The notes under the pieces were generated by a model. It was given only the letters and a program-made list of their open reading frames with translations, did not search any database and was not told the DNA's origin. From Gossypium raimondii (Eukaryota; Streptophyta; Magnoliopsida; Malvales; Malvaceae), in assembly GCF_025698545.1 (NCBI RefSeq), contig NC_068572.1, forward strand, positions 4,526,001-4,590,000: a stretch of 64,000 nucleotides of DNA, in the 5' to 3' direction. A program made the translations under genes and the position numbers. Below, in pieces: positions 1-64,000 of the stretch. The first letter of the stretch is position 1. Each line of letters opens with the position of its first letter.

Positions 1-937
1 CTTTGACAAAGGAAAGGTTTTGGTTTTGCATTGTTGCTTCCTTATTTAAGCATAAGCGATGTTTTCAAAAGGCAAAAACTTTTAGCGACGCTTGCAATCG
101 TCGGGAAAAAATGCTTGTTGGTTCTTCCTATCGACGCTCTTTAACGCGGAATTCTGACTAAAATCTCTTGATTTGCTTTGTTATTGTAATCTATTGGGAT
201 TTATTGGTCAGATTAGGCATCCATTCCACACATAATTTCAAACTCTAGTTAAGTTTTTATATGATTCATCTATGAAGAACTAACTCGAAAAAACTATCTT
301 ATTAGTGTCGTATGGATATTCAACACTCAACACATCGGAACTTGCGAAAAACAAAAAGGAGAAATCAAACAATGGACTAGCATGACCAAGACACTAGTGT
401 CCCAAAGTGAACCCTAGGTTTAATCCTTTAAAAAAATTTTAAAAAGTTATAAGTTTATAATTTAATTTTGACTCTCAAAGAAGAATGGTGGGCAACTATG
501 GTTAATTCATTTAGGCTAATTAATGAAGAAGAAATAGAAAAAGACAAAAATGAAGAGTCGGATGCAAGTTCTAGTAAAGCAAAAGATTGGCAAATGAATA
601 AAAAGAAGCTAAGGATAAAGGAGGAGGAGGAGGAAATGAAGAAAAGAGATGGAGGTCGTAGAAGACATGAAAAGAAACCCATTCACGTATCATGTGAGGG
701 AATTAGTATAATGAATCAATTAATTGTTAAAGATAACTTAGAAGAAGTTTTATATAAGGTTAGAGATGACAGTTCGAATCTGTATGGAATGTATAATAGA
801 AGAACTTAACTATAGCTACATAAATTATCACCAGTTAGCCAATAAAATTAAATTATAGTAATTATTAAATAAAAGATTCTATTATAGTGATGTGATGGCA
901 TCAAAGAAATGACGGTGAGTTTTGGTTTCAAGACGAA
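1..937. other. Gene-free stretch, no recognised content
   Basis: I recognise no gene here. A 113-codon frame at 468-809 is very rich in Lys and Glu, has no recognisable domain, and lies on purine-rich sequence that produces such frames by chance. The first 170 bases contain GACG/GTCG-rich pieces that look like an eroded end of a DNA transposon, but I could not pair them with a partner end. Confidence 0.4.
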
Positions 938-1080
938 GGGTGGGTTTGGATGGGCGGTGCGTTTACCTGCGGTTAGTGTAAAAACTGCGGTGGCGGTGAG
1001 ATTAGATACTGTAGCGACACTGTAGCGTGAGACAAAAAGTAAACTAAACGCACCGCACCGCACCCAACCGCCCACCCGAA
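938..1080. mobile_element. Small GC-rich MITE with imperfect terminal inverted repeats
   Basis: A GC-rich island of about 145 bp in an AT-rich background. It opens with GGTGGGTTTGGATGGGCGGT and closes with the inverted counterpart CCGCACCCAACCGCCCACCC, so the ends can pair as an imperfect terminal inverted repeat. GAAG lies next to both ends and could be a short target duplication, but it is too short to fix the superfamily. No coding capacity. The layout is typical of short non-autonomous MITEs; the family assignment is open. Confidence 0.6.
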
Positions 1081-1564
1081 GGCTCATTTGAAACATTTAC
1101 AACCTAATGTGATGGACGAAATGAAAATGAATAAAACGAAGTGATTGAAGAAAATAATAAAAAGACCAAAGCGTAAATTGCACTATAGCATAGGGACCAA
1201 AACAATAATTAAGTTTTTTTTTATTCCTCTCTTTTTTATAAAGCCATGCGCTAGTTAGAATATAAGTATAGCACTTAAAAAGAAAGAAGACGGAAAGAAG
1301 CCTGATGAAGACTTTGTGTGCTATCATTAGGGATTTGAACTACTCCTTTATGCCTAAAGGACACTTGAAGCGCATAAATTCCATAACACTAGTTGGTAGG
1401 TGATGGACTTTTTTGTCCTATATATGAAAAGCAATGCGTGTCACATAAAAAGAATCTATGAGACGTAATAAATCTAAAGAAATCCTCCAAAGGTATAATA
1501 TATATATTTGAATATTTTTATTTTTTATAATATCTGTTCTTTTTGACACAATGTTTAAAGTTAT

Positions 1565-1680
1565 TTATAATCCCCCAACCCATAAATAGGAGGATAATGC
1601 ACTTCAACGCACTCGAATCTACGTCCTCCTGCATGAGTATTGTCAAGCTAAGACTCAATCAACAATATTTTTAAATTAAA
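1565..1680 (+). repeat. Dispersed repeat, copy 1 of 3
   Basis: Carries the string ACCCATAAATAGGAGGATAA followed by TGCACTTCAACGCACTCGAA. Close relatives occur at about 50,840-50,950 on the same strand and 59,360-59,460 on the opposite strand. No coding potential. It is probably the recognisable portion of a larger dispersed element whose other end I could not delimit. Confidence 0.6.
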
Positions 1681-2051
1681 GGAGTTTTTACATGTATAAT
1701 TATAGGTATAATTCTAAATATAAGCATAGCACAATTATAAATGATTTATATTCAAATAATTATAACTAGAATGAAATTGGCATCTAGAAATCTAGCTCAT
1801 GCATGATGAATTTAGAATCAATTTTAAAAAATTCACGAGTTAATTTTTAGGGTAAACTACACCATTATCAATTTTAAAAATTATTTTATCATATGAAAGT
1901 AAAAATGAATATTTATTTTAAGTCAAATAATTTTATTCAACTACTCGATTTTTTATTTGAATCCATGTAATAAAATTTTAAATTAAAGACTAATTAATAT
2001 GATTAACTCAAAATTTCTTTATTCAATTTGATTGAATACTCAGCTGTCAAC

Positions 2052-2481
2052 TAGACCTGTCCATGGGCCGGGCTGGGTTCGAGCCGGGCCCAGAAAAAAT
2101 TTTTGGCCCGACTCTTTGGCCCGGCCTAGCCCGAAATATGGGCCTAAAATTTTGCCCAGGCCCGGCCTGGGAAAAAAATAATAAGCCCGAGCCCGGCCCC
2201 ATTTTTAATAAACACAAAAAAATATTTAAAAAATAAAAAAATAAAAAAATATTTTAAAAGTATTTTAAAATTAAAAAATAAAAATAAAAATATATATTTA
2301 TTATATTCGGGCTGGGCCGGGCCGGGCTCGGGCCAAAAAAGTTGAGCCCGACCCATTTTTTAAACGGGCCTCGTTTTTTTGCCCAAGCCCATATTTCGGG
2401 CCTATATTTTTACCCGAACCCTCCCATATTTCGGGCGGGCCATCGGGCCGGGCCGGGCCGCCCGGCCCATGGACAGGTCTA
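2052..2481. mobile_element. 430-bp hAT-type MITE with 8-bp target duplication
   Basis: Both ends carry the same inverted repeat, beginning TAGACCTGTCCATGGGCCGG, at least 22 bp long and perfect. The flanks are CTGTCAAC (2044-2051) and CTGTTAAC (2482-2489), an 8-bp target duplication with one mismatch, as expected for the hAT superfamily. GC-rich arms (repeated GGCCCGGCC-like strings) surround an A/T-rich core. The 70-codon frame on the minus strand is a by-product of this composition. Non-autonomous: no transposase. Confidence 0.85.
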
Positions 2482-2489
2482 CTGTTAAC

Positions 2490-3757
2490 TATGATAGCTA
2501 AGGATGAACTTTTTTCAAATTTTAGTCTTTTTCTGAATTTTTGAGATCTTAGTCCTCAAAGGAGGGGGTTAGGGTTACTTGATAGAGCTTCAATTTAGTG
2601 ATTGGGCTTCTTGTAAGAAAGGGTTTGGGCTTGGTAGAATAGCATAATTGGCTAAATAATGGTGAGCTTAAATTACATCAAGAGGGGTGAATTAAGGTCT
2701 AAAAAAATTAAGAAATAAAATCACAAAAATATGACATAAGAATTTTAGAGTAGTTTAGCCTTAATTGATTACTTTTATTATCTTAGCTTTCTTCAACTAA
2801 GAATTTTCTCCAATTCACTAATTGACACTTTTTTAGGACAAGATATAACCTTTTTATAATCTCTCTCTTTTAGCTTGGTAAGATAGTATCACTACCCTTA
2901 ACATTTTCTACCTAGAACCTTAAATAACCTCTCAAAACATTAAGCGACTATTTGATATGTTTAAAATATGTTTATTGAACATGTATATGTTTGCTATCTA
3001 TTGTTTGATTGCTAATTTGTTGGGAACATGTTCTATATAATTGATAATGGAAAATGCCCTATTAATGTTATCGAATAGAGTTACGAGTATAGTTGGTATG
3101 CCATAAGGTCTGTTATGTGGGTGGGAGATCTAGCATTGAATGTGTATCATTATGTGATAGTTCTTTAATACCTTGGGGTTGATAACATATCATCGGCTCC
3201 TACCCTGGGGTACGAGCATATTCTAGTGTGGTTAGTGGGGTCGGTGCATTTATGCCCAACTAGCATTTCAGTGTGTATATTGGTGTGTTGGTGGATTAAT
3301 TTGAATATCCATTTGCGAGTTTGATCATGTTAATAAGGAATTAAAATGTGAAACTATATGTTAAGTATATGTGTTACTGAAATGTGATTATAATGATAAT
3401 ATGATATATGACTTTGATATTATAAAACATATGCAAATACCTTAAAGTGCATCAAAACTTCAATATGTTTAAGCAAGCATTATATTGATGCAAATATGGT
3501 TACGTGATAAATAACTATGGAATACCTTGAGGGTTTAATGATTCATATAGATATATGTTTATATGAATATTGATGTTGAATTGGTTTTGTTTAATGTGTA
3601 TATTATTGTTACTTAACTTATTTTTTTGATTACTATTATGTTCATAATTGGATTTGAAGTATGTTAGCACCACTCAGTATACAACACTCAGTGTACGGAT
3701 TTGTTTGTTTTCATGCACAGGTCTTGATCAGGTTCTATAGTAGATCGGAGGTCCAGT
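2490..3757. repeat. Old repeat, left part, interrupted by the solo LTR nest
   Basis: No gene is visible. The segment before 3,757 (CACTCAGTGTACGG, GTTTTCATGCACAGGT, AGATCGGAGGTCCAG) reads on naturally into 10,875 onwards (CCAGCAAGCATCCAAGACTC) if the inserted LTR stack is skipped. 2,490-3,757 and about 10,875-11,820 are therefore probably two halves of one older element, most likely LTR-retrotransposon related. Neither outer end could be fixed. Confidence 0.5.
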
Positions 3758-4777
3758 TGTTGGAGTATGCCCAAAAACCAATCATGAGATGATGGTAATA
3801 ACATACTTGTTCATCTAGTTTATTAATAAAAGGCATTGTCATTATTATTTCAGTTTCTATTTTTATGTACTAAATAAATTGTTTAATAGTAAAGTCATAA
3901 GAATAATACGATTATTCTTAAATATCCTTAGTCAAGTATCATGATGGGCTTAGACAACATTAGTGCATTGAAACTAATGTGTAGTCGATTGATGACGAAG
4001 TGTTGTCATTGACATGGGGATGTCAAAGTCAACACATAAGTACATGTTAGGGAACAACATATCGGACTGACCCACCATGAGAATGTTTATTAGATTATTG
4101 CGTAATAGTCATAACATTTCTGTAACACCCCTAACCCATATCTATCGCCAGAATAGGATTTCGAAGCATTACCGAAGTTTATCGATCAAACAGGCAGAAT
4201 TCTCAAACATTTCATATCATCAAAACAAGTCATCAAAGCATCATTTTAATCCAAATTATAAACATACCAAATCCAAATCAATTTGCCTAGTTCATGAGCA
4301 CTTAAACATAAAATTAAATTCACATGCACATGCACATATCTAGATTTAGTTCAATTTACCATGCCATAATATGGCTTCAAAAGCAAACGCCATATTTATA
4401 TGTATAAAACCAACCAATATTAAACTTATAATCTCATTTACATTCAATCCACAAAATAACTATTATTTAGACACCCTAGGTACATGCCGACACAAAAGAT
4501 AGATATCATCACATTTGAGTTCGGGAGCGTTGTTGGATGTTGAATCGGCGATCAAAACTGAAGTACCTAATATGCGCACGGAAAATAAAACTGTACGCTG
4601 AGTAAAACTCAGTGGTATTTCTATAATTTGAATATTTAAAGACAAGATAATATAATATGCATATTTTAATTATAAGCACATTTGAATATTTAAGACCACA
4701 TTTATTCATACAATAGCATTAGCCATTCAATATTCAATTTATAAATACATCATTTCATACCATTCTCAAATCTCATC

Positions 4778-7740
4778 TGTAACACCCCTTACCCGAGACC
4801 GTTGCTGGAGTCGAGCACGAGGCATTACCTAACTTAACTTACAGTTCGGAGCATAAAAATTTGCTTTTTAAAAAAAATTTAATTCACTTACGTTCATTCA
4901 ATATGTCCTTAAAAAGGAATCTCGAGACCTTAAATCATGCAATAGAAACAGTTCGAGTCCAAACCGGGAACATTAATAATTTTTCAAATACTAAAACAAA
5001 TTAAAACAATTCATTTCATTATTCACAATAAAACTATCCACCTGCACAACAATCACTACTTTAATTATAACTCAAGTTACAAAACTCGAAATTTAAATCT
5101 GTAAATTTTTCCTGAAACTAAACTCATATATCTTCTTACCATAAAATTTTCAGACTTTTTGGATTAGCCAATTAGTACAGTTTATTCTCTAAATTCTCCC
5201 ATGTTTCACTATTCGATAGCTCTGACCCCTCTTCACTAAAAATTAATTATCTCATTGTAAAGAATTCGGATAATATTCTTGTTTTTTCTATTGAAAATAG
5301 ACTCACTAAGGAATCTATAAATATAAATTATAACTCCTAATTCTCTCTGTACAATTTTTAATTATTTTCTAAAGTCGAATAGGGATTTCAAAACTATTTT
5401 GACCTGTCTCACTAAAATTAAAATATCTAAAATATACAACTCTTTTCTTACTCTATTTCTTTCATGTGAAAATAGACTCATTCATATTTAATTTCACATC
5501 TCACTCAACTTCTAACTCAATTTCCACATTTTAGTGATTTTTTTCAAAATCACATCAATGATGCTGTCCAAAAACTGTTCCATTGCAAATTTTTACTCTT
5601 TTATAATTTCTTTGCATTAACTATCATTTAAGCATACACAATACCAAAACACATTCTTATATAGCCAATTCAATAATTAATCATTATCGAATATTTACTT
5701 GCTACTTCTTAGCCATTTCATAAGAATACACACAAACTGACCAACTCCCTATACATGCCATATAAATCAAAAAGTTGTTTAACAAAATCTACCGGAGTAA
5801 ATCTGGATAGTGTGATCGTTGATGTAGATTCGATCCTTTGAAAATATATATATACGTCAATCTATAAGAAACAATAAACACACACAAGTAAGCTTACAGA
5901 AAGCTTAGTAAGTTCATAAGCTCATAATAAAATCTTACCAAAATTTCACTAACAACATTAATAAACAAATAAAAATTCAACATTTCCTGCCAACCACAAT
6001 CTCAAACAATGAATCTATCCAACCGAGCTCAATATCAGATGTCAACTTCTATTCCGACATTTAGCTTCAATTGCACTTATAAATACCTGTCAAATTAAGG
6101 ATCGTCTTACGGAATTGAGTACATCGTTTGCCCGGCGCCACAATTTGCTTGAATATTTCACAAGGCTATAACTCAGTATGGTTTTCTTCACGGAAATACC
6201 ATATCTACTTTTCACAACTCAGTATGGTTTTTTTTACCGAAATACCATACCTATTTTTCACAACTCAGTATGGTTTTCTTCATTAAAATACCATACCTAC
6301 TTTTTACAACTCAGTATGGTTTTCTCAACTGGAATACCATACCTACGTTTCACACTTTGCCATGGATCCACCATGGACTTATTCGTCAATTCATCACTGG
6401 TTACTGAACGTATGTACTCAATCCTGCATATCCTTTAATTTGAACTAGCAATCTTATTTTATTCTCATTTTTACCATAATCATAATTCAACAACAATATA
6501 CAGATTGATGCATTATATCATTCTCACATTAACAATTAATCATAAAATTTCAGCCGTATGAACTTACCTGGGCCAATTCGTAGAAGTTGTAAAAGTTCAG
6601 AAACTAGTTCGATACTTTCTCTTTTCCGCGTTTATCTTCGGATTCTCGATCTATAATATATTTTTTTCCATTCATTAGCATATAATTCAATACTAATTTA
6701 CTTCGCAATTTATGCCTTTCAATTTTTGAAATTACACTTTTACCCTCAAATTTTACAATTTTACAATTTGGTCCCTACTCAATTAACCCTTCAATTGATC
6801 TAATTTTTCTCAATTAACATCTTATGAAACCATTTTAGACTACTATACAGCCTTTGATATTCATAATTTCAGTACAAACCCCAATTCCTAACTCTTTCAC
6901 AATTAGGTCCTAAAAATCATTTTATGCTAAAATCACTTAATAAAATCATAATATAATGAAATTAAAACTTAAAATATATATTAATTCATCATAAAATTCC
7001 AGAAATTATTCATAGTAACTTACAAAATCACCCATGGAATCAAAAACTGATGAATTCAATAGTTGGACCTAGTTGTAAAAGTCACAAAACATAAAAATTT
7101 CAAAGAAGAAGCAATAATTGAACTCACATGGTATAAAAATATGAGAAACCAACTTGTTTCAGACCTCCTATGGCGTTTTTGCTGATAAATTATGAAGAAA
7201 TCTCTAGATTTTTCACTTTTGTCTTTGTTTTATATATTTAATTTGTAAAATTTCCAATTTTGCCCTTGTTTCTCCTTACTTTCTTGCTGATTTTTCTTAC
7301 CCAACCGTCCAGCTCATATAATTTTGGCCTAATTTCCTTTTAAATTCCACCTTATTAGTCACTTAAGCTATTTAATCACAACTTAACAAATTTTGCATTA
7401 TTTTCAATTTAGTCCTTTTTAATTAATTGACTATCCAAAAGTTAAAATTTTCTAACGAAACTTTTATACAAACTCAATGACACTCCATAAATATTTATAA
7501 AAATATTTATGACTTGGTTTATGAACTCGAGGTCTCGATACCTCATTTTAGACCCAATTTACCTATTAAATTCTTTTTAAATCACAAAATTCAATAAATC
7601 ACAAAATTCACTAATTCAAATTTTTTTCTAAATTCACACTTGACCCATAATTATTAGTTTATTAAATTTTAAGACTCATTGGTCGGATTTAGTGATCTCG
7701 AATCACTGTTTCCGACACCACTGAAAATTAGGCTGTTATA
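4778..7740. mobile_element. Solo LTR (same gypsy-like family), innermost of the nest
   Basis: Begins TGTAACACCCCTTACCCGAG and ends GGCTGTTATA. Flanked by a perfect TCATC duplication (4,773-4,777 and 7,741-7,745). Length 2,963 bp. It shares its first bases and overall plan with the LTR it entered but is not a recent copy of it. Near 7,480-7,560 it has the stretch with ATATTTATAAAAATATTTAT and GGTCTCGATACCTC that is also recognisable near the ends of the other LTRs of this type in the window. No coding sequence; youngest layer here. Confidence 0.85.
6170..6354. repeat. Four tandem copies of a 46-bp unit inside the inner LTR
   Basis: The unit starts AACTCAGTATGGTTTTCTTC and ends in ATACCATA.CTA.TTTTCAC, repeated four times with about 10-15% divergence between copies. 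It belongs to the LTR body. The 86-codon frame across it (6,178-6,438) simply reads the repeat and is not a gene. Confidence 0.85.
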
Positions 7741-8463
7741 TCATCACTTGTTATATAATAGATTTTCACAATTTAATATATATATCATTTAAACAATAAT
7801 ATTATTCAATCCATATACAATTAATGAATACGTAATTCATGTGTCTCATTTTTATGTTTCAATTCACTATCCCATTTTCATTCACATACAATATCATCCA
7901 ATATCAATCATAGTATTATTTTATTTAATTACCCCTATTAACATGACTCAGACTCGGACGGATACACAGATCCAACCAACACACCAGTTTGGCACCAAGT
8001 GCCTCATCAGATAAATCTGAAGTAATAACTGTGTCCAGCGCTATATAAATTTGACACCCAGTGCTCATCATTTAAACCGAAGTAAATTGGTATCCAGTGC
8101 CTCATCATTTAAACCGAAGTAAATTGGCACCCAGTGCCTCATCGATTTGAAGTCGAAGAAATCTCTGAACTCTTCCAATCCTATGGCATGCCATCCATAT
8201 CCGACTCAGCCTGATACAGTTAATAGAGTTTAATTTCACTTTCCAAATACAACCAATATTCAATTACCATATTTGCACCTAGTGCCTCATTGACTCGAAG
8301 TCGAAGAAATCCCTGAACTCTTCCAATCTTATGACATGCCACCTATATCCGACTCAGCTCAATACAGTTAATAGGGTTTAATTTCACTTTCCAAATACAA
8401 CCAATATTCAATTATCATATTTGCACATATATATTCATTTCAATTCAAATAATCAATATATTC

Positions 8464-8466
<3 letters not shown>

Positions 8467-8512
<46 letters not shown>
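8467..8512. repeat. (TA)n microsatellite
   Basis: About 23 uninterrupted TA dinucleotides inside the middle LTR of the nest. Shorter TA tracts occur at about 20,512-20,536 and 47,680-47,705. Confidence 0.9.
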
Positions 8513-8514
<2 letters not shown>

Positions 8515-10874
8515 ATTCAATCCATTCAATCAACTTTTAATTCAATTCAATGTCAAAGTGTCAAATACTCACCTCAACACTTACCATATGCATTAAATAA
8601 AAAAATACAACAATTAATAACTAGTTTTGGATTATAGAAATACAAACTAAAAATTCCGAGCTATTCGATGTCGACTTTATCTTTCCCTTTTAGTCGAGGA
8701 TTCCATTATGTCTGTTAGCTACAGAATTAAAACAATTAAAATTCATCAATACAACACAATTCAATTTCATATTGAATATTTCAATTTTATTCAATATTTG
8801 TCTAAATTCCAATTTAGTCCCTAAATCGATACTAATTTTTATTCTTCACAATTAATTCTATATTTTCATACAATTTCCACTTTAAACTAAATTTAACTCC
8901 TATTTTTACTTAAATCCTTAAATTTTGAAATTTTCATAATTTAGTCCCTATTACTTAAAATTTACAATTCATCCTACAATTTAATCTTTTTCATTTATAA
9001 CTTAAAAATCTATCGATTTAATCCCTAATACTAAAATTATTCAACATTAACAACATTTAAAAACTTAATAATTGTTAAAATTTTGACATGGGCCGGGTAG
9101 TACTTAACACTGGGATTCCAAAAACATAAAAATTACAAGAAAAAGGACTAAACTGACTAACCAATTGAGCTTTGAACCCTAGAAGTCCCTAAGCCTTGCG
9201 TCTTTCTTTCTTTTTTTCTTTTTCTTTCTTTCTTTTCTGTTTTCGTTTGGCTTTGGCTTTCTATTCTTCTTCTTTTTTTTTAATTCATTTACTTATTTTA
9301 TTTTATTATACATTAGTTTTTTATTATAATATATATACTTAAATATTAAGTAAACTTATTTTATTATAATATATATTCGCCTCATTAAAGAACAATGACT
9401 TTATTGCTTCTTTAGTCCATTTAATTTTTCTTTAATTTATAATTCAACTTTCACCCTATATGTAATTTAGTCCTTATACCTAATTACTCTTAATTCATGC
9501 AATTTCACTTAACCAAAACCTAATCAACTACACAACTAGCTTCGTAAATATTTTTAATAAATATTTACGAGTCTGATTTACGGGAACGGAGTCTCGTGAA
9601 TGCACTTTCTGATACCCCTGACTATCAAGTCGTTGCAATTTCTCATAGTGATAATTATATGTACGATCCTTAGACTTGAGATCATCATTATTCCAACAAC
9701 TTGAGTCATACATTTTGACACAATCAAGTGTCCTTCATAAATGGTCGTACTATGAAGGTTGATGTCTGTGTGCCACAATCTTTGTAGTGGGATATAATTG
9801 ATCATGATAGGATTTGACCCTCCTACATAATTAAAGAAATATCTCAAGCCTCTTATTCGAGCGAGACTAGAAATGCATGGTCATGCTCAAATTAGTTGGT
9901 ACGAGATATCACACTTATTTCTTTATCTTAGTCTACTCAAGAATCAAAAAATAAGAGATTGGACTATACAAGTGAGATTATTCCATGACTTGTGTTTAAT
10001 CTAGATATAAAGGTCAAAAGGATGTACTACATAATAATGTTGTCACAGAAAATTATGTCGAACCATGACTTTTTGTGACTTGGATAGCAGTAATGCATTG
10101 CTAGATGTTACTCACTGTTTGTAACATTAGAATATTTTAATGTTACTGTCAATGTTACAGGTTCCTATAGGGTCACACCCTTTGGTTGGGATGATCAAAA
10201 TGTAATGAAAGTTGGGATTATGTTTAACATGTCACAAAATTTAAATTGATTATAGAATTATTTTAATAATTAATTTAATTTGACAATGATAAAATAAAAC
10301 ATTATATATGTCCATACTTGATGCACATGTATATAGAGGAATCAATTAAAATAATGATGAAAAATGTGTTTCACATATTTTAATTGTATAAGCCTACCTA
10401 ATTGAATTTATTAAATATTATATTTAATAAAAAATTTGATCGAGGGGTTAAATTAATTGATATCTACTTAAGCCAAGGCGATAGTCACGTTTAAAAGATA
10501 TCTCATGTTTTTCCTCTAAGAGTTTTAATGCAATTAAAACTTGTTTTTTAAAAGGCTTAATCTCAAATTTTGTTTTTAGCCGAAATACTATCTTTACTAG
10601 TAGAAAGAAAAATTTTAGTTTTCCTCTAACCTGTTCGGAGATCTTTCTGATCATCCTTTTCCTGGTGGATCGCGTAGAGGTCGGGACTTTACGTTGTGGT
10701 TGTGGTTTGCAACATAGGTAGAAGGATCCCCTTCATCCTATATTTGTTTCTAGATTATTTAAGGTACATTTTTTACCTTTCTCAAACTCAGGTTCGTTCC
10801 TCGTACATGGATCCTTAATTGTGATCATTGAAATAATTTTTCGTTATGCTAAGGGCCGTCCCGAAAATCAAACA

Positions 10875-11825
10875 CCAGCAAGCATCCAAGACTCAGTAGC
10901 TCATATTGAATCAAATTTTTGTCTCTTTTGTATGTATATATAAGTTAATGACAAGTACCTAAGTTTAGTCTTGTGGTTTAAGGTGATTATGGCATGTTTT
11001 GGGTATTATGAACCTACAAGGTCTTATTTGATAAATTTCAATACTTAAGTAGTGAATGAATATGCATGTTTATAGGTGTTAGATTACTTATTTAACATTA
11101 GTATGTTAAATTCATGCATGTGAGTTTGGTATGAGTTTGTGTAAATTAAGTATGATTTGGTTGGTGTTTGAATGTATTAAAATGTTCATTCTAAGTCATT
11201 CTACATTAGTTTCTCCAAACACCAAGAACAAGTCTTGAAGCTTTAAGAACAAACTTTATCGTTTGGATCATTTCATTGACTTAGGTCTCGAAACTGACCG
11301 AACAAGTCTCGAGACATCATGGGGTAAGTCTCGAGACATTGTAGACTGCGTCTCGAGATAAGGGCACATCAAAGTTAAAATAAATTTATCATATTCCAAG
11401 TCTAGACAAAAACCCTTTGTCTTAAGACATCTTAACATCGACACTAAATTAAGAAAACAAGGGAATTGCATCTCAAGACATATCCACATCGAACCTTAAT
11501 TTCTCGAGACATGAACCCTAATGTCCCGAGACATATCCATATCGAAATAAAAATAGTAAAATTAGGGGAGGCCTGTCTTGATACATGGTTTCATAATCTC
11601 AAGACTCACAGTTAGATTTTGGTACTTAGAATTCAAATTCAAATCTCAACTCCATATTTGACCTTGTACAACCCTCTACCTACTTTGAACATTTATTGAA
11701 CTTATTTATGTGATTAATTAAAATGATATATGAATTATTTGATTAAGTCCACGTCACTTAGTAAAATGATATTAACCTAGCTTGAGTTGCTTCGACAAGG
11801 TAATGTGACATCACATTCGGTTAGT
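10875..11825. repeat. Old repeat, right part, with recurrent TCTCGAGAC motifs
   Basis: Probable continuation of the element at 2,490-3,757 beyond the inserted LTRs. Between about 11,280 and 11,600 the motif TCTCGAGAC or a close variant recurs seven or eight times at irregular spacing, including perfect palindromes GTCTCGAGAC. Short frames here are not coding. Confidence 0.5.
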
Positions 11826-12490
11826 AATGAATATAAATATACTAATGTTTTCATCTTTTATTATTTTTATATGAAATACTTAAATAAAACAATTAAAAAT
11901 GAGATATCTAAAGATTTAACCCGAGCCTAAAGAAGACACTTGTGTTTTAATTGTCAAATAAATTTTGTATAAATATGATTTTAGTACTATTTTATAAATA
12001 TAACACGGATGTAATTTGATTTTTGTTTGATTTTTCATCTACGTGTATTGTAGAAAAGGATTGTATGGAATAATGATTTTATTCATTTCGATAGTTTAAT
12101 GCCACATCAACAATTTCATATTAAATTTTAGAATTTTTATTTGAATTTAATTTAATTTAGGATGAAAATCCTAAAATTCAATATAAAAATACTATCGTAA
12201 TATTAAAGTATTAAAAGAAAATACAGAAACACCGTTTCATACCATTCTTTACCATGTATTATATTAGTTGTAGAAGGGGCTATATTTGCATTTGTTCTAT
12301 TTGTGAAAAACAAAAATGCTATCCCCCTTTAGAAAACCGATCTCCATTTGCCAAACAAGCTGAGATGCATATCAAGCGTCGTCATAACGGCGTCATAATG
12401 GAACAAGCTAACCATCCGCCAAAATGGCAAAATTTCCCCAAAAATTAAAGAAAAAAACAAACGACGTTCCGTCAAGTGAAGATCCATGTT
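11826..12490. other. Upstream region of ARF1
   Basis: AT-rich sequence without a recognisable gene. The part after about 12,300 is less AT-rich and probably includes the promoter of the ARF1 gene. Confidence 0.5.
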
Positions 12491-12496
12491 TGGATC

Positions 12497-12504
12497 TATA
12501 AATA
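12497..12504 (+). promoter_or_regulatory. TATA box of ARF1
   Basis: TATAAATA, about 30 bp upstream of a plausible start of transcription near 12,530 and roughly 90 bp before the inferred end of a non-coding first exon at 12,594. Confidence 0.65.
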
Positions 12505-12594
12505 CCCCATCTCCAAACCTGCCCAACTCCTTTCATTTTGAGAGGGGTAGATCTTCGTTCAACCACGCCTAATAACCGCTCGGATTTTTCTCAG

Positions 12595-14376
<1,782 letters not shown>

Positions 14377-14963
14377 ATGGCGTAATTGACTTGTCTGTCT
14401 CAGAAAATGCCAGCCCCTTTCGGAATTATTGATGTTTCTACGTCCGTTAAAATGTTTTGGTTTTTCATGTTCTTTTGTTTCTTGCAAACTTTGTCATTTG
14501 TTGCTTCTTGTAGTTTAAGAATAATTGGTAAAATTTTCGGTTTCTATTGTTGGTCTTGGTAGTTGGAAAAAAAAAATGTATTGTTTTCCCCAATCTCGAG
14601 GTCATTCCTTTCTTGATGGAAATTAACAGGTTAAGTCGGTTTCTTTAATCTTTAAATATAAAGATACCAAATTTCTTTGGATTCTTTAATGCTGGTTTTA
14701 GCATGTGCAGTAACTGCAATCTTTTTTTCTTAACTATTAATGTCTACATTTGAAAATTTTGCATCAACAAAAAAAATGGAATGATGGATAAAAATATGGC
14801 GCAATTGGCTAGGTGAGCCTTTCTTGGCCAACAGCAAAGACAGTCTACCTGTAGATATCCCGCCAATTAGTTAGGACTAAAGAAGGGCATCAGATAAAAG
14901 AAAATTTCCAGATCTAATATAAACAGAATAAAATCCCCCATCAAGTTAAGGCCCGTATATGCG
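14377..14963. other. Short intergenic region between convergent ARF1 and GA2ox genes
   Basis: Contains the ARF1 3'-UTR (T-rich, up to roughly 14,560) and, at the right, the GA2ox 3'-UTR read from the other strand. No additional gene seen. Confidence 0.6.
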
Positions 14964-17900
14964 TTACATAATATGGATTTGATTGGTGGAAATGAATGAA
15001 GCCTTGAAAAGGTGAAGACGTGGATTCCCCAAGCGTAAGGAGTAGGCAGCTTTCTTGTAGTCACCCCAAGTAAAGGGCTTGTACAGGCTGGGATTTTCCG
15101 ATGAGACCAGTTGTGGGAGTGGGGAGATGGTTGTGTTAAGCGGAGGTGCCCCGAAGTACATGATCGACATTCTTGAATTTTCAGTTGAATTCGCCATTGC
15201 TCTATGCCTAGCGCTCCTAAATCTCTCGTTTGTCAAAACCTATCAAATCATACAAAATGAGAAACAGTTTACTCCAGGTCTTTAATGTACGAAGTAGGGT
15301 ACTGACCCGCAAGGCATCTCCGACGATGACGAAGAATTGGGTAGGGTCAGGGGGGACTGGGATCCAAAACCCATCACGCAAAGCGATTTGGAGGCCACCA
15401 ACATCATTGGATCGAAAAATGGTGAGGATCTGAGGGTCGGAATGCTCGCCAAACCCTACTTCATCATCGTCTTTGCATGGTTTTGAAGATAGGGGAGGGT
15501 AATGGTTGAACCGTAAGATGGAGTCGCTTTGGACGTCTGTGATTAGTTTACTGAAGGCGTACTTGTCTTGGAGCCATAGACCCTCAGCCACTAGATCTAG
15601 AATCTCGCTTGCTAACTCCCTCACTGCTTTTATGTACTCATTCGCAGCACTACTGTAAAAAGTACCCAACAATAATAGATTAAGAAAATACCATCCAGTA
15701 AATTTAGAATCCAAGTTCAGAATTTTTTTCTCCCTTCATTACAACTAAATTAATATGAAAAATTGGATTTGGGTTTTTTTCTTCTAAAGAAAGCGATTGA
15801 TTCATGAAGAAGATTACGTTCGATATGGATATTATTCTTAATGATTTTAATCCATTTTCGTTCAATCAAAACAGTAAAATTTATAATTCAATTCTAGACT
15901 CTCCTAAAATAATTTCTAAATTCACCCTAATTCTTAATATAAGAAAATATAAAAATTTAAATTATGCTTACCAACAATTTAACAACTATAAGATTTTATA
16001 TTAACATTTCATAAATCAAACATTACAATTAAATTATCTTAAGGAACAAAATCTTAAATCCACAGCCTTTTTCATTTAATTTGTACAAATATTTTTACAA
16101 AATATCCAATAAATTTATAGCTTAAATATTATCATTTACATGATCTTCCATCATATTTCTTGATTTGGAATCACTTTCATAAAAATAAAATAAAATAACC
16201 TAAAAACTTGTTTAATTTTGTAGTAGGCAATTATAGAAACAAGGACTTTTCTGTTGGGGTTATGAAATAATAGTGGTGTAGGTCCATTTAATTCATATCA
16301 TCTTAAACTAATTCATTATGCATCATCCTTGAAAACGAAATCATTATGCTAAACAATTTTATAATTCAACAATAATATATATTTTTAAGTTAAAAGTCTT
16401 CAAACTTAAAAAAAAAGTAATTATTGAATATTTAAACGGTCAAAATACATTAAAAAATTATTTAACTATTAACTTTAACAGTTGACCGTTAAAATTAACT
16501 GCTCTTAATTTTTTTCAGTTAAAATCATTATGTCACAACTATGGCGTGACATGTGATAAAAAAATAAATTTAATAAAAAGTATAAAAGATATTTAAAATT
16601 TATTAAAAATTATAAAAATGGTAAAAAAAAACATTAATTAGTGGTAAATAAATCGCCGGCAAAATGAAATTCCGTACTGGTGCTGTTGGGGTGAAATGGG
16701 CCACTCTATGTACTATATTACTGTTTATTAATTTCTCATTAAATAATTTTAACTCCATATTTAATTCATTTAATTTATATATATAATCACTTTTAATAGG
16801 TGATGTTTAATATGTTTGGGATTGTGAATCACATCTCTAATGTTTTTTAAAATGATTTAGATATATATATATGAAACATTTGTATTTATAAGTTAATGTC
16901 TCTTTTAACCAAATTTAGCTTATACTTGAACTTGAGTTTAAGCGAGGGCGAAGATAGAAAATTATTTTAGGGTAAAATTAAATTATAATTTTTACGATCG
17001 TAAAATATAGTTTCACCATTTTAATAGATTATATTTTTTAATTTATAAAAGATTAAATTAAAATTTGTCATTTTCATGGGCCAAAGTACAATTTTATTTT
17101 TACTAAGTTAAAATTTTAAAAATTTTAAAGGGCGTAAATGAAAATGTTTAATATGAAAATGAGAATATTTTTAAAAAATGGTACTTAAAACATATTTTTT
17201 AAAAAAACATATTAAAAAATATTTTTAATTAATTTTAATGATTTTATATATTTTTAATTTTTAAATTTAAAAAATTAATTAAATGTTAACGTGTCATCCA
17301 TGTAGTAATCATGTGTATACAATGTCAACAAAGTTAAAAGATATTAACTTTTCTTTTCATTTTAGGTGATTTAACAAAAAAATTACATGTTTAAAGCTAA
17401 AAAGTAAAAATTAAATGATAAATTACATGTTTAAAGCTTTTGATTGAGTTTGTGTCATAAGTTAAGTGGACACTAATTTAATTAAAATTACCTTTTACAA
17501 GATAAATTATATTATTATAAGAATATTTATATTTTTATATTTTCATATAAAATCAATAAAATTCAGACTTGAATCTAATACGTTATAGATTTTATACTTT
17601 TTAGCTGTATCATGTCAAACAAAAATTTTATATAATTTTTAATAAATATATATATTTTTATACTTTTCTTCCACCCATAATCTAATTATGCATAGAAAAG
17701 GAGTGGACGAAGCCATAGGCAACATGAACCTTGCTATATATATTCTGCATCACACTAAAGAAACAGAAAACAGACGTGTTGTCTCTCTGCTCTACTGTTT
17801 ATGGTTTAATATTTATATTCATATCTGTCTTTGGTCAACCTTCTTAACCCATTTTTTAAACCATAACGTGCATGACTAAATGTTTTTCCAAATTTCAGAC

Positions 17901-18424
17901 GTGAGGGCAAAGTTTTCTTTTTCAAAACAATCATTGAGGAATTCGATATTAAAATAAAGTTTTGTTAAGGACTCAATTTAACTTAATTCCAATTTAATGC
18001 AGTTTAAAAATAATGTAGATGAAGGGAAAACAATGGTAGCATACCTGAAATTTTTAGGCTCATGGGAGATGGTATTGGATGTTTGGACAATGGAGCAAGG
18101 ATTGGTGGGGAGGAGAAGATACTCAAGCTCACCCTTATCGCCATGGAGGCCGATGTTTTTGGAACCATAACCAAAACTGCCGGCAGGCACCGCCTGTTGC
18201 TTATCGGGAGCCGGTTTGTTGAAAAACCGAAACCCCTCGTCTTCCAATCTGGATATTATCTCCATAGGGACGCCATGGTTAGTGACCTTAAAAAATCCAT
18301 AGTCTTCACAAGCTTCGACGACCAGCTTCGACACTATGGACTTGTCAAGAGAAAGATCAAGTGTCGGAATCCCTACTGCCTTGGTTTTCTTGGTTCTCAC
18401 GGGAACAGGAGACTGCACTACCAT
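14964..18424 (-). CDS. GA2OX: Gibberellin 2-beta-dioxygenase (GA 2-oxidase), three exons
   Basis: Exons on the minus strand: 18,424-18,045, 15,652-15,307 and 15,239-14,964, with GT-AG junctions and matching phases, giving 333 residues, the usual length of C19-GA 2-oxidases. The N-terminal DIOX_N part ([16 protein letters not shown]) lies in exon 1. Exon 2 has the iron ligands His and Asp in GEHSDP (about 197 and 199). Exon 3 has the third His in SARHRAM (about 254) and the 2-oxoglutarate Arg in SRMS (about 265), then YFGAPPLN and [19 protein letters not shown], typical of the GA2ox C-terminus. The enzyme 2-beta-hydroxylates bioactive gibberellins and their precursors in the cytosol and so lowers GA. 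All catalytic residues are present. Intron 1 is 2.39 kb, large for this family, and AT-rich with repeat sequence. A specific subfamily number cannot be assigned by eye. Confidence 0.92.
15653..18044 (-). other. Large first intron of the GA 2-oxidase gene
   Basis: 2.39 kb of very AT-rich sequence with no recognisable gene. The part at about 17,495-17,690 belongs to a dispersed repeat that recurs near 31,385-31,600. Frames at 15,804-16,004 and 17,688-17,879 are chance frames. Confidence 0.7.
17495..17690 (+). repeat. Dispersed AT-rich repeat, copy A
   Basis: Shares, in the same order as 31,385-31,600, an ATTATATTATTAT block, TTTTTATATTTT.ATATAAAAT, a T-rich middle and the ending CTTCCACCCATAATCTAATT. 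Non-coding; lies in intron 1 of GA2ox. Confidence 0.6.
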
Positions 18425-18506
18425 TTTTCTTCTTAACTTTTGAGCCTATGATGATAAGAGTTGGAACTTGGAAGACGTGGAATCACGGCCGGGGAATTTG
18501 CTTACA

Positions 18507-18513
18507 ATTTATA
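18507..18513 (-). promoter_or_regulatory. TATA box of the GA 2-oxidase gene
   Basis: TATAAAT on the minus strand, about 85 bp upstream of the initiator ATG at 18,424, leaving a leader of roughly 50-55 nt. Confidence 0.6.
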
Positions 18514-18559
18514 CAAGAGAGACGGATAGGGGTTATGATTATAAAAATTCCATAAATTT

Positions 18560-19520
18560 TTTTATTCAACTTTAGCTTTCAAAGCATCATTTGAATATTT
18601 TAGTCCCTGTATATTTGGAAAATTAACATTTTAGTACATTAACTTTGCATTAATAGAATGACATAAGCGACATTAAACCAAATATTAAATCAATTTAAAA
18701 ACTTATTAGTTTTGAAAACAAATGGAATGACAGTGACTTAATATGGACCAAACTATAAATAATTTAAACATTTATATAAAAAAGAAAATCAAATTGAACC
18801 CAAAATAATTTGGGGTAAAATCAAAATAGATTTCTTACCTTGATTCCTTCTTCAAAATTGTTGCTTAACGTGTAAAGATTAAAATATTATTTTTTAAATG
18901 TATAATGATTAGAATATTTATTTTAATAATGAAAGAGATAAATAAATTGATATGTTTTTTTGTTAAAACAAATAAATATGAATTCAATCGGTTAACTCAA
19001 TTAATCGAAATTTACGTGTTTTTTGTTAAAACAAATATAAAACATATTAAAAGAATAAATTGATAATATTCTTTTGAACAAATTAAAACTACATATAATT
19101 TGTATTATTTATTATTAAATTCGATTGATTCAATTAATTATCCAATTTTAATCGAATTAACCGGTAATTAAACTTTTAAAAAATCATTAATCAATCTCCG
19201 ACCAAATTAAATTACTAAAAAAAGCTGGTTTAAAAATTATTTGAATGAATAGGTCAATTTTTGAAATATTTATCGGAATATGTTGATTTTAGAGAGAGAG
19301 GGTGAAAACGCATCTATTAGGGACGCTTTCTTGCAAAGACAAGAGTAAAAGCACGTCATGTTTTCACTTGTTCTCTCTAAAATTAACCATAACTATTTTA
19401 AAAATTGACCCATTTTCTTAAAAAAAAATTTAAAACAGAATATTTTAACTAATTTAACACTTAAAATAATAGTGAGAAAGAATTAAAGCCGAATATGACA
19501 TGGTGATTACATATATAATA
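18560..19520. other. AT-rich intergenic stretch, nothing recognised
   Basis: Long A/T-rich sequence with short interspersed motifs and no coding signal or clear repeat boundary. Confidence 0.5.
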
Positions 19521-19523
19521 TAA

Positions 19524-20128
19524 GGGTCTGTTTGATTGACGGAATTGATTTTCCGGAAAATCATTTCCAACTTTTCCAGCGTTTGATTGGCGGAAAACAT
19601 TTTCCATTTGGAAAATGAACTCCAAAACAAGGAAAAATGGGTTACATTTTAGGGAAAATGTCTTACCCTTTCAATTTCCGTAAGACATTTTCCGTGCTCT
19701 CCTCTCTATCTCCTCCTTCATTCCTTCCTTCATTTCCGTAGAAAACCGCTTCATTTATCGATTTTCCAAGAACTTATTTTTTAATTATTCAATACTTTTT
19801 TAACACAATTACAAATAATTTATTTGATATTAGTTTTTTCAATTTATAACGATTAATATTGTAGCTTAATAATTAAGTATTATTATAAATAAATCATTGC
19901 AATATATGTACAAATAATTTAAAATATAAAATTTATTAATATATATTAATATATGTAAAACAACTTTTCCGAAAAATATTTTCAAAAATCGCCAAGCAAA
20001 GTAGAAAATATTTTACAGATTCAATCAAACACCAGAAAATATTTTCCAGTAAATCATTTTACAGAAAAGTAAAACATTTTCTAAAAATTATTTTACGGAA
20101 AATATTTTACTGGCAATCAAACAGACCC
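19524..20128. mobile_element. Tourist-like (PIF/Harbinger) MITE, 605 bp
   Basis: Starts GGGTCTGTTTGATTG and ends with its inverted form CAATCAAACAGACCC. The duplicated trinucleotide TAA lies directly outside each end (19,521-19,523 and 20,129-20,131), the TWA target typical of PIF/Harbinger elements. The arms contain many GGAAAAT/ATTTTCC strings, so the repeats can fold into long hairpins. No coding capacity. Confidence 0.85.
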
Positions 20129-20131
20129 TAA

Positions 20132-20502
20132 GCCTCACAAATGAGAAATGAGATATGATGTGAGTCCTACAAACATGAAAGGCAACTATGTGGAAACTAC
20201 AATCTCATGTCCCATCATAAAAGATAATTTTACTACTTCACCTTTCATTATACGGATATAAAGTCAACGTACGTGTCGTTTCAAGCCATAACCACTCATG
20301 TAATTATTGTCGGATTGGTTCATTATTTGAGTTACCCATTTAAGTTTGAAGGGTTATTACTTTCGAATGTGACAGGATGTATCAGGTGTTAAAAATTGGA
20401 TAAGGGAGAAATTTATCACATCATCCATTTTCGATTTAATTGATTTAATTAATCGAAATAGTTTATTCTATTCAATTAAATAAATTATTTAAAAAATTTA
20501 TT

Positions 20503-20535
<33 letters not shown>

Positions 20536-21265
20536 ATTGGCTCAACAGTTGATTTAACTTATTTTTTATCTCGATTCAATCACTAGTTTAAATAGTTTGT
20601 ACCTATTAATGAGTTAACCACTCCAATTAAGGACGAAGCTAGGAAGGTTGGTAGGCCTCGACTTCCTAAGAATGGAAATTTTCATTTTGGTTGTTTAATT
20701 TTTACACTTTGGTCTCCTCAAAGTGATAAAATTTTGATTTAATCCTTTAAAAATTATAAAGATATAAGTTATTAAAATTATAAAATTACGTATTAGCTCT
20801 CATAAGAATATACAACTCAATTCCAACCCCTGATCCAATCTCTTATTCCAAACTAATACCCCAATCAAATTTCGGTCCAATCGACCAGTCCGGTCTGATT
20901 CTGAAAACAATATTCTAAGCAACATTTTGGCTTTAAATCACTGAATATGAAATGGGATTTATATTTTGAATGTAATTGAATCAAACTTATCCAAACTCGA
21001 TTTGATTTATAATTATTACATTTTTTATGGAAAAAAAGAAACAAAAATATTGTTGAAGATGTGAAGACCATTCCTCCTAAGATATTCTTTTTTTCTGTTT
21101 GATTTTAGAGCTAGCTTTCAACATCAAAAAAGGGATGAAAACATGTTCATTGACTAATGTTGTTTCCCATTTCATTTCGAACACAAAGGTTGTCAAATAA
21201 TGCAGAATTAATTTCTTTTCTTCTTCGGCCATCATGGTGAATAACATATGACCCACGTATTATTG
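20132..21265. other. AT-rich intergenic stretch
   Basis: Contains a TA microsatellite (about 20,512-20,536) and no recognisable gene. The 68-codon frame at 20,865-21,071 has no domain features. Confidence 0.5.
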
Positions 21266-21266
21266 C

Positions 21267-22487
21267 TGTTTATCCTGTTTGTACAAGCCCATTTTTGCCC
21301 GGGGCTAAACTAACTCAATTACAACCAGAAACCCAATAGCCTAGACCAAAACCCGAAGCCCAATAGGCCCATTACAAACCAACCCTCACAAAGACATAGC
21401 CCAGCAGACCCAACCCACCTAAACACTAACCCAAAACCCAATAAGCCCAATTACCTAAACCCAAATCAGGCCTAAAACAATTAGTCAAACTAGGGTTTCA
21501 GAGTTTCAGCTTTTCTGAAACCCTAACGCCGCAGCCGCCACTACCTCTCCTGACCTCCTGCCACCACCGCGCCACACATCATGTCTCCCACTTGCCACCG
21601 CTCACCTGCCCTCTGACTTTGCCACCGCGTCAATCACCTGCAAACACACAAAGCAACAAGACAGTAGCAAGCATTTTTTTTTCTTTTCTTTCGGCTATAA
21701 AGCCGAAAAGATTGTAAAGTAAAAGGGGGGATTTTTCTTTTATTTTTTTCTTCTTTTCTTTCGGCTATAAAGCCAAATATGCTGTAAAGAAGAGGGGGCT
21801 TCTTTTTTTATGAAGATTTAAGAAATAAAAAACAGAAAAGGAGTTTTTTCGAAAAGGTGATTTTTTTAGATTCGGATTTTTCGGTCTATTTTCATTTCTT
21901 TTGTGTTTTATTTATATACATATAAACTAAATAGAAAGTATAAAGAGGGAGAAGAAGTGTTACCTGAATCGACCTGTAGCCCCACCGTTGGTATCCCTTC
22001 GCCACCGCTGGATCCGAACTTTTAACTTTAAATATCTTTTAAATAAGTAAATTTTTAGCATTCATTCACGGATCGAGAATTCAAGATATTGTGTCCTAAC
22101 TTACTGGATATAATTCTCTTTCTCGATTAATGTGAAATATGTCATTTTCCCAAAAAATTTCAACATTTTAATAAAGGATCGTATTTTAACTCTCTTTAAA
22201 GTTTTCAATCTTTGACACTAAGACATTAATTAATCAACTAGGTACCAATTTTGGGCGTTACGAGGGTGCTAATCCTTCCTCGTACATAACCGACTCCCGA
22301 ACCCGTTTTTCTGAATTTCGTGGACCAAAATCGTTGTTTTAATAAAATTAAATCGTTTATTAAAAACAACCACTTTTCAAGGTGGCCCGATCACACCTTA
22401 TCAAAAAGGATTGGTGGTGACTCCCACACTCGTTTTCATTTTTAAAATCCAAGTCGACCCCGTTTTCACAAAAAAATGGTGTCAACA
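21267..22487. mobile_element. LTR-like block, gypsy-type, ending GGTGTCAACA
   Basis: Starts around TGTTTATCCTGTTTGTACAA, followed by a stretch rich in AACCCAATAAGCCCA, and ends CGTTTTCACAAAAAAATGGTGTCAACA. The ending is typical of a group of plant gypsy LTRs (Tat-like). Near 21,680 and 21,760 an approximately 75-bp segment with CTTTCGGCTATAAAGCC is duplicated. A 5-bp string, CTGTT, occurs at both edges (21,266-21,270 and 22,488-22,492), but it overlaps the expected TG start, so the exact left end is uncertain. No internal domain follows, consistent with a solo LTR. Confidence 0.55.
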
Positions 22488-22919
22488 CTGTTCATCACCT
22501 AAGCCATGAAAGCGACATTCAGTCACTTATAGTTCATAAGAGATCATTTAAGATTTTTTATTTTTGTTGAAAGAGGGTCGGGTCCAAAATTGTCTTCAAT
22601 CGAGGTATTGTCATCCTACTGTATGTTCAGTGTGAGTTTATAGAGTAGGAAGACAACCCTATTAAACACAATATCATATCTTATCATATAAGGATAAATC
22701 TTAAGTTTATACATTGATTTTATTTAATATTAAATTTTTTATTTTGATTCAATTATTTATATGAAATTTTTATTTTGATTTTGAAAGAAAATATGGACTA
22801 AACTTTTTTTTTTTGATAGAAAAAAAGAAAGCATCATAATGCCTTATTTCAATTTGTTCTTACAATGGCTTCTCCTAGTTTATCTTCTAGAAGTAATTTC
22901 TTAACATGAAAGGAAAAAA

Positions 22920-23345
22920 AATTCTATCTTAACTAAACTCTCCGCATTTGAGGAACAATTCCTTGCTAATCAATCTACAACCATGTTCTCTTCTTTACGC
23001 ACAAATTGGAATTTAATATCAACAAATTGTCGTTGCATCATCTTTATTTTTCTGATTATAGTCATTGTAGGTGTACTCCTCAACCCCTCCTTAATCTTCT
23101 CCATTGCCGTCATACAATCAGTTTCAAGGATAACCTTATCATATCCTCTGCTTTGTGCCATTTTTAGGTCATGAAGAATCGCCCACAACTCTGCATTCAC
23201 CGCCGACCCCTTTCCAATGAACTTTTGAAATCTTCAATCCAATTCCCAACAGAGTCTCTCAAAAACACCCCCAACAACTGACAAACTCTCATCTGTATTC
23301 GCCGCTCCATTCGTATTTATCTTGATCCATCCACTGTTGGACGGA
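22920..23345 (-). pseudogene. RNase H-like (RVT_3) fragment
   Basis: Read on the minus strand from about 23,345: GWIKINTNGAA, then ELWAILHDLKMAQSRGYDKV, ILETDCMTAMEKIKEG and VDIKFQFVRKEENMVVD. This is the order of the plant RNase H-like domain found at the 3' end of LINE retrotransposons (W-K-N-DGA, ELWA/L, V.E.DC..A, R..N..AD). The reading frame changes between about 23,235 and 23,200 and again after VVD, where matching residues (ISKELF) continue in another frame. The first catalytic Asp position reads Asn (NTNGA). A dead fragment, most likely LINE-derived; host RNase H-like origin is possible. Confidence 0.7.
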
Positions 23346-23459
23346 CCGAAGTTAACATACAAGATTATTGTAAAAGTAATGACAATTAGGGAAAATACTT
23401 CCGATCGTAGATGTACTGATCTAGAACAAAAATAAGAATAGTAAATATTCACACATCCA

Positions 23460-24331
23460 CAGCACTATTTTCCCACATCAAGAAAGAAGAATTGAGAATT
23501 GTGTATAATTTCATATAATTAGGTGTACAACAAAACCACAATTGAAAATTTCATATAATTGGGTTTCTGAAAACTACTTTGTAGGTTTTTTATTTAATTT
23601 TTTAGAATAATTTGTTTAATTATTTTTTAATTTAAATGACTGTCCTATGGCAGTGTGGAGAAAAAATATTTATAGGCTGCCCATTACGGGTGTCCAACCC
23701 TAGATCTCCCACTCGCATCTAAGGAGCACAAAACTCTCGTTATTAAGTGTTAAGAGATCGTTATTTCTTTTCTCATTTCTCTTTTAGGTTCATACTAGGA
23801 AATAGCAGTCCGTGCAACCAATATACTTTATTCTTGAGAGCTGGTTACTATATAACTGTTAGGTATATATAGCAGCTCGAAAATTTAAGTAGAGTAGATA
23901 TGCAGTTCCGTGATCTCTTTTATATCAATAATATAATAAACTTTAGTATTTACAATTGTCTCTCGAATATAAAATACAATTGGTCGACCGATAAATACAA
24001 CTGAATGAAACATTGAAATGATCTTTCCTTTTTCTTGAATCTCTCAATTTCAATTCAATTACTCTCTAGACATGTTCCATTAGATCGAATCATTTATTAC
24101 CATTGGTAACATTCTAAGGTAGCTAACATTGAATTGAAACTTCAAGAAATAGTTGAAGGTCGTAAGTGTATTAAATAGATATCCTATTTGATCTCATGGG
24201 TCTCACACAACTTTGAAGTAGAGATCAATTCTTCACTTACCCATATTGGTCGAATAATGCACGTGGTATGAAACACATGCTGTGGTATTACTCTCATTTT
24301 CTCTTGGAGTGTATGTCTTTATTAGAAAATC
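23460..24331. other. Unassigned repeat-like sequence split by the solo LTR
   Basis: No gene. The sequence around 24,332-24,336 continues at 27,815 (ACTCAGTATCTAACTTTGG) once the solo LTR is removed. Together with the region to about 28,000 it was a single stretch before insertion and may itself be an old LTR, but no ends were found. Confidence 0.4.
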
Positions 24332-24336
24332 AATAC

Positions 24337-27300
24337 TGTAACACCTCAAACCCGTATTTGACGCTGGAGTAGGGTTACGAAATATTACCAACCAATCAAA
24401 GCATTTAACAACCAATTCATAAGTAATCATAAGCATATTCTAATTCAATCATAATTATGCGAATTGTCCTTAAATCGAGCTTTAAAGTTCCCTTAAAAAC
24501 ACTTTGGGACTAATAGAAATCATTTGAAAAGTTAAAGAAGAATTTGCAATTTTTTTTTTACTACGGGGTTCACACGGCCGTTTGGCATTCGAAGTAGGAC
24601 ACACGGCTGTGTCCCATCCCGTGCCCGTGCTCTTGCTTGTGTAACTCACTAACTTGGGTCACACGGCCATGCCATAAGCCCGTGTGCCAGGCCGTGTACC
24701 CTTCGAAATGGCCTCGCACGCCCGTGTGCTAGCCGTGTGTCTCACACAGCCTAGTCGCACGCCTGTGTGTTTGGCTGTGTGGATCTAAAATGTGCCAAAA
24801 TCACTCAATTTAGCCTAACATAAAGCTATTTAAGACACCAAGCTTTAAGTTTCATACACATATCAAGCCTTTGGTCAAAACACATACTAACATTTAGCTT
24901 GAAACATAAACATATACGTATAACTCAATTTACTTCACATTCACAAAACAACTAACAACCAAAGACATTCCTAGGTACATGCCATTACAAAATTAAACAT
25001 CACCACACTTGAGATCGGGATTGTTGTTGTTGGATTCTGAGTCGACAATCAAAAGAGAGTACCTAACCTGCGCACGGAAAACAAAATCAAACGCTAAGTA
25101 AAACTCAGTGATATTTCTATAGTCCAAACATTTTAAGACATGATATGATACATGAATGCTCAAATTGAATTATATCATCATACTACTATCTAAACATACA
25201 ATTACAAGATATCACAATTTCAATTTCATGCCTTTCATCACTTTATTTCATACTATACTCAATTTTCACAAGTATTCACCTTTAGTTGGTTTGAACATAT
25301 ATCTCAATTCACATCACTTGTTATATGAATAGCTTTGCATAGATCAATCAATAGTTTACTTATATTATGGCACAAACCAATCCACATTAAGCAACTTCAC
25401 TTATTTGAATAAACACAAGTATATCTAACTCAAGAATATATCATATCTTTAAATGAATAAATGTATATACATAAGTAAATATAATCATATTTAGTAATAC
25501 CTATTACCATCCATCTTAGATGATTCATAACACCTTGCTGTATAGTCCATTTGGTACATGACACCCGGTGCCTAGCGGATAATCTGCAAAAGAGTTTGCG
25601 CCCAGCGCTAGTTGGATAAACCGACAAATGTGTGCCCAGCACTAGTCAGATAAACTGACAGAAGTTGCGCCCAGCGCTAATCGAATATACTGACGAATAA
25701 TCAGTGAGTCTAGCTCTAGTTGGATAAACCAACGATATTTGTGCCCAGCGCTCCGACGATATAAATAGTGAGCCTAGCTCTAGTTGGATAAACCAACAAT
25801 ATTTGCGCCCAGCGCTAGTCGGATAAACCAACGATATAAATAGTGAGCCCAACTCTAGTTGGATGAACCAACGATGATTGCACCTAGCGCTAGTCGGATG
25901 AACTGACAATATCAATTACTCATTCGCAAGTCCATAAAATCACATTTCATAATCTCAATATCACATTCACTTCAATTATCTATTAATCAACTCAATATCA
26001 TATTCACTTCAATTATCTATTAATCATTCATTAATTTATTCCATAATGTCACATTCTAACTATTTATGATTATGTCAATATCCATTCAATAGAGCTTAAC
26101 CAAACACAAATAAAAACATGCTTAAATAATAATTAACAATTAACTAATTAAATTAAGTAAATGACGTTTGAGTTTCAAGACCACAAACTTACCTAACATG
26201 TAAACACGAGATTTTATTTAACTCCAAACATTAACCAACATTATTCAACTTCAATCTCATCATTCGACATTACGTCTCCATATATAACATTGCCATACTA
26301 TCGATTTAAATCTAATTACTTATTGATTCATTTCATAATGTCACATTTCATATATATATAATACACAATTTCTCATCTCATAATTTATTCATCTGCATAT
26401 ATGTAAATATAATTAAAATATCAAAGTAATAATTAAATATTTAAATTAAATAAATAGAGTTCGAGTTCAAAGACTAAGAACTTACCAAAATACGACAGAG
26501 CTAAGATTCGGAGATGACTACTCGGCGATCTTTTCTTTTTCACGGTTGATACTCAATCTACTATTTTCTTGATCTAAAATAATAATTTAGTTTAATTAAT
26601 TAATCTAACCACTGAGAATATTTAAACACCAACAATTAACCCTTCTTAGTAATTTTTTTTCTTGAATTAAATACCAGCTAACCGAATCTATACATCACCC
26701 AGGCAGTCCCTTAATCACCAAAATTTATAGTTTTAACCATGCTATTTTAATTTTGTAACACCCAACTCCTTAAAGATAAATGCTAGCAAAATCATTACAC
26801 AAAAACTATTTTTATCCACCTCCTTAACCAAATTCCCAGCTAATCGTACATATACAACTCTCAAATAGTCCCCCCAAACCTTGGCAATTTATTGATTAAC
26901 ACCATGTTATTTTAGATTTAAAATATCTAAGTCACTAGGGATTAATACAAACAACAATTACTACATAAAATAGCTAAATTACTCAAAAAAAAATAGTCAT
27001 TCATCTACATTTTTCCAACACAACGAAATACATCAAAAACCAGTCCCTAAATTTATTATAATTTAGCAGTATAAGCCCTTTATTAGTTGGGCCTAACGTC
27101 AATGGTTCCAAAAATACAAAATTTACAAAACATGAAGACTAAAAAGTACACTTACATGCATTCAAAGTTAGTAACACAATAGCAAAGCTTTCTCCAAAGC
27201 TTTCCATGGTTTTCGGTAGCAACAAGAAGAAAGAAAAACACCCCTCTCCCCCACTTCTTTTCTTTATTTTATTTAATATCCTTTTATTAACATTTTCCTT

Positions 27301-27814
27301 TGTTTTATTAATAAAATAATAAATATAATATAACTATCATCTTATACATGATGATACTCATACTTTTCCACTATCAATATCTATAAAAACAATGGTCTAT
27401 TTATTTAATAAGTCCTTCAATATAGATTCACCTTATAATTCAGTATTAATTCTTACTTTTATCACTTATTTGATTTAGTCCCTTTATTTTAATTAAACAC
27501 TCTTTCTTCAAAATTACATAACCAAAAAATTTAATTCACTTCTAATATAACTCTGCAAATATTTTTATTAAATACTTACGAGTCCGGTTTAGGGAAACGA
27601 GGTCCCGATACCTCAATTTCCAAAATCATCGACTTTAGAACTGATACACTTGTGTCTTGTCTAACTTTCCAATAATTAAAATTATTAGACCAAACTTCAA
27701 TATAATACTGTAATATCCTCGCAAATATTAATAAATAAGATTCACTGATCCTATCATAGGAAACAATATTTTGAAACCATCGTTTTCGACTTCATTGACT
27801 TTCGGATTGTTACA
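24337..27814. mobile_element. Solo LTR (gypsy-like, TGTAACAC family), 3.48 kb
   Basis: Begins TGTAACACCTCAAACCCGTA, ends GGATTGTTACA, and is flanked by a perfect AATAC duplication (24,332-24,336 and 27,815-27,819). No retroelement genes are inside. It contains a GC-richer block of CACACGG/GTGTG strings near 24,570-24,770 and a tandem region at about 25,555-25,915. Same terminal signature as the LTRs at 4,121 and 4,778. Looks whole as an LTR. Confidence 0.85.
25555..25915. repeat. Degenerate tandem repeat inside the solo LTR
   Basis: About ten alternating half-units built on GCGCCCAGCGCTAGTCGGAT and GAGCCTAGCTCTAGTTGGAT, each followed by AAACC(A/G)AC and a short AT-rich linker (unit roughly 30-33 bp, pairing into units of about 65 bp). 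The 89-codon minus-strand frame merely reads this array. Confidence 0.8.
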
Positions 27815-27819
27815 AATAC

Positions 27820-29340
27820 TCAGTATCTAACTTTGGTCAACAACCTTACTTTCTTAATAGATTCAATAACAGGACTTCTACTTGGCACAAATGATTGGTA
27901 AAGTGAATTATGGGATTTTTATTCACTTTCGATCATACTTTCATCATTATATGATCTTATCTTGATATATTATCAAGGTTATTTCATTTTAAGCTTAATC
28001 TCTCTTTACATAAAATCAAATTTAAAAACGGAGAGTGAGTAGGGGAAGGGGAAAGGGAAGGGAGAGAGAAGATGGAGAGGGAGGGGATATTTTTATTTAT
28101 TTAATATTAATATAATTCTTTTTATTTTTTTCAATTTTCTAGTTGAATTAAGGTAAATGACACTTTTTTTTAATGGATGTAACAGTAGGGGCCAACATTG
28201 GTTACGAAAATAAAGTTTAGGTACCTGTTCAACCAAAAAAAAAGTTTACGTACCTAACTTAATCAAAGGGCATAGTTTTAGGGCCTCTTGTTCAATTAAG
28301 CCATGAATAATTTAAAAATTATAAAAATATACAAAAATAAAAAAAAATCATTATTTTTAAAAAAAAGCATGAGATATATGTGGATTGTCATGCGAGCTGC
28401 CATGTTCGAAAACTTAATGTTTTTGTTAGTATTTTCAATTAAGAAATAACGTTTTGTCACTTTTTGAAAGGTTGATTGTCAAATCTAACTCTTATTAATT
28501 GGTTGATGGCCAAATTTAGCTAAATAATAATAATGGCCTAATTGACAAAAGATATAAATGTTAAGGGCTAAATTTATTGTTTTTCCAAATGTAAAAGACT
28601 TTAACGTGTAAAACAAATTATGAAAAAAAACTACAAATAATTTTACTTTTAAAAAAAAAATATTGTATTATGTAACATGTTGGTGAAATGTAAATTAAAT
28701 AGTAAGGACTTAAATGAGAAATATATCATACTTCAAAGTCAAAAATTAATTAGACCTTAACATGTAAATATCCCCAATATTAAGGACCAAAATGAGAAAT
28801 GTATCCTACTTTAAAAACGATATTAACGTGTGATTTCCACAATTATTAAAATAACAAAGAATTTGAGTTCGAATACTATTACACTAAAATTTGTGGCATG
28901 AATTATTATTTTACAATACCATTAATAAATTATTAATTTAATAAAATGTTAAAATTGATCTCTGAGTACATAAAATTTAGCAACAAATTTTAATTAAAAT
29001 AATGGACCCACAAAATTTGTTGAGTTATGTCAACCTAATAAATATGCAACTTAAATTTGTTTCTTAATGAAAACTTTGCTATATACTGTACATACATATG
29101 ATTTATTGTAGGCATCAACTTTCAAATTAATTTAGTATTTTATCATATCAATTATGATGTTGTTTAACTTAGTTTATATAAAATATAACATAAAATATAA
29201 TAATGAGATTAAACAAATACAAATCATGCAAAAAAAAAAATACAAAATCATCAGCTTAATTAATGTTATCATTTTTAACATATTTAAGGGTTTAAATCCC
29301 AGCAATAATCATTTTCCTTTTTCTTAGGTTGGAAGTCTAA
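27820..29340. other. AT-rich intergenic stretch with a purine-rich tract
   Basis: No gene. A strongly purine-rich run (GGGGAAGGGGAAAGGGAAGG-like) lies at about 28,035-28,086. The rest resembles eroded non-autonomous repeats without clear ends. Confidence 0.45.
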
Positions 29341-29354
29341 TTTCCATGTAGGTT

Positions 29355-29720
29355 TGATTGAAAATCAGAGATGGGTTTGGATCCTCGGTTATAATTGTTA
29401 TGTTGGAGCCTATTCAATATTTGATGCCAGATTTTAGGGGACTTTGGATGGGGTAATTCTTTTATAAGGACGAGGGTATGATAATGTGCCGATCCAATCT
29501 AATAGTCTAGAGGTGGTTAAAGCAATTCAAGAAGGGGTTTCAGTTGTTTCAAATTCTGCTTTGAGTATAGGAGGATCATTCAGGCCTTACAGCATATAAG
29601 ATAATGGCATATAATACATATTCCGAGAGAGAGAAACTTAGCTACAGATCGTTTAGCTAAAATGATGTCTGACAGATAGGTTGATGTGCGAGTGTTTGTT
29701 GAAGCTCCTACGAAACTTAT
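29355..29720 (+). pseudogene. Second RNase H-like (RVT_3) fragment
   Basis: Plus-strand reading shows WILGYNCYVGAYSIFDA, then GTLDGVILL, GRGYDNVPIQSNSLEVVKA, and in another frame HIPRE..LATDRLAKMMSDR. This matches the RVT_3 RNase H pattern (EL.G/L..GL..A...G...V.IESDS...V..I, then VPRE.N..AD.LAK). Several in-frame stops and at least one frame change show it is dead. Same class as the fragment at 22,920 but not a close copy. Probably LINE-derived. Confidence 0.7.
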
Positions 29721-30041
29721 AATAGTTTTACAATATGATAGAATTAGTGGATTATGTGATCTTAATAATTTAAATTGATTTTTCTTTATTTTTATATAAA
29801 AAACACATCTGTCATATAAAATAATCAATAGAACTTAGAAATAAGTTTTCACAATACAAATAAAATAACCCAGTAAGCATGAAATATATTTATTTATAGT
29901 CAGATGCCTAGTAATATATAGCTATACTTTTGTGAAAAGTGGGATTTGATTTCTGGTAATCTTGGGACTATTGAATATATCCTTGTTCTTTTAACTTTAG
30001 ACAACAAGTATAGATTGCTTGTGTGTATGATGAAAATCAAA

Positions 30042-30628
30042 TCATGTACCTGACCAGTGAATGTCCATCCAACCCTGTTGATCTTTAGTCACCCCCAAGG
30101 CCTCTCAGACTGCATCCAAGGCATTCACGATGTTGTTATCTCATGGTGGTTGGTAACCATGTGTTCGGCATCATATCCCATCATGGAATCATATTCGTCG
30201 ACTATCCGAGCCTTAACACTTCTTCCATTACCGTAAGTCTTAACAAACTTGCGACACCTTTTCGTCTTGTTGAACCATCCGATCTAAAGTGCCACCACCA
30301 CAAATTCTTTATTGGAGTGATACTTGTTATCTTATTCAGACGGTCCACCGTCATCTTCGTTGCTATCGAAGCCGTTGAGAGTCAAGATCACCTTGGTATA
30401 GTTCGAAACTCATGGGGAACACTTGTAAATGTTGTAAAGCTCGCCTTCTTTGCAACAATTGGAGTCATGGTCTTTGTTACATCCCTTGGGGCTTGGGGGG
30501 GTTTTCCCTCTTACCTTGCCACTTGGTTTGCAAGTCATTGGATCAGATTCAACAGTGAAACATTCTGAAACAATCAAAAGGAAGCAAATGAGAAGAAAGA
30601 GAGCAGAAGAACAAGCCCTGTTGTTCAT
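30042..30628 (-). pseudogene. Kiwellin / ripening-related protein pseudogene
   Basis: The first 72 codons (30,628 down) are open: a signal peptide (SSALFLLICFLLIVSECF), then CKPSGKVRGKTPP, a CNKDHDSNCCKEGELY block and YKCSP. The same frame goes on with TKVILTLNGFDSNEDDGGPS, DNKYHSNKEFVVVAL, IGWFNKTKRC, NGRSVKARIVDEYDSMMGYD, and after a frame change NNIVNALDAV and EALGVTKDQQGWMDIHWS. This is the full kiwellin order. Stops follow KCSP, GPSE (where the family has Cys), VVVAL and NALDAV, and one frameshift lies near 30,145. Kiwellins are secreted, Cys-rich plant proteins linked to fruit ripening and to binding fungal effectors. Clearly non-functional as a full protein; the short intact N-terminal part may be transcribed. 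Confidence 0.88.
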
Positions 30629-30659
30629 TTTGTGTAAGCTTTCTTTGAGTCGTTGTTAA

Positions 30660-31930
30660 ATGTTATATGCTTGGGGTTTATATACAAATGTGCAACGCAT
30701 GCTTCTCAAGACAGCTACCATGTAATTATTTTTAAGATTATGACAAGTTTACAATCGGTTTTCCGAGGGTTAATTCCAGTATTTACATTAGAAATATCGT
30801 AAGAGCAAAGCTTGGATCAGGTTTGCTTATTCATCTATGGAGGCATCTGTTGGTATTTGTATCAGACGATTTTGCCGTTTTAATACCAGGGTTTAGAACA
30901 TTGTAAACTAACAACTAAGGGACAAGACAAGATAGCCAATATTCATGGTGATTTGGATGCCATGAAATGCAAATATATACTATATATTAAGGATTCTAAC
31001 TTGAAATAAGTGGGTTTTTGTTAAATTTTGAAGAAATGAATATTTGAAATTTGATAGTGTGGGTCACTGGAGATTCAAAAATTATGATCATTAGAAATGA
31101 GTATTTGAGATTTCATGAATTTTTGGAAGGAATGGAAGGAAATTTAGAACAAAAATTTGTGGATTTAGTTGTAGAAGTAGATGAAGATGAAGAAAGAAAG
31201 GAATGAAGAAAATAAAAGAAAATAAAATTTTCACATTTAATTTAATTTAATTTAAAATATATGGTTAATTTTTAATTTAATCTATTTTATTTTTTAATTT
31301 TAATTAAAAAGTTATGAGTGGTAATTAATTATCTATAATAAAATACTAATTTACTTGAGAAATAAATAAAAATCATCATTTTACAGATTAATTATATTAT
31401 TATGAAAATATTTTTATTTTTATATTTTATATAAAATAAATAAAATCCATACATAAGTGAGTATTGAACCTACAACATTATATATTTTAACTCTTTTATC
31501 TTTATCATTTCAATTAAAATTTCATTTAATTTTTATATAAATTACTTTTAATAAATATATTTCTTTTATATTTTCCTTCCACCCATAAATCTAATTATCT
31601 ATAATATATATAAAAGCACCCGTTTGAGAAAACTTTTAAACTAACGATAATACGCTTTATTTTCCATCGTATTACTACATCCATATTTAAATAATTATAT
31701 CATTTAATTTAGAATTATTACAGGAGGTTGCAGGTTTAAGTCTCGTCAGTTCCAATGGATACAATAAAAAAATACATCAATCGATCCCTTTGTTTCCTAT
31801 CAAAGGGGATACAAATGACAAAATTTTATCCCCAACGATGCATTTTATTTATTTATTTTTCCTTTTTCCTTTTTTATATGTAAATTATTTGTAAACGGTG
31901 AGAGTGGAAAAGCAATCAATTGATATATCA
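30660..31930. other. AT-rich intergenic stretch
   Basis: Contains copy B of a dispersed AT-rich repeat at about 31,385-31,600 (see 17,495-17,690). No gene seen. Confidence 0.5.
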
Positions 31931-31939
31931 TCAAATGAT

Positions 31940-32572
31940 TGCACATGGAAGTTGGTAGATTATCGAAAAGAAAGGGTGGAAAAGAATTCTTTTGATTAGG
32001 CTAGGCATCACTTTTTGTATTCAGTGTGGATAAAAGATCTTCTTATGTTTTACTATTCATTTCTCGGTGATGAATCATCTTGGTAGCTTAGATATTGTTA
32101 TTCATGATATTGATTTGATTCGATGTTTTTATTCGAAATGAATCAAATCTCCTCGAGTAGGATTCGAACCTATGATCAATCAGTTAATAGTCGATTGCTC
32201 TACCATTGAGCTATTGAAGAACAGCAAGCGCCATCTATTTTCATTGTTCAACTTTTTGACAACACGAAAATTCTATTGTTCAACTCTTTGACAGTGGTGG
32301 CTTACCCTATAGCGGATGTTAGCAGTTCAAGTCCGCTTATCTCTAATTCGTGAACTTAGTTGAAACAAAGCTATATGATAGTACCCAATTTTTTCAATTC
32401 AACAGTTCAATCTATGATTTATCATTCATGGACGTTGATAAGACCTTTCCATTTCATTTAGTAGTACCTTAGGAAGGCATAGCCGTAAAGCAAAGTAAAG
32501 TTAAGAGCAATGTTCAAACGAGGAAAAATTTACGGTGGATACTAGGCACCCAAAAACGAGGAAAGGTTTTTT
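31940..32572. other. Nuclear plastid DNA insertion (NUPT), two joined fragments
   Basis: Block A (about 31,940-32,225) resembles the plastid spacer next to trnN-GUU followed by a degenerate trnN. Block B (about 32,290-32,572) matches the end of the trnA-UGC intron, its 3' exon (32,311-32,345: AGCGGATGTTAGCAGTTCAA etc.), the trnA-rrn23 spacer (ATGATTTATCATTCATGGAC) and the start of 23S rRNA (TTCAAACGAGGAAA..TTTACGGTGGATAC). In plastomes the order is trnA-rrn23-...-trnR-trnN, so here trnN comes first and the pieces are rearranged. Differences from the plastid form are largely C-to-T and G-to-A, as expected for methylated nuclear insertions. No function expected. Confidence 0.85.
32149..32220 (-). 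pseudogene. trnN: Plastid-derived trnN-GUU relic
   Basis: The minus strand reads TCTTCAATAGCTCAATGGTA at the 5' end and GGTTCGAATCCTACTCGAGGAG-like sequence at the 3' end, the plastid tRNA-Asn framework with T-loop GGTTCGAATCC intact. Several stem positions carry transitions, and the anticodon loop reads CTATTAA instead of CTGTTAA, so the anticodon is altered. A relic within the plastid insertion, not a working tRNA gene. Confidence 0.85.
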
Positions 32573-32835
32573 TCAGGGAAAATTATAATAATCACTACTT
32601 AATCCATTTCATTGTTGGGGCACTTGGGCTTTAGTATCGTATTGCAATAATTTTTTTTAATTTTTTGGGATAAATATAATAATCACTATTCATTTTATTT
32701 CATTTTCGGGGCACTTGGGCTTCAGTTTATTACTGCAATATTTTTTAAAATTTTTTGGGATAATTATAATAATCATGATTTATTTCATGTCATTTTTGGG
32801 CCACTTAGGCTTGATTTTGGGGCTAAATTAGCCAA
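32573..32835 (+). repeat. Minisatellite, left block (three units)
   Basis: Three units of about 85-90 bp, each with TATAATAATCACTATTTATT-like sequence, a TTTCATTTTCGGGGCACTTG stretch and CTTGGGCTT, then CTGCAATA and a T-rich linker. They are the same units as in the large array at 35,140-36,912, separated from it by the PMD gene relic. The left edge touches the end of the plastid insertion. Confidence 0.8.
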
Positions 32836-33035
32836 ATATGTTGAAAAAGATTACTTTTTAAAATAGGTCATTTTTTTGGGAAAATTAGGAAATATGTTGT
32901 TTTTGGAAAGAGTGTGTGAAAGTGCATCCAGCTGAACATGCTTTCCCTTAAAGTGTGTTCACTTGGGCACGCATTCCTCCAACAGTAAATTCCCAACATT
33001 CAAATTATAAATGGCTCAACAGTAACTTTTTTTCC

Positions 33036-33042
33036 TATATAA
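33036..33042 (+). promoter_or_regulatory. TATA-like box upstream of the PMD relic
   Basis: TATATAA in CCTATATAAACCC, followed by a CT-rich leader (repeated TTCTCTC between 33,075 and 33,135). It is plausibly the old promoter of the gene downstream; activity unknown. Confidence 0.4.
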
Positions 33043-33388
33043 ACCCAGACCATTTTCCACTCTTTTCACTCAAGTCCAATTCTCTTTATTCTCTCCATTC
33101 TCTTTATTCTCTCATTTCTCTCAATTCTCTCAAGATTAGTTCCAAATTTTCTAATAAATTTCTATAAAAATATTCTAGTTTTACTTTATTATTTCGTAAA
33201 TTATTCATTTTAATTAAATTTTCACGAATGATAAGTTCTATTATTTGTTTCGACGACAAGCACATTTTCGCCTCACAATTGAAAATGGTAAGGAAATTTT
33301 TTATTAATTTTAATAAAGCTAATTTTAAAGTTTTAAAATTTTTAAAATTTAATTTTTTTTTGGATATAAATAGGTGAATGATTAGGTT

Positions 33389-35174
33389 TTGGAGGGTTTC
33401 ATACACAATCTATCAAAGAGCGCACCTAATGTAATTTGTTTTCATTTGCAAGATGTTGGATTCTTACATGTGTCTCATATGCTCAAGGGCTGTAAATTGG
33501 ATCCCACACTTATCAGCGCATTAGTGAAAAGATGGAGACCTGAGACACACACATTTCATTTTCCATACAGTGAGTGTACAATCACACTAGAGGACGTGGC
33601 TTTACAACTGGGGTTACCAATGGATGGGCGAGTCGTTATAGGGCCAATGATCATTCCCGATAGGGAGGACTTTTGCGTCGCACTATTAGGGAAGGTGTCG
33701 AATAAGTTTCAAGGTGATTGGATTGATATCAAATGGTTGGAAAATAATTTCGATGAACTTGATGAGCAGGCAATTGCCCTTGAAAAAGAACAATATGCCT
33801 AAGCATTCATCCTGAGGTTAATTGGAGGCCTTCTAATGCCCAATAAATCTCGAAATTTGGTACACTTGAGGTGGCTACTACATCTGGTTAACTTCAAAGA
33901 ATGCAATCAACTCAGTTAGGGATCAGCCATGTTGGCCACATTGTACCAGGAGTTGTGTTGGACGACAGAACTAGATAAGATGTCAACCAATGGTCGTATG
34001 CTTTTACTGCAGTCATGGGTATAGTGGTGACTGCCATTTTTATGTCCCCAAGTCGAAACTTCTTATACATTCCCATTGGTGATAAGATAAAATTCATTTA
34101 ATAATATAATTATCATAATAAATGTTGTTTATTTTTTATATGTTTGAATTAACATATTGTTTGAGTAGATGGAACTTTGGGCCGAGTTATGTGGGACTAC
34201 TGAAGCAGCTTGAAGATGTCTGGTTGTTGTTATATAAATGCTCGAAAACCGAAGTTAGTTATTGAATTTTTCAAACATATAATAATTAAGTAATGATTTG
34301 AAATTTAATATTTTTACATAACAAAATTTATAATTGTGCACTACAGTTTAAATAGATGTCATATGTCGATCCGGCAATCGTAGAATGCATTTCGCCTGAA
34401 AATTTAGCCAATCAAAGTATGTAGGATGTGAAGGTGTCATTAGTAGTTTACGCAACGATGGAGATCCACAAATCCGATCAAGTGATGCGACAGTTCGGGT
34501 GGAGGCAAAATATTCTGCCGCCACTGCAAGACATTGAAGCACTGCACAAGTTTGATTTGCGAAGGGAAATCGACGAAAATTGACAAGAATTCCAAAATGA
34601 ATATATCGACATTTGGGATCATAGGAACGATTTTATACCCATGCGTGAACCTTTTTCCGCACAGAAAATAACGACGTCTGCTAAGTACATCCCATGGTTT
34701 AGACACCACAAGAAGTCATATCTACTATCGATAGAGGCAAGGAGTAGGCAAGTTCGTTTGAAAAGGCTATGACGATCTCCCTGGAATCCTAGGTCTGAAC
34801 CACGTGGCATGACGGGTTTGTTATCGACTCCAACCCAACAAGGGGATCCGATGTCTGCATCACATCCCGGTCAGTTCCCTTCATATTTTCTTCTTCCTTT
34901 CACTAACCTCATGTATTTTACACAAGCACCATACTATGCACCATCATAGAACCCTGCATCTATACCTCCTCCAGGTGTGTTTTTCGTGGCACGTTCGTCC
35001 CCAACATATTATGCCCCGATGACGACATTGATGCCGACATACCCGCCAACAACAACGATTTCGGGATATTATTCGCAATCAGTTTATGCGACACTTTACA
35101 CTTATTCGTCAATAGTGTCACAAACACCCCCCGTGTCATTGTTTTACCAAGGTTTGAGTCTGGCGTTGCAATAA
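33389..35174 (+). pseudogene. Plant mobile domain (PMD / MAIN-like) gene relic
   Basis: The frame at 33,389-33,802 reads GFLHVSHMLKGCKLDPTLIS, ALVKRWRPETHTFHFPYSEC, TITLEDVALQLGLPMDGRVV, the hallmark of the PMD (aminotransferase-like, MAIN-type) domain. Later pieces follow downstream: LRLIGGLLMPNKSRNLVHLR, MEIHKSDQVMRQFGWRQNIL, KYIPWFRHHKKSYLL, and a Pro/Thr/Tyr-rich C-terminus (34,977-35,174) ending FYQGLSLALQ. Stops after about 33,800, near 33,917 and 34,770 and several frame changes show it is dead. PMD genes occur both inside transposons and as domesticated plant genes acting in silencing and meristem maintenance. The surrounding minisatellite favours a transposon-associated copy. No transposase or terminal repeats were seen. 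Confidence 0.85.
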
Positions 35175-36912
35175 AAACTTTTTTAATTTTTCAATATAAA
35201 TATAATAATATTTATTTTATTTCATTTTCGAGGCACTTGGGCTTGAGTATGGTGCTACAATTTTTTAAAATTTTATGAGATAATTATAATAATTACTATT
35301 CATTTCATTTCCAGGGTACTTAGGCTTGAGTCTGTTGTTGCAATAAATTTTTTTATTTTTCGGGATAATTATAATAATCATTATTTGTTTCATTTCATTT
35401 TCTTAGGTACTTGGACTTGAGTCTAGTGCAACAATAATTTTTATTTTTAATTTTCTAGGATAAATATAATAATCACTATTTATTTTATTTCATTTTCAAG
35501 GCACTTGGGCTTGTGTCTGGTGCTGATTTTTTTTTTAATTTTTCAGGATATATATAATAATCACAATTTATTTCATTTCATTTTTGGGGTACCAGGGCTT
35601 GAATCTTGTACTGCAACTTTTTTTTAAAATTTTTCGGGATAATTATAATAACCAATATTTATTTATTTTCATTTTCGGAGGACTTCGGTTTGAGTCTGGC
35701 TGCTACAATAATTCTTTTAATTTTCCAATATAAATATAATAATCACTATTTATTTTATTTTATTTTATTTTATTTTTTGAGGTACTTGGACTTGAGTTTG
35801 GTGTTGCAATTTTTTTAGTTTTACGAGATAATTATAATAATCACTGTTTATTTCATTTCATTTTCGAGGGACTTGGGCTTGAGTATGGTACTGCAATATT
35901 TTTTTAATTTTTTTGAGATGGTTATAATAATAACTATTTATTTCATTTCATTTTCTGGGCACTTGGACTTGAGTATGATGCTGTAAATTTTTTTATTTTT
36001 TTGAGACAATTATAATACATTATTTATTTCATTTCATTTCTGGGAAACTTGGGCTTGAGTTTGGGGCTGCAATGAATATTTTTAATTTTTTGGGATAATT
36101 ATAATAATCACTATTTTTTAGTTTCATTTTGGTGTTTGAGTCTGTGCTACAAAAAAATTAAGAAAATTATAATAATCACTATTTATTTCATTTCATTTTC
36201 GGGCACTTGAGCTTAAGTTTGATACTACAATAATTTATTTTTAATTTTCACGAAAATCATAATAATAACTATTTAGTTCATTTCATTTTTAGGGCTTGGG
36301 TTTGAGTATGGTACTGTGAAAAAGTTTATTTGTTCGGGATAATTATAATAATAACTATTTATTTTATTTCATTTCATTTTTAATGAATTTGGGCTTCAAC
36401 ATGGTGCTGCAATGAAATTTTAAAATTTTCTAGATAGGCATTTGGGTTGGAGTATGGTGTTGTATTTTTTTGGGGGGATAAATATAATAATCACTATTTA
36501 TTTCATTTTATTTTGGGAACTTAGGCCTGAGTCTGTGACTGCAATAATTTTTTTAATTTTCCGATATAATTATAATAACTTTTTTTTAATTTTACTTTCG
36601 ATGTATTTGGGTTTGAGTTTGGTTTTGCTTTTTTTTTTTTAATTTTCCGGGAAAACTATAAAAATCACTATTTATTTCTCTTCATGTTCAAGGCACTTGG
36701 ACTTGAGTATTATGGTGTAACAATTTTTTTTTTATGTTTTCGGGTATAATTATAATAATAATTTATTTCGTTTCATTTGCGAGGCACTTGGGCTTGGTCA
36801 ATTGCTGCAATATGTTTTTTTAAAATTTTTGGGATAATTATAATAATAACTATTTATTTCATTTCATTTTCGGGGCATTTGGGCTTAAGTCTAGTGCTAC
36901 AGTAATATTCTT
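35140..36912 (+). repeat. Minisatellite array, right block (about 20 units of ~85-90 bp)
   Basis: About 20-21 diverged units. Each contains TATAATAATCACTATTTATT-like sequence, TTTCATTTCATTTTCGGGGC, and CTTGGGCTTGAGTCTGGTGC followed by TGCAATAA and a T-rich linker. The first unit contains the last codons and the stop of the PMD reading frame (YQGLSLALQ-stop), so the array appears to have grown from the 3' end of that gene. Frames at 35,606, 36,442 and 36,921 read the repeats and are not genes. Confidence 0.9.
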
Positions 36913-37500
36913 TTTTTGTTTTGCGAGTCCACCTCTTTTTAGGCTATACAGCTTTGGCCATCTGGGCCTACCTTGATTCTCTTCAAACTATATTAGTAGT
37001 CATCCAATTATGTTTTTTTTTTTTGGTCACCCAACTATTAATAAATTTCTTTTGTGGTCACCCAGCTATCTTGGTTTTTTGGGTGTTTTCATTTTTTATG
37101 TTAGCTCATTGGTGACCAAAAAGACAAAAAATGAATATTTGTATAACATTTTTATAACTTTCCATAGTTGGGAAACTAAAAAAAAATTTACTAATAATTA
37201 AACGATTAATTTGTGAATTTTTATAATTTGATTACAAAAAAGGAAAAAATGACATCTATGTTAGTTTACTTAATTTTCTATAATATATGAAGTATTCTAT
37301 ATCATACACATTTCATATTAGACCCAAAACTGAAATCCAAGTAACAATTTTATCAGGCCCAATAAAGGCCCATAAGTAGTAGTTATAGGCCCAACAACTC
37401 TTAATTAATTTCTTCCTTACTTTTTCCATTTCTTTTTGTCGTTAAACGAATGAAAGTAGAATTCAAATTACAACTTTGAAGAAATTAGAATAACAGGGCG
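36913..37500. other. Upstream region of the cyclophilin-like gene
   Basis: At 36,995-37,115 there is a fragment with GGTCACCCAACTATTAATAA repeated motifs, related to termini of the long-TIR MITEs further right. No gene. Sequence after about 37,440 is probably promoter and leader of the next gene. Confidence 0.5.
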
Positions 37501-37572
37501 AAACAAAAGAATTTCTTCAAAACGTTTTCTCTTTCCAGAAAATTCACGCCAAAAAAGGAATATACATGTATT

Positions 37573-37594
37573 CTCTCTCTCTCTCTCTCTCTCG
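37573..37594. repeat. (CT)n microsatellite in the leader of the cyclophilin-like gene
   Basis: About 11 CT dinucleotides (TTCTCTCTCTCTCTCTCTCT onward) some 400 bp before the start codon. CT tracts near transcription starts are common in plant promoters and leaders. Confidence 0.8.
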
Positions 37595-37977
37595 ATTGAT
37601 TTTATATTAACCGATTTGAAAATTTGAGGTTTAATCTGCTGTTTTCTCGAGAAAATTCTCTTTCTCTATTTTTTTTTTTAGTTTATTCTTTCAGCAGGGG
37701 TGAAGAGTTGAAGTCAGAAATCATCTTTTCTGTTTTGTTGCTTTTCGTAAGCTTTCATATATTCTCAGATCTTAGGATGTTTCAACTTTAGCTTTGTTTC
37801 TAAATGCTATGAACTTTATTTATGTTGTTCCAAATCTTCCGAATAAAGCAATAAATTTAGTTATGAATTATTTTCATACACTTTTTGAACTTTGAAATTT
37901 CATCATATATGTACTGTTCCATAGCTGGTAATGACTTTATTGACTTAGGATTTGATACTGACTTAGGATTTGAGTTG

Positions 37978-40523
37978 ATGGCGAGGATCAAACCACAAGC
38001 TCTGCTACAACAAAGCAAAAAGAAGAAAGGGCCAGCTCGAATCAGTGTTACAACAATTATACTCTATAGTTTGATTGTAGTTGTGACTGTGTTTTTTCTC
38101 TATGCTACGTACAGACATTGGTCTCAAAGGTGAGTTGCAATTTGTGTATTGGCTATAATTGGAAATAACAAGAATGAGATTTGGTGCTGCAATGTTTGTA
38201 AATTATATTATTTTCTTGAAAATAATGTTGATTTATTTGTTGTACTGCATGAACTGCTAATTCCAGAGAAGGAAATCTAGGAATGGAACTACTTGTGGAG
38301 AATAAATTAGGGTTAATGTTTCTTATTTGATGGAATTTGACCCAGTTTTCTTGTCTTTAGGTCAAGAACTCAAGTTGAGAACAGGCAATCAGTTTTTAAG
38401 GTACACTCTTCATAGAAATTTGTTTATTTATTCTATAATGGGTTTCTTGATAGTCTTTGCCCAATATCTATATATCATCCTTTTAGGACATTTCAAGGCT
38501 ACTTTTTGCTGTTATTGTTTGCAAATGTATCCATAGTTTACATGCTTTACATTACGAGGAAGTTCTCCTTTTGTTTTTATTGTTTCTTCGGATCTTCTAT
38601 ATTGACTGTGGCTGCCTGTGCCTGGTAGGGTGACACTGACAGCTCTTTCATGGATTCGAAGAAATCTGATCTCCCTGGATATGCTGTAGGTTTCCTTACT
38701 TGCCAAGCTCTCTTTGATTAGTACTTTATGCCCAAGTGAATAATGCCTACTCTTTGTTGTACTTTGCCTGGAATGTGCTGTGCTTAGTTTTCCTGGAAAC
38801 GATGTTGTAAAATGGAACATGAATGATTGACTTATAGTTTGATTTTCTTTTACTGTGCAAATAACTTGCAGATACTTGCTTCTCTGAGTACATGAATTTA
38901 TTAAAAAGACATTAAGAAACAATTTCTTTTTTTATGCTATTAGTTGTAATTGCAGCATCTATTAAGAAAACATAAATCTGTAACATGTCTCTTAGGAGAA
39001 AAAGAAGCCTTTCTTGTTTAGACCTTCCTTAGAGTATCAATTTTATCTTACAATCTTAACAGGTTGGCTGGGATGTTCACTGATTAATTGATCTTGGCTT
39101 TTAGGCTTGTACTTTTAAATCCTATTTGAGTTTTATCCACTGACTTGACTCTTTTTCCCCCCTTCTATGACTAGATTTTAGATACTGCAAAAGGCTCTAT
39201 AACTGTGGAGCTCTTCAAGGACAGTTCTCCTGAGGTTGTTGATCAATTCCTTGATTTATGGTAAGTAAGTGTAATGATGGATTTTCTTTATGTAGAACTA
39301 TCATAAAATTCAACAAGGTGAATATTTTGTTGGAAATAAGGATATAGATAGAGCTGATTAGATCCTGCTTGTGGAAGAGTCAAGAATACCTTGACTCATT
39401 TTCTATATATCACATTCCCCTTTATTCAGAATTACCTTCAGCTTTCTGCCATACATATCGAGAAAGCATGAAAAATTTATCAATATCATGTTAATTAGTA
39501 GCCATCATGCTGAACGTTTGGTTTAAGCTGCAAATCCATTTTAAGGATTTAATGTAGGAGTCTCCATCTAGTTCATGTTCTGTTCTAACTCAAGTTTAGC
39601 CTTTCATTTATTGTTTTATCTGGCATCTTTGGGCATAGAACGGTTTGACCATTTGTTTGTACTTTCAAGTTGGTGTGGGTGATAGATGTGCAAAATGCAT
39701 GGTTTGTTGAATAATTGTATAATCAAGCATCTAACTCTAGGAAGTGCTCGATTTTCGTTCTTTTCTTTTTATTTTTAAATATACACCTTCCCTTCCTCTA
39801 GCTGAACATGGTGTGCATCTGAATGTTGTTAACCTGTGTAAAGGAACAAAATGTGCATTCAAAAGTCATCCTCACTATCATGAATCGATTTATCTGCAGT
39901 CACAGAGGGCACTTCAATGGAATGCTTTTTCGCCATGTGATAAAGCACTATGTTATTCAAGCTGGGGATAGTGACAAGCTGGAAGCAGCCGAGGACTGGA
40001 CTTTGAAAGGAAAGCATTACAGCCAACTTGATACCAGGTTAGTACATTGGTGATTAAACTAATTTTGCCCCATTACTTTACAATCCTGTCAAAGGGTAGG
40101 CAATGCATGCTTTTTAGTAATGTTGTGATGTTCTTCCAGTTTGAAGCATGAAGCATTCATGCTTGGAACTTCTAAGAAGAAGCGTGATAATGGAGCATTT
40201 GAGCTTTTCATCACAACTGCACCAATTCCAGATCTAAATGAGAAGCTTATTGTGTTTGGGAAGGTCGTTAAGGGAGAGGATATTGTTCAGGTAGCAAACA
40301 AACTTCAATTCCTTTCCTTTCTTCTTCTTTGGTTACTAATTACATATTTCATACGATCTCTCTTTCATGTGTGTCATGTACCTAAGAAGTTGCACTTAGA
40401 TTATATCTTTTGTGTTTTGCAATTTTTTTTGCTCAGGAAATCGAAGAAGTGGATACAGATGAGCATTATAGGCCTAAATCTTCAATAGCGATCCGCAGTG
40501 TGACTCTGAAACAAAGCGTCTAA
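37978..40523 (+). CDS. Membrane-anchored cyclophilin-like protein (CYP21-3/CYP21-4 type)
   Basis: Seven coding exons: 37,978-38,129, 38,361-38,400, 38,629-38,685, 39,175-39,260, 39,900-40,037, 40,140-40,290 and 40,437-40,523. All junctions are GT-AG and in phase, total 236 residues. The N-terminus [18 protein letters not shown] is basic and is followed by one membrane span ([21 protein letters not shown]), a type II anchor. The rest is a cyclophilin domain ([60 protein letters not shown]). Arabidopsis CYP21-3/21-4 have this plan and are reported in the Golgi. Where CypA has the catalytic FHR, this protein reads FRH, so the active-site Arg is not conserved and isomerase activity is doubtful. 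The start was chosen at the conserved MARIKPQ; upstream in-frame codons have no support. Confidence 0.93.
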
Positions 40524-41849
40524 AATCAAACACAAGCAAAGAAGTTTTTCACCACTGTCATTCCAAACATAGTTTCAGCGCCATCAGTAAAAATGGGTCA
40601 GAAGAAATATAGTGCATTCCTTCTTGTACTTTATATCTTATTGTGGCTGGCATTACTCAAGGTCCATTGGCCAGGCTTCTTCGAAATTAGTGTGGTTACA
40701 CTTTTGGTTTTCCTTTTTCAGCTATCATACTATATTGTTTTCATTTCTTCTCTTGGAATTTGTTTGTCTGTTTTAATATGCTAATGGACATTGTATTTGT
40801 ACTCTAGTATAATCAGGTGGATAAGAGGCAACTTACAAGTCCAGTTTCTGGTCGCCATCCCTTTTTCTTGCCTCGTGTTTAGGACCCTGTGTCATGATGC
40901 TCATTTTGGTAGATCAATTTTTTGGTCTGATCTTATAATTATCCCAAATTAGCAGCCAATGATAGGCGTCAGAATCAACACAATGGTTGTTCTACAGAAT
41001 CTTGCAATACTCGGCAAGTACCAATGCCCAGCCATAGTTTCAGGATTGATCTCCGCTTCCATAGCAAGTCAATACGACGTTTCTTTACTAAGGCAACCAT
41101 GAAACTCGCCCGAACCCTTAGTAATGAAAACAAGTTCAGGTACCTCAATCGTGTGTTCCCTGAAGGTTGGATTATAAAATTGGGGAAATTCAAAGGAATA
41201 AGAATGATGAAATGTCCAAAGGCATAAACCATGTACAACGCCTTGATTCAGATTTCCCTACTTCAATATCATTCTGCTTTCCAACAATCAAACGCCATAC
41301 AGACACTGTGCACTAGGCAACGCACTGTATGCACCAGAAGCACAGGTAAAGAAAGAAAGAAAGAAAATAGAATACAATCCTAACTGGTATTTATGACCAA
41401 ACAATTTATTACAAACTAATTAATTTGTAGTCATCCTTAAAGAAATAGCATCTAAACCTAAATTTAAAGTTCAAATCTCAATAACTACAAATCCTTTTAA
41501 CTTATAGATTGTGACATTTCTTAGTAAAGAAAACCTTAAAACTGTCTACAATATCTTTCCCATAATTGCTTATGGGATAATATCTGTACCGATATCAGTT
41601 CTACCATGTTTATGATTGAAGATGAATGAAACTTTCCAAGTTAGACACAAGTATGCTCAAAATTTTAAGACTTTATGAATATGCAGTAAACATGAATGTC
41701 CGACACAGATACTTCAAGAAAAATGAAGAGTCACGGTAGCATAGATTTCAATTGATCAAGCATATGTGAGATCCATCAATCACAATTCTTTCTTCTTCTA
41801 CCTTTTCCTCTTATGATGATAACATTGCTATTTGCTTTATTCATAATAG
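40524..41849. other. Intergenic region between convergent genes
   Basis: Begins with the 3'-UTR of the cyclophilin-like gene. Frames at 41,024-41,227 (+) and 40,975-41,238 (-) are open on both strands but show no domain; I could not identify them. Sequence from about 41,850 rightwards belongs to the duplicated RH24 block. Confidence 0.4.
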
Positions 41850-44800
41850 TCAAGGAATGGCTATGCAATTTAGTGTCATTGAAAGACCTATTCTTCCGAA
41901 AGATTACACTGCAATTACTTGAAATTGTTATCAACTCTATCAACTAACTAAAGATACTCCTCAAACAAGAACAGATGGAGAAGGAAAGTTGGAGAAATAT
42001 AAATATGCAGAAAATCAAATTCTAGAACCAAAATAAGAAATACAGACAGGACCTATAACTGAATAAAAAGCAGAAAGAGGACTTACTAAGCATGATAATG
42101 ATACAGATAAGGTTAATTCAATATTTCAACAGACAAATTTCCCGTTTATGTAAACAGCATCATCAGTCAATGTGTGGAAACTAACGGTCCCACCCAGAGG
42201 GCCTTCGCCTTTCTCTTGGTCTATCTCTAGAACTGTCAAAAAAGAGAGGTTAAAAGTATGAGTGTAATCAGCATAGAAGTTTTCTAAAAAAAACAAGAAA
42301 AGCATTGCAGAATGGCGTCGTGAAATTTCAGTTGAAGAAAGAGAGGTTAAAAGAAACCTCTCGGAGCTCCTCTGGGTAGTGTTTTCTCCAGTATTTTGTG
42401 AAGTGTTCAATCCTGATGTAGGAGCAGTGCTGAATGAAGTGGCCATTTGAGACCTATTTATATCTCCACCGATGGTACCGCCAGATACAAATCCAGATAA
42501 AGTTGGTCTCCTGATACTTGAACTGTTATTGAAGCCTTGACTTGGAGGGTTTGTTGAAGCAGCAACAAAGTTACTCTTCATTTGTGCCATCATGCCAGTT
42601 TTGAGAGAATTTACGGCAGCATTTCGACTTTGAACAGCCTGAGATGAAGCATTACTGGATTCTGGATTATATCCAATACCCATACCAAAATCAACTCCAC
42701 GCACACCTCGACCACTCCCACCGCCGCCCCTTCCTCTGCCTTTCTTCCCACCTGCATGTTATAGCACACATCACTTCAGAGTTCAATGCACTTGCATTTT
42801 TGTTCTTCACAAAAGATAAACAATTGCATGCATAATAACTACAATGGTATGTCAAAGAGAACCATACCTCCTTTTCTTGCATTACGCTTGGACCTAAATC
42901 TCCCATCCTGTTAATAGACAAGGCAAGTATCGGGACAAAATTATCATACACATACATCAAATCCGAAATCTACAGATATCAAGAATGAAGAACTAGGTAA
43001 CTTTAAAGGATAGTGCCACCAGTCATAGCATTGTTTCAGGAAACTGGAAAGAAATACAGAAGACCACCAAAGTCGAAGCGAGAAAAGGATGGTATCCATC
43101 ACTTTCTAAGAACTTCAGTGAATGCCATTGACTACAAAATAAATATTAGTTGAAGCAACAAGCAACTGAGTTACCTTCATAGCAAGATCCATCAGTTCCA
43201 TGGAAACATTCTGCCCAGCAGCAATTAAACTATTTACCAATTCACCAGCAAACCGAGCCTCCTTTTGAGTTATCAGAGTATACGCAATGCCATCTTTGTC
43301 ACCAGCACGACCTGTTCTACCAATACGGTGCACATGCATGTCCATGTCCTTTGCAATATCATAGTTCACAACTGACTTAATTGACTTGATGTCAAGACCA
43401 CGAGCAGCAACATCAGTTGCGATGAGAACATGGTAGATGCCAGATTTAAACATTTGTAGAATTTCCATTCGAGAAGCCTGATCTTTGTCACCATGAAGGG
43501 CAGCAACCTTAAAACCCTTACCAGAGAGCTGAGATTCAATCTCATCAACAGTAGCTTTCTTGGAGGCAAACACCAAAACATCACCCTCATCAATCATTCC
43601 AGGTAGCTTCTCGAGAAGCCAGGGAAACTTCTCAGAGTCAGAAGGAATTACATGAACATGCTGAGTAATATCCTCATTAGCTGTTCCCACCTCTCCAACT
43701 GTGACTCTGATTGGGTCACTGAGAACTTCCCTTGCTAACTTTTCAACTTTGCGGGGCATTGTTGCTGAAAATAGTAATGTCTGACGGTCAGGTCTTATTT
43801 GGCCAACAATGGACCTTATCTGAGGCTCAAACCCAAGGTCAAACATTCGATCAGCCTCATCAAGTACCAAATAAGTCGCTCTCATCATTGTCAGTGCCTT
43901 CATTTTTAGCATGTCTATCAATCGACCAGGTGTAGCAACGACTATCTCACATCCTGCCTTAAGTTCCTTGAATTGATCAAGTTTGGACATTCCACCATAC
44001 ACAGCAGAGGCACGTATCCCATAGGCTTTTGCAAATTTCTTTGCTTCCAAGAAGATTTGGTGTGCTAGTTCTCGGGTAGGTGCACATATCACTCCAATTG
44101 GACCTTCCTCCTTCTGAAGTTCAGGCTGATCCATAATGTGGACAATCATAGGAAGCACAAAAGAAGCAGTTTTACCGGAACCAGTTTTTGCTATACCAAT
44201 AACATCCCTCCCAGAAAGGACAATAGGTAAGGCTTGGCACTGAATAGTTGTTGGCTTTTCATACCCTTGTTTTGCAATAGCACGCATTAACTCTGGTGCA
44301 AAACCACAGTCTTCAAATCTCTTAACAGGTCTTGGGACATCAAAACCAGAAACACGAATAGCCAAACTCTTTCTGTATTCAGCAACTTCCTGCTCACTCA
44401 TTCCTAGAAAAGGGATTTTTTTGAAGAAAGAAGAGTTTAGACTCAGAGCAAGCTCAATGAAGAATATCCTTATATCATGAAAAAAGTGCCACATTATAAA
44501 TTTATAAGCAATAATGACTAACAGAGTCATGAAGTATATGATTTTCAATAAAATGCCAATAATCTCCTAGGATCCGTGGCTAACCTAAAATAAATACCAT
44601 AAATCACTTATGCCTCTAAGTTCTAAATCATATTTAGATTTCACACTCTATTCTAACTTTATAAACTTGCTAGTATCCTTTAGAAGATAATCATGTAATT
44701 AAGCTGCATTCAGATAAGTATAAAAGGTTGCATACATCGCAATTAACCAAGCCATAGTCAAACTGCAAGTAATTGTAATTATCCAACTAATATCATTCAT

Positions 44801-45569
44801 AACCGAATAATACCATCCAATATATATGGTTTGTTTTTTCTTCTAGTTCTGAAGATCTTAAACTCATAATTATCAGATAATTTGCGATATCAGTTACCTG
44901 AAATTGAGGCCTTCTCCTCATAAAAATCTTTATTAAACGGTTCATACTCAATGGAACTGTGATCAAGGGCTGGAATCGGCTCGATCTTCTTCTTGTCGAC
45001 AACCACGGGATTATCATCAGAATCATACTCCAACAAACCCGCATCTACAGCCTTGGCAGCGGCATAAACCTCCTCGTCCGAATCATACCCAGCACGCAAA
45101 GCATCCGCCGCTAATGTCAGCCCAACATCCTTCTTCGACCTCAAAAAACTCTCCACTGGATCATCCTCATCTTCATCGTCTCTATACCTCTCAGCCTTCT
45201 CCTTGGGCTTCGGAGTCGGCTTCGCTTTCAAATCCTCCTCAATACCTTGCATGAAGGCGTCGAGAGGGTCGATTTCGTCATCTTCCCCTCCGTTGCCATT
45301 GCTGGTGGTGGGGTCATTGGTGTCGGCGTCGTTGGAGGTATCGTTGTTATCGGCATAATCGATGTCGTCAAGGTCGTTATCTTCGTAGTTGTCGTGGGAA
45401 TGACGAGAGGATGGAGGGACATAAAGGCGTTGAGGAGCTTGGGATCGCTCGAAGTTGTAGGTTGATTGACGGTTTATCCCAAACCCTTCGAATCCGAATT
45501 TGCGTTTCGACATGTCTGATCCTTCTTTCTCTTACCAAAACCCAAATTTCATAGGGGTTTTGCGAATTT
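41850..45569 (-). repeat. Left arm of a gene-sized inverted duplication
   Basis: About 3.7 kb that matches 52,899-56,680 in inverted orientation, introns and 3' flank included. Similarity ends about 56 bp upstream of the start codon and about 330 bp beyond the stop codon, so the duplicated block is essentially the transcription unit. Confidence 0.85.
42181..45513 (-). CDS. RH24: DEAD-box ATP-dependent RNA helicase RH24, left copy
   Basis: Exons on the minus strand: 45,513-44,898, 44,403-43,175, 42,907-42,868, 42,751-42,358 and 42,232-42,181. All are GT-AG, giving 776 residues (Arabidopsis RH24 about 760). The N-terminus MSKRKFGFEGFGINRQ is typical of RH24, followed by an acidic Asp/Asn-rich region. 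The core in exon 2 shows the Q motif, AKTGSGKT (I), PTRELA (Ia), TPGR (Ib), DEAD (II), SAT (III), VLVFASKK (IV), TDVAARGLDI (V) and HRIGRTGRAG (VI). A Gly/Arg-rich RGRGGGGSGRG segment and a short tail ending RPRERRRPSGWDR follow. By homology to human DDX42-type helicases it remodels RNA in the nucleus; precise targets are unknown. Intact. It differs from the right copy at about 20 residues (e.g. KRFEDCG against KTFEDCG) and has one extra Thr. Head to head with its twin. Confidence 0.95.
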
Positions 45570-45710
45570 TCTTTTCCTAATTTAGAAATCAAAACAATAA
45601 ACACTGCTACTTTAAATTTGTAATATCAAGCTTATGTTTGGATTGGAGTAGGAAAGGGGAAGGGAAAGCAAAGCAAGGAAAGCTTTTTATTTTACAGTAA
45701 ATTTCACTCA
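45570..45710 (-). promoter_or_regulatory. Proximal promoter region of RH24, left copy
   Basis: No similarity to the matching region of the right copy beyond about 56 bp upstream of the ATG. No TATA box is visible. A MITE begins at about 45,711, so the promoter is hemmed in by a transposon roughly 200 bp from the start codon. Confidence 0.4.
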
Positions 45711-46213
45711 AGGTCACTTAAATTATTAGTAAATTTACATTTTAGTCACTCAACTTCAAAAGGTTACAAAATGGTTACTAAATTATTCAAAATACTTCAT
45801 TTAAGTCGTTGAGCTGTTAAACTCGTTGTTTTATGGTCTTTTCTGTTTACACTTTCTGTAACAATCGAAAGCTCTCATTCTCATTCTCTTCTATTGTTCA
45901 ATTTTTTTCATGAAACTACTTTGAATATCATAGATTTATGTACCAAAATCCAAACAACTTTCATCCTTGATCTCTAACACTGACCATCAAATCGAATTGG
46001 ATCTAAGATATGTTCTTCTACTCGTTGATGGATACTAATCCACTGTACTGATCATTAAATCGTCGATTGAAACTCACTAGCCAAACTTAAATAATAATAA
46101 TAACTCAATAGCCTAATGACTTAAATAAAATCTTTCAAATAGTTTAATGACCATTTTATAACTTTTAAAAGTTGAGTGACCTAAATGTAAATTTATTAAT
46201 AGTTTAGTGACCT
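45711..46213. mobile_element. MITE with ~95-bp terminal inverted repeats
   Basis: Begins AGGTCACTTAAATTATTAGT and ends with ACTATTAATAAATTTAC-type sequence inverted (ending AATAGTTTAGTGACCT). The two arms match over about 95 bp with moderate divergence (e.g. TTTACATTTTAGTCACTCAA against TTTACATTTAGGTCACTCAA). About 500 bp, no coding. Long arms suggest the Mutator superfamily, but I found no target duplication. Confidence 0.75.
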
Positions 46214-46798
46214 TTTATTTATTTAGATATATTTCTCTTATCTAAGGTAAACAAGGGAAATTGGGTTTTATAATATATATCTCAAAATATCCTCCATGTC
46301 CATTTTATGGTATATGAATATTAATCTTTTGAGGATCGTTGTCTTCCTCTTTCAACAATATCATAACACTTTGTTTAAAATTGAATATAGTAAAGCAACA
46401 AAATTTATCATTTCTAAAATTTGTTCAAAATTACGTAATTATTGAAAATTGAGTGTTTGAAACATGGTTTTAAATAAATTTTAAGGGTTGTTGGTGTAAA
46501 TTATCCTTTTTTATTTGGATAAACTTTTAGTCCAGGTAAGGAAAATTGTATGAAATTACTATCTCCTACTTGAAAACTTTTTTTCTATTTACATTACTTC
46601 AATTTGGGCGAAAAGCCAAGAAAAAAAACAAAACTTTAGGATATAAAGGTTTTTCTTTTTCTTTTTGTCTTTTCTTTCAATTATAAATAGTTGTAATTGT
46701 AAATTTTCATTATAATTAATGCTTTCCTTTCTTTTCTTTTTGAGTTATTCAAACAAAATGATTAAAGTTATTCCATTTTCTTTTCTTTATTAATTTTA

Positions 46799-49700
46799 GG
46801 GCAAACTGTATAGGTAGTCATCTAATTATTGGTAAATTGTTTTTGGTCATCCAACTATGAAAATTTACAAAACAATCACTTAATTATTAGACTTTTTTCT
46901 CTTTTAGTCACTAGTGGTTAAATTCTTAACAAAATATAACTATAACTTGGCAACTTTTAAAATTGGCATAATAGAAACTTAAACCCCAATATTTGTACAT
47001 TGTGTCAATTTAGTCTTTATTCTAAAAATTAACCTTCAAACATTTACACATTGTATTATTTGATCTCTTTCTTTTTATATAGTTTTACTTTTATTTGTAA
47101 CATTGAGAGTTAGTTTTATTTGTACAAAAAGAATGGGAAAAGATAAAGATTATTGTCCCACCGGAAAATGTTAAAGGTTGAGGTGCCTCCACAATTGTGG
47201 GTATTAAATTAGAAAACCATCTGTTTAAGTGGGTTCTAGTGTAAATTAATAAATCTGATAGACTGCTTGGCAAATAGTTAGATTTCAATTGCTTGTTTTG
47301 TTACATTTGAACCGAGTTTTCTTTTAGTGGGAAACATTATGATTAAGGGTATTAATAATACTAGTCGACTTTGGATTAAGTGAAACAGTAGTGGAAAAAT
47401 TATATATAGGAGGATTATCTCATTCCAATATTCATTTTTCTTTTTTTTTCTTTCTTTCTTTCATCTTCTTCTTTAGATTGTTCTGTAAGAGAGAAAAGTT
47501 AAGAAGTAATCTGCATGGAGGGCGAAAATAAAGTATCAACTTAAGTGATTGAGAGTTTAGTAAATTGTTATCCAAGAAGGAGTAGACTCAGGTGATAAGG
47601 AAAAACTAAGCAGGTGTAACTAGTATCAGCTTTCAAGTATTTTGCTAGTGAGTTTCTAAACTCAAACTCTTTGTGGTTGTTATATATATATATATATATA
47701 TATATCAGCATTGTGTTGTTATATTGTGTTTGGCTTCATGTTCTGCTAATGATTAGTTGAATTATGGTGAGATTGTTTGTTGTACAATTGAAGTAAGCAA
47801 AATGATGATTATCAGATGCATGTTTGATTGTACGTATCAGTTCGTTATTTTGTTAGGCTTTCACTAGTTAATAATTACTGAAGTAGTTATCATTGAAATG
47901 ATTCGCTAAATAATATGTTTGGTATGATATTTGTGTTATTAATAGAATGATCAGTTGAATGCTTGTTATATGTTTGTCATAAATATGAATGATATGCGAA
48001 GTATGGAGGGATGTTTTGGCAGATAAAAGATGAAATGTCACATTATGCACTTTGTGCCACGTGTTATTTGACTTTGCAGAGGTTTAGGCAAATTGTACAA
48101 AGAATGTATATGCATGGTTTTCAACTTTACGAAGGTTCAATTGGACTGTATGGAGATATATGTGCACAAGCATATGAAAACCCTACAAAGGTTCTATGTA
48201 AGTAAGAGACTCTGCGAAGCCTAAGGCTTTAAGCCTCATATGTATAAGCAAGTCAAAGGCCATGGCATATGTAAGTTATGAAAGTCCAACGAACTTGATC
48301 TTTAAGCTTTACATCAAAGTTATACATGAGATTTCTCCATACGAAGTTTGGGACAAAGCCTACATGTATGAATCCGCTTTGTTCATAAAGTTTCTTCTGT
48401 GAACCCGTAAGCATGAATCCTCCACATTTATGAAGTTTTTTCTATGAATCTGTATGTATGTAAGTATTCACTTATAGATCCACATGCATGAGTTCGCCAT
48501 ATGTGAGTTTGCATTCATTAATCTTTTATATGAATTTATATGTATGACAGTCCGCTGGATTTATCTTTATGGTTCAAGCTATGATAGTCTGCTGATCTCA
48601 TTCTCATGTTTCAAGTTTAAGATATCAAATAGACTATCATTTATAAGAGTCAGTATAGACTATTATCCAAGCAAGAAACCGCATGGGCTTAATATTATGT
48701 TCAAGCTACGAAAGTTTGTATGAACTAGTTATATTAAGTCAAAATCGCAGGATCTTCTTCACTTTGGAGTCCTTCAAGGACTATCGAGAGTCTGTAGTGA
48801 CTATCCGCCAACAAGTGTCTGGCAACAACTATTATTTAAAATGAAGTTCACAAGTAAGAAACCATCTGTATGAACCTACGATTATGATTTAGTTTATAAA
48901 GGTGAGTAAGTAAGGTTTGCAGGTATATGTTCGCTAAGCTCAAGTCCACATATATAAAACTTTAAGTGTAAATCTGCATGTAAGAGAAATTCTCCAAGTG
49001 TGAATCTCTATGCATGAGCTTTCTCAAATTAATTCGCCGTAAGTGAATCTGCAATGACAACGAACGCTAAGGTAATTTGCGTATGTTCTATTGGCAAAAA
49101 AGGTAACATTCCATCTTGCAGGAAATCAGTACAAATGGGTAAATAAAAATCAATCCGTATTGTAGCCTATAGCACGACCGATAGAAATGGTGAATTGTGT
49201 CGATGCAGAAGGTGTATAAATTCTCATGATGAGTTAGCACAATGAAGGACAAGAGTACGTCAGGAAGATTGTGTGAACCTTACTTGTGCAAGCATTGTCA
49301 AATAGGAGACCAAACCCCTGACGTTCTTACTTATAATTCATAAATGGTATATTATATTGGAAACTCATTGGGTCCATTTGAACTTACTTAGTTTTGTTAT
49401 GTTTTCCAGTTATGATGTTTTATATAAGGAGCTGAAGAGGGATCAAGCCAAAATTCGTTCAAGCTCAAACGAACCTATGTTCTTAATGTGTAACATGCAT
49501 ATAGTGAGGCGACCTAGAGGTTGAACCTCAAGGTCTGAATCTTTGTAACAATGTTTGAACTTGATATATTATATATTCCTTGGCGAGTAATTATTTAAAT
49601 GCAGCAAAACCATTATTGTTAATATTTTCATAAGTTCATGTTAGTAGCTTAAGCTAAGAATTTGTAACGGTAGCATTTTAATTTGGCAGACCAACCAAAT

Positions 49701-50277
49701 TAAACATGTTAAGTTTTTACTGATGATAGGTGAACTAAGTCATGTATGATTAAGGAAGCATATTTGGTTGATTTAGTTGTGTTAGTTTTTAAAAGTTTGT
49801 TAAAATTTGTTCATAGTTTATTTCAGTGTTGATGTGACACTTTGTATCTAGACCTGTCAATCAGGTCGGGTATAGAGTGTTACAATTGTTATCTTGGATT
49901 TTTTCGTGTTTCTACTTTGATATATTTCTAATCAAATTTAGATGATAGGATATTTTTAGCATTTTAGGTGAAAGGGTTACAAAGAAAGACAAAATTTTAA
50001 AAAAAAAGGACCAAATTATACAATGTATAAACATTGAGGTTAATTTTTTTAGAATCGGTACTAAAAATGTATAAACATTGAGGTTAATTTTTTTAGAATC
50101 GGTACTAAATTGACATCGTGCATAAATGTTGAGGGTTAAAGTTACTATTATGTCAATTTTAGAAGTTGTCGCATCATCTTCCTATCAGCCATTGACCAAA
50201 AAGAAAAAAAAATTAAATAATTAGGTGATCCAAAAGAAACTTACCAATACTCAGGTGACTACAAGTGTAGTTTACCA
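46799..50277. mobile_element. Mutator-type element (long TIRs, 9-bp TSD) split by a solo LTR
   Basis: Begins GGGCAAACTGTATAGGTAGT and ends with the inverted counterpart CAAGTGTAGTTTACCA. Arms of about 300 bp match imperfectly in inverted orientation. It is flanked by a perfect 9-bp duplication TTAATTTTA (46,790-46,798 and 50,278-50,286), diagnostic for Mutator-like elements. If the LTR at 47,198-49,884 is set aside, about 0.79 kb remains, split almost symmetrically, so this was a non-autonomous MITE-sized element. No transposase. Confidence 0.82.
47198..49884 (-). mobile_element. Solo LTR (gypsy-like TGTAACAC family) inside the Mutator-type element
   Basis: On the minus strand it begins TGTAACACTCTATACCCGAC, the same signature as the LTRs at 4,121, 4,778 and 24,337. 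It ends TTTAATACCCA next to 47,198. ATTG lies outside both ends (47,194-47,197 and 49,885-49,888). The right-hand flank reads straight back into the Mutator-type arm. The body contains many variants of CATATGTGAGTTCGC-like strings and a TA tract near 47,680. No retroelement genes. Confidence 0.6.
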
Positions 50278-50384
50278 TTAATTTTAACTATCCAAACAAA
50301 GTAATGTATAATGATTTATTTTCCTTAACTTTCCTTTATTTTACTTTCTTTTCCTTTATTCTTCCCTTTACTACTTTTAATAAT

Positions 50385-50725
50385 ATCAGCCCTTGTATTA
50401 TGTATATATTGCATATTTAGTTTTGTACTCTAATCGATCATTTTAGTCCATGTACTTTTCAAAATTTAAAATTCTAGTCTTGATCCAAACGTAGCCAATC
50501 TTATGTAGCAAACATATTATCACATGTGTAATGCCATGTTAGTTCACTATTTCTACATAATACTCAGAAAAAAATCACTCCATTTTAGTTTATGGATTTA
50601 ACGACAACTGGATTGAAATTTCAAATTTTGAAAAAGTATAAGATTAAAAATGATCAAATTGGAAAATAAGGAACAAATCCACAACTTACACATAGTACAA
50701 GACTAATAGCAAAATTTGACCAAAT
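50385..50725. mobile_element. MITE-like inverted repeat
   Basis: The left half (CTTGTATTATGTATATATTG ... ATCATTTTAGTCCATGTACTTTTCAAAATTTAAAATT) is the inverted form of the right half (AAATTTTGAAAAAGTATAAG ... AATGATCAAATTGG ... CATAGTACAAG). A related half-element lies at about 52,690-52,830. No target duplication was identified. Confidence 0.6.
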
Positions 50726-50839
50726 GGCTTTAACTTCTATTGTTTGGGTTTGACTCTAATTTCAAAATTCAAAAAATATAAATACTAAAATTAACCAAAT
50801 TAGAGTACATGAATTAAATCCATACTATTGAACGCATAA

Positions 50840-50950
50840 CCCCTCTCCAATCCGTAAATAAAAGAATATAATGCACTTCAATGCACTCAAACCCACGTTC
50901 TCCTACATTGGTAACAATGCTCATGCCAACATAATCTATAAAAATTTAAA
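50840..50950 (+). repeat. Dispersed repeat, copy 2 of 3
   Basis: Contains TAATGCACTTCAATGCACTC and CCCACGTTCTCCTACAT, matching the copy at 1,565-1,680 in order and orientation. Non-coding. Confidence 0.55.
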
Positions 50951-51229
50951 TGTTAGTATTTAATAGAAAATGGTTTTAAAAAATCTCAATATTCCTTATT
51001 GCAAAGAAAAAAACACAATGGCCCATTGGAAAATTAACATTAAAATGAAAAATGAAAAATGAAAAACAACCCTTCAAAGAAATTGTAAATAAGATGAAGG
51101 GTTAGCAATCACTAATAATGAAGGAACCATTAGAGGCTTTTAAAATGAGAGGATATAAATACATAATATCCTCTACTAAGGGCTACAAATCAAACTTATA
51201 ACTTCAAGGCCTAATCTCCTTTCTTTACT

Positions 51230-51913
51230 CTAAAAGTGGACCTTATCGACACCAATAGCTAAAGTATTGCTAATCATCTTTCGTATCGCTGAATCCATTT
51301 GTATATTCGGCGATTTGATGTTGGCTTCTAGAAATGCATCCTCACAAGTTTGTAAATTCTCGATATTGGAGCTTAATTCCATGCTTACTTGGTAAACGTC
51401 ATGCAAAGAGAGAGCATCAAGGACTCTCTTATCGCTATCGAGGATGGATTTGTAGTTATCCAAGCATGTTTCAAGGCAAGAAGCAGTCATTTTTTGGGTC
51501 GAGTGATCTTGCATAAGTTTCATAGCCTTGTCTATGGCTTCCTTAACCTTGTTATCCATTGCTTGAATCTCAAGTTTGAGGACAGATACGGGTTCTGCAA
51601 CAAATTTACTATGACCTAGGAATGGAACAATATTTGATATACACTCTTCAGGATGGTCAGTGTCTTTACAGATTTGCTGAAGCCCAGGGTCAACATTATT
51701 GGTAGGTAATGTAGGTAATTTATTAAATGTTTGGTCCATTCGAGTTCCTGAAGATTTGGAAAAATGAACATTAAATGCTGCAGATGGAGCTGAAGATGAT
51801 GAGTGAGAAAAAGAGTAATGATAGGAATAAGATGGAGGGGTAGAGGCAGAAGTAGAGAAGGAGAAGAGACAGGAAAGGGAGACGAGGGCCAAGATTAAAT
51901 GGTTCATCCCCAT
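51230..51913 (-). CDS. Secreted PMEI-domain protein (invertase/pectin methylesterase inhibitor family)
   Basis: Single exon, 227 residues, starting at the only ATG that precedes the signal peptide (51,913, in GAGACCATGG, a strong plant context). The signal peptide is MGMNHLILALVSLSCLFSFS. A Ser/Tyr/Pro-rich spacer (about residues 25-60) comes next, then a PMEI domain from QQICKDTDHPEECISNIVPF. It has the first Cys pair, then ASCLETCLDNY and LQTCEDAF with the second conserved pair, and the helical MELSSNIENL. Such proteins act in the apoplast, inhibiting pectin methylesterases or acid invertases; which target applies cannot be told from sequence. It lies in the spacer between the two RH24 copies and is transcribed away from the right one, with about 1.04 kb of shared upstream sequence. 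Confidence 0.88.
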   Translation of the reverse strand: MGMNHLILALVSLSCLFSFSTSASTPPSYSYHYSFSHSSSSAPSAAFNVHFSKSSGTRMDQTFNKLPTLPTNNVDPGLQQICKDTDHPEECISNIVPFLGHSKFVAEPVSVLKLEIQAMDNKVKEAIDKAMKLMQDHSTQKMTASCLETCLDNYKSILDSDKRVLDALSLHDVYQVSMELSSNIENLQTCEDAFLEANIKSPNIQMDSAIRKMISNTLAIGVDKVHF

Positions 51914-52898
51914 GGTCTCTTCAGTTGGATAATAGAAGAATAAGAGGAAAAGCTTGATTGTGTTGGGGAATGGCAAATAGCCACAAATTTAAAGCATTTT
52001 AAGGCAATGGTTGTGCATGGAAATAGCAACTCAAAGAGAGATGTGCCACACAATCTAATATTAAGATAATTGGTTCTCCTTTTATTATAATTGCTTACAT
52101 TTCGATACTCACTTTAGAGGAGTGTATACAGTGAATTTTTTATCAATTGCCATATTACATGTAATTTTGTAATAAACAATATTTTAGTGGTAAAAATACT
52201 ATGGAGTCCCTTATATTAGGGTTTAGATTATATTTTGCTCGTTCTACTGAAAAATAAGTAAATTAGTTCATATACGTTAGATTAATAAGTAAATTAACCC
52301 TTTTGTTAAAAATTGGTTCATGCATGTCAACACGAGGTATATCGGCACATCATATGTATGTGTCGAATTATTTGTTAGTCGGGTTTTACATTAAAATATG
52401 GATGAAATTTTTAATAGAAACGATTGGTTTGTTATTTGATCTAACATACATAGACTAATTTATCCATTTTTAGCGAAAGGAAAAAATTCAATCTAATTCT
52501 TAATATGGGGACCTCTATAATACTTTTACCGCATAATTCGATTGTAATGTCATAAAAGATGTTAACTATTAATTATGTACTATGTATATAAATTGTAGAT
52601 ATTAATGTTGTATTATGGGTATGCGTATGTTGTAGAAATTATATTTATTCTTCAATTTAATTATTTTTAATCTTTATATTATTTTTCGAATTTTCACTAC
52701 TAAGGACAAAAATTTTAAAATTTAAAAATAGTAAATACAGGATTAAAATGATCAAATTAGAACAATATGGACTAAATTCGTAAATTATACATAATACAGG
52801 GAGTGATATCGGCATTTGACAAAAACAATAATAATTGAATCTTCGTTATCTCAGTAGCGTTCACCGTTTGCATTTCAAACCCTATAAAGAGAAAAAAG
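51914..52898. promoter_or_regulatory. Divergent intergenic region between PMEI gene and RH24 right copy
   Basis: About 1 kb separating two outward-transcribed genes. No clear TATA box for either. 52,690-52,830 holds half of a MITE related to 50,385-50,725, so part of the RH24 promoter side is transposon-derived. Unrelated to the sequence upstream of the left RH24 copy. Confidence 0.5.
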
Positions 52899-55800
52899 AA
52901 ATCCCCAAAACCCCTACGAAAATTGGGTTTTGGTAAAAGAAAGAAGGATCAGACATGTCGAAACGCAAATTCGGATTCGAAGGGTTTGGGATTAACCGTC
53001 AATCAACCTACAACTTCGAGCGATCCCAAGCTCCTCAACGTCTATACGTCCCTCCTTCCTCTCGTCATTCCCACGACAACTACGACGATAACGACCTTGA
53101 CGACATCGATTATGCCGATAACAATGATACTTCCAACGACGCCGACACCAATGGCCCCACCAGCAATGGCAACGGAGGGGAAGATGACGAAATCGACCCT
53201 CTCGACGCCTTCATGCAAGGTATTGAGGAGGATTTGAAAGCGAAGCCGCCTCCGAAGCCCAAGGAGAAAGCGGAGAGGTATAAAGAGGATGAAGATGAGG
53301 ATGATCCAGTGGAGAGTTTTTTGAGGTCGAAGAAGGATGTTGGGCTGACCTTGGCGGCGGATGCTTTGCGTGCTGGGTATGATTCTGATGAGGAGGTTTA
53401 TGCCGCTGCCAAGGCTGTAGATGCGGGTTTGTTGGAGTATGATTCTGATGATAATCCCGTGGTTGTAGACAAGAAGAAGATTGAGCCGATTCCGGCCCTT
53501 GATCACAGTTCCATTGAGTATGAGCCGTTTAATAAAGATTTTTATGAGGAGAAGGCTTCAATTTCAGGTAACTGATATCGCAGATTATCTGATAATTATG
53601 AGTTTAAGATGTTCAGAACTAGAAGAAAAGAACATATATATTGGTAGTACTATTCTGTTATTAATGATATTATGTGGATCAAATATTAGTTGGATAATTA
53701 TAATTACTTGGTTGATTGCAACGTAAAGCTTATTTCACAATGGACAAGGATTTATACTTATCCGAATGCAGCTTAATTTACTTGATTATCTTCTGGATGA
53801 TACTAGCATAATTTATAAAGTTCGAATAGAGTTTGAAATGTAAATATTATTTAGAACTTAGAGGCATAAGTGATTTCTTTTAGGTTAGCCAGAGGTCCTA
53901 GGAGATTATTGGCATTTATTTGAAATCATATACATCATGACTCTGTTAGTCATTATTGCTTATAAATTTATAATGTGGCACTTTTTTCATAATGTAAGGA
54001 TCATATTCTTCATTGAGGTTGCTCTGAACCTAAACTCCTTTTTCTTCAAAAAATGCCATTTTCCAGGAATGAGTGAGCAGGAAGTTGCTGAATACCGAAA
54101 GAGTTTGGCTATCCGTGTTTCTGGTTTTGATGTCCCAAGACCTGTAAAGACATTTGAAGACTGTGGTTTTGCACCAGAGTTAATGCGTGCTATTGCAAAA
54201 CAAGGGTATGAAAAGCCAACAACTATTCAGTGCCAAGCCTTACCTATTGTCCTCTCTGGGAGGGATGTTATTGGTATAGCAAAAACTGGTTCTGGTAAAA
54301 CTGCTTCTTTTGTGCTTCCTATGATTGTACACATTATGGATCAGCCTGAACTTCAGAAGGAGGAGGGTCCAATTGGAGTGATATGTGCACCTACCCGAGA
54401 ACTAGCACACCAAATCTTCTTGGAAGCAAAGAAATTTGCAAAAGCCTATGGGATACGTGCCTCTGCTGTGTATGGTGGAATGTCCAAACTTGATCAGTTC
54501 AAGGAACTTAAGGCAGGATGTGAGATAGTCGTTGCTACACCTGGTCGATTGATAGACATGCTAAAAATGAAAGCACTGACAATGACAAGAGCAACTTATT
54601 TGGTACTTGATGAGGCTGATCGAATGTTTGACCTTGGGTTTGAACCTCAAATAAGGTCCATTGTTGGCCAAATCAGACCTGACCGACAGACATTACTATT
54701 TTCAGCAACAATGCCCCGCAAAGTTGAAAAGTTAGCAAGGGAAATTCTCAGTGACCCAGTCAGAGTCACGGTTGGAGAAGTGGGAACAGCTAACGAGGAT
54801 ATTACTCAGCATGTTCATGTAATTCCTTCTGACTCTGAGAAGTTACCCTGGCTTCTTGAGAAGCTACCTGGAATGATTGATGAGGGTGATGTTTTGGTGT
54901 TTGCTTCCAAGAAAGCTACTGTTGATGAGATTGAGTCTCAGCTTTCTGGTAAGGGTTTTAAGGTTGCTGCCCTTCATGGTGATAAAGATCAGGCTTCTCG
55001 AATGGAAATTCTACAAAAGTTTAAATCTGGCATCTACCATGTTCTCATCGCAACTGATGTTGCTGCTCGTGGTCTTGACATCAAGTCAATTAAGTCAGTT
55101 GTGAACTATGATATTGCAAAGGACATGGACATGCATGTGCACCGTATTGGTAGAACAGGTCGTGCTGGTGACAAAGATGGCATTGCGTATACTCTGATAA
55201 CTCAAAAGGAGGCTCGGTTTGCTGGTGAATTGGTAAATAGTTTAATTGCTGCTGGGCAGAATGTTTCCATGGAACTGATGGATCTTGCTATGAAGGTAAC
55301 TCAGTTGCTTGTTGCTTCAACTAATATTTATTTTGTAGTCAATGGCATTCACTGAAGTTCTTAGAAAGTGATGGATACCATCCTTTTTTCGCTTCGACTC
55401 TGGTGGTCTTCTGTATTGCTTTCCAGTTTCCTGAAACAATGCTATGACTGGTGGCACTATCCTATAAAGTTACCTAGTTCTTCATTCTTGATATCTGTAG
55501 ATTTCGGATTTGATGTATGTGTATGATAATTTTGTCCCGATACTTGCCTTGTCTATTAACAGGATGGGAGATTTAGGTCCAAGCGTAATGCAAGAAAAGG
55601 AGGTATGGTTCTCTTTGACATACCATTGTAGTTATTACGCATGCAATTGTTTTATCTTTTGTGAAGAACAAAAATGCAAGGCAGCTGAAGAAATGTTGAT
55701 CACCATTTCTTTATGTGTATGATCATTTGTATTTTTGTGAAGAACAAAAATGCAAGTGCATTGAACTCTGAAGTGATGTGTGCTATAACATGCAGGTGGG

Positions 55801-56680
55801 AAGAAAGGCAGAGGAAGGGGCGGCGGTGGGAGTGGTCGAGGTGTGCGTGGAGTTGATTTTGGTCTGGGTATTGGATATAATCCAGAATCCAGTAATGCTT
55901 CATCTCAGGCTGTTCAAAGTCGAAATGCTGCCGTAAATTCTCTCAAAACTGGCATGATGGCACAAATGAAGAGCAACTTTGTTGCTGCTTCATCAAACTC
56001 TCAAAGTCAAGGTTTCAATAACAGTTCAAGTATCAGGAGACCAACTCTGTCTGGATTTGTATCTGGCGGTACCATTGGTGGAGATATAAATAGGTCTCAG
56101 ATGACCACTTCATTCAACACTGCTCCTACATCAGGATTGAACACTTCACAAAATACTGGACAAAACGCTACCCAGAGTAGCTCAGAGAGGTCTCTTTTTT
56201 TTCAACTGAAATTTCATGATGGCATTCTGCAATGCTTTTCTTGTTTTTTCAAGAAAACTTCTATGCTGATTACACTCGTACTTGGCTCTTTTTGACAGTT
56301 CTAGAGATAGACCAAGAGAAAGGCGAAGGCCCTCTGGGTGGGACCGTTAGTTTCCACATGTTGATCGATGATGCTGTTTACATAAACGGAAATTTTGTCT
56401 GTTCAAATATTGAATGAACCTTATCTGTATCATTATCATGCTTAGTAAGTCTTCTTTCTTCTTTTTGTTCAATTATAGGTCCCGTCTGTTTTTCATATTT
56501 TGGTTCTAGAATTTTATTTTCTGCATATTTATATATTCTCCAACTTTCCCTCCCCATCTGTTATTATTCGAGTACCTTTAGTTAGTTGATAATAATTTCA
56601 AGTAATTCCAATGTAATCTTTTGGAAGAATAGGTCCGCTGTCATCTTTCAATGGCACTAAAATGCGTAGCCATTCCTTCT
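52899..56680 (+). repeat. Right arm of the gene-sized inverted duplication
   Basis: Inverted partner of 41,850-45,569. Intron 3 is longer here (55,603-55,795, 193 bp against 116 bp) because of an internal tandem duplication around GTGAAGAACAAAAATGCAAG. Confidence 0.85.
52955..56350 (+). CDS. RH24: DEAD-box ATP-dependent RNA helicase RH24, right copy
   Basis: Exons 52,955-53,567, 54,067-55,295, 55,563-55,602, 55,796-56,189 and 56,299-56,350. All are GT-AG, 775 residues, with the same intron positions and phases as the left copy. All helicase motifs are intact: AKTGSGKT, PTRELA, DEAD, SAT, TDVAARGLDI, HRIGRTGRAG. The last exon completes the tail RPRERRRPSGWDR. Most residues that differ from the left copy sit in the acidic N-terminus and the Ser/Asn/Gly-rich C-terminus; a few are in the core (LTMTRAT against LTMMRAT, EILSDPVRV against EVLSDPIRV, ILQKFKSG against ILQMFKSG). 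At several sites the right copy has the residue also present in Arabidopsis RH24 (KTFEDCG, KFKSG), while at LTMMRA and DPIRV the left one does. Role as for its twin. Confidence 0.95.
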
Positions 56681-58140
56681 TTCTTATTGGACCCCTCTAC
56701 CTCAAAATCTGTCGCCTTTTGCCTTGAACTTGCATTGTTGACGACAATGTCATTCTTGATAGCAAACACAGAGTTATTGATGCTATCTCCATGGGCGATG
56801 CTAATCAGCTGAGCTTAGAAAGATGCGTTCAAAGAAGCCGACATTAAATGGCGAATACTAGAGATGGATTCATTGCTTAGCAAGATGATGACTAAGAGTT
56901 TGACCATTGGTGTCGACATGGTCCGCCCTTAGAGGAAGAAATGATTTAGAAAAATAACGAAGGACATTAACCCAAAAAAGTACTGCAATTTTTGCTTAAT
57001 CCCATAGATTTAGGGTTAAATTTTCTTGTTATTGCTATTGTTCTTTTTATACCTAGCCGCTTCTTTTAACATAATTGGATCAAAGCCTTTAGTTTAATTT
57101 ATAAATCATATTATAATGGTCCCAATCTTCATTCCTTGTTGAATCAATTTAATATTTGGGACCTAATTAACTAGCTATAATTATATCTAAATATATATAT
57201 ATTGTAGTTCCAAGGTAACGAAATTTCAAGCAGTGGTAGCAGAGATGTATCAATCGGATTAGGTACGTAAAACAAAGTGCTTAACTACTCATTAAGTTAA
57301 ATTAACTTAAGCTTTGTCCTCTCTTTTTCTAGTTATAAATCGGACCTTGATCTCTTTTAGTTGACTTTGCCTTTCCCTACACCCAAAGTGAGAAAAGGTT
57401 TAGGTAATTAGTACAGGTAACAATAATTAATATTAAATGTTGGGTGTTTATTAGGTATATATTAAATTAAATAATAATTGGAATCGAGGGGAATGATACT
57501 TTTTTATTAAAATCGGAATCAAACAGATAACTCAAAATTTCACGCACCTTAATTTAATAAGATTTGGATAATGTCTAATTCTGCTTTCAGTCCCCATACA
57601 TTTTATTTAGTCTTTTTACTTTCGAATTTAGTCTTTCTATACTTTTGATTTAGCAATTGAAATCCAATTGTTAAAAGGAAATTTGTTGAATCCCATTACG
57701 CGACATTTTAAAATTAAAAAATATATATTCATTTGATTAATTTAAAATAGAATGGCAACCATGTAAGTAAAAAAAAATCCACTTTCACTTAATTAAAACA
57801 GTCCTGAAAAATTTTACAACCCCAAATTTAGAAAAAGAAAATATTATAACCTTGGATTCAACATTTTTATTTGGTTATTGGCCTATATATATAATATTAA
57901 TGGAATTACTTTAATAGAAAAACTAAATTTCAAATGTGTGTGGAGTATAGGGATTGAGTGCTAATTAGACCTTAGGATAATATTTCAAATATATACATAT
58001 ATATTTAGTGTTTGGTGATTAAATAAAATGCATAACTTTAGATGGAATAAGATACCATGTCTTTATGTCAACTAATTCAAGCTATGGACGTGGCAACCGA
58101 CTTAATCTTCCTTTTTATTCAAAAACCCCTACAAATTAAT
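56681..58140. other. Intergenic stretch, nothing firmly recognised
   Basis: 56,700-56,940 has a less AT-rich, possibly once-coding composition (a short open frame with DAISMGDANQLSLERC) but no family I can name. The remainder is AT-rich. Confidence 0.4.
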
Positions 58141-58146
58141 CTAATT

Positions 58147-58155
58147 TATATATAA
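58147..58155 (+). promoter_or_regulatory. TATA box of the six-span membrane protein gene
   Basis: TATATATAA, 93 bp upstream of the ATG at 58,240, consistent with a leader of about 55-60 nt. Confidence 0.65.
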
Positions 58156-58239
58156 TGTTCCTCATCACACAAACAAGAGAGTTTTTAGTGATCTTTCCAT
58201 TTTTTCTTTATTCCTTTGTTCATCGGAGTGAAGAAAACG

Positions 58240-59109
58240 ATGGGGTGGTGGGATAATTCATATCACGAAGCTAAGAAACTCCTCATTTCACCCACCATGA
58301 AACAACCCTTTCACTTGCTGGCAACCCTCCTCCTCAGCCTATGGCTTCCCCTTGCTTTCCTCCTCGTCGCCAGGCTATCTTATGTTAACTACACCTTAGA
58401 CGCCACCGTGTTAGACCCTTCTTCTACACCTTCCCCACCATCGTTCCTTTTCTCTTTCTACTTGTACACCAATCCAGCTCTTCTTTATTTCCTCGTTGCA
58501 GCTATTAGCATCGTGGCTCTGGTTCATGGTTTGACTGGGAAAGTCAGCTTCGTAACTGAGTCACCGAGTTCTTTTCATCGACCCCATTTGCGTATTGCAT
58601 GGATTATTTTATGTATACTGCAAGTTTCCGTTGGGTTGGGGATTGAAGGAAGCGTAGCGGTAGGTATCAACGGTGCTGGGTTTGGGGTTCAAAGGAGTGT
58701 TTTAAGTAGATTAATATTCTTCTTGGGTTTGCATGAGGTGATGCTTGTTTGGTTCCGAACGGTGGTAAAACCGGTGGTGGATGATTCTATCTTTGGTGTC
58801 GTTAGTGAAGAGAAATGGGTTCATAGGGCTGCTATTGCTTTGAGCGTTGGCACCCTATGGTGGTGGAAACTTAGGGATGAAGTGGAGTCATTAGTGGTGG
58901 TTGCAGAAGCGAAGAAGGAGCTGTCAATGGAGATTGAAATGGCTGATTTTCTTGGTTGGTGGCTATATTACTTGACTGTCACAATTGGTATGGTTAGAAT
59001 TGTTAAAGCACTTCTTTGGGTTGGTTTTGCGTTGCTTTGTAGAGGTGTAAGAAGGAACATCGATGACGAGATCATCGCCATGGAAGAGGAAGATCAAGAC
59101 AAGGTATAA
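58240..59109 (+). CDS. Multi-pass membrane protein of unknown function
   Basis: Single-exon gene, 289 residues, from the first ATG (MGWWDNSYHEAKKLL). Six hydrophobic segments are visible, around residues 30-53 (LLATLLLSLWLPLAFLLVA), 70-100 (FLFSFYLYTNPALLYFL), 118-142 (IAWIILCILQVSVGLGI), 158-180 (LIFFLGLHEVMLVWF), 200-215 and 240-272. It has a short acidic C-terminus (DDEIIAMEEEDQD). The pattern is that of a plant-specific family of predicted transmembrane proteins; I do not recognise a named family and assign no function. The start has a TATA box at a proper distance, and codon use is ordinary, so it is probably a real gene. Confidence 0.8.
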   Translation: MGWWDNSYHEAKKLLISPTMKQPFHLLATLLLSLWLPLAFLLVARLSYVNYTLDATVLDPSSTPSPPSFLFSFYLYTNPALLYFLVAAISIVALVHGLTGKVSFVTESPSSFHRPHLRIAWIILCILQVSVGLGIEGSVAVGINGAGFGVQRSVLSRLIFFLGLHEVMLVWFRTVVKPVVDDSIFGVVSEEKWVHRAAIALSVGTLWWWKLRDEVESLVVVAEAKKELSMEIEMADFLGWWLYYLTVTIGMVRIVKALLWVGFALLCRGVRRNIDDEIIAMEEEDQDKV

Positions 59110-59359
59110 ACATAAAACTCGAGATGAGAGATTTGAATTAAATTTGTTAAATTTCTTTTTCTTAAAAGGATAAATCAATTGAATTAAGACAAAGATGTAA
59201 AGTTGAAGCTGTCTTGATTCTTTTTTTATTTTCTTTTTCCCACCAAATGTGGGTTTGTTTATTGTTGTTGGGTCAATGGTGACTTTCCTTTAATGAGAAA
59301 AAGAAAAATACAAATTTGGTAATCCTTAATTGCAATATGTATACTTGTAAAATATTGTG

Positions 59360-59460
59360 AATTGAGTCTTATCTCGAATGGCATGAATATTAAGACGTGG
59401 GTTTAAGTGCGCTGAAGCGCATTATCTTCCTATTTATGGGTTGAAAAGGGGCTATAGGTA
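59360..59460 (-). repeat. Dispersed repeat, copy 3 of 3 (inverted)
   Basis: Inverse of the copies at 1,565 and 50,840: on the minus strand AACCCATAAATAGGAAGATA, then ATGCGCTTCAGCGCACTTAA and CCCACGTCTTAATATTCATG. Non-coding. Confidence 0.6.
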
Positions 59461-60606
59461 GTTCTAAATATTGTGTAAAAAAATATAATCGAAACTTATA
59501 ATAAGATTATTCAAAAACTAAAACAAATATAAATTATTCAAGTATATTATTATGTATATTAACCTCGTCCCAGTAAAACTAATCTCATATTGTAAATAAA
59601 GATAATATCATCTTAACATACATTACATGTAGATGGAGACTATAAATGCCTTACCAATAATTTATAATTGATACATGATATAACTTTACAAAGATAAAAG
59701 ATCATTTTAATAAATAAATAAATAAACTTGCAATAATGTGATATAGAATATATTTAACTCAAACACAATAAAACTGAACCAGACTCATATTAAGCATTTA
59801 ATCTAAAATCAATTGATAAAAAAATTGGAAAGATTTGATTTGTACATAAGAAAAAGAAATTCAAATTTTAATAAAAGTTTCCGCCCTTAAAACATGAAGA
59901 AGTACTGAGTATTACAACTTTTAGGAAGTGAACAATAATAAAACCTCACTCTGAAGTCTGATACCATGTTGATAACTTTAGAGAAAAATAATGAGTTTAT
60001 TATTTTGCAAATCCGATCGAGGCCATCTTTAATCATAGGCTTAATACATCATTTAATCTCTAAAATTTATTATTTTTCTATTTTGGTCCTTCAAATTTTA
60101 TTTTAATCTCGGATCATTACCTAACGTTATTAACCATTCTGGATTAAGTCCTTATTGGTGTTAACATCATATTTCAGTGTGAGATCCAGCTTTGGATAAC
60201 TTCCAATAACCTATAAATATTTTTAAATGTGATAAAGGTTTTTAATTGGGGTTGGGGTATATTATACAAAGAGACATGGAAGATGGAAAATATTATATTA
60301 CATAAATAGATTGAAGTGAGAATATATTCGGATCGAAGATAAGTCAAAATTATTTAAAAACTCAGAAAATTATGAAAATATATAGATATTAATATAAAAT
60401 TAAAACTACCTTTCGATTCACCTAAGATCGGTTTTGAGTAAAAGAAAAGGAAAAGGAAAGATAGCTATATTGATATAATTAAGTTTAGAGGTCTCATTTT
60501 AAAAAAATAAAAATTAAAATTAAACTTAAGTATGCCCTGCATATATCACCTACTTTATTCTTCAAAAAATATTTTTATTACCTTTAAACAATAAAATAAA
60601 ATTATC
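59461..60606. other. AT-rich intergenic stretch
   Basis: No gene or well-delimited repeat seen. Confidence 0.5.
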
Positions 60607-61141
60607 TAGGTTTGTTCATGGGTTAAGCTATCCGTCCAGGTTCGAAGGCTCACTCAAAATTTGAGAGATTTTGGGTAAAAATATTAAGCTTTTAAAATGG
60701 GCTTGAACAAAAAAAATAAGCCCATTTAAAATATGGGTCAGGCACGAGCCCGACTTGACCCATTTTTAAGTTTATAATACTTTATATTGTGTTATTTTAA
60801 TATATTATGTAATTTAGAACACATTAAAAAATATATATATTAAATATATAATACTACTCTAATCTAAACATTAAAATAATGTGAAGATGACTATACAAAA
60901 TTTCAATAAATAAAAAAGGTATAAAATTATTAAATGTTAAAATAATATAATATAAATATTTTAAAAATTAAAAAATAATATGGGTGGGTCTAAAATAAGT
61001 TTGGGTAAGTCTTTTGCAAATACGAGCGGATTTAGACAAAATTTTATACCTATATTTTGAGTTGGGCCGAACTCGAGCAAGTATAAAGCATGTTAATATC
61101 AAGCTTAAGTCTAGCCCGAACCAGTCCCATGAGCACCTTTA
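60607..61141. mobile_element. Diverged relative of the hAT-like MITE
   Basis: Starts TAGGTTTGTTCATGGGTTAA and ends with CCCATGAGCACCTTTA, an imperfect inverted repeat whose core CATGGG/CCCATG and GGGC-type arms resemble the element at 2,052-2,481. Inside, ATGGGCTTGAACAAAAAAAA and AATATGGGTCAGGC.CGAGCC mirror the same plan (GC-richer arms, AT core). No target duplication is visible, so it is older. Confidence 0.65.
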
Positions 61142-61611
61142 CTTGAGGTTGGAAAATATAAATCCAAAAATGACCTAAAACGGTTTAGATTGCTTGACTT
61201 ATGAATACTTTTAATCAAGTTTGACATTTATTCATTCAAAAAAATAGATAGTTAGGGAGCAACCCAAGAATATAGATTAAATCGATTCTGTATGTATTGT
61301 GATATATAAATTTGAGTTTGAGATAATTATATAAATGAAATTTTATTTTTGATTCGGTTTTCTTATATCACTATCATTGTTATCAACAAGATACTATTTT
61401 ACGATTACTTATTATGTATAAATAATTGCATTTAAAAATATATAAAAATACTGGTATTTTCTTTTTAAAATATATATAATTTTGAGTTAAATAAAGTTTT
61501 AGGTGTATAATTAAATTAAAATAAAAATTGCATACGTATAATTACAAATTTCATATAAAATCAATGTTTATAAGATTCATGCCTGAACAAATAAGTTTCA
61601 AGTGGACAAAT

Positions 61612-61857
61612 ACAGCCAGGCCTGGCCCTAGGGTCGTCTAGAGGTGCGGCCGCCCAAGACCCAAGGCCCAAGTCCCAAGGTTAAAAGGGGTCTAAAATAT
61701 TGTTTTTCAATTTTTAAGGGATTCAAAAAAAAAATTTAGTTTTTAAGGGTCCAAAATTTTTTTTACCGACTTTTAAGAGACTTAAAAGAATTTTTGTCCA
61801 ACTTTTAAAGAACTTAAAATCTCATTTTATTATTTTACCTAAGACCTCAAAAATATT
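61612..61857. repeat. GC-rich transposon end fragment
   Basis: CAGGCCTGGCCCTAGGGTCG followed by GTGCGGCCGCCCAAGACC, then T-rich blocks repeating TTTTTAAGGGA.T..AAAA. It looks like one end of a non-autonomous DNA element; the opposite end was not found, perhaps because the LINE fragment adjoins it. Confidence 0.4.
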
Positions 61858-61929
61858 AAAAACTGGTCTGAATATAGCAAGTATCTAAGAGTGTGGAATG
61901 AATATTTCTATGATCATAGAAAATCAATG

Positions 61930-62353
61930 GTTCTTCCGCAGATGGAAGCAGTGAAGGTAGTGTGCAGTAATCTTGTCCACTGAAAAAGGCAACACTGTTT
62001 TCAAAACTGGTGGGTCGAACCCAATCCTGAACGTAAGCTTCAGCAACACAATGGACATGCGATACAGGGACATCAACTTCCTGCCAACAGAACTTGTTTC
62101 CATCAAACCAAAAAGACCACAATATGGCAAGCAGTCGGGTAGTCTTAGTAACATCAGCATCGTGCAAACGATTAACAATAAGCGGCTGGACTGAATCATA
62201 ATCGACATTCACTTGTGCTGCTGCCATGCCTCCTTCGCTCGCGGACAGTGAAGTAAAACACGATCTATATTCTCTGCTAACCGGCCTTTGCATGGCACGT
62301 AATTGTGCAGCACCCTCTCCAAATAAAAATCCTGGTTTTAGGAGGCATAACCC
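61930..62353 (-). pseudogene. LINE fragment with zf-RVT domain
   Basis: The minus strand reads MPPKTRIFIWRGCCTITCHA, then in shifted frames AENIDRVLLHCPRAKEAWQQ, ILWSFWFDGNKFCWQEVDV and SHVHCVAEAYVQDW. This is the zinc-binding zf-RVT region and following linker (PPK.KIF.WR, E...H.L..CP.A..W, W..W..RN) of plant LINE reverse transcriptases. The frame changes at least twice and stops are present. A 3'-end fragment of an old LINE. Confidence 0.75.
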
Positions 62354-62470
62354 TGATTTGCTGGCAAAAATATTGTTTTTTAAACTTTTTGAATTTTTAT
62401 AATTTTTCATATTACTTTTATAATATAGAATTATAAAAATTTGTCTCTTTTTTTTTTGCATTTTTATCAT

Positions 62471-63250
62471 ATTTTGTTCATATGTATATTGTTATTTTTA
62501 ATATTGTATTTAAAATAATTTTATGGTTATACAAATTTTAATACATTAATTTTAAAATATTCATATAATTGGTTTTCCAAACACACTACTGTTAACTGCA
62601 TCAAATATCCCGAAAATATGATTTTCATTTTGAATTGAAAATATTTTAATTACATTGGTTTAATGTTATATTAATAAGTTTTGTTAAAATCGTATTAACT
62701 ATTAAATGAGACATAAAATTTTATATGACTAATTTAAAATAAAATTTTAAAATAAATATTATAAAAAATAGATATTATAAAATATTGATTTTGAGATTTT
62801 CGAGAATTTAAAAACCTCTCACTCTCTCTCTATTTTAATGTATTTTTAGTATTTAGTTTTAAATGTTCTACGACAACATTTTATCTTTTTTTCTTAAATT
62901 TCATTTAAAATTAACAATTTTAATAATAAAATAATTTAATTGGCATAATATCGATAATTTTAGAATATAATTAGAATAATTTAAAGTTTGGGGACTAATT
63001 TAAAGTTAAGATTATAGTTTGAGATTTCTGAAGCAATTAATCCAAATTCAATAAGTAATCACAAAGAAAATACGAATAGAGACCAATACTATTGCATACA
63101 TTGAAAGCAAAATTTCCATAAAAAAACCCAAAAAGCAGACCCAATCCAAATTTCAATGAAGCTCACCATTAAACAGTAACACAAGGAAGAAGAAGATAAT
63201 GGTATCGAACACTCACGAGCACAAGCCGACTCCAAAAAGCTCAAGCATAT
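62471..63250. other. AT-rich intergenic stretch
   Basis: No gene. The right end, from about 63,090, is probably the 3'-UTR of the bZIP gene. Confidence 0.5.
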
Positions 63251-63251
63251 A

Positions 63252-63680
63252 TCATCGGCTAACACCATAATTAGCTTCGGGAACTGCCACCACCAACGGC
63301 TTCAACAAAGGATCATCTGGGATTTCCGGTATTTCAACCGCATGCCCATTTACTTCTTCCACAATGTGCAGCACGGAGTTCAGTGACCGCAATCTCTCCG
63401 TTAATCCCATAGCTTCAGCTCTCAACAGGTTATTGGCAGATTCCATCTCGATGTAGCGTTGGGTCGAGGCGTTGATCTCTTTAGATAACCGGCTATTCTC
63501 TTTCTGCAACAAACTCACTTCGTTACCCAAATCTTCCATCAGCTTCCGTTTCTTCATACGCGACCGCCTTGCCGACTCACGGTTCGACAGCATCCTCTTC
63601 CTTTTCCTCTCGTCGATGTTTGCATTCCTCGGGTCGGACTCGGATCCGGAACTCGCTGGCCTTTGCACAGAAGCAGCCAT
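63252..63680 (-). CDS. bZIP53: Group S1 bZIP transcription factor, bZIP53-like
   Basis: Intronless, 142 residues, from the first ATG (63,680); the upstream in-frame codons have no ATG. SGSESDPRNANIDERKRKRM leads into the basic region NRESARRSRMKKRK, with the invariant N-x7-R, followed by a leucine zipper of heptads (LLQKENSRL, YIEMESANNLLRAEA, LTERLRSLNSVLHIVEE). The C-terminus EIPEIPDDP matches the bZIP53 type rather than bZIP11 or bZIP44. S1 bZIPs heterodimerise with group C bZIPs, bind ACGT/actcat elements and drive low-energy, amino-acid and seed-maturation genes in the nucleus. It lacks introns, as is usual for group S. The leader carries the sucrose-control uORF, an independent mark of the S1 group. 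Confidence 0.93.
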   Translation of the reverse strand: MAASVQRPASSGSESDPRNANIDERKRKRMLSNRESARRSRMKKRKLMEDLGNEVSLLQKENSRLSKEINASTQRYIEMESANNLLRAEAMGLTERLRSLNSVLHIVEEVNGHAVEIPEIPDDPLLKPLVVAVPEANYGVSR

Positions 63681-63790
63681 CACAGAAAAAAAAACTGGGT
63701 TTCTAACTAATTTGTTGTTTTTAAAACCAGGAAATTTTAACAAGAATTAATAAAACAAATTCTGAAAACGAAGAAAGGGTCTGATCTAGT

Positions 63791-63874
63791 TCATGAGAAA
63801 ACATAGAACCAATAAAGGAAAACGACTGAAAACGAGTGAAGAGCACGGATTCGAGGCATGAGGACTGATCTCAT
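63791..63874 (-). promoter_or_regulatory. Conserved sucrose-control uORF (SC-uORF) of the bZIP gene
   Basis: A 27-codon reading frame in the bZIP leader, starting ATGAGATCAGTCCTC at 63,874 and ending TGA at 63,791-63,793, 110 nt before the main ATG. The peptide begins MRSVLMPRIRALH and ends SFSVVFLYWFYVFS, the deeply conserved C-terminal core of the sucrose-control peptide of plant S1 bZIPs (family knowledge: high sucrose stalls ribosomes on this peptide and lowers main-ORF translation). A second in-frame ATG at codon 6 could give a 22-residue form. Too short for ordinary gene finders. Confidence 0.93.
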
Positions 63875-64000
63875 AAAAAATCTAATATCATCGGGTACCA
63901 AAATCAACAACAAAGAAACCTAAAATACCCAAGATTTAAAACCAGTTCTATAGATAAAGAAAATGACGAAAACTTGGCTGGTCGAATAGAGGACCAAATG

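Follow-up and report, generated by a model that had tools for sequence, protein, structure and literature searches.

Two intact five-exon DEAD-box helicase genes lie head to head in the stretch of Gossypium raimondii DNA analyzed here (the window, 64,000 nucleotides), copy A on the minus strand and copy B on the plus strand. We propose, with a probability of about 0.8, that A is the original gene, that B is an inverted copy of about 3.7 kb placed into neighboring pectin methylesterase inhibitor (PMEI) genes by a break-repair route, and that gene conversion between the two followed. The pair is an ordinary kind of gene duplication, unusually well resolved. What is new is that, judging from gene order and from the edges of the copy, the original (A) and the inserted copy (B) can apparently be told apart.

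The two gene models (Table 1) have four GT-AG introns at identical positions, in phases 1, 0, 1 and 2, and contain no internal stops. The proteins are identical at 755 of 775 aligned residues (97.4%), and the start codons are 7,442 bp apart. These results bear out the earlier note on this DNA, which described two five-exon RH24 genes placed 5' to 5' around a 7.4 kb spacer, with about 97% identical proteins, alignable introns and shared intron positions and phases. The introns do align and are 1.5-12.4% different. The Pfam domains DEAD and Helicase_C are found in both copies (in A on the exon-2 frame), and all nine DEAD-box motifs (Q, I, Ia, Ib, II, III, IV, V and VI) are at corresponding places in both proteins; the motif names are those in the available text of PMC12030476, and the motif strings were chosen for this comparison, in part from the sequence itself. 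In a comparison run on copy A, the best solved relative was human DDX42 (E 4e-177, residues 11-731), and human DDX46 scored E 5e-131 (residues 61-635). A is thus of the RH24/DDX42 type, nearer to DDX42 than to DDX46/PRP5 outside the helicase core too. The same ATP-dependent RNA helicase activity should be expected of both proteins.

Table 1. Features of the helicase pair and its surroundings (positions in the window).
Feature	Position	Strand	Basis or remark
Cyclophilin gene, exon pieces, left neighbor of A	37867..40485	+	Pfam Pro_isomerase E 8.8e-9 on 40129-40485
Copy A, DEAD-box helicase of RH24/DDX42 type, 776 aa, putative ancestral position	42181..45513	-	gene model; Pfam
Copy A exons	45513-44898, 44403-43175, 42907-42868, 42751-42358, 42232-42181	-	gene model
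Putative conversion tract in A, from the last part of exon 2 across introns 2 and 3 (with exon 3) into the first part of exon 4	42599..43449	-	permutation scan
TIR element, MITE-like, about 100-bp TIRs	45698..46214	.	185 bp upstream of copy-A ATG
3.5-kb TIR element	46799..50276	.	internal part repeated in genome
PMEIa, intact PMEI gene, 227 aa, in spacer	51230..51913	-	Pfam PMEI E 1.3e-20; translation
Palindromic MITE-like element, PMEIa-copy B interval	52176..52545	.	palindrome; partial matches elsewhere
Copy B left junction zone	52810..52893	.	clear A similarity from 52894, weak from about 52851
Copy B, second copy of A's helicase gene, 775 aa, putative derived position	52955..56350	+	gene model; Pfam; collinear block
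Copy B exons	52955-53567, 54067-55295, 55563-55602, 55796-56189, 56299-56350	+	gene model
Putative conversion tract in B, partner of A 42599..43449	55021..55948	+	permutation scan
Copy-B insertion right junction (RH24 3' flank / PMEIb coding sequence)	56679..56681	.	alignment ends, to about 4 bp
psi-PMEIb, decayed C-terminal half of second PMEI (from about codon 136)	56682..56923	+	DNA + tblastn
Hydrophobic 'MGWW' ORF, right neighbor	58240..59109	+	67% aa identity over 248 residues to C11:53501210-53500482

The order of genes argues for A as the original copy. On C11 of this genome there is a collinear block in which a cyclophilin gene is accompanied by a decayed RH24, by divergent PMEI genes and by a gene for a membrane protein; we call this block homeologous from its collinearity. 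Flipped, it reads cyclophilin(+), psi-RH24(-), PMEI(-), broken PMEI(+), PMEI(+), membrane protein(+), and the window reads cyclophilin(+), A(-), PMEI(-), B(+), psi-PMEI(+), membrane protein(+). The two orders are the same except that B is placed between two PMEI genes. C11 was searched with the ORFs of the window, and several cyclophilin pieces match C11:53593652-53590651. Consecutive Arabidopsis codes agree with the order cyclophilin-RH24-PMEI: in the accessible parts of the respective papers, At2g47320 is the cyclophilin CYP21-3 (PMC5431436), At2g47330 is RH24 (PMC12037725) and At2g47340 is within a list of the PMEI superfamily (PMC8990755). In addition, homology of B to A stops at 56678 and PMEI homology begins at about 56682, so that the decayed PMEI abuts the 3' end of B. 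From the collinear order and this edge, A most likely occupies the ancestral position, and B is a gene-sized insertion that was derived from it. The description of the pair as an inverted duplication therefore holds for a DNA-level copy with introns, but not for a symmetric duplication of the locus, because B appears to be an insertion beside a truncated PMEI.

The copied unit is well delimited. Ten inverted-repeat pairs with 89-97% complementarity connect 41885-45578 in A to 52890-56635 in B. Clear similarity begins 61-62 bp upstream of the ATG, with weaker similarity to about 100 bp, and at the other end it is lost about 329 bp downstream of the stop codon. Blastn found no similarity between the upstream flanks (45590-46800 versus 50300-52870) or between the downstream flanks (38000-41860 versus 56670-60500), in agreement with the view that gene bodies were copied and upstream regions are unrelated.

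The spacer is more than a promoter: it contains the intact PMEIa and transposon-like elements, which had been missed. PMEIa is divergent from copy B, with 1,042 bp from ATG to ATG. The TIR element at 45698..46214 is highly repeated genome-wide (3,568 first-look candidate places, 40 of which were scored), and the 3.5-kb element is flanked by an exact 10-bp repeat, ATTAATTTTA (46789-46798 and 50277-50286). The 'MGWW' ORF gave no Pfam family at E 0.001. The decayed PMEI, psi-PMEIb, is 63.6% identical to PMEIa in DNA (E 1e-18; tblastn E 5e-6) and has matches on C9, C11 and C8 of the same genome. Tblastn for the N-terminal half of PMEIb, both within 51980-52870 and across the entire window, gave only short chance-level matches. 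A place on C8 (C8:4598279-4599106) was rejected as the missing half because this decayed PMEI overlaps psi-PMEIb and is thus a separate relic.

We propose that the copying took place in the cotton lineage and postdates the ancient polyploidy. About 3.7 kb would have been copied from A with its introns, starting about 60-100 bp upstream of the ATG and ending about 329 bp downstream of the stop codon. The copy would have been inserted in inverted orientation among the neighboring divergent PMEI genes, one of which now has only its C-terminal half. The likely route is a double-strand break in a PMEI gene that was repaired with the nearby helicase gene as template, leaving a gene-sized repair patch. 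Wicker et al. reportedly described in 2010 that such patching of double-strand breaks inserts genes in plant genomes. The donor is intact, the introns were copied, the ends are unrelated to gene structure, and the target is broken, with the C-terminal half of PMEIb at the junction. This damaged target, together with the absence of signatures of other routes, argues for repair. A broken PMEI is also found on C11, where the RH24 copy is a pseudogene, indicating that PMEI genes break without help; PMEIb could have been missing its first half already when B arrived, or have lost it later. Since the copied unit does not include A's upstream region, B would have to be transcribed from sequence of the PMEI site, a 1-kb divergent region in common with intact PMEIa.

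Other origins fit less well. A retrocopy, which the earlier note had also excluded, is rejected by the four introns at identical positions in both copies. It is unlikely that B is what remains of a segmental duplication, tandem or inverted, that was once larger (by unequal exchange, template switching or later inversion) and whose other parts were deleted or overwritten by transposons. Such an event would be in keeping with two copies that are close together and inverted, and the abundant transposon-like elements of the spacer could mask lost sequence. However, the flanking stretches that were compared showed no similarity beyond either end of the gene-sized unit, and the order, among the genes searched, is that of the C11 block except for B. 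In addition, psi-PMEIb is far more diverged than the helicase copies and so was not copied with them; we reject it as part of the helicase duplication, its identity to PMEIa being that of an older pair.

Capture by a transposon (Pack-MULE, Helitron or similar) seems less probable still. TIR-like elements (52176-52545 and 52705-52809) adjoin the left junction of B, which is blurred, and others are in the spacer. However, a search for exact direct repeats of 5-12 bp at the two ends of B found none, no inverted repeat of at least 40 bp pairs its two sides, and its right end meets PMEI coding sequence rather than the end of an element. Thus, among TIRs of at least 40 bp, enclosing TIRs with a target-site duplication, as in Pack-MULE or TIR capture, were not found. 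No clear microhomology or filler bases were seen at the junctions of B; about 13% synonymous divergence has accumulated since B arose and blurs its ends. That the pair is an assembly error, or two alleles side by side, is hardly credible; the earlier note had called an assembly artefact unlikely. Although the pair comes from a single assembly, the copies differ at 201 of 3,719 aligned sites, their flanks differ on both sides, both are within one 62.6-Mb contig, and B adjoins a cut PMEI gene.

After the insertion of B by break repair, gene conversion would have made the two genes nearly identical again from late exon 2 into early exon 4. An 850-column tract has 9 differences where 50.3 are expected, introns included, and its scan statistic was reached in none of 500 stratified permutations. 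The longest run, 369 bp, was reached in 8 of 20,000 stratified shuffles. Inside the tract, third codon positions differ at 0 of 156 sites and noncoding positions at 8 of 383, versus 50 of 620 and 125 of 1008 outside. Introns 2 and 3 differ between A and B by 1.5% and 3.4%, and introns 1 and 4 by 12%. The tract is thus best read as gene conversion between A and B. Such a tract could also arise without conversion where constraint is strong or the mutation rate locally low, and part of it is coding sequence for the conserved helicase core; relative to the C11 pseudogene, exon 2 is 12.5% different inside the tract and 19.1% before it. However, this explanation is very improbable in view of the introns and third codon positions, and introns 2 and 3 differ from the pseudogene at 32% and 38% of aligned sites. 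Intron 2 is not conserved by nature, as it differs at 76 of 239 sites from the pseudogene although at only 4 of 267 between A and B. The divergence of A and B is therefore not uniform along the gene; the tract is absent from the earlier note.

Outside the converted tract, dN/dS is about 0.10 (95% range 0.055-0.18), as anticipated from a suggestion of purifying selection, and both copies look functional and constrained by this measure. With one copy neutral, about 87 nonsynonymous changes would be expected; the 21 amino-acid differences comprise 20 substitutions and 1 deletion. Six are in residues 1-205, six in 206-614 and nine in 615-776. A concentration at both termini had been claimed; relative to the core it is upheld for the C-terminus (Fisher p=0.016) and not for the N-terminus (p=0.23). 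Compared with the C11 pseudogene, A has two apparently derived residues (F465 and M523) and B has one (T379), so the sequence of A is not the more conservative. The dS outside the tract, 0.126 (0.090-0.163), falls between the divergence of G. arboreum and G. raimondii (0.055 for KUP genes, in the available part of PMC7554350) and the polyploidy peak (0.48, in that of PMC10405168).

We speculate, with considerable doubt, that the promoter side of the broken PMEI gives B a cell-wall tissue pattern through the region shared with PMEIa, and that conversion re-matches only the later helicase core while the tails drift. If true, a housekeeping, splicing-type helicase would have one shared engine under two promoters. 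Apart from this speculation, the locus is a readable case of a plant genome re-duplicating a gene whose other old copy (on C11) decayed, with donor, target, damaged gene and later conversion visible together in one assembly. In the available text of PMC12037725, Arabidopsis RH24 is reported to have ATP-dependent RNA unwinding and a role in cold/iron response or splicing, and to act in iron and chilling responses. A second cotton copy with another upstream region is thus a concrete target for expression and knock-out studies.

The published account of G. raimondii helicases contains only one of the two copies. Copy A has the same length (776), mass (85.09) and pI (5.72) as GrDEAD9 (Gorai.004G050000.1), the single RH24 entry in a table of 161 helicases (PMC3975418), whereas copy B (775 aa, mass 84.72, pI 5.79) has no entry there. 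In the available text of that paper, two tandem helicase pairs are the only ones given, and A/B is not among them; it is also the only paper found that has a locus code of this place (Gorai.004G0498 to 0503).

Arabidopsis RH24 (AT2G47330, atPrp5-2) shares the DEAD and Helicase_C domains (available text of PMC545797), the DDX42 label given to RH24 in a cassava table (PMC4871855, as far as available) and, by gene code, the neighbors. That RH24 is normally single-copy, as the earlier note stated, has thin support, from one gene or entry per source: the passages of the Arabidopsis papers, which do not state copy number itself, have one AT2G47330 gene (PMC12037725, PMC545797), and it occurs once in the available text of a tomato paper (PMC12030476). 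Compared by description and gene codes, Arabidopsis has one gene and cotton two nearby copies, one probably at a new site.

How double-strand breaks in plant genomes are patched with inserted genes is described in the available parts of PMC3445842 and PMC3503983. The likeness here is a gene-sized filler with introns, an intact donor, a damaged target and no transposon ends found. In contrast to those cases, microhomology is not demonstrated, donor and target are just 7 kb apart, in inverted orientation, and both copies are intact and apparently constrained. Gene conversion is known between inverted repeats and tandem paralogues. The pair described here resembles those systems in having a near-identical tract across exons and introns, and differs in that the tract covers just the stretch from late exon 2 to early exon 4, while the other parts and the upstream regions have diverged.

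Copy A and copy B, two RH24/DDX42-type DEAD-box helicase genes, arose by a real proximal gene duplication that is clearly resolved and ordinary in kind. In the window (C8:4526001-4590000 of a 750.8-Mb assembly with 281 contigs), an inverted-repeat search recovered the two arms as ten pairs. Gene models were built from splice signals, and A and B were aligned at the base level. Each gene has five exons and GT-AG introns in phases 1, 0, 1 and 2. The products (776 aa for A, 775 aa for B) have no internal stops, are identical at 755 of 775 aligned residues and contain all nine of nine DEAD-box motifs. The start codons are 7,442 bp apart. An earlier note had described a five-exon head-to-head pair with shared intron phases, about 97% protein identity and a 7.4 kb spacer, and nearly all of these points were right. 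The introns are alignable, as it had stated, and differ by 1.5-12.4%; the whole alignment has 201 differences in 3,719 sites. Its view that the promoters are unrelated agrees with our comparison, which found no similarity between the sequences upstream of A and of B. Three delimited elements occupy about 4.4 kb of the 7.4 kb spacer, and B and PMEIa, a pectin methylesterase inhibitor (PMEI) gene in the spacer, are divergent, with start codons 1,042 bp apart. Within intron 3 of B, part of the sequence recurs (TTTTGTGAAGAACAAAAATGCAAG, present twice), which probably reflects a small tandem duplication.

The best solved-structure match of A is human DDX42 (E 4e-177, residues 11-731), with DDX46 scoring lower (E 5e-131). 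When the genome was searched with the DNA of the A unit, 17 matches were obtained: A (one piece), B (two), a single decayed, 5'-truncated copy on C11 (four) and ten short ones elsewhere. For the exon-2 protein, the next best match in the genome is 51% identical, on C10. In length, mass (85.09 kDa) and pI (5.72), A is identical to GrDEAD9. The position of A, 4.57 Mb on C8, also agrees with GrDEAD9 if C8 is chromosome D08 and D08 is the counterpart of Chr04. GrDEAD9 is Gorai.004G050000.1 of Gossypium raimondii, at Chr04:4.58 Mb (PMC3975418, Table 1). We accordingly take the genome to be probably that of G. raimondii or a very close relative. That table lists 161 helicases but not B, and passages of the paper name just two tandem helicase pairs, neither of them A/B. 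The older assembly may have lacked B, or B may have been annotated differently or overlooked by the survey. During the chilling and iron response, the Arabidopsis relative RH24 (At2g47330) is reported to act as a helicase that unwinds ILR3 mRNA (PMC12037725), and a splicing survey classed it as atPrp5-2 (PMC545797).

Features of the helicase locus, the rest of the window and related blocks (window positions unless a chromosome is named)
Feature	Position	Strand	Remarks
Negative GC skew	4001-10000; 26001-28000		strongly negative, -0.29 to -0.38
Repetitive ORFs	6172-6435; 25649-25915		translations internally repetitive
2-oxoglutarate-dependent dioxygenase gene pieces	15220-18445		2OG-FeII_Oxy, DIOX_N
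AT-rich stretch at dioxygenase pieces	16001-18000		GC 0.218
RVT_3 ORF	22973-23233	-	RNase H-like domain, E 2e-14; perhaps a retroelement remnant
Imperfect tandem-repeat array	35150-36926; 32570-32830		self-similar at many offsets (~63-85%); left of cyclophilin gene
Plant mobile domain ORF	33386-33799		PMD, E 6e-23; perhaps transposon-related
Cyclophilin gene	37867-40485	+	left neighbour of A
Copy A	45513-42181	-	
Repeated element			~517 bp, highly repeated; 185 bp before A start codon
Larger spacer element			3.5 kb; inverted ends, exact 10-bp flanking repeat
PMEIa	51230-51913	-	intact gene with a 227-aa product; PMEI domain (Pfam, E 1.3e-20)
Smaller elements			adjoining B
Copy B	52955-56350	+	
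Intron 3 of B	55603-55795	+	193 bp vs 116 bp in A (+77 bp)
Candidate conversion tract	A 43449-42599; B 55021-55948		850 columns
PMEI relic (psi-PMEIb)	56682-56923	+	C-terminal half of a PMEI gene
Membrane-protein gene	58240-59109	+	right neighbour in the collinear order
Second C8 PMEI relic	C8:4598279-4599106	-	decayed, interrupted by other sequence; ~8 kb past window end
RH24 pseudogene	C11:53586064-53587295	+	
C11 PMEI cluster	C11:53544551-53571240		in collinear block; two open genes, one broken
Further PMEI clusters	C9, 47.81 and 48.16 Mb		
C11 block	C11, 53.50-53.594 Mb		membrane protein (-), PMEI (-), broken PMEI (-), PMEI (+), RH24 pseudogene (+), cyclophilin (-)
C11 block, inverted			cyclophilin (+), RH24 (-), PMEI (-), broken PMEI (+), PMEI (+), membrane protein (+)
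Window order			cyclophilin (+), A (-), PMEIa (-), B (+), PMEI relic (+), membrane protein (+)

The pseudogene on C11 led to a collinear block, which, from its collinearity, we call homeologous to that of the window. The comparison covered 120 kb of C11 queried only with ORFs of the window; ORFs to the right of 59106 (for example, a bZIP gene) had no matches there at E 0.001. Of the genes covered by this search, B alone has been added on the window side. The order in the window and on C11 also matches consecutive Arabidopsis codes, as the sources give them: At2g47320, a cyclophilin (PMC5431436), At2g47330, RH24 (PMC12037725), and At2g47340, in a PMEI list (PMC8990755). These gene orders place A in the ancestral position and mark B as the newcomer.

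At the right edge of B, homology to A stops at 56678, and the PMEI relic begins at about 56682 (DNA 63.6% identical to PMEIa, E 1e-18; tblastn E 5e-6), with matches to its sequence on C9, C11 and C8. The second C8 relic, about 15 kb downstream, is 81% identical to 56682-56785 (108 columns), fixing this edge to about 4 bp. The first ~130 PMEI codons were sought on the other side of B and not found there, and the ends of B lack exact direct repeats of 5-12 bp. The two PMEI genes are far more diverged from each other than the helicases are, and thus both are older than the duplication and were its target, lying outside the copied unit.

Divergence between A and B is uneven. The copies are 12.4% and 11.9% different in introns 1 and 4, and 1.5% and 3.4% different in introns 2 and 3. 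The deficit is greatest over a stretch of 850 columns, where site class predicts 50.3 differences and 9 occur; in 500 stratified permutations its statistic was never reached. The longest run of identity is 369 bp, a length equalled in 8 of 20,000 stratified shuffles. Constraint could also keep such a stretch similar. Exon 2 differs from the C11 pseudogene by 12.5% inside the stretch versus 19.1% before it, which mildly favours constraint on that exon. Compared with the pseudogene, however, intron 2 has 76 differences in 239 aligned sites and intron 3 has 37 in 97, and thus neither intron is conserved by nature. We read the 850 columns as a gene-conversion tract.

Over the whole gene, dN is 0.0115 and dS 0.097, and dS inside the tract is 0. 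With codons 521-681 removed, dS is 0.126 (95% bootstrap 0.090-0.163, 500 replicates) and dN/dS is 0.10 (0.055-0.18), which bears out the purifying selection proposed earlier. If one copy were neutral, about 87 changes would be expected at 1,800 nonsynonymous sites; the pair has 20 amino-acid substitutions, and thus neither A nor B resembles a gene that died long ago. The proposal that differences concentrate at both termini holds for the C-terminal tail, where constraint is weakest (9 of 162 residues differ; Fisher p=0.016 versus the core), and not for the N-terminus, where the excess over the core is not significant (p=0.23). With the C11 pseudogene as reference, A appears derived at F465 and M523, and B at T379; the remaining differing sites are uncovered or uninformative.

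Borrowed rates, with large gene-specific error, give the duplication an age of about 13 million years (9-16) at a pairwise synonymous rate of 1% per million years (PMC6320677), or about 24 million years (17-31) at r=2.6e-9 (PMC5157027, PMC7554350). The dS of 0.126 exceeds the 0.055 reported between G. arboreum and G. raimondii for KUP genes (PMC7554350) and is below the polyploidy peak of 0.48 (PMC10405168). Thus, the pair is predicted to be present in all cottons. PMC6320677 dates the D-genome subgenus split to 6.58 Ma. Noncoding differences of 2.1% (8/383) in the tract versus 12.4% (125/1008) outside suggest that conversion was several-fold younger than duplication, again with large gene-specific error.

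The point of interest is the use that cotton may make of two RH24 genes, compared with apparently one in other plants. As to how B arose, a break in a PMEI gene was probably repaired with a gene-sized patch, B itself. The features of B fit such a patch, and we infer that the same event cut the PMEI gene. B would then resemble the break-repair patches described in grasses by Wicker and colleagues, as recounted in passages of PMC3445842 and PMC3503983, in being a patch the size of a gene.
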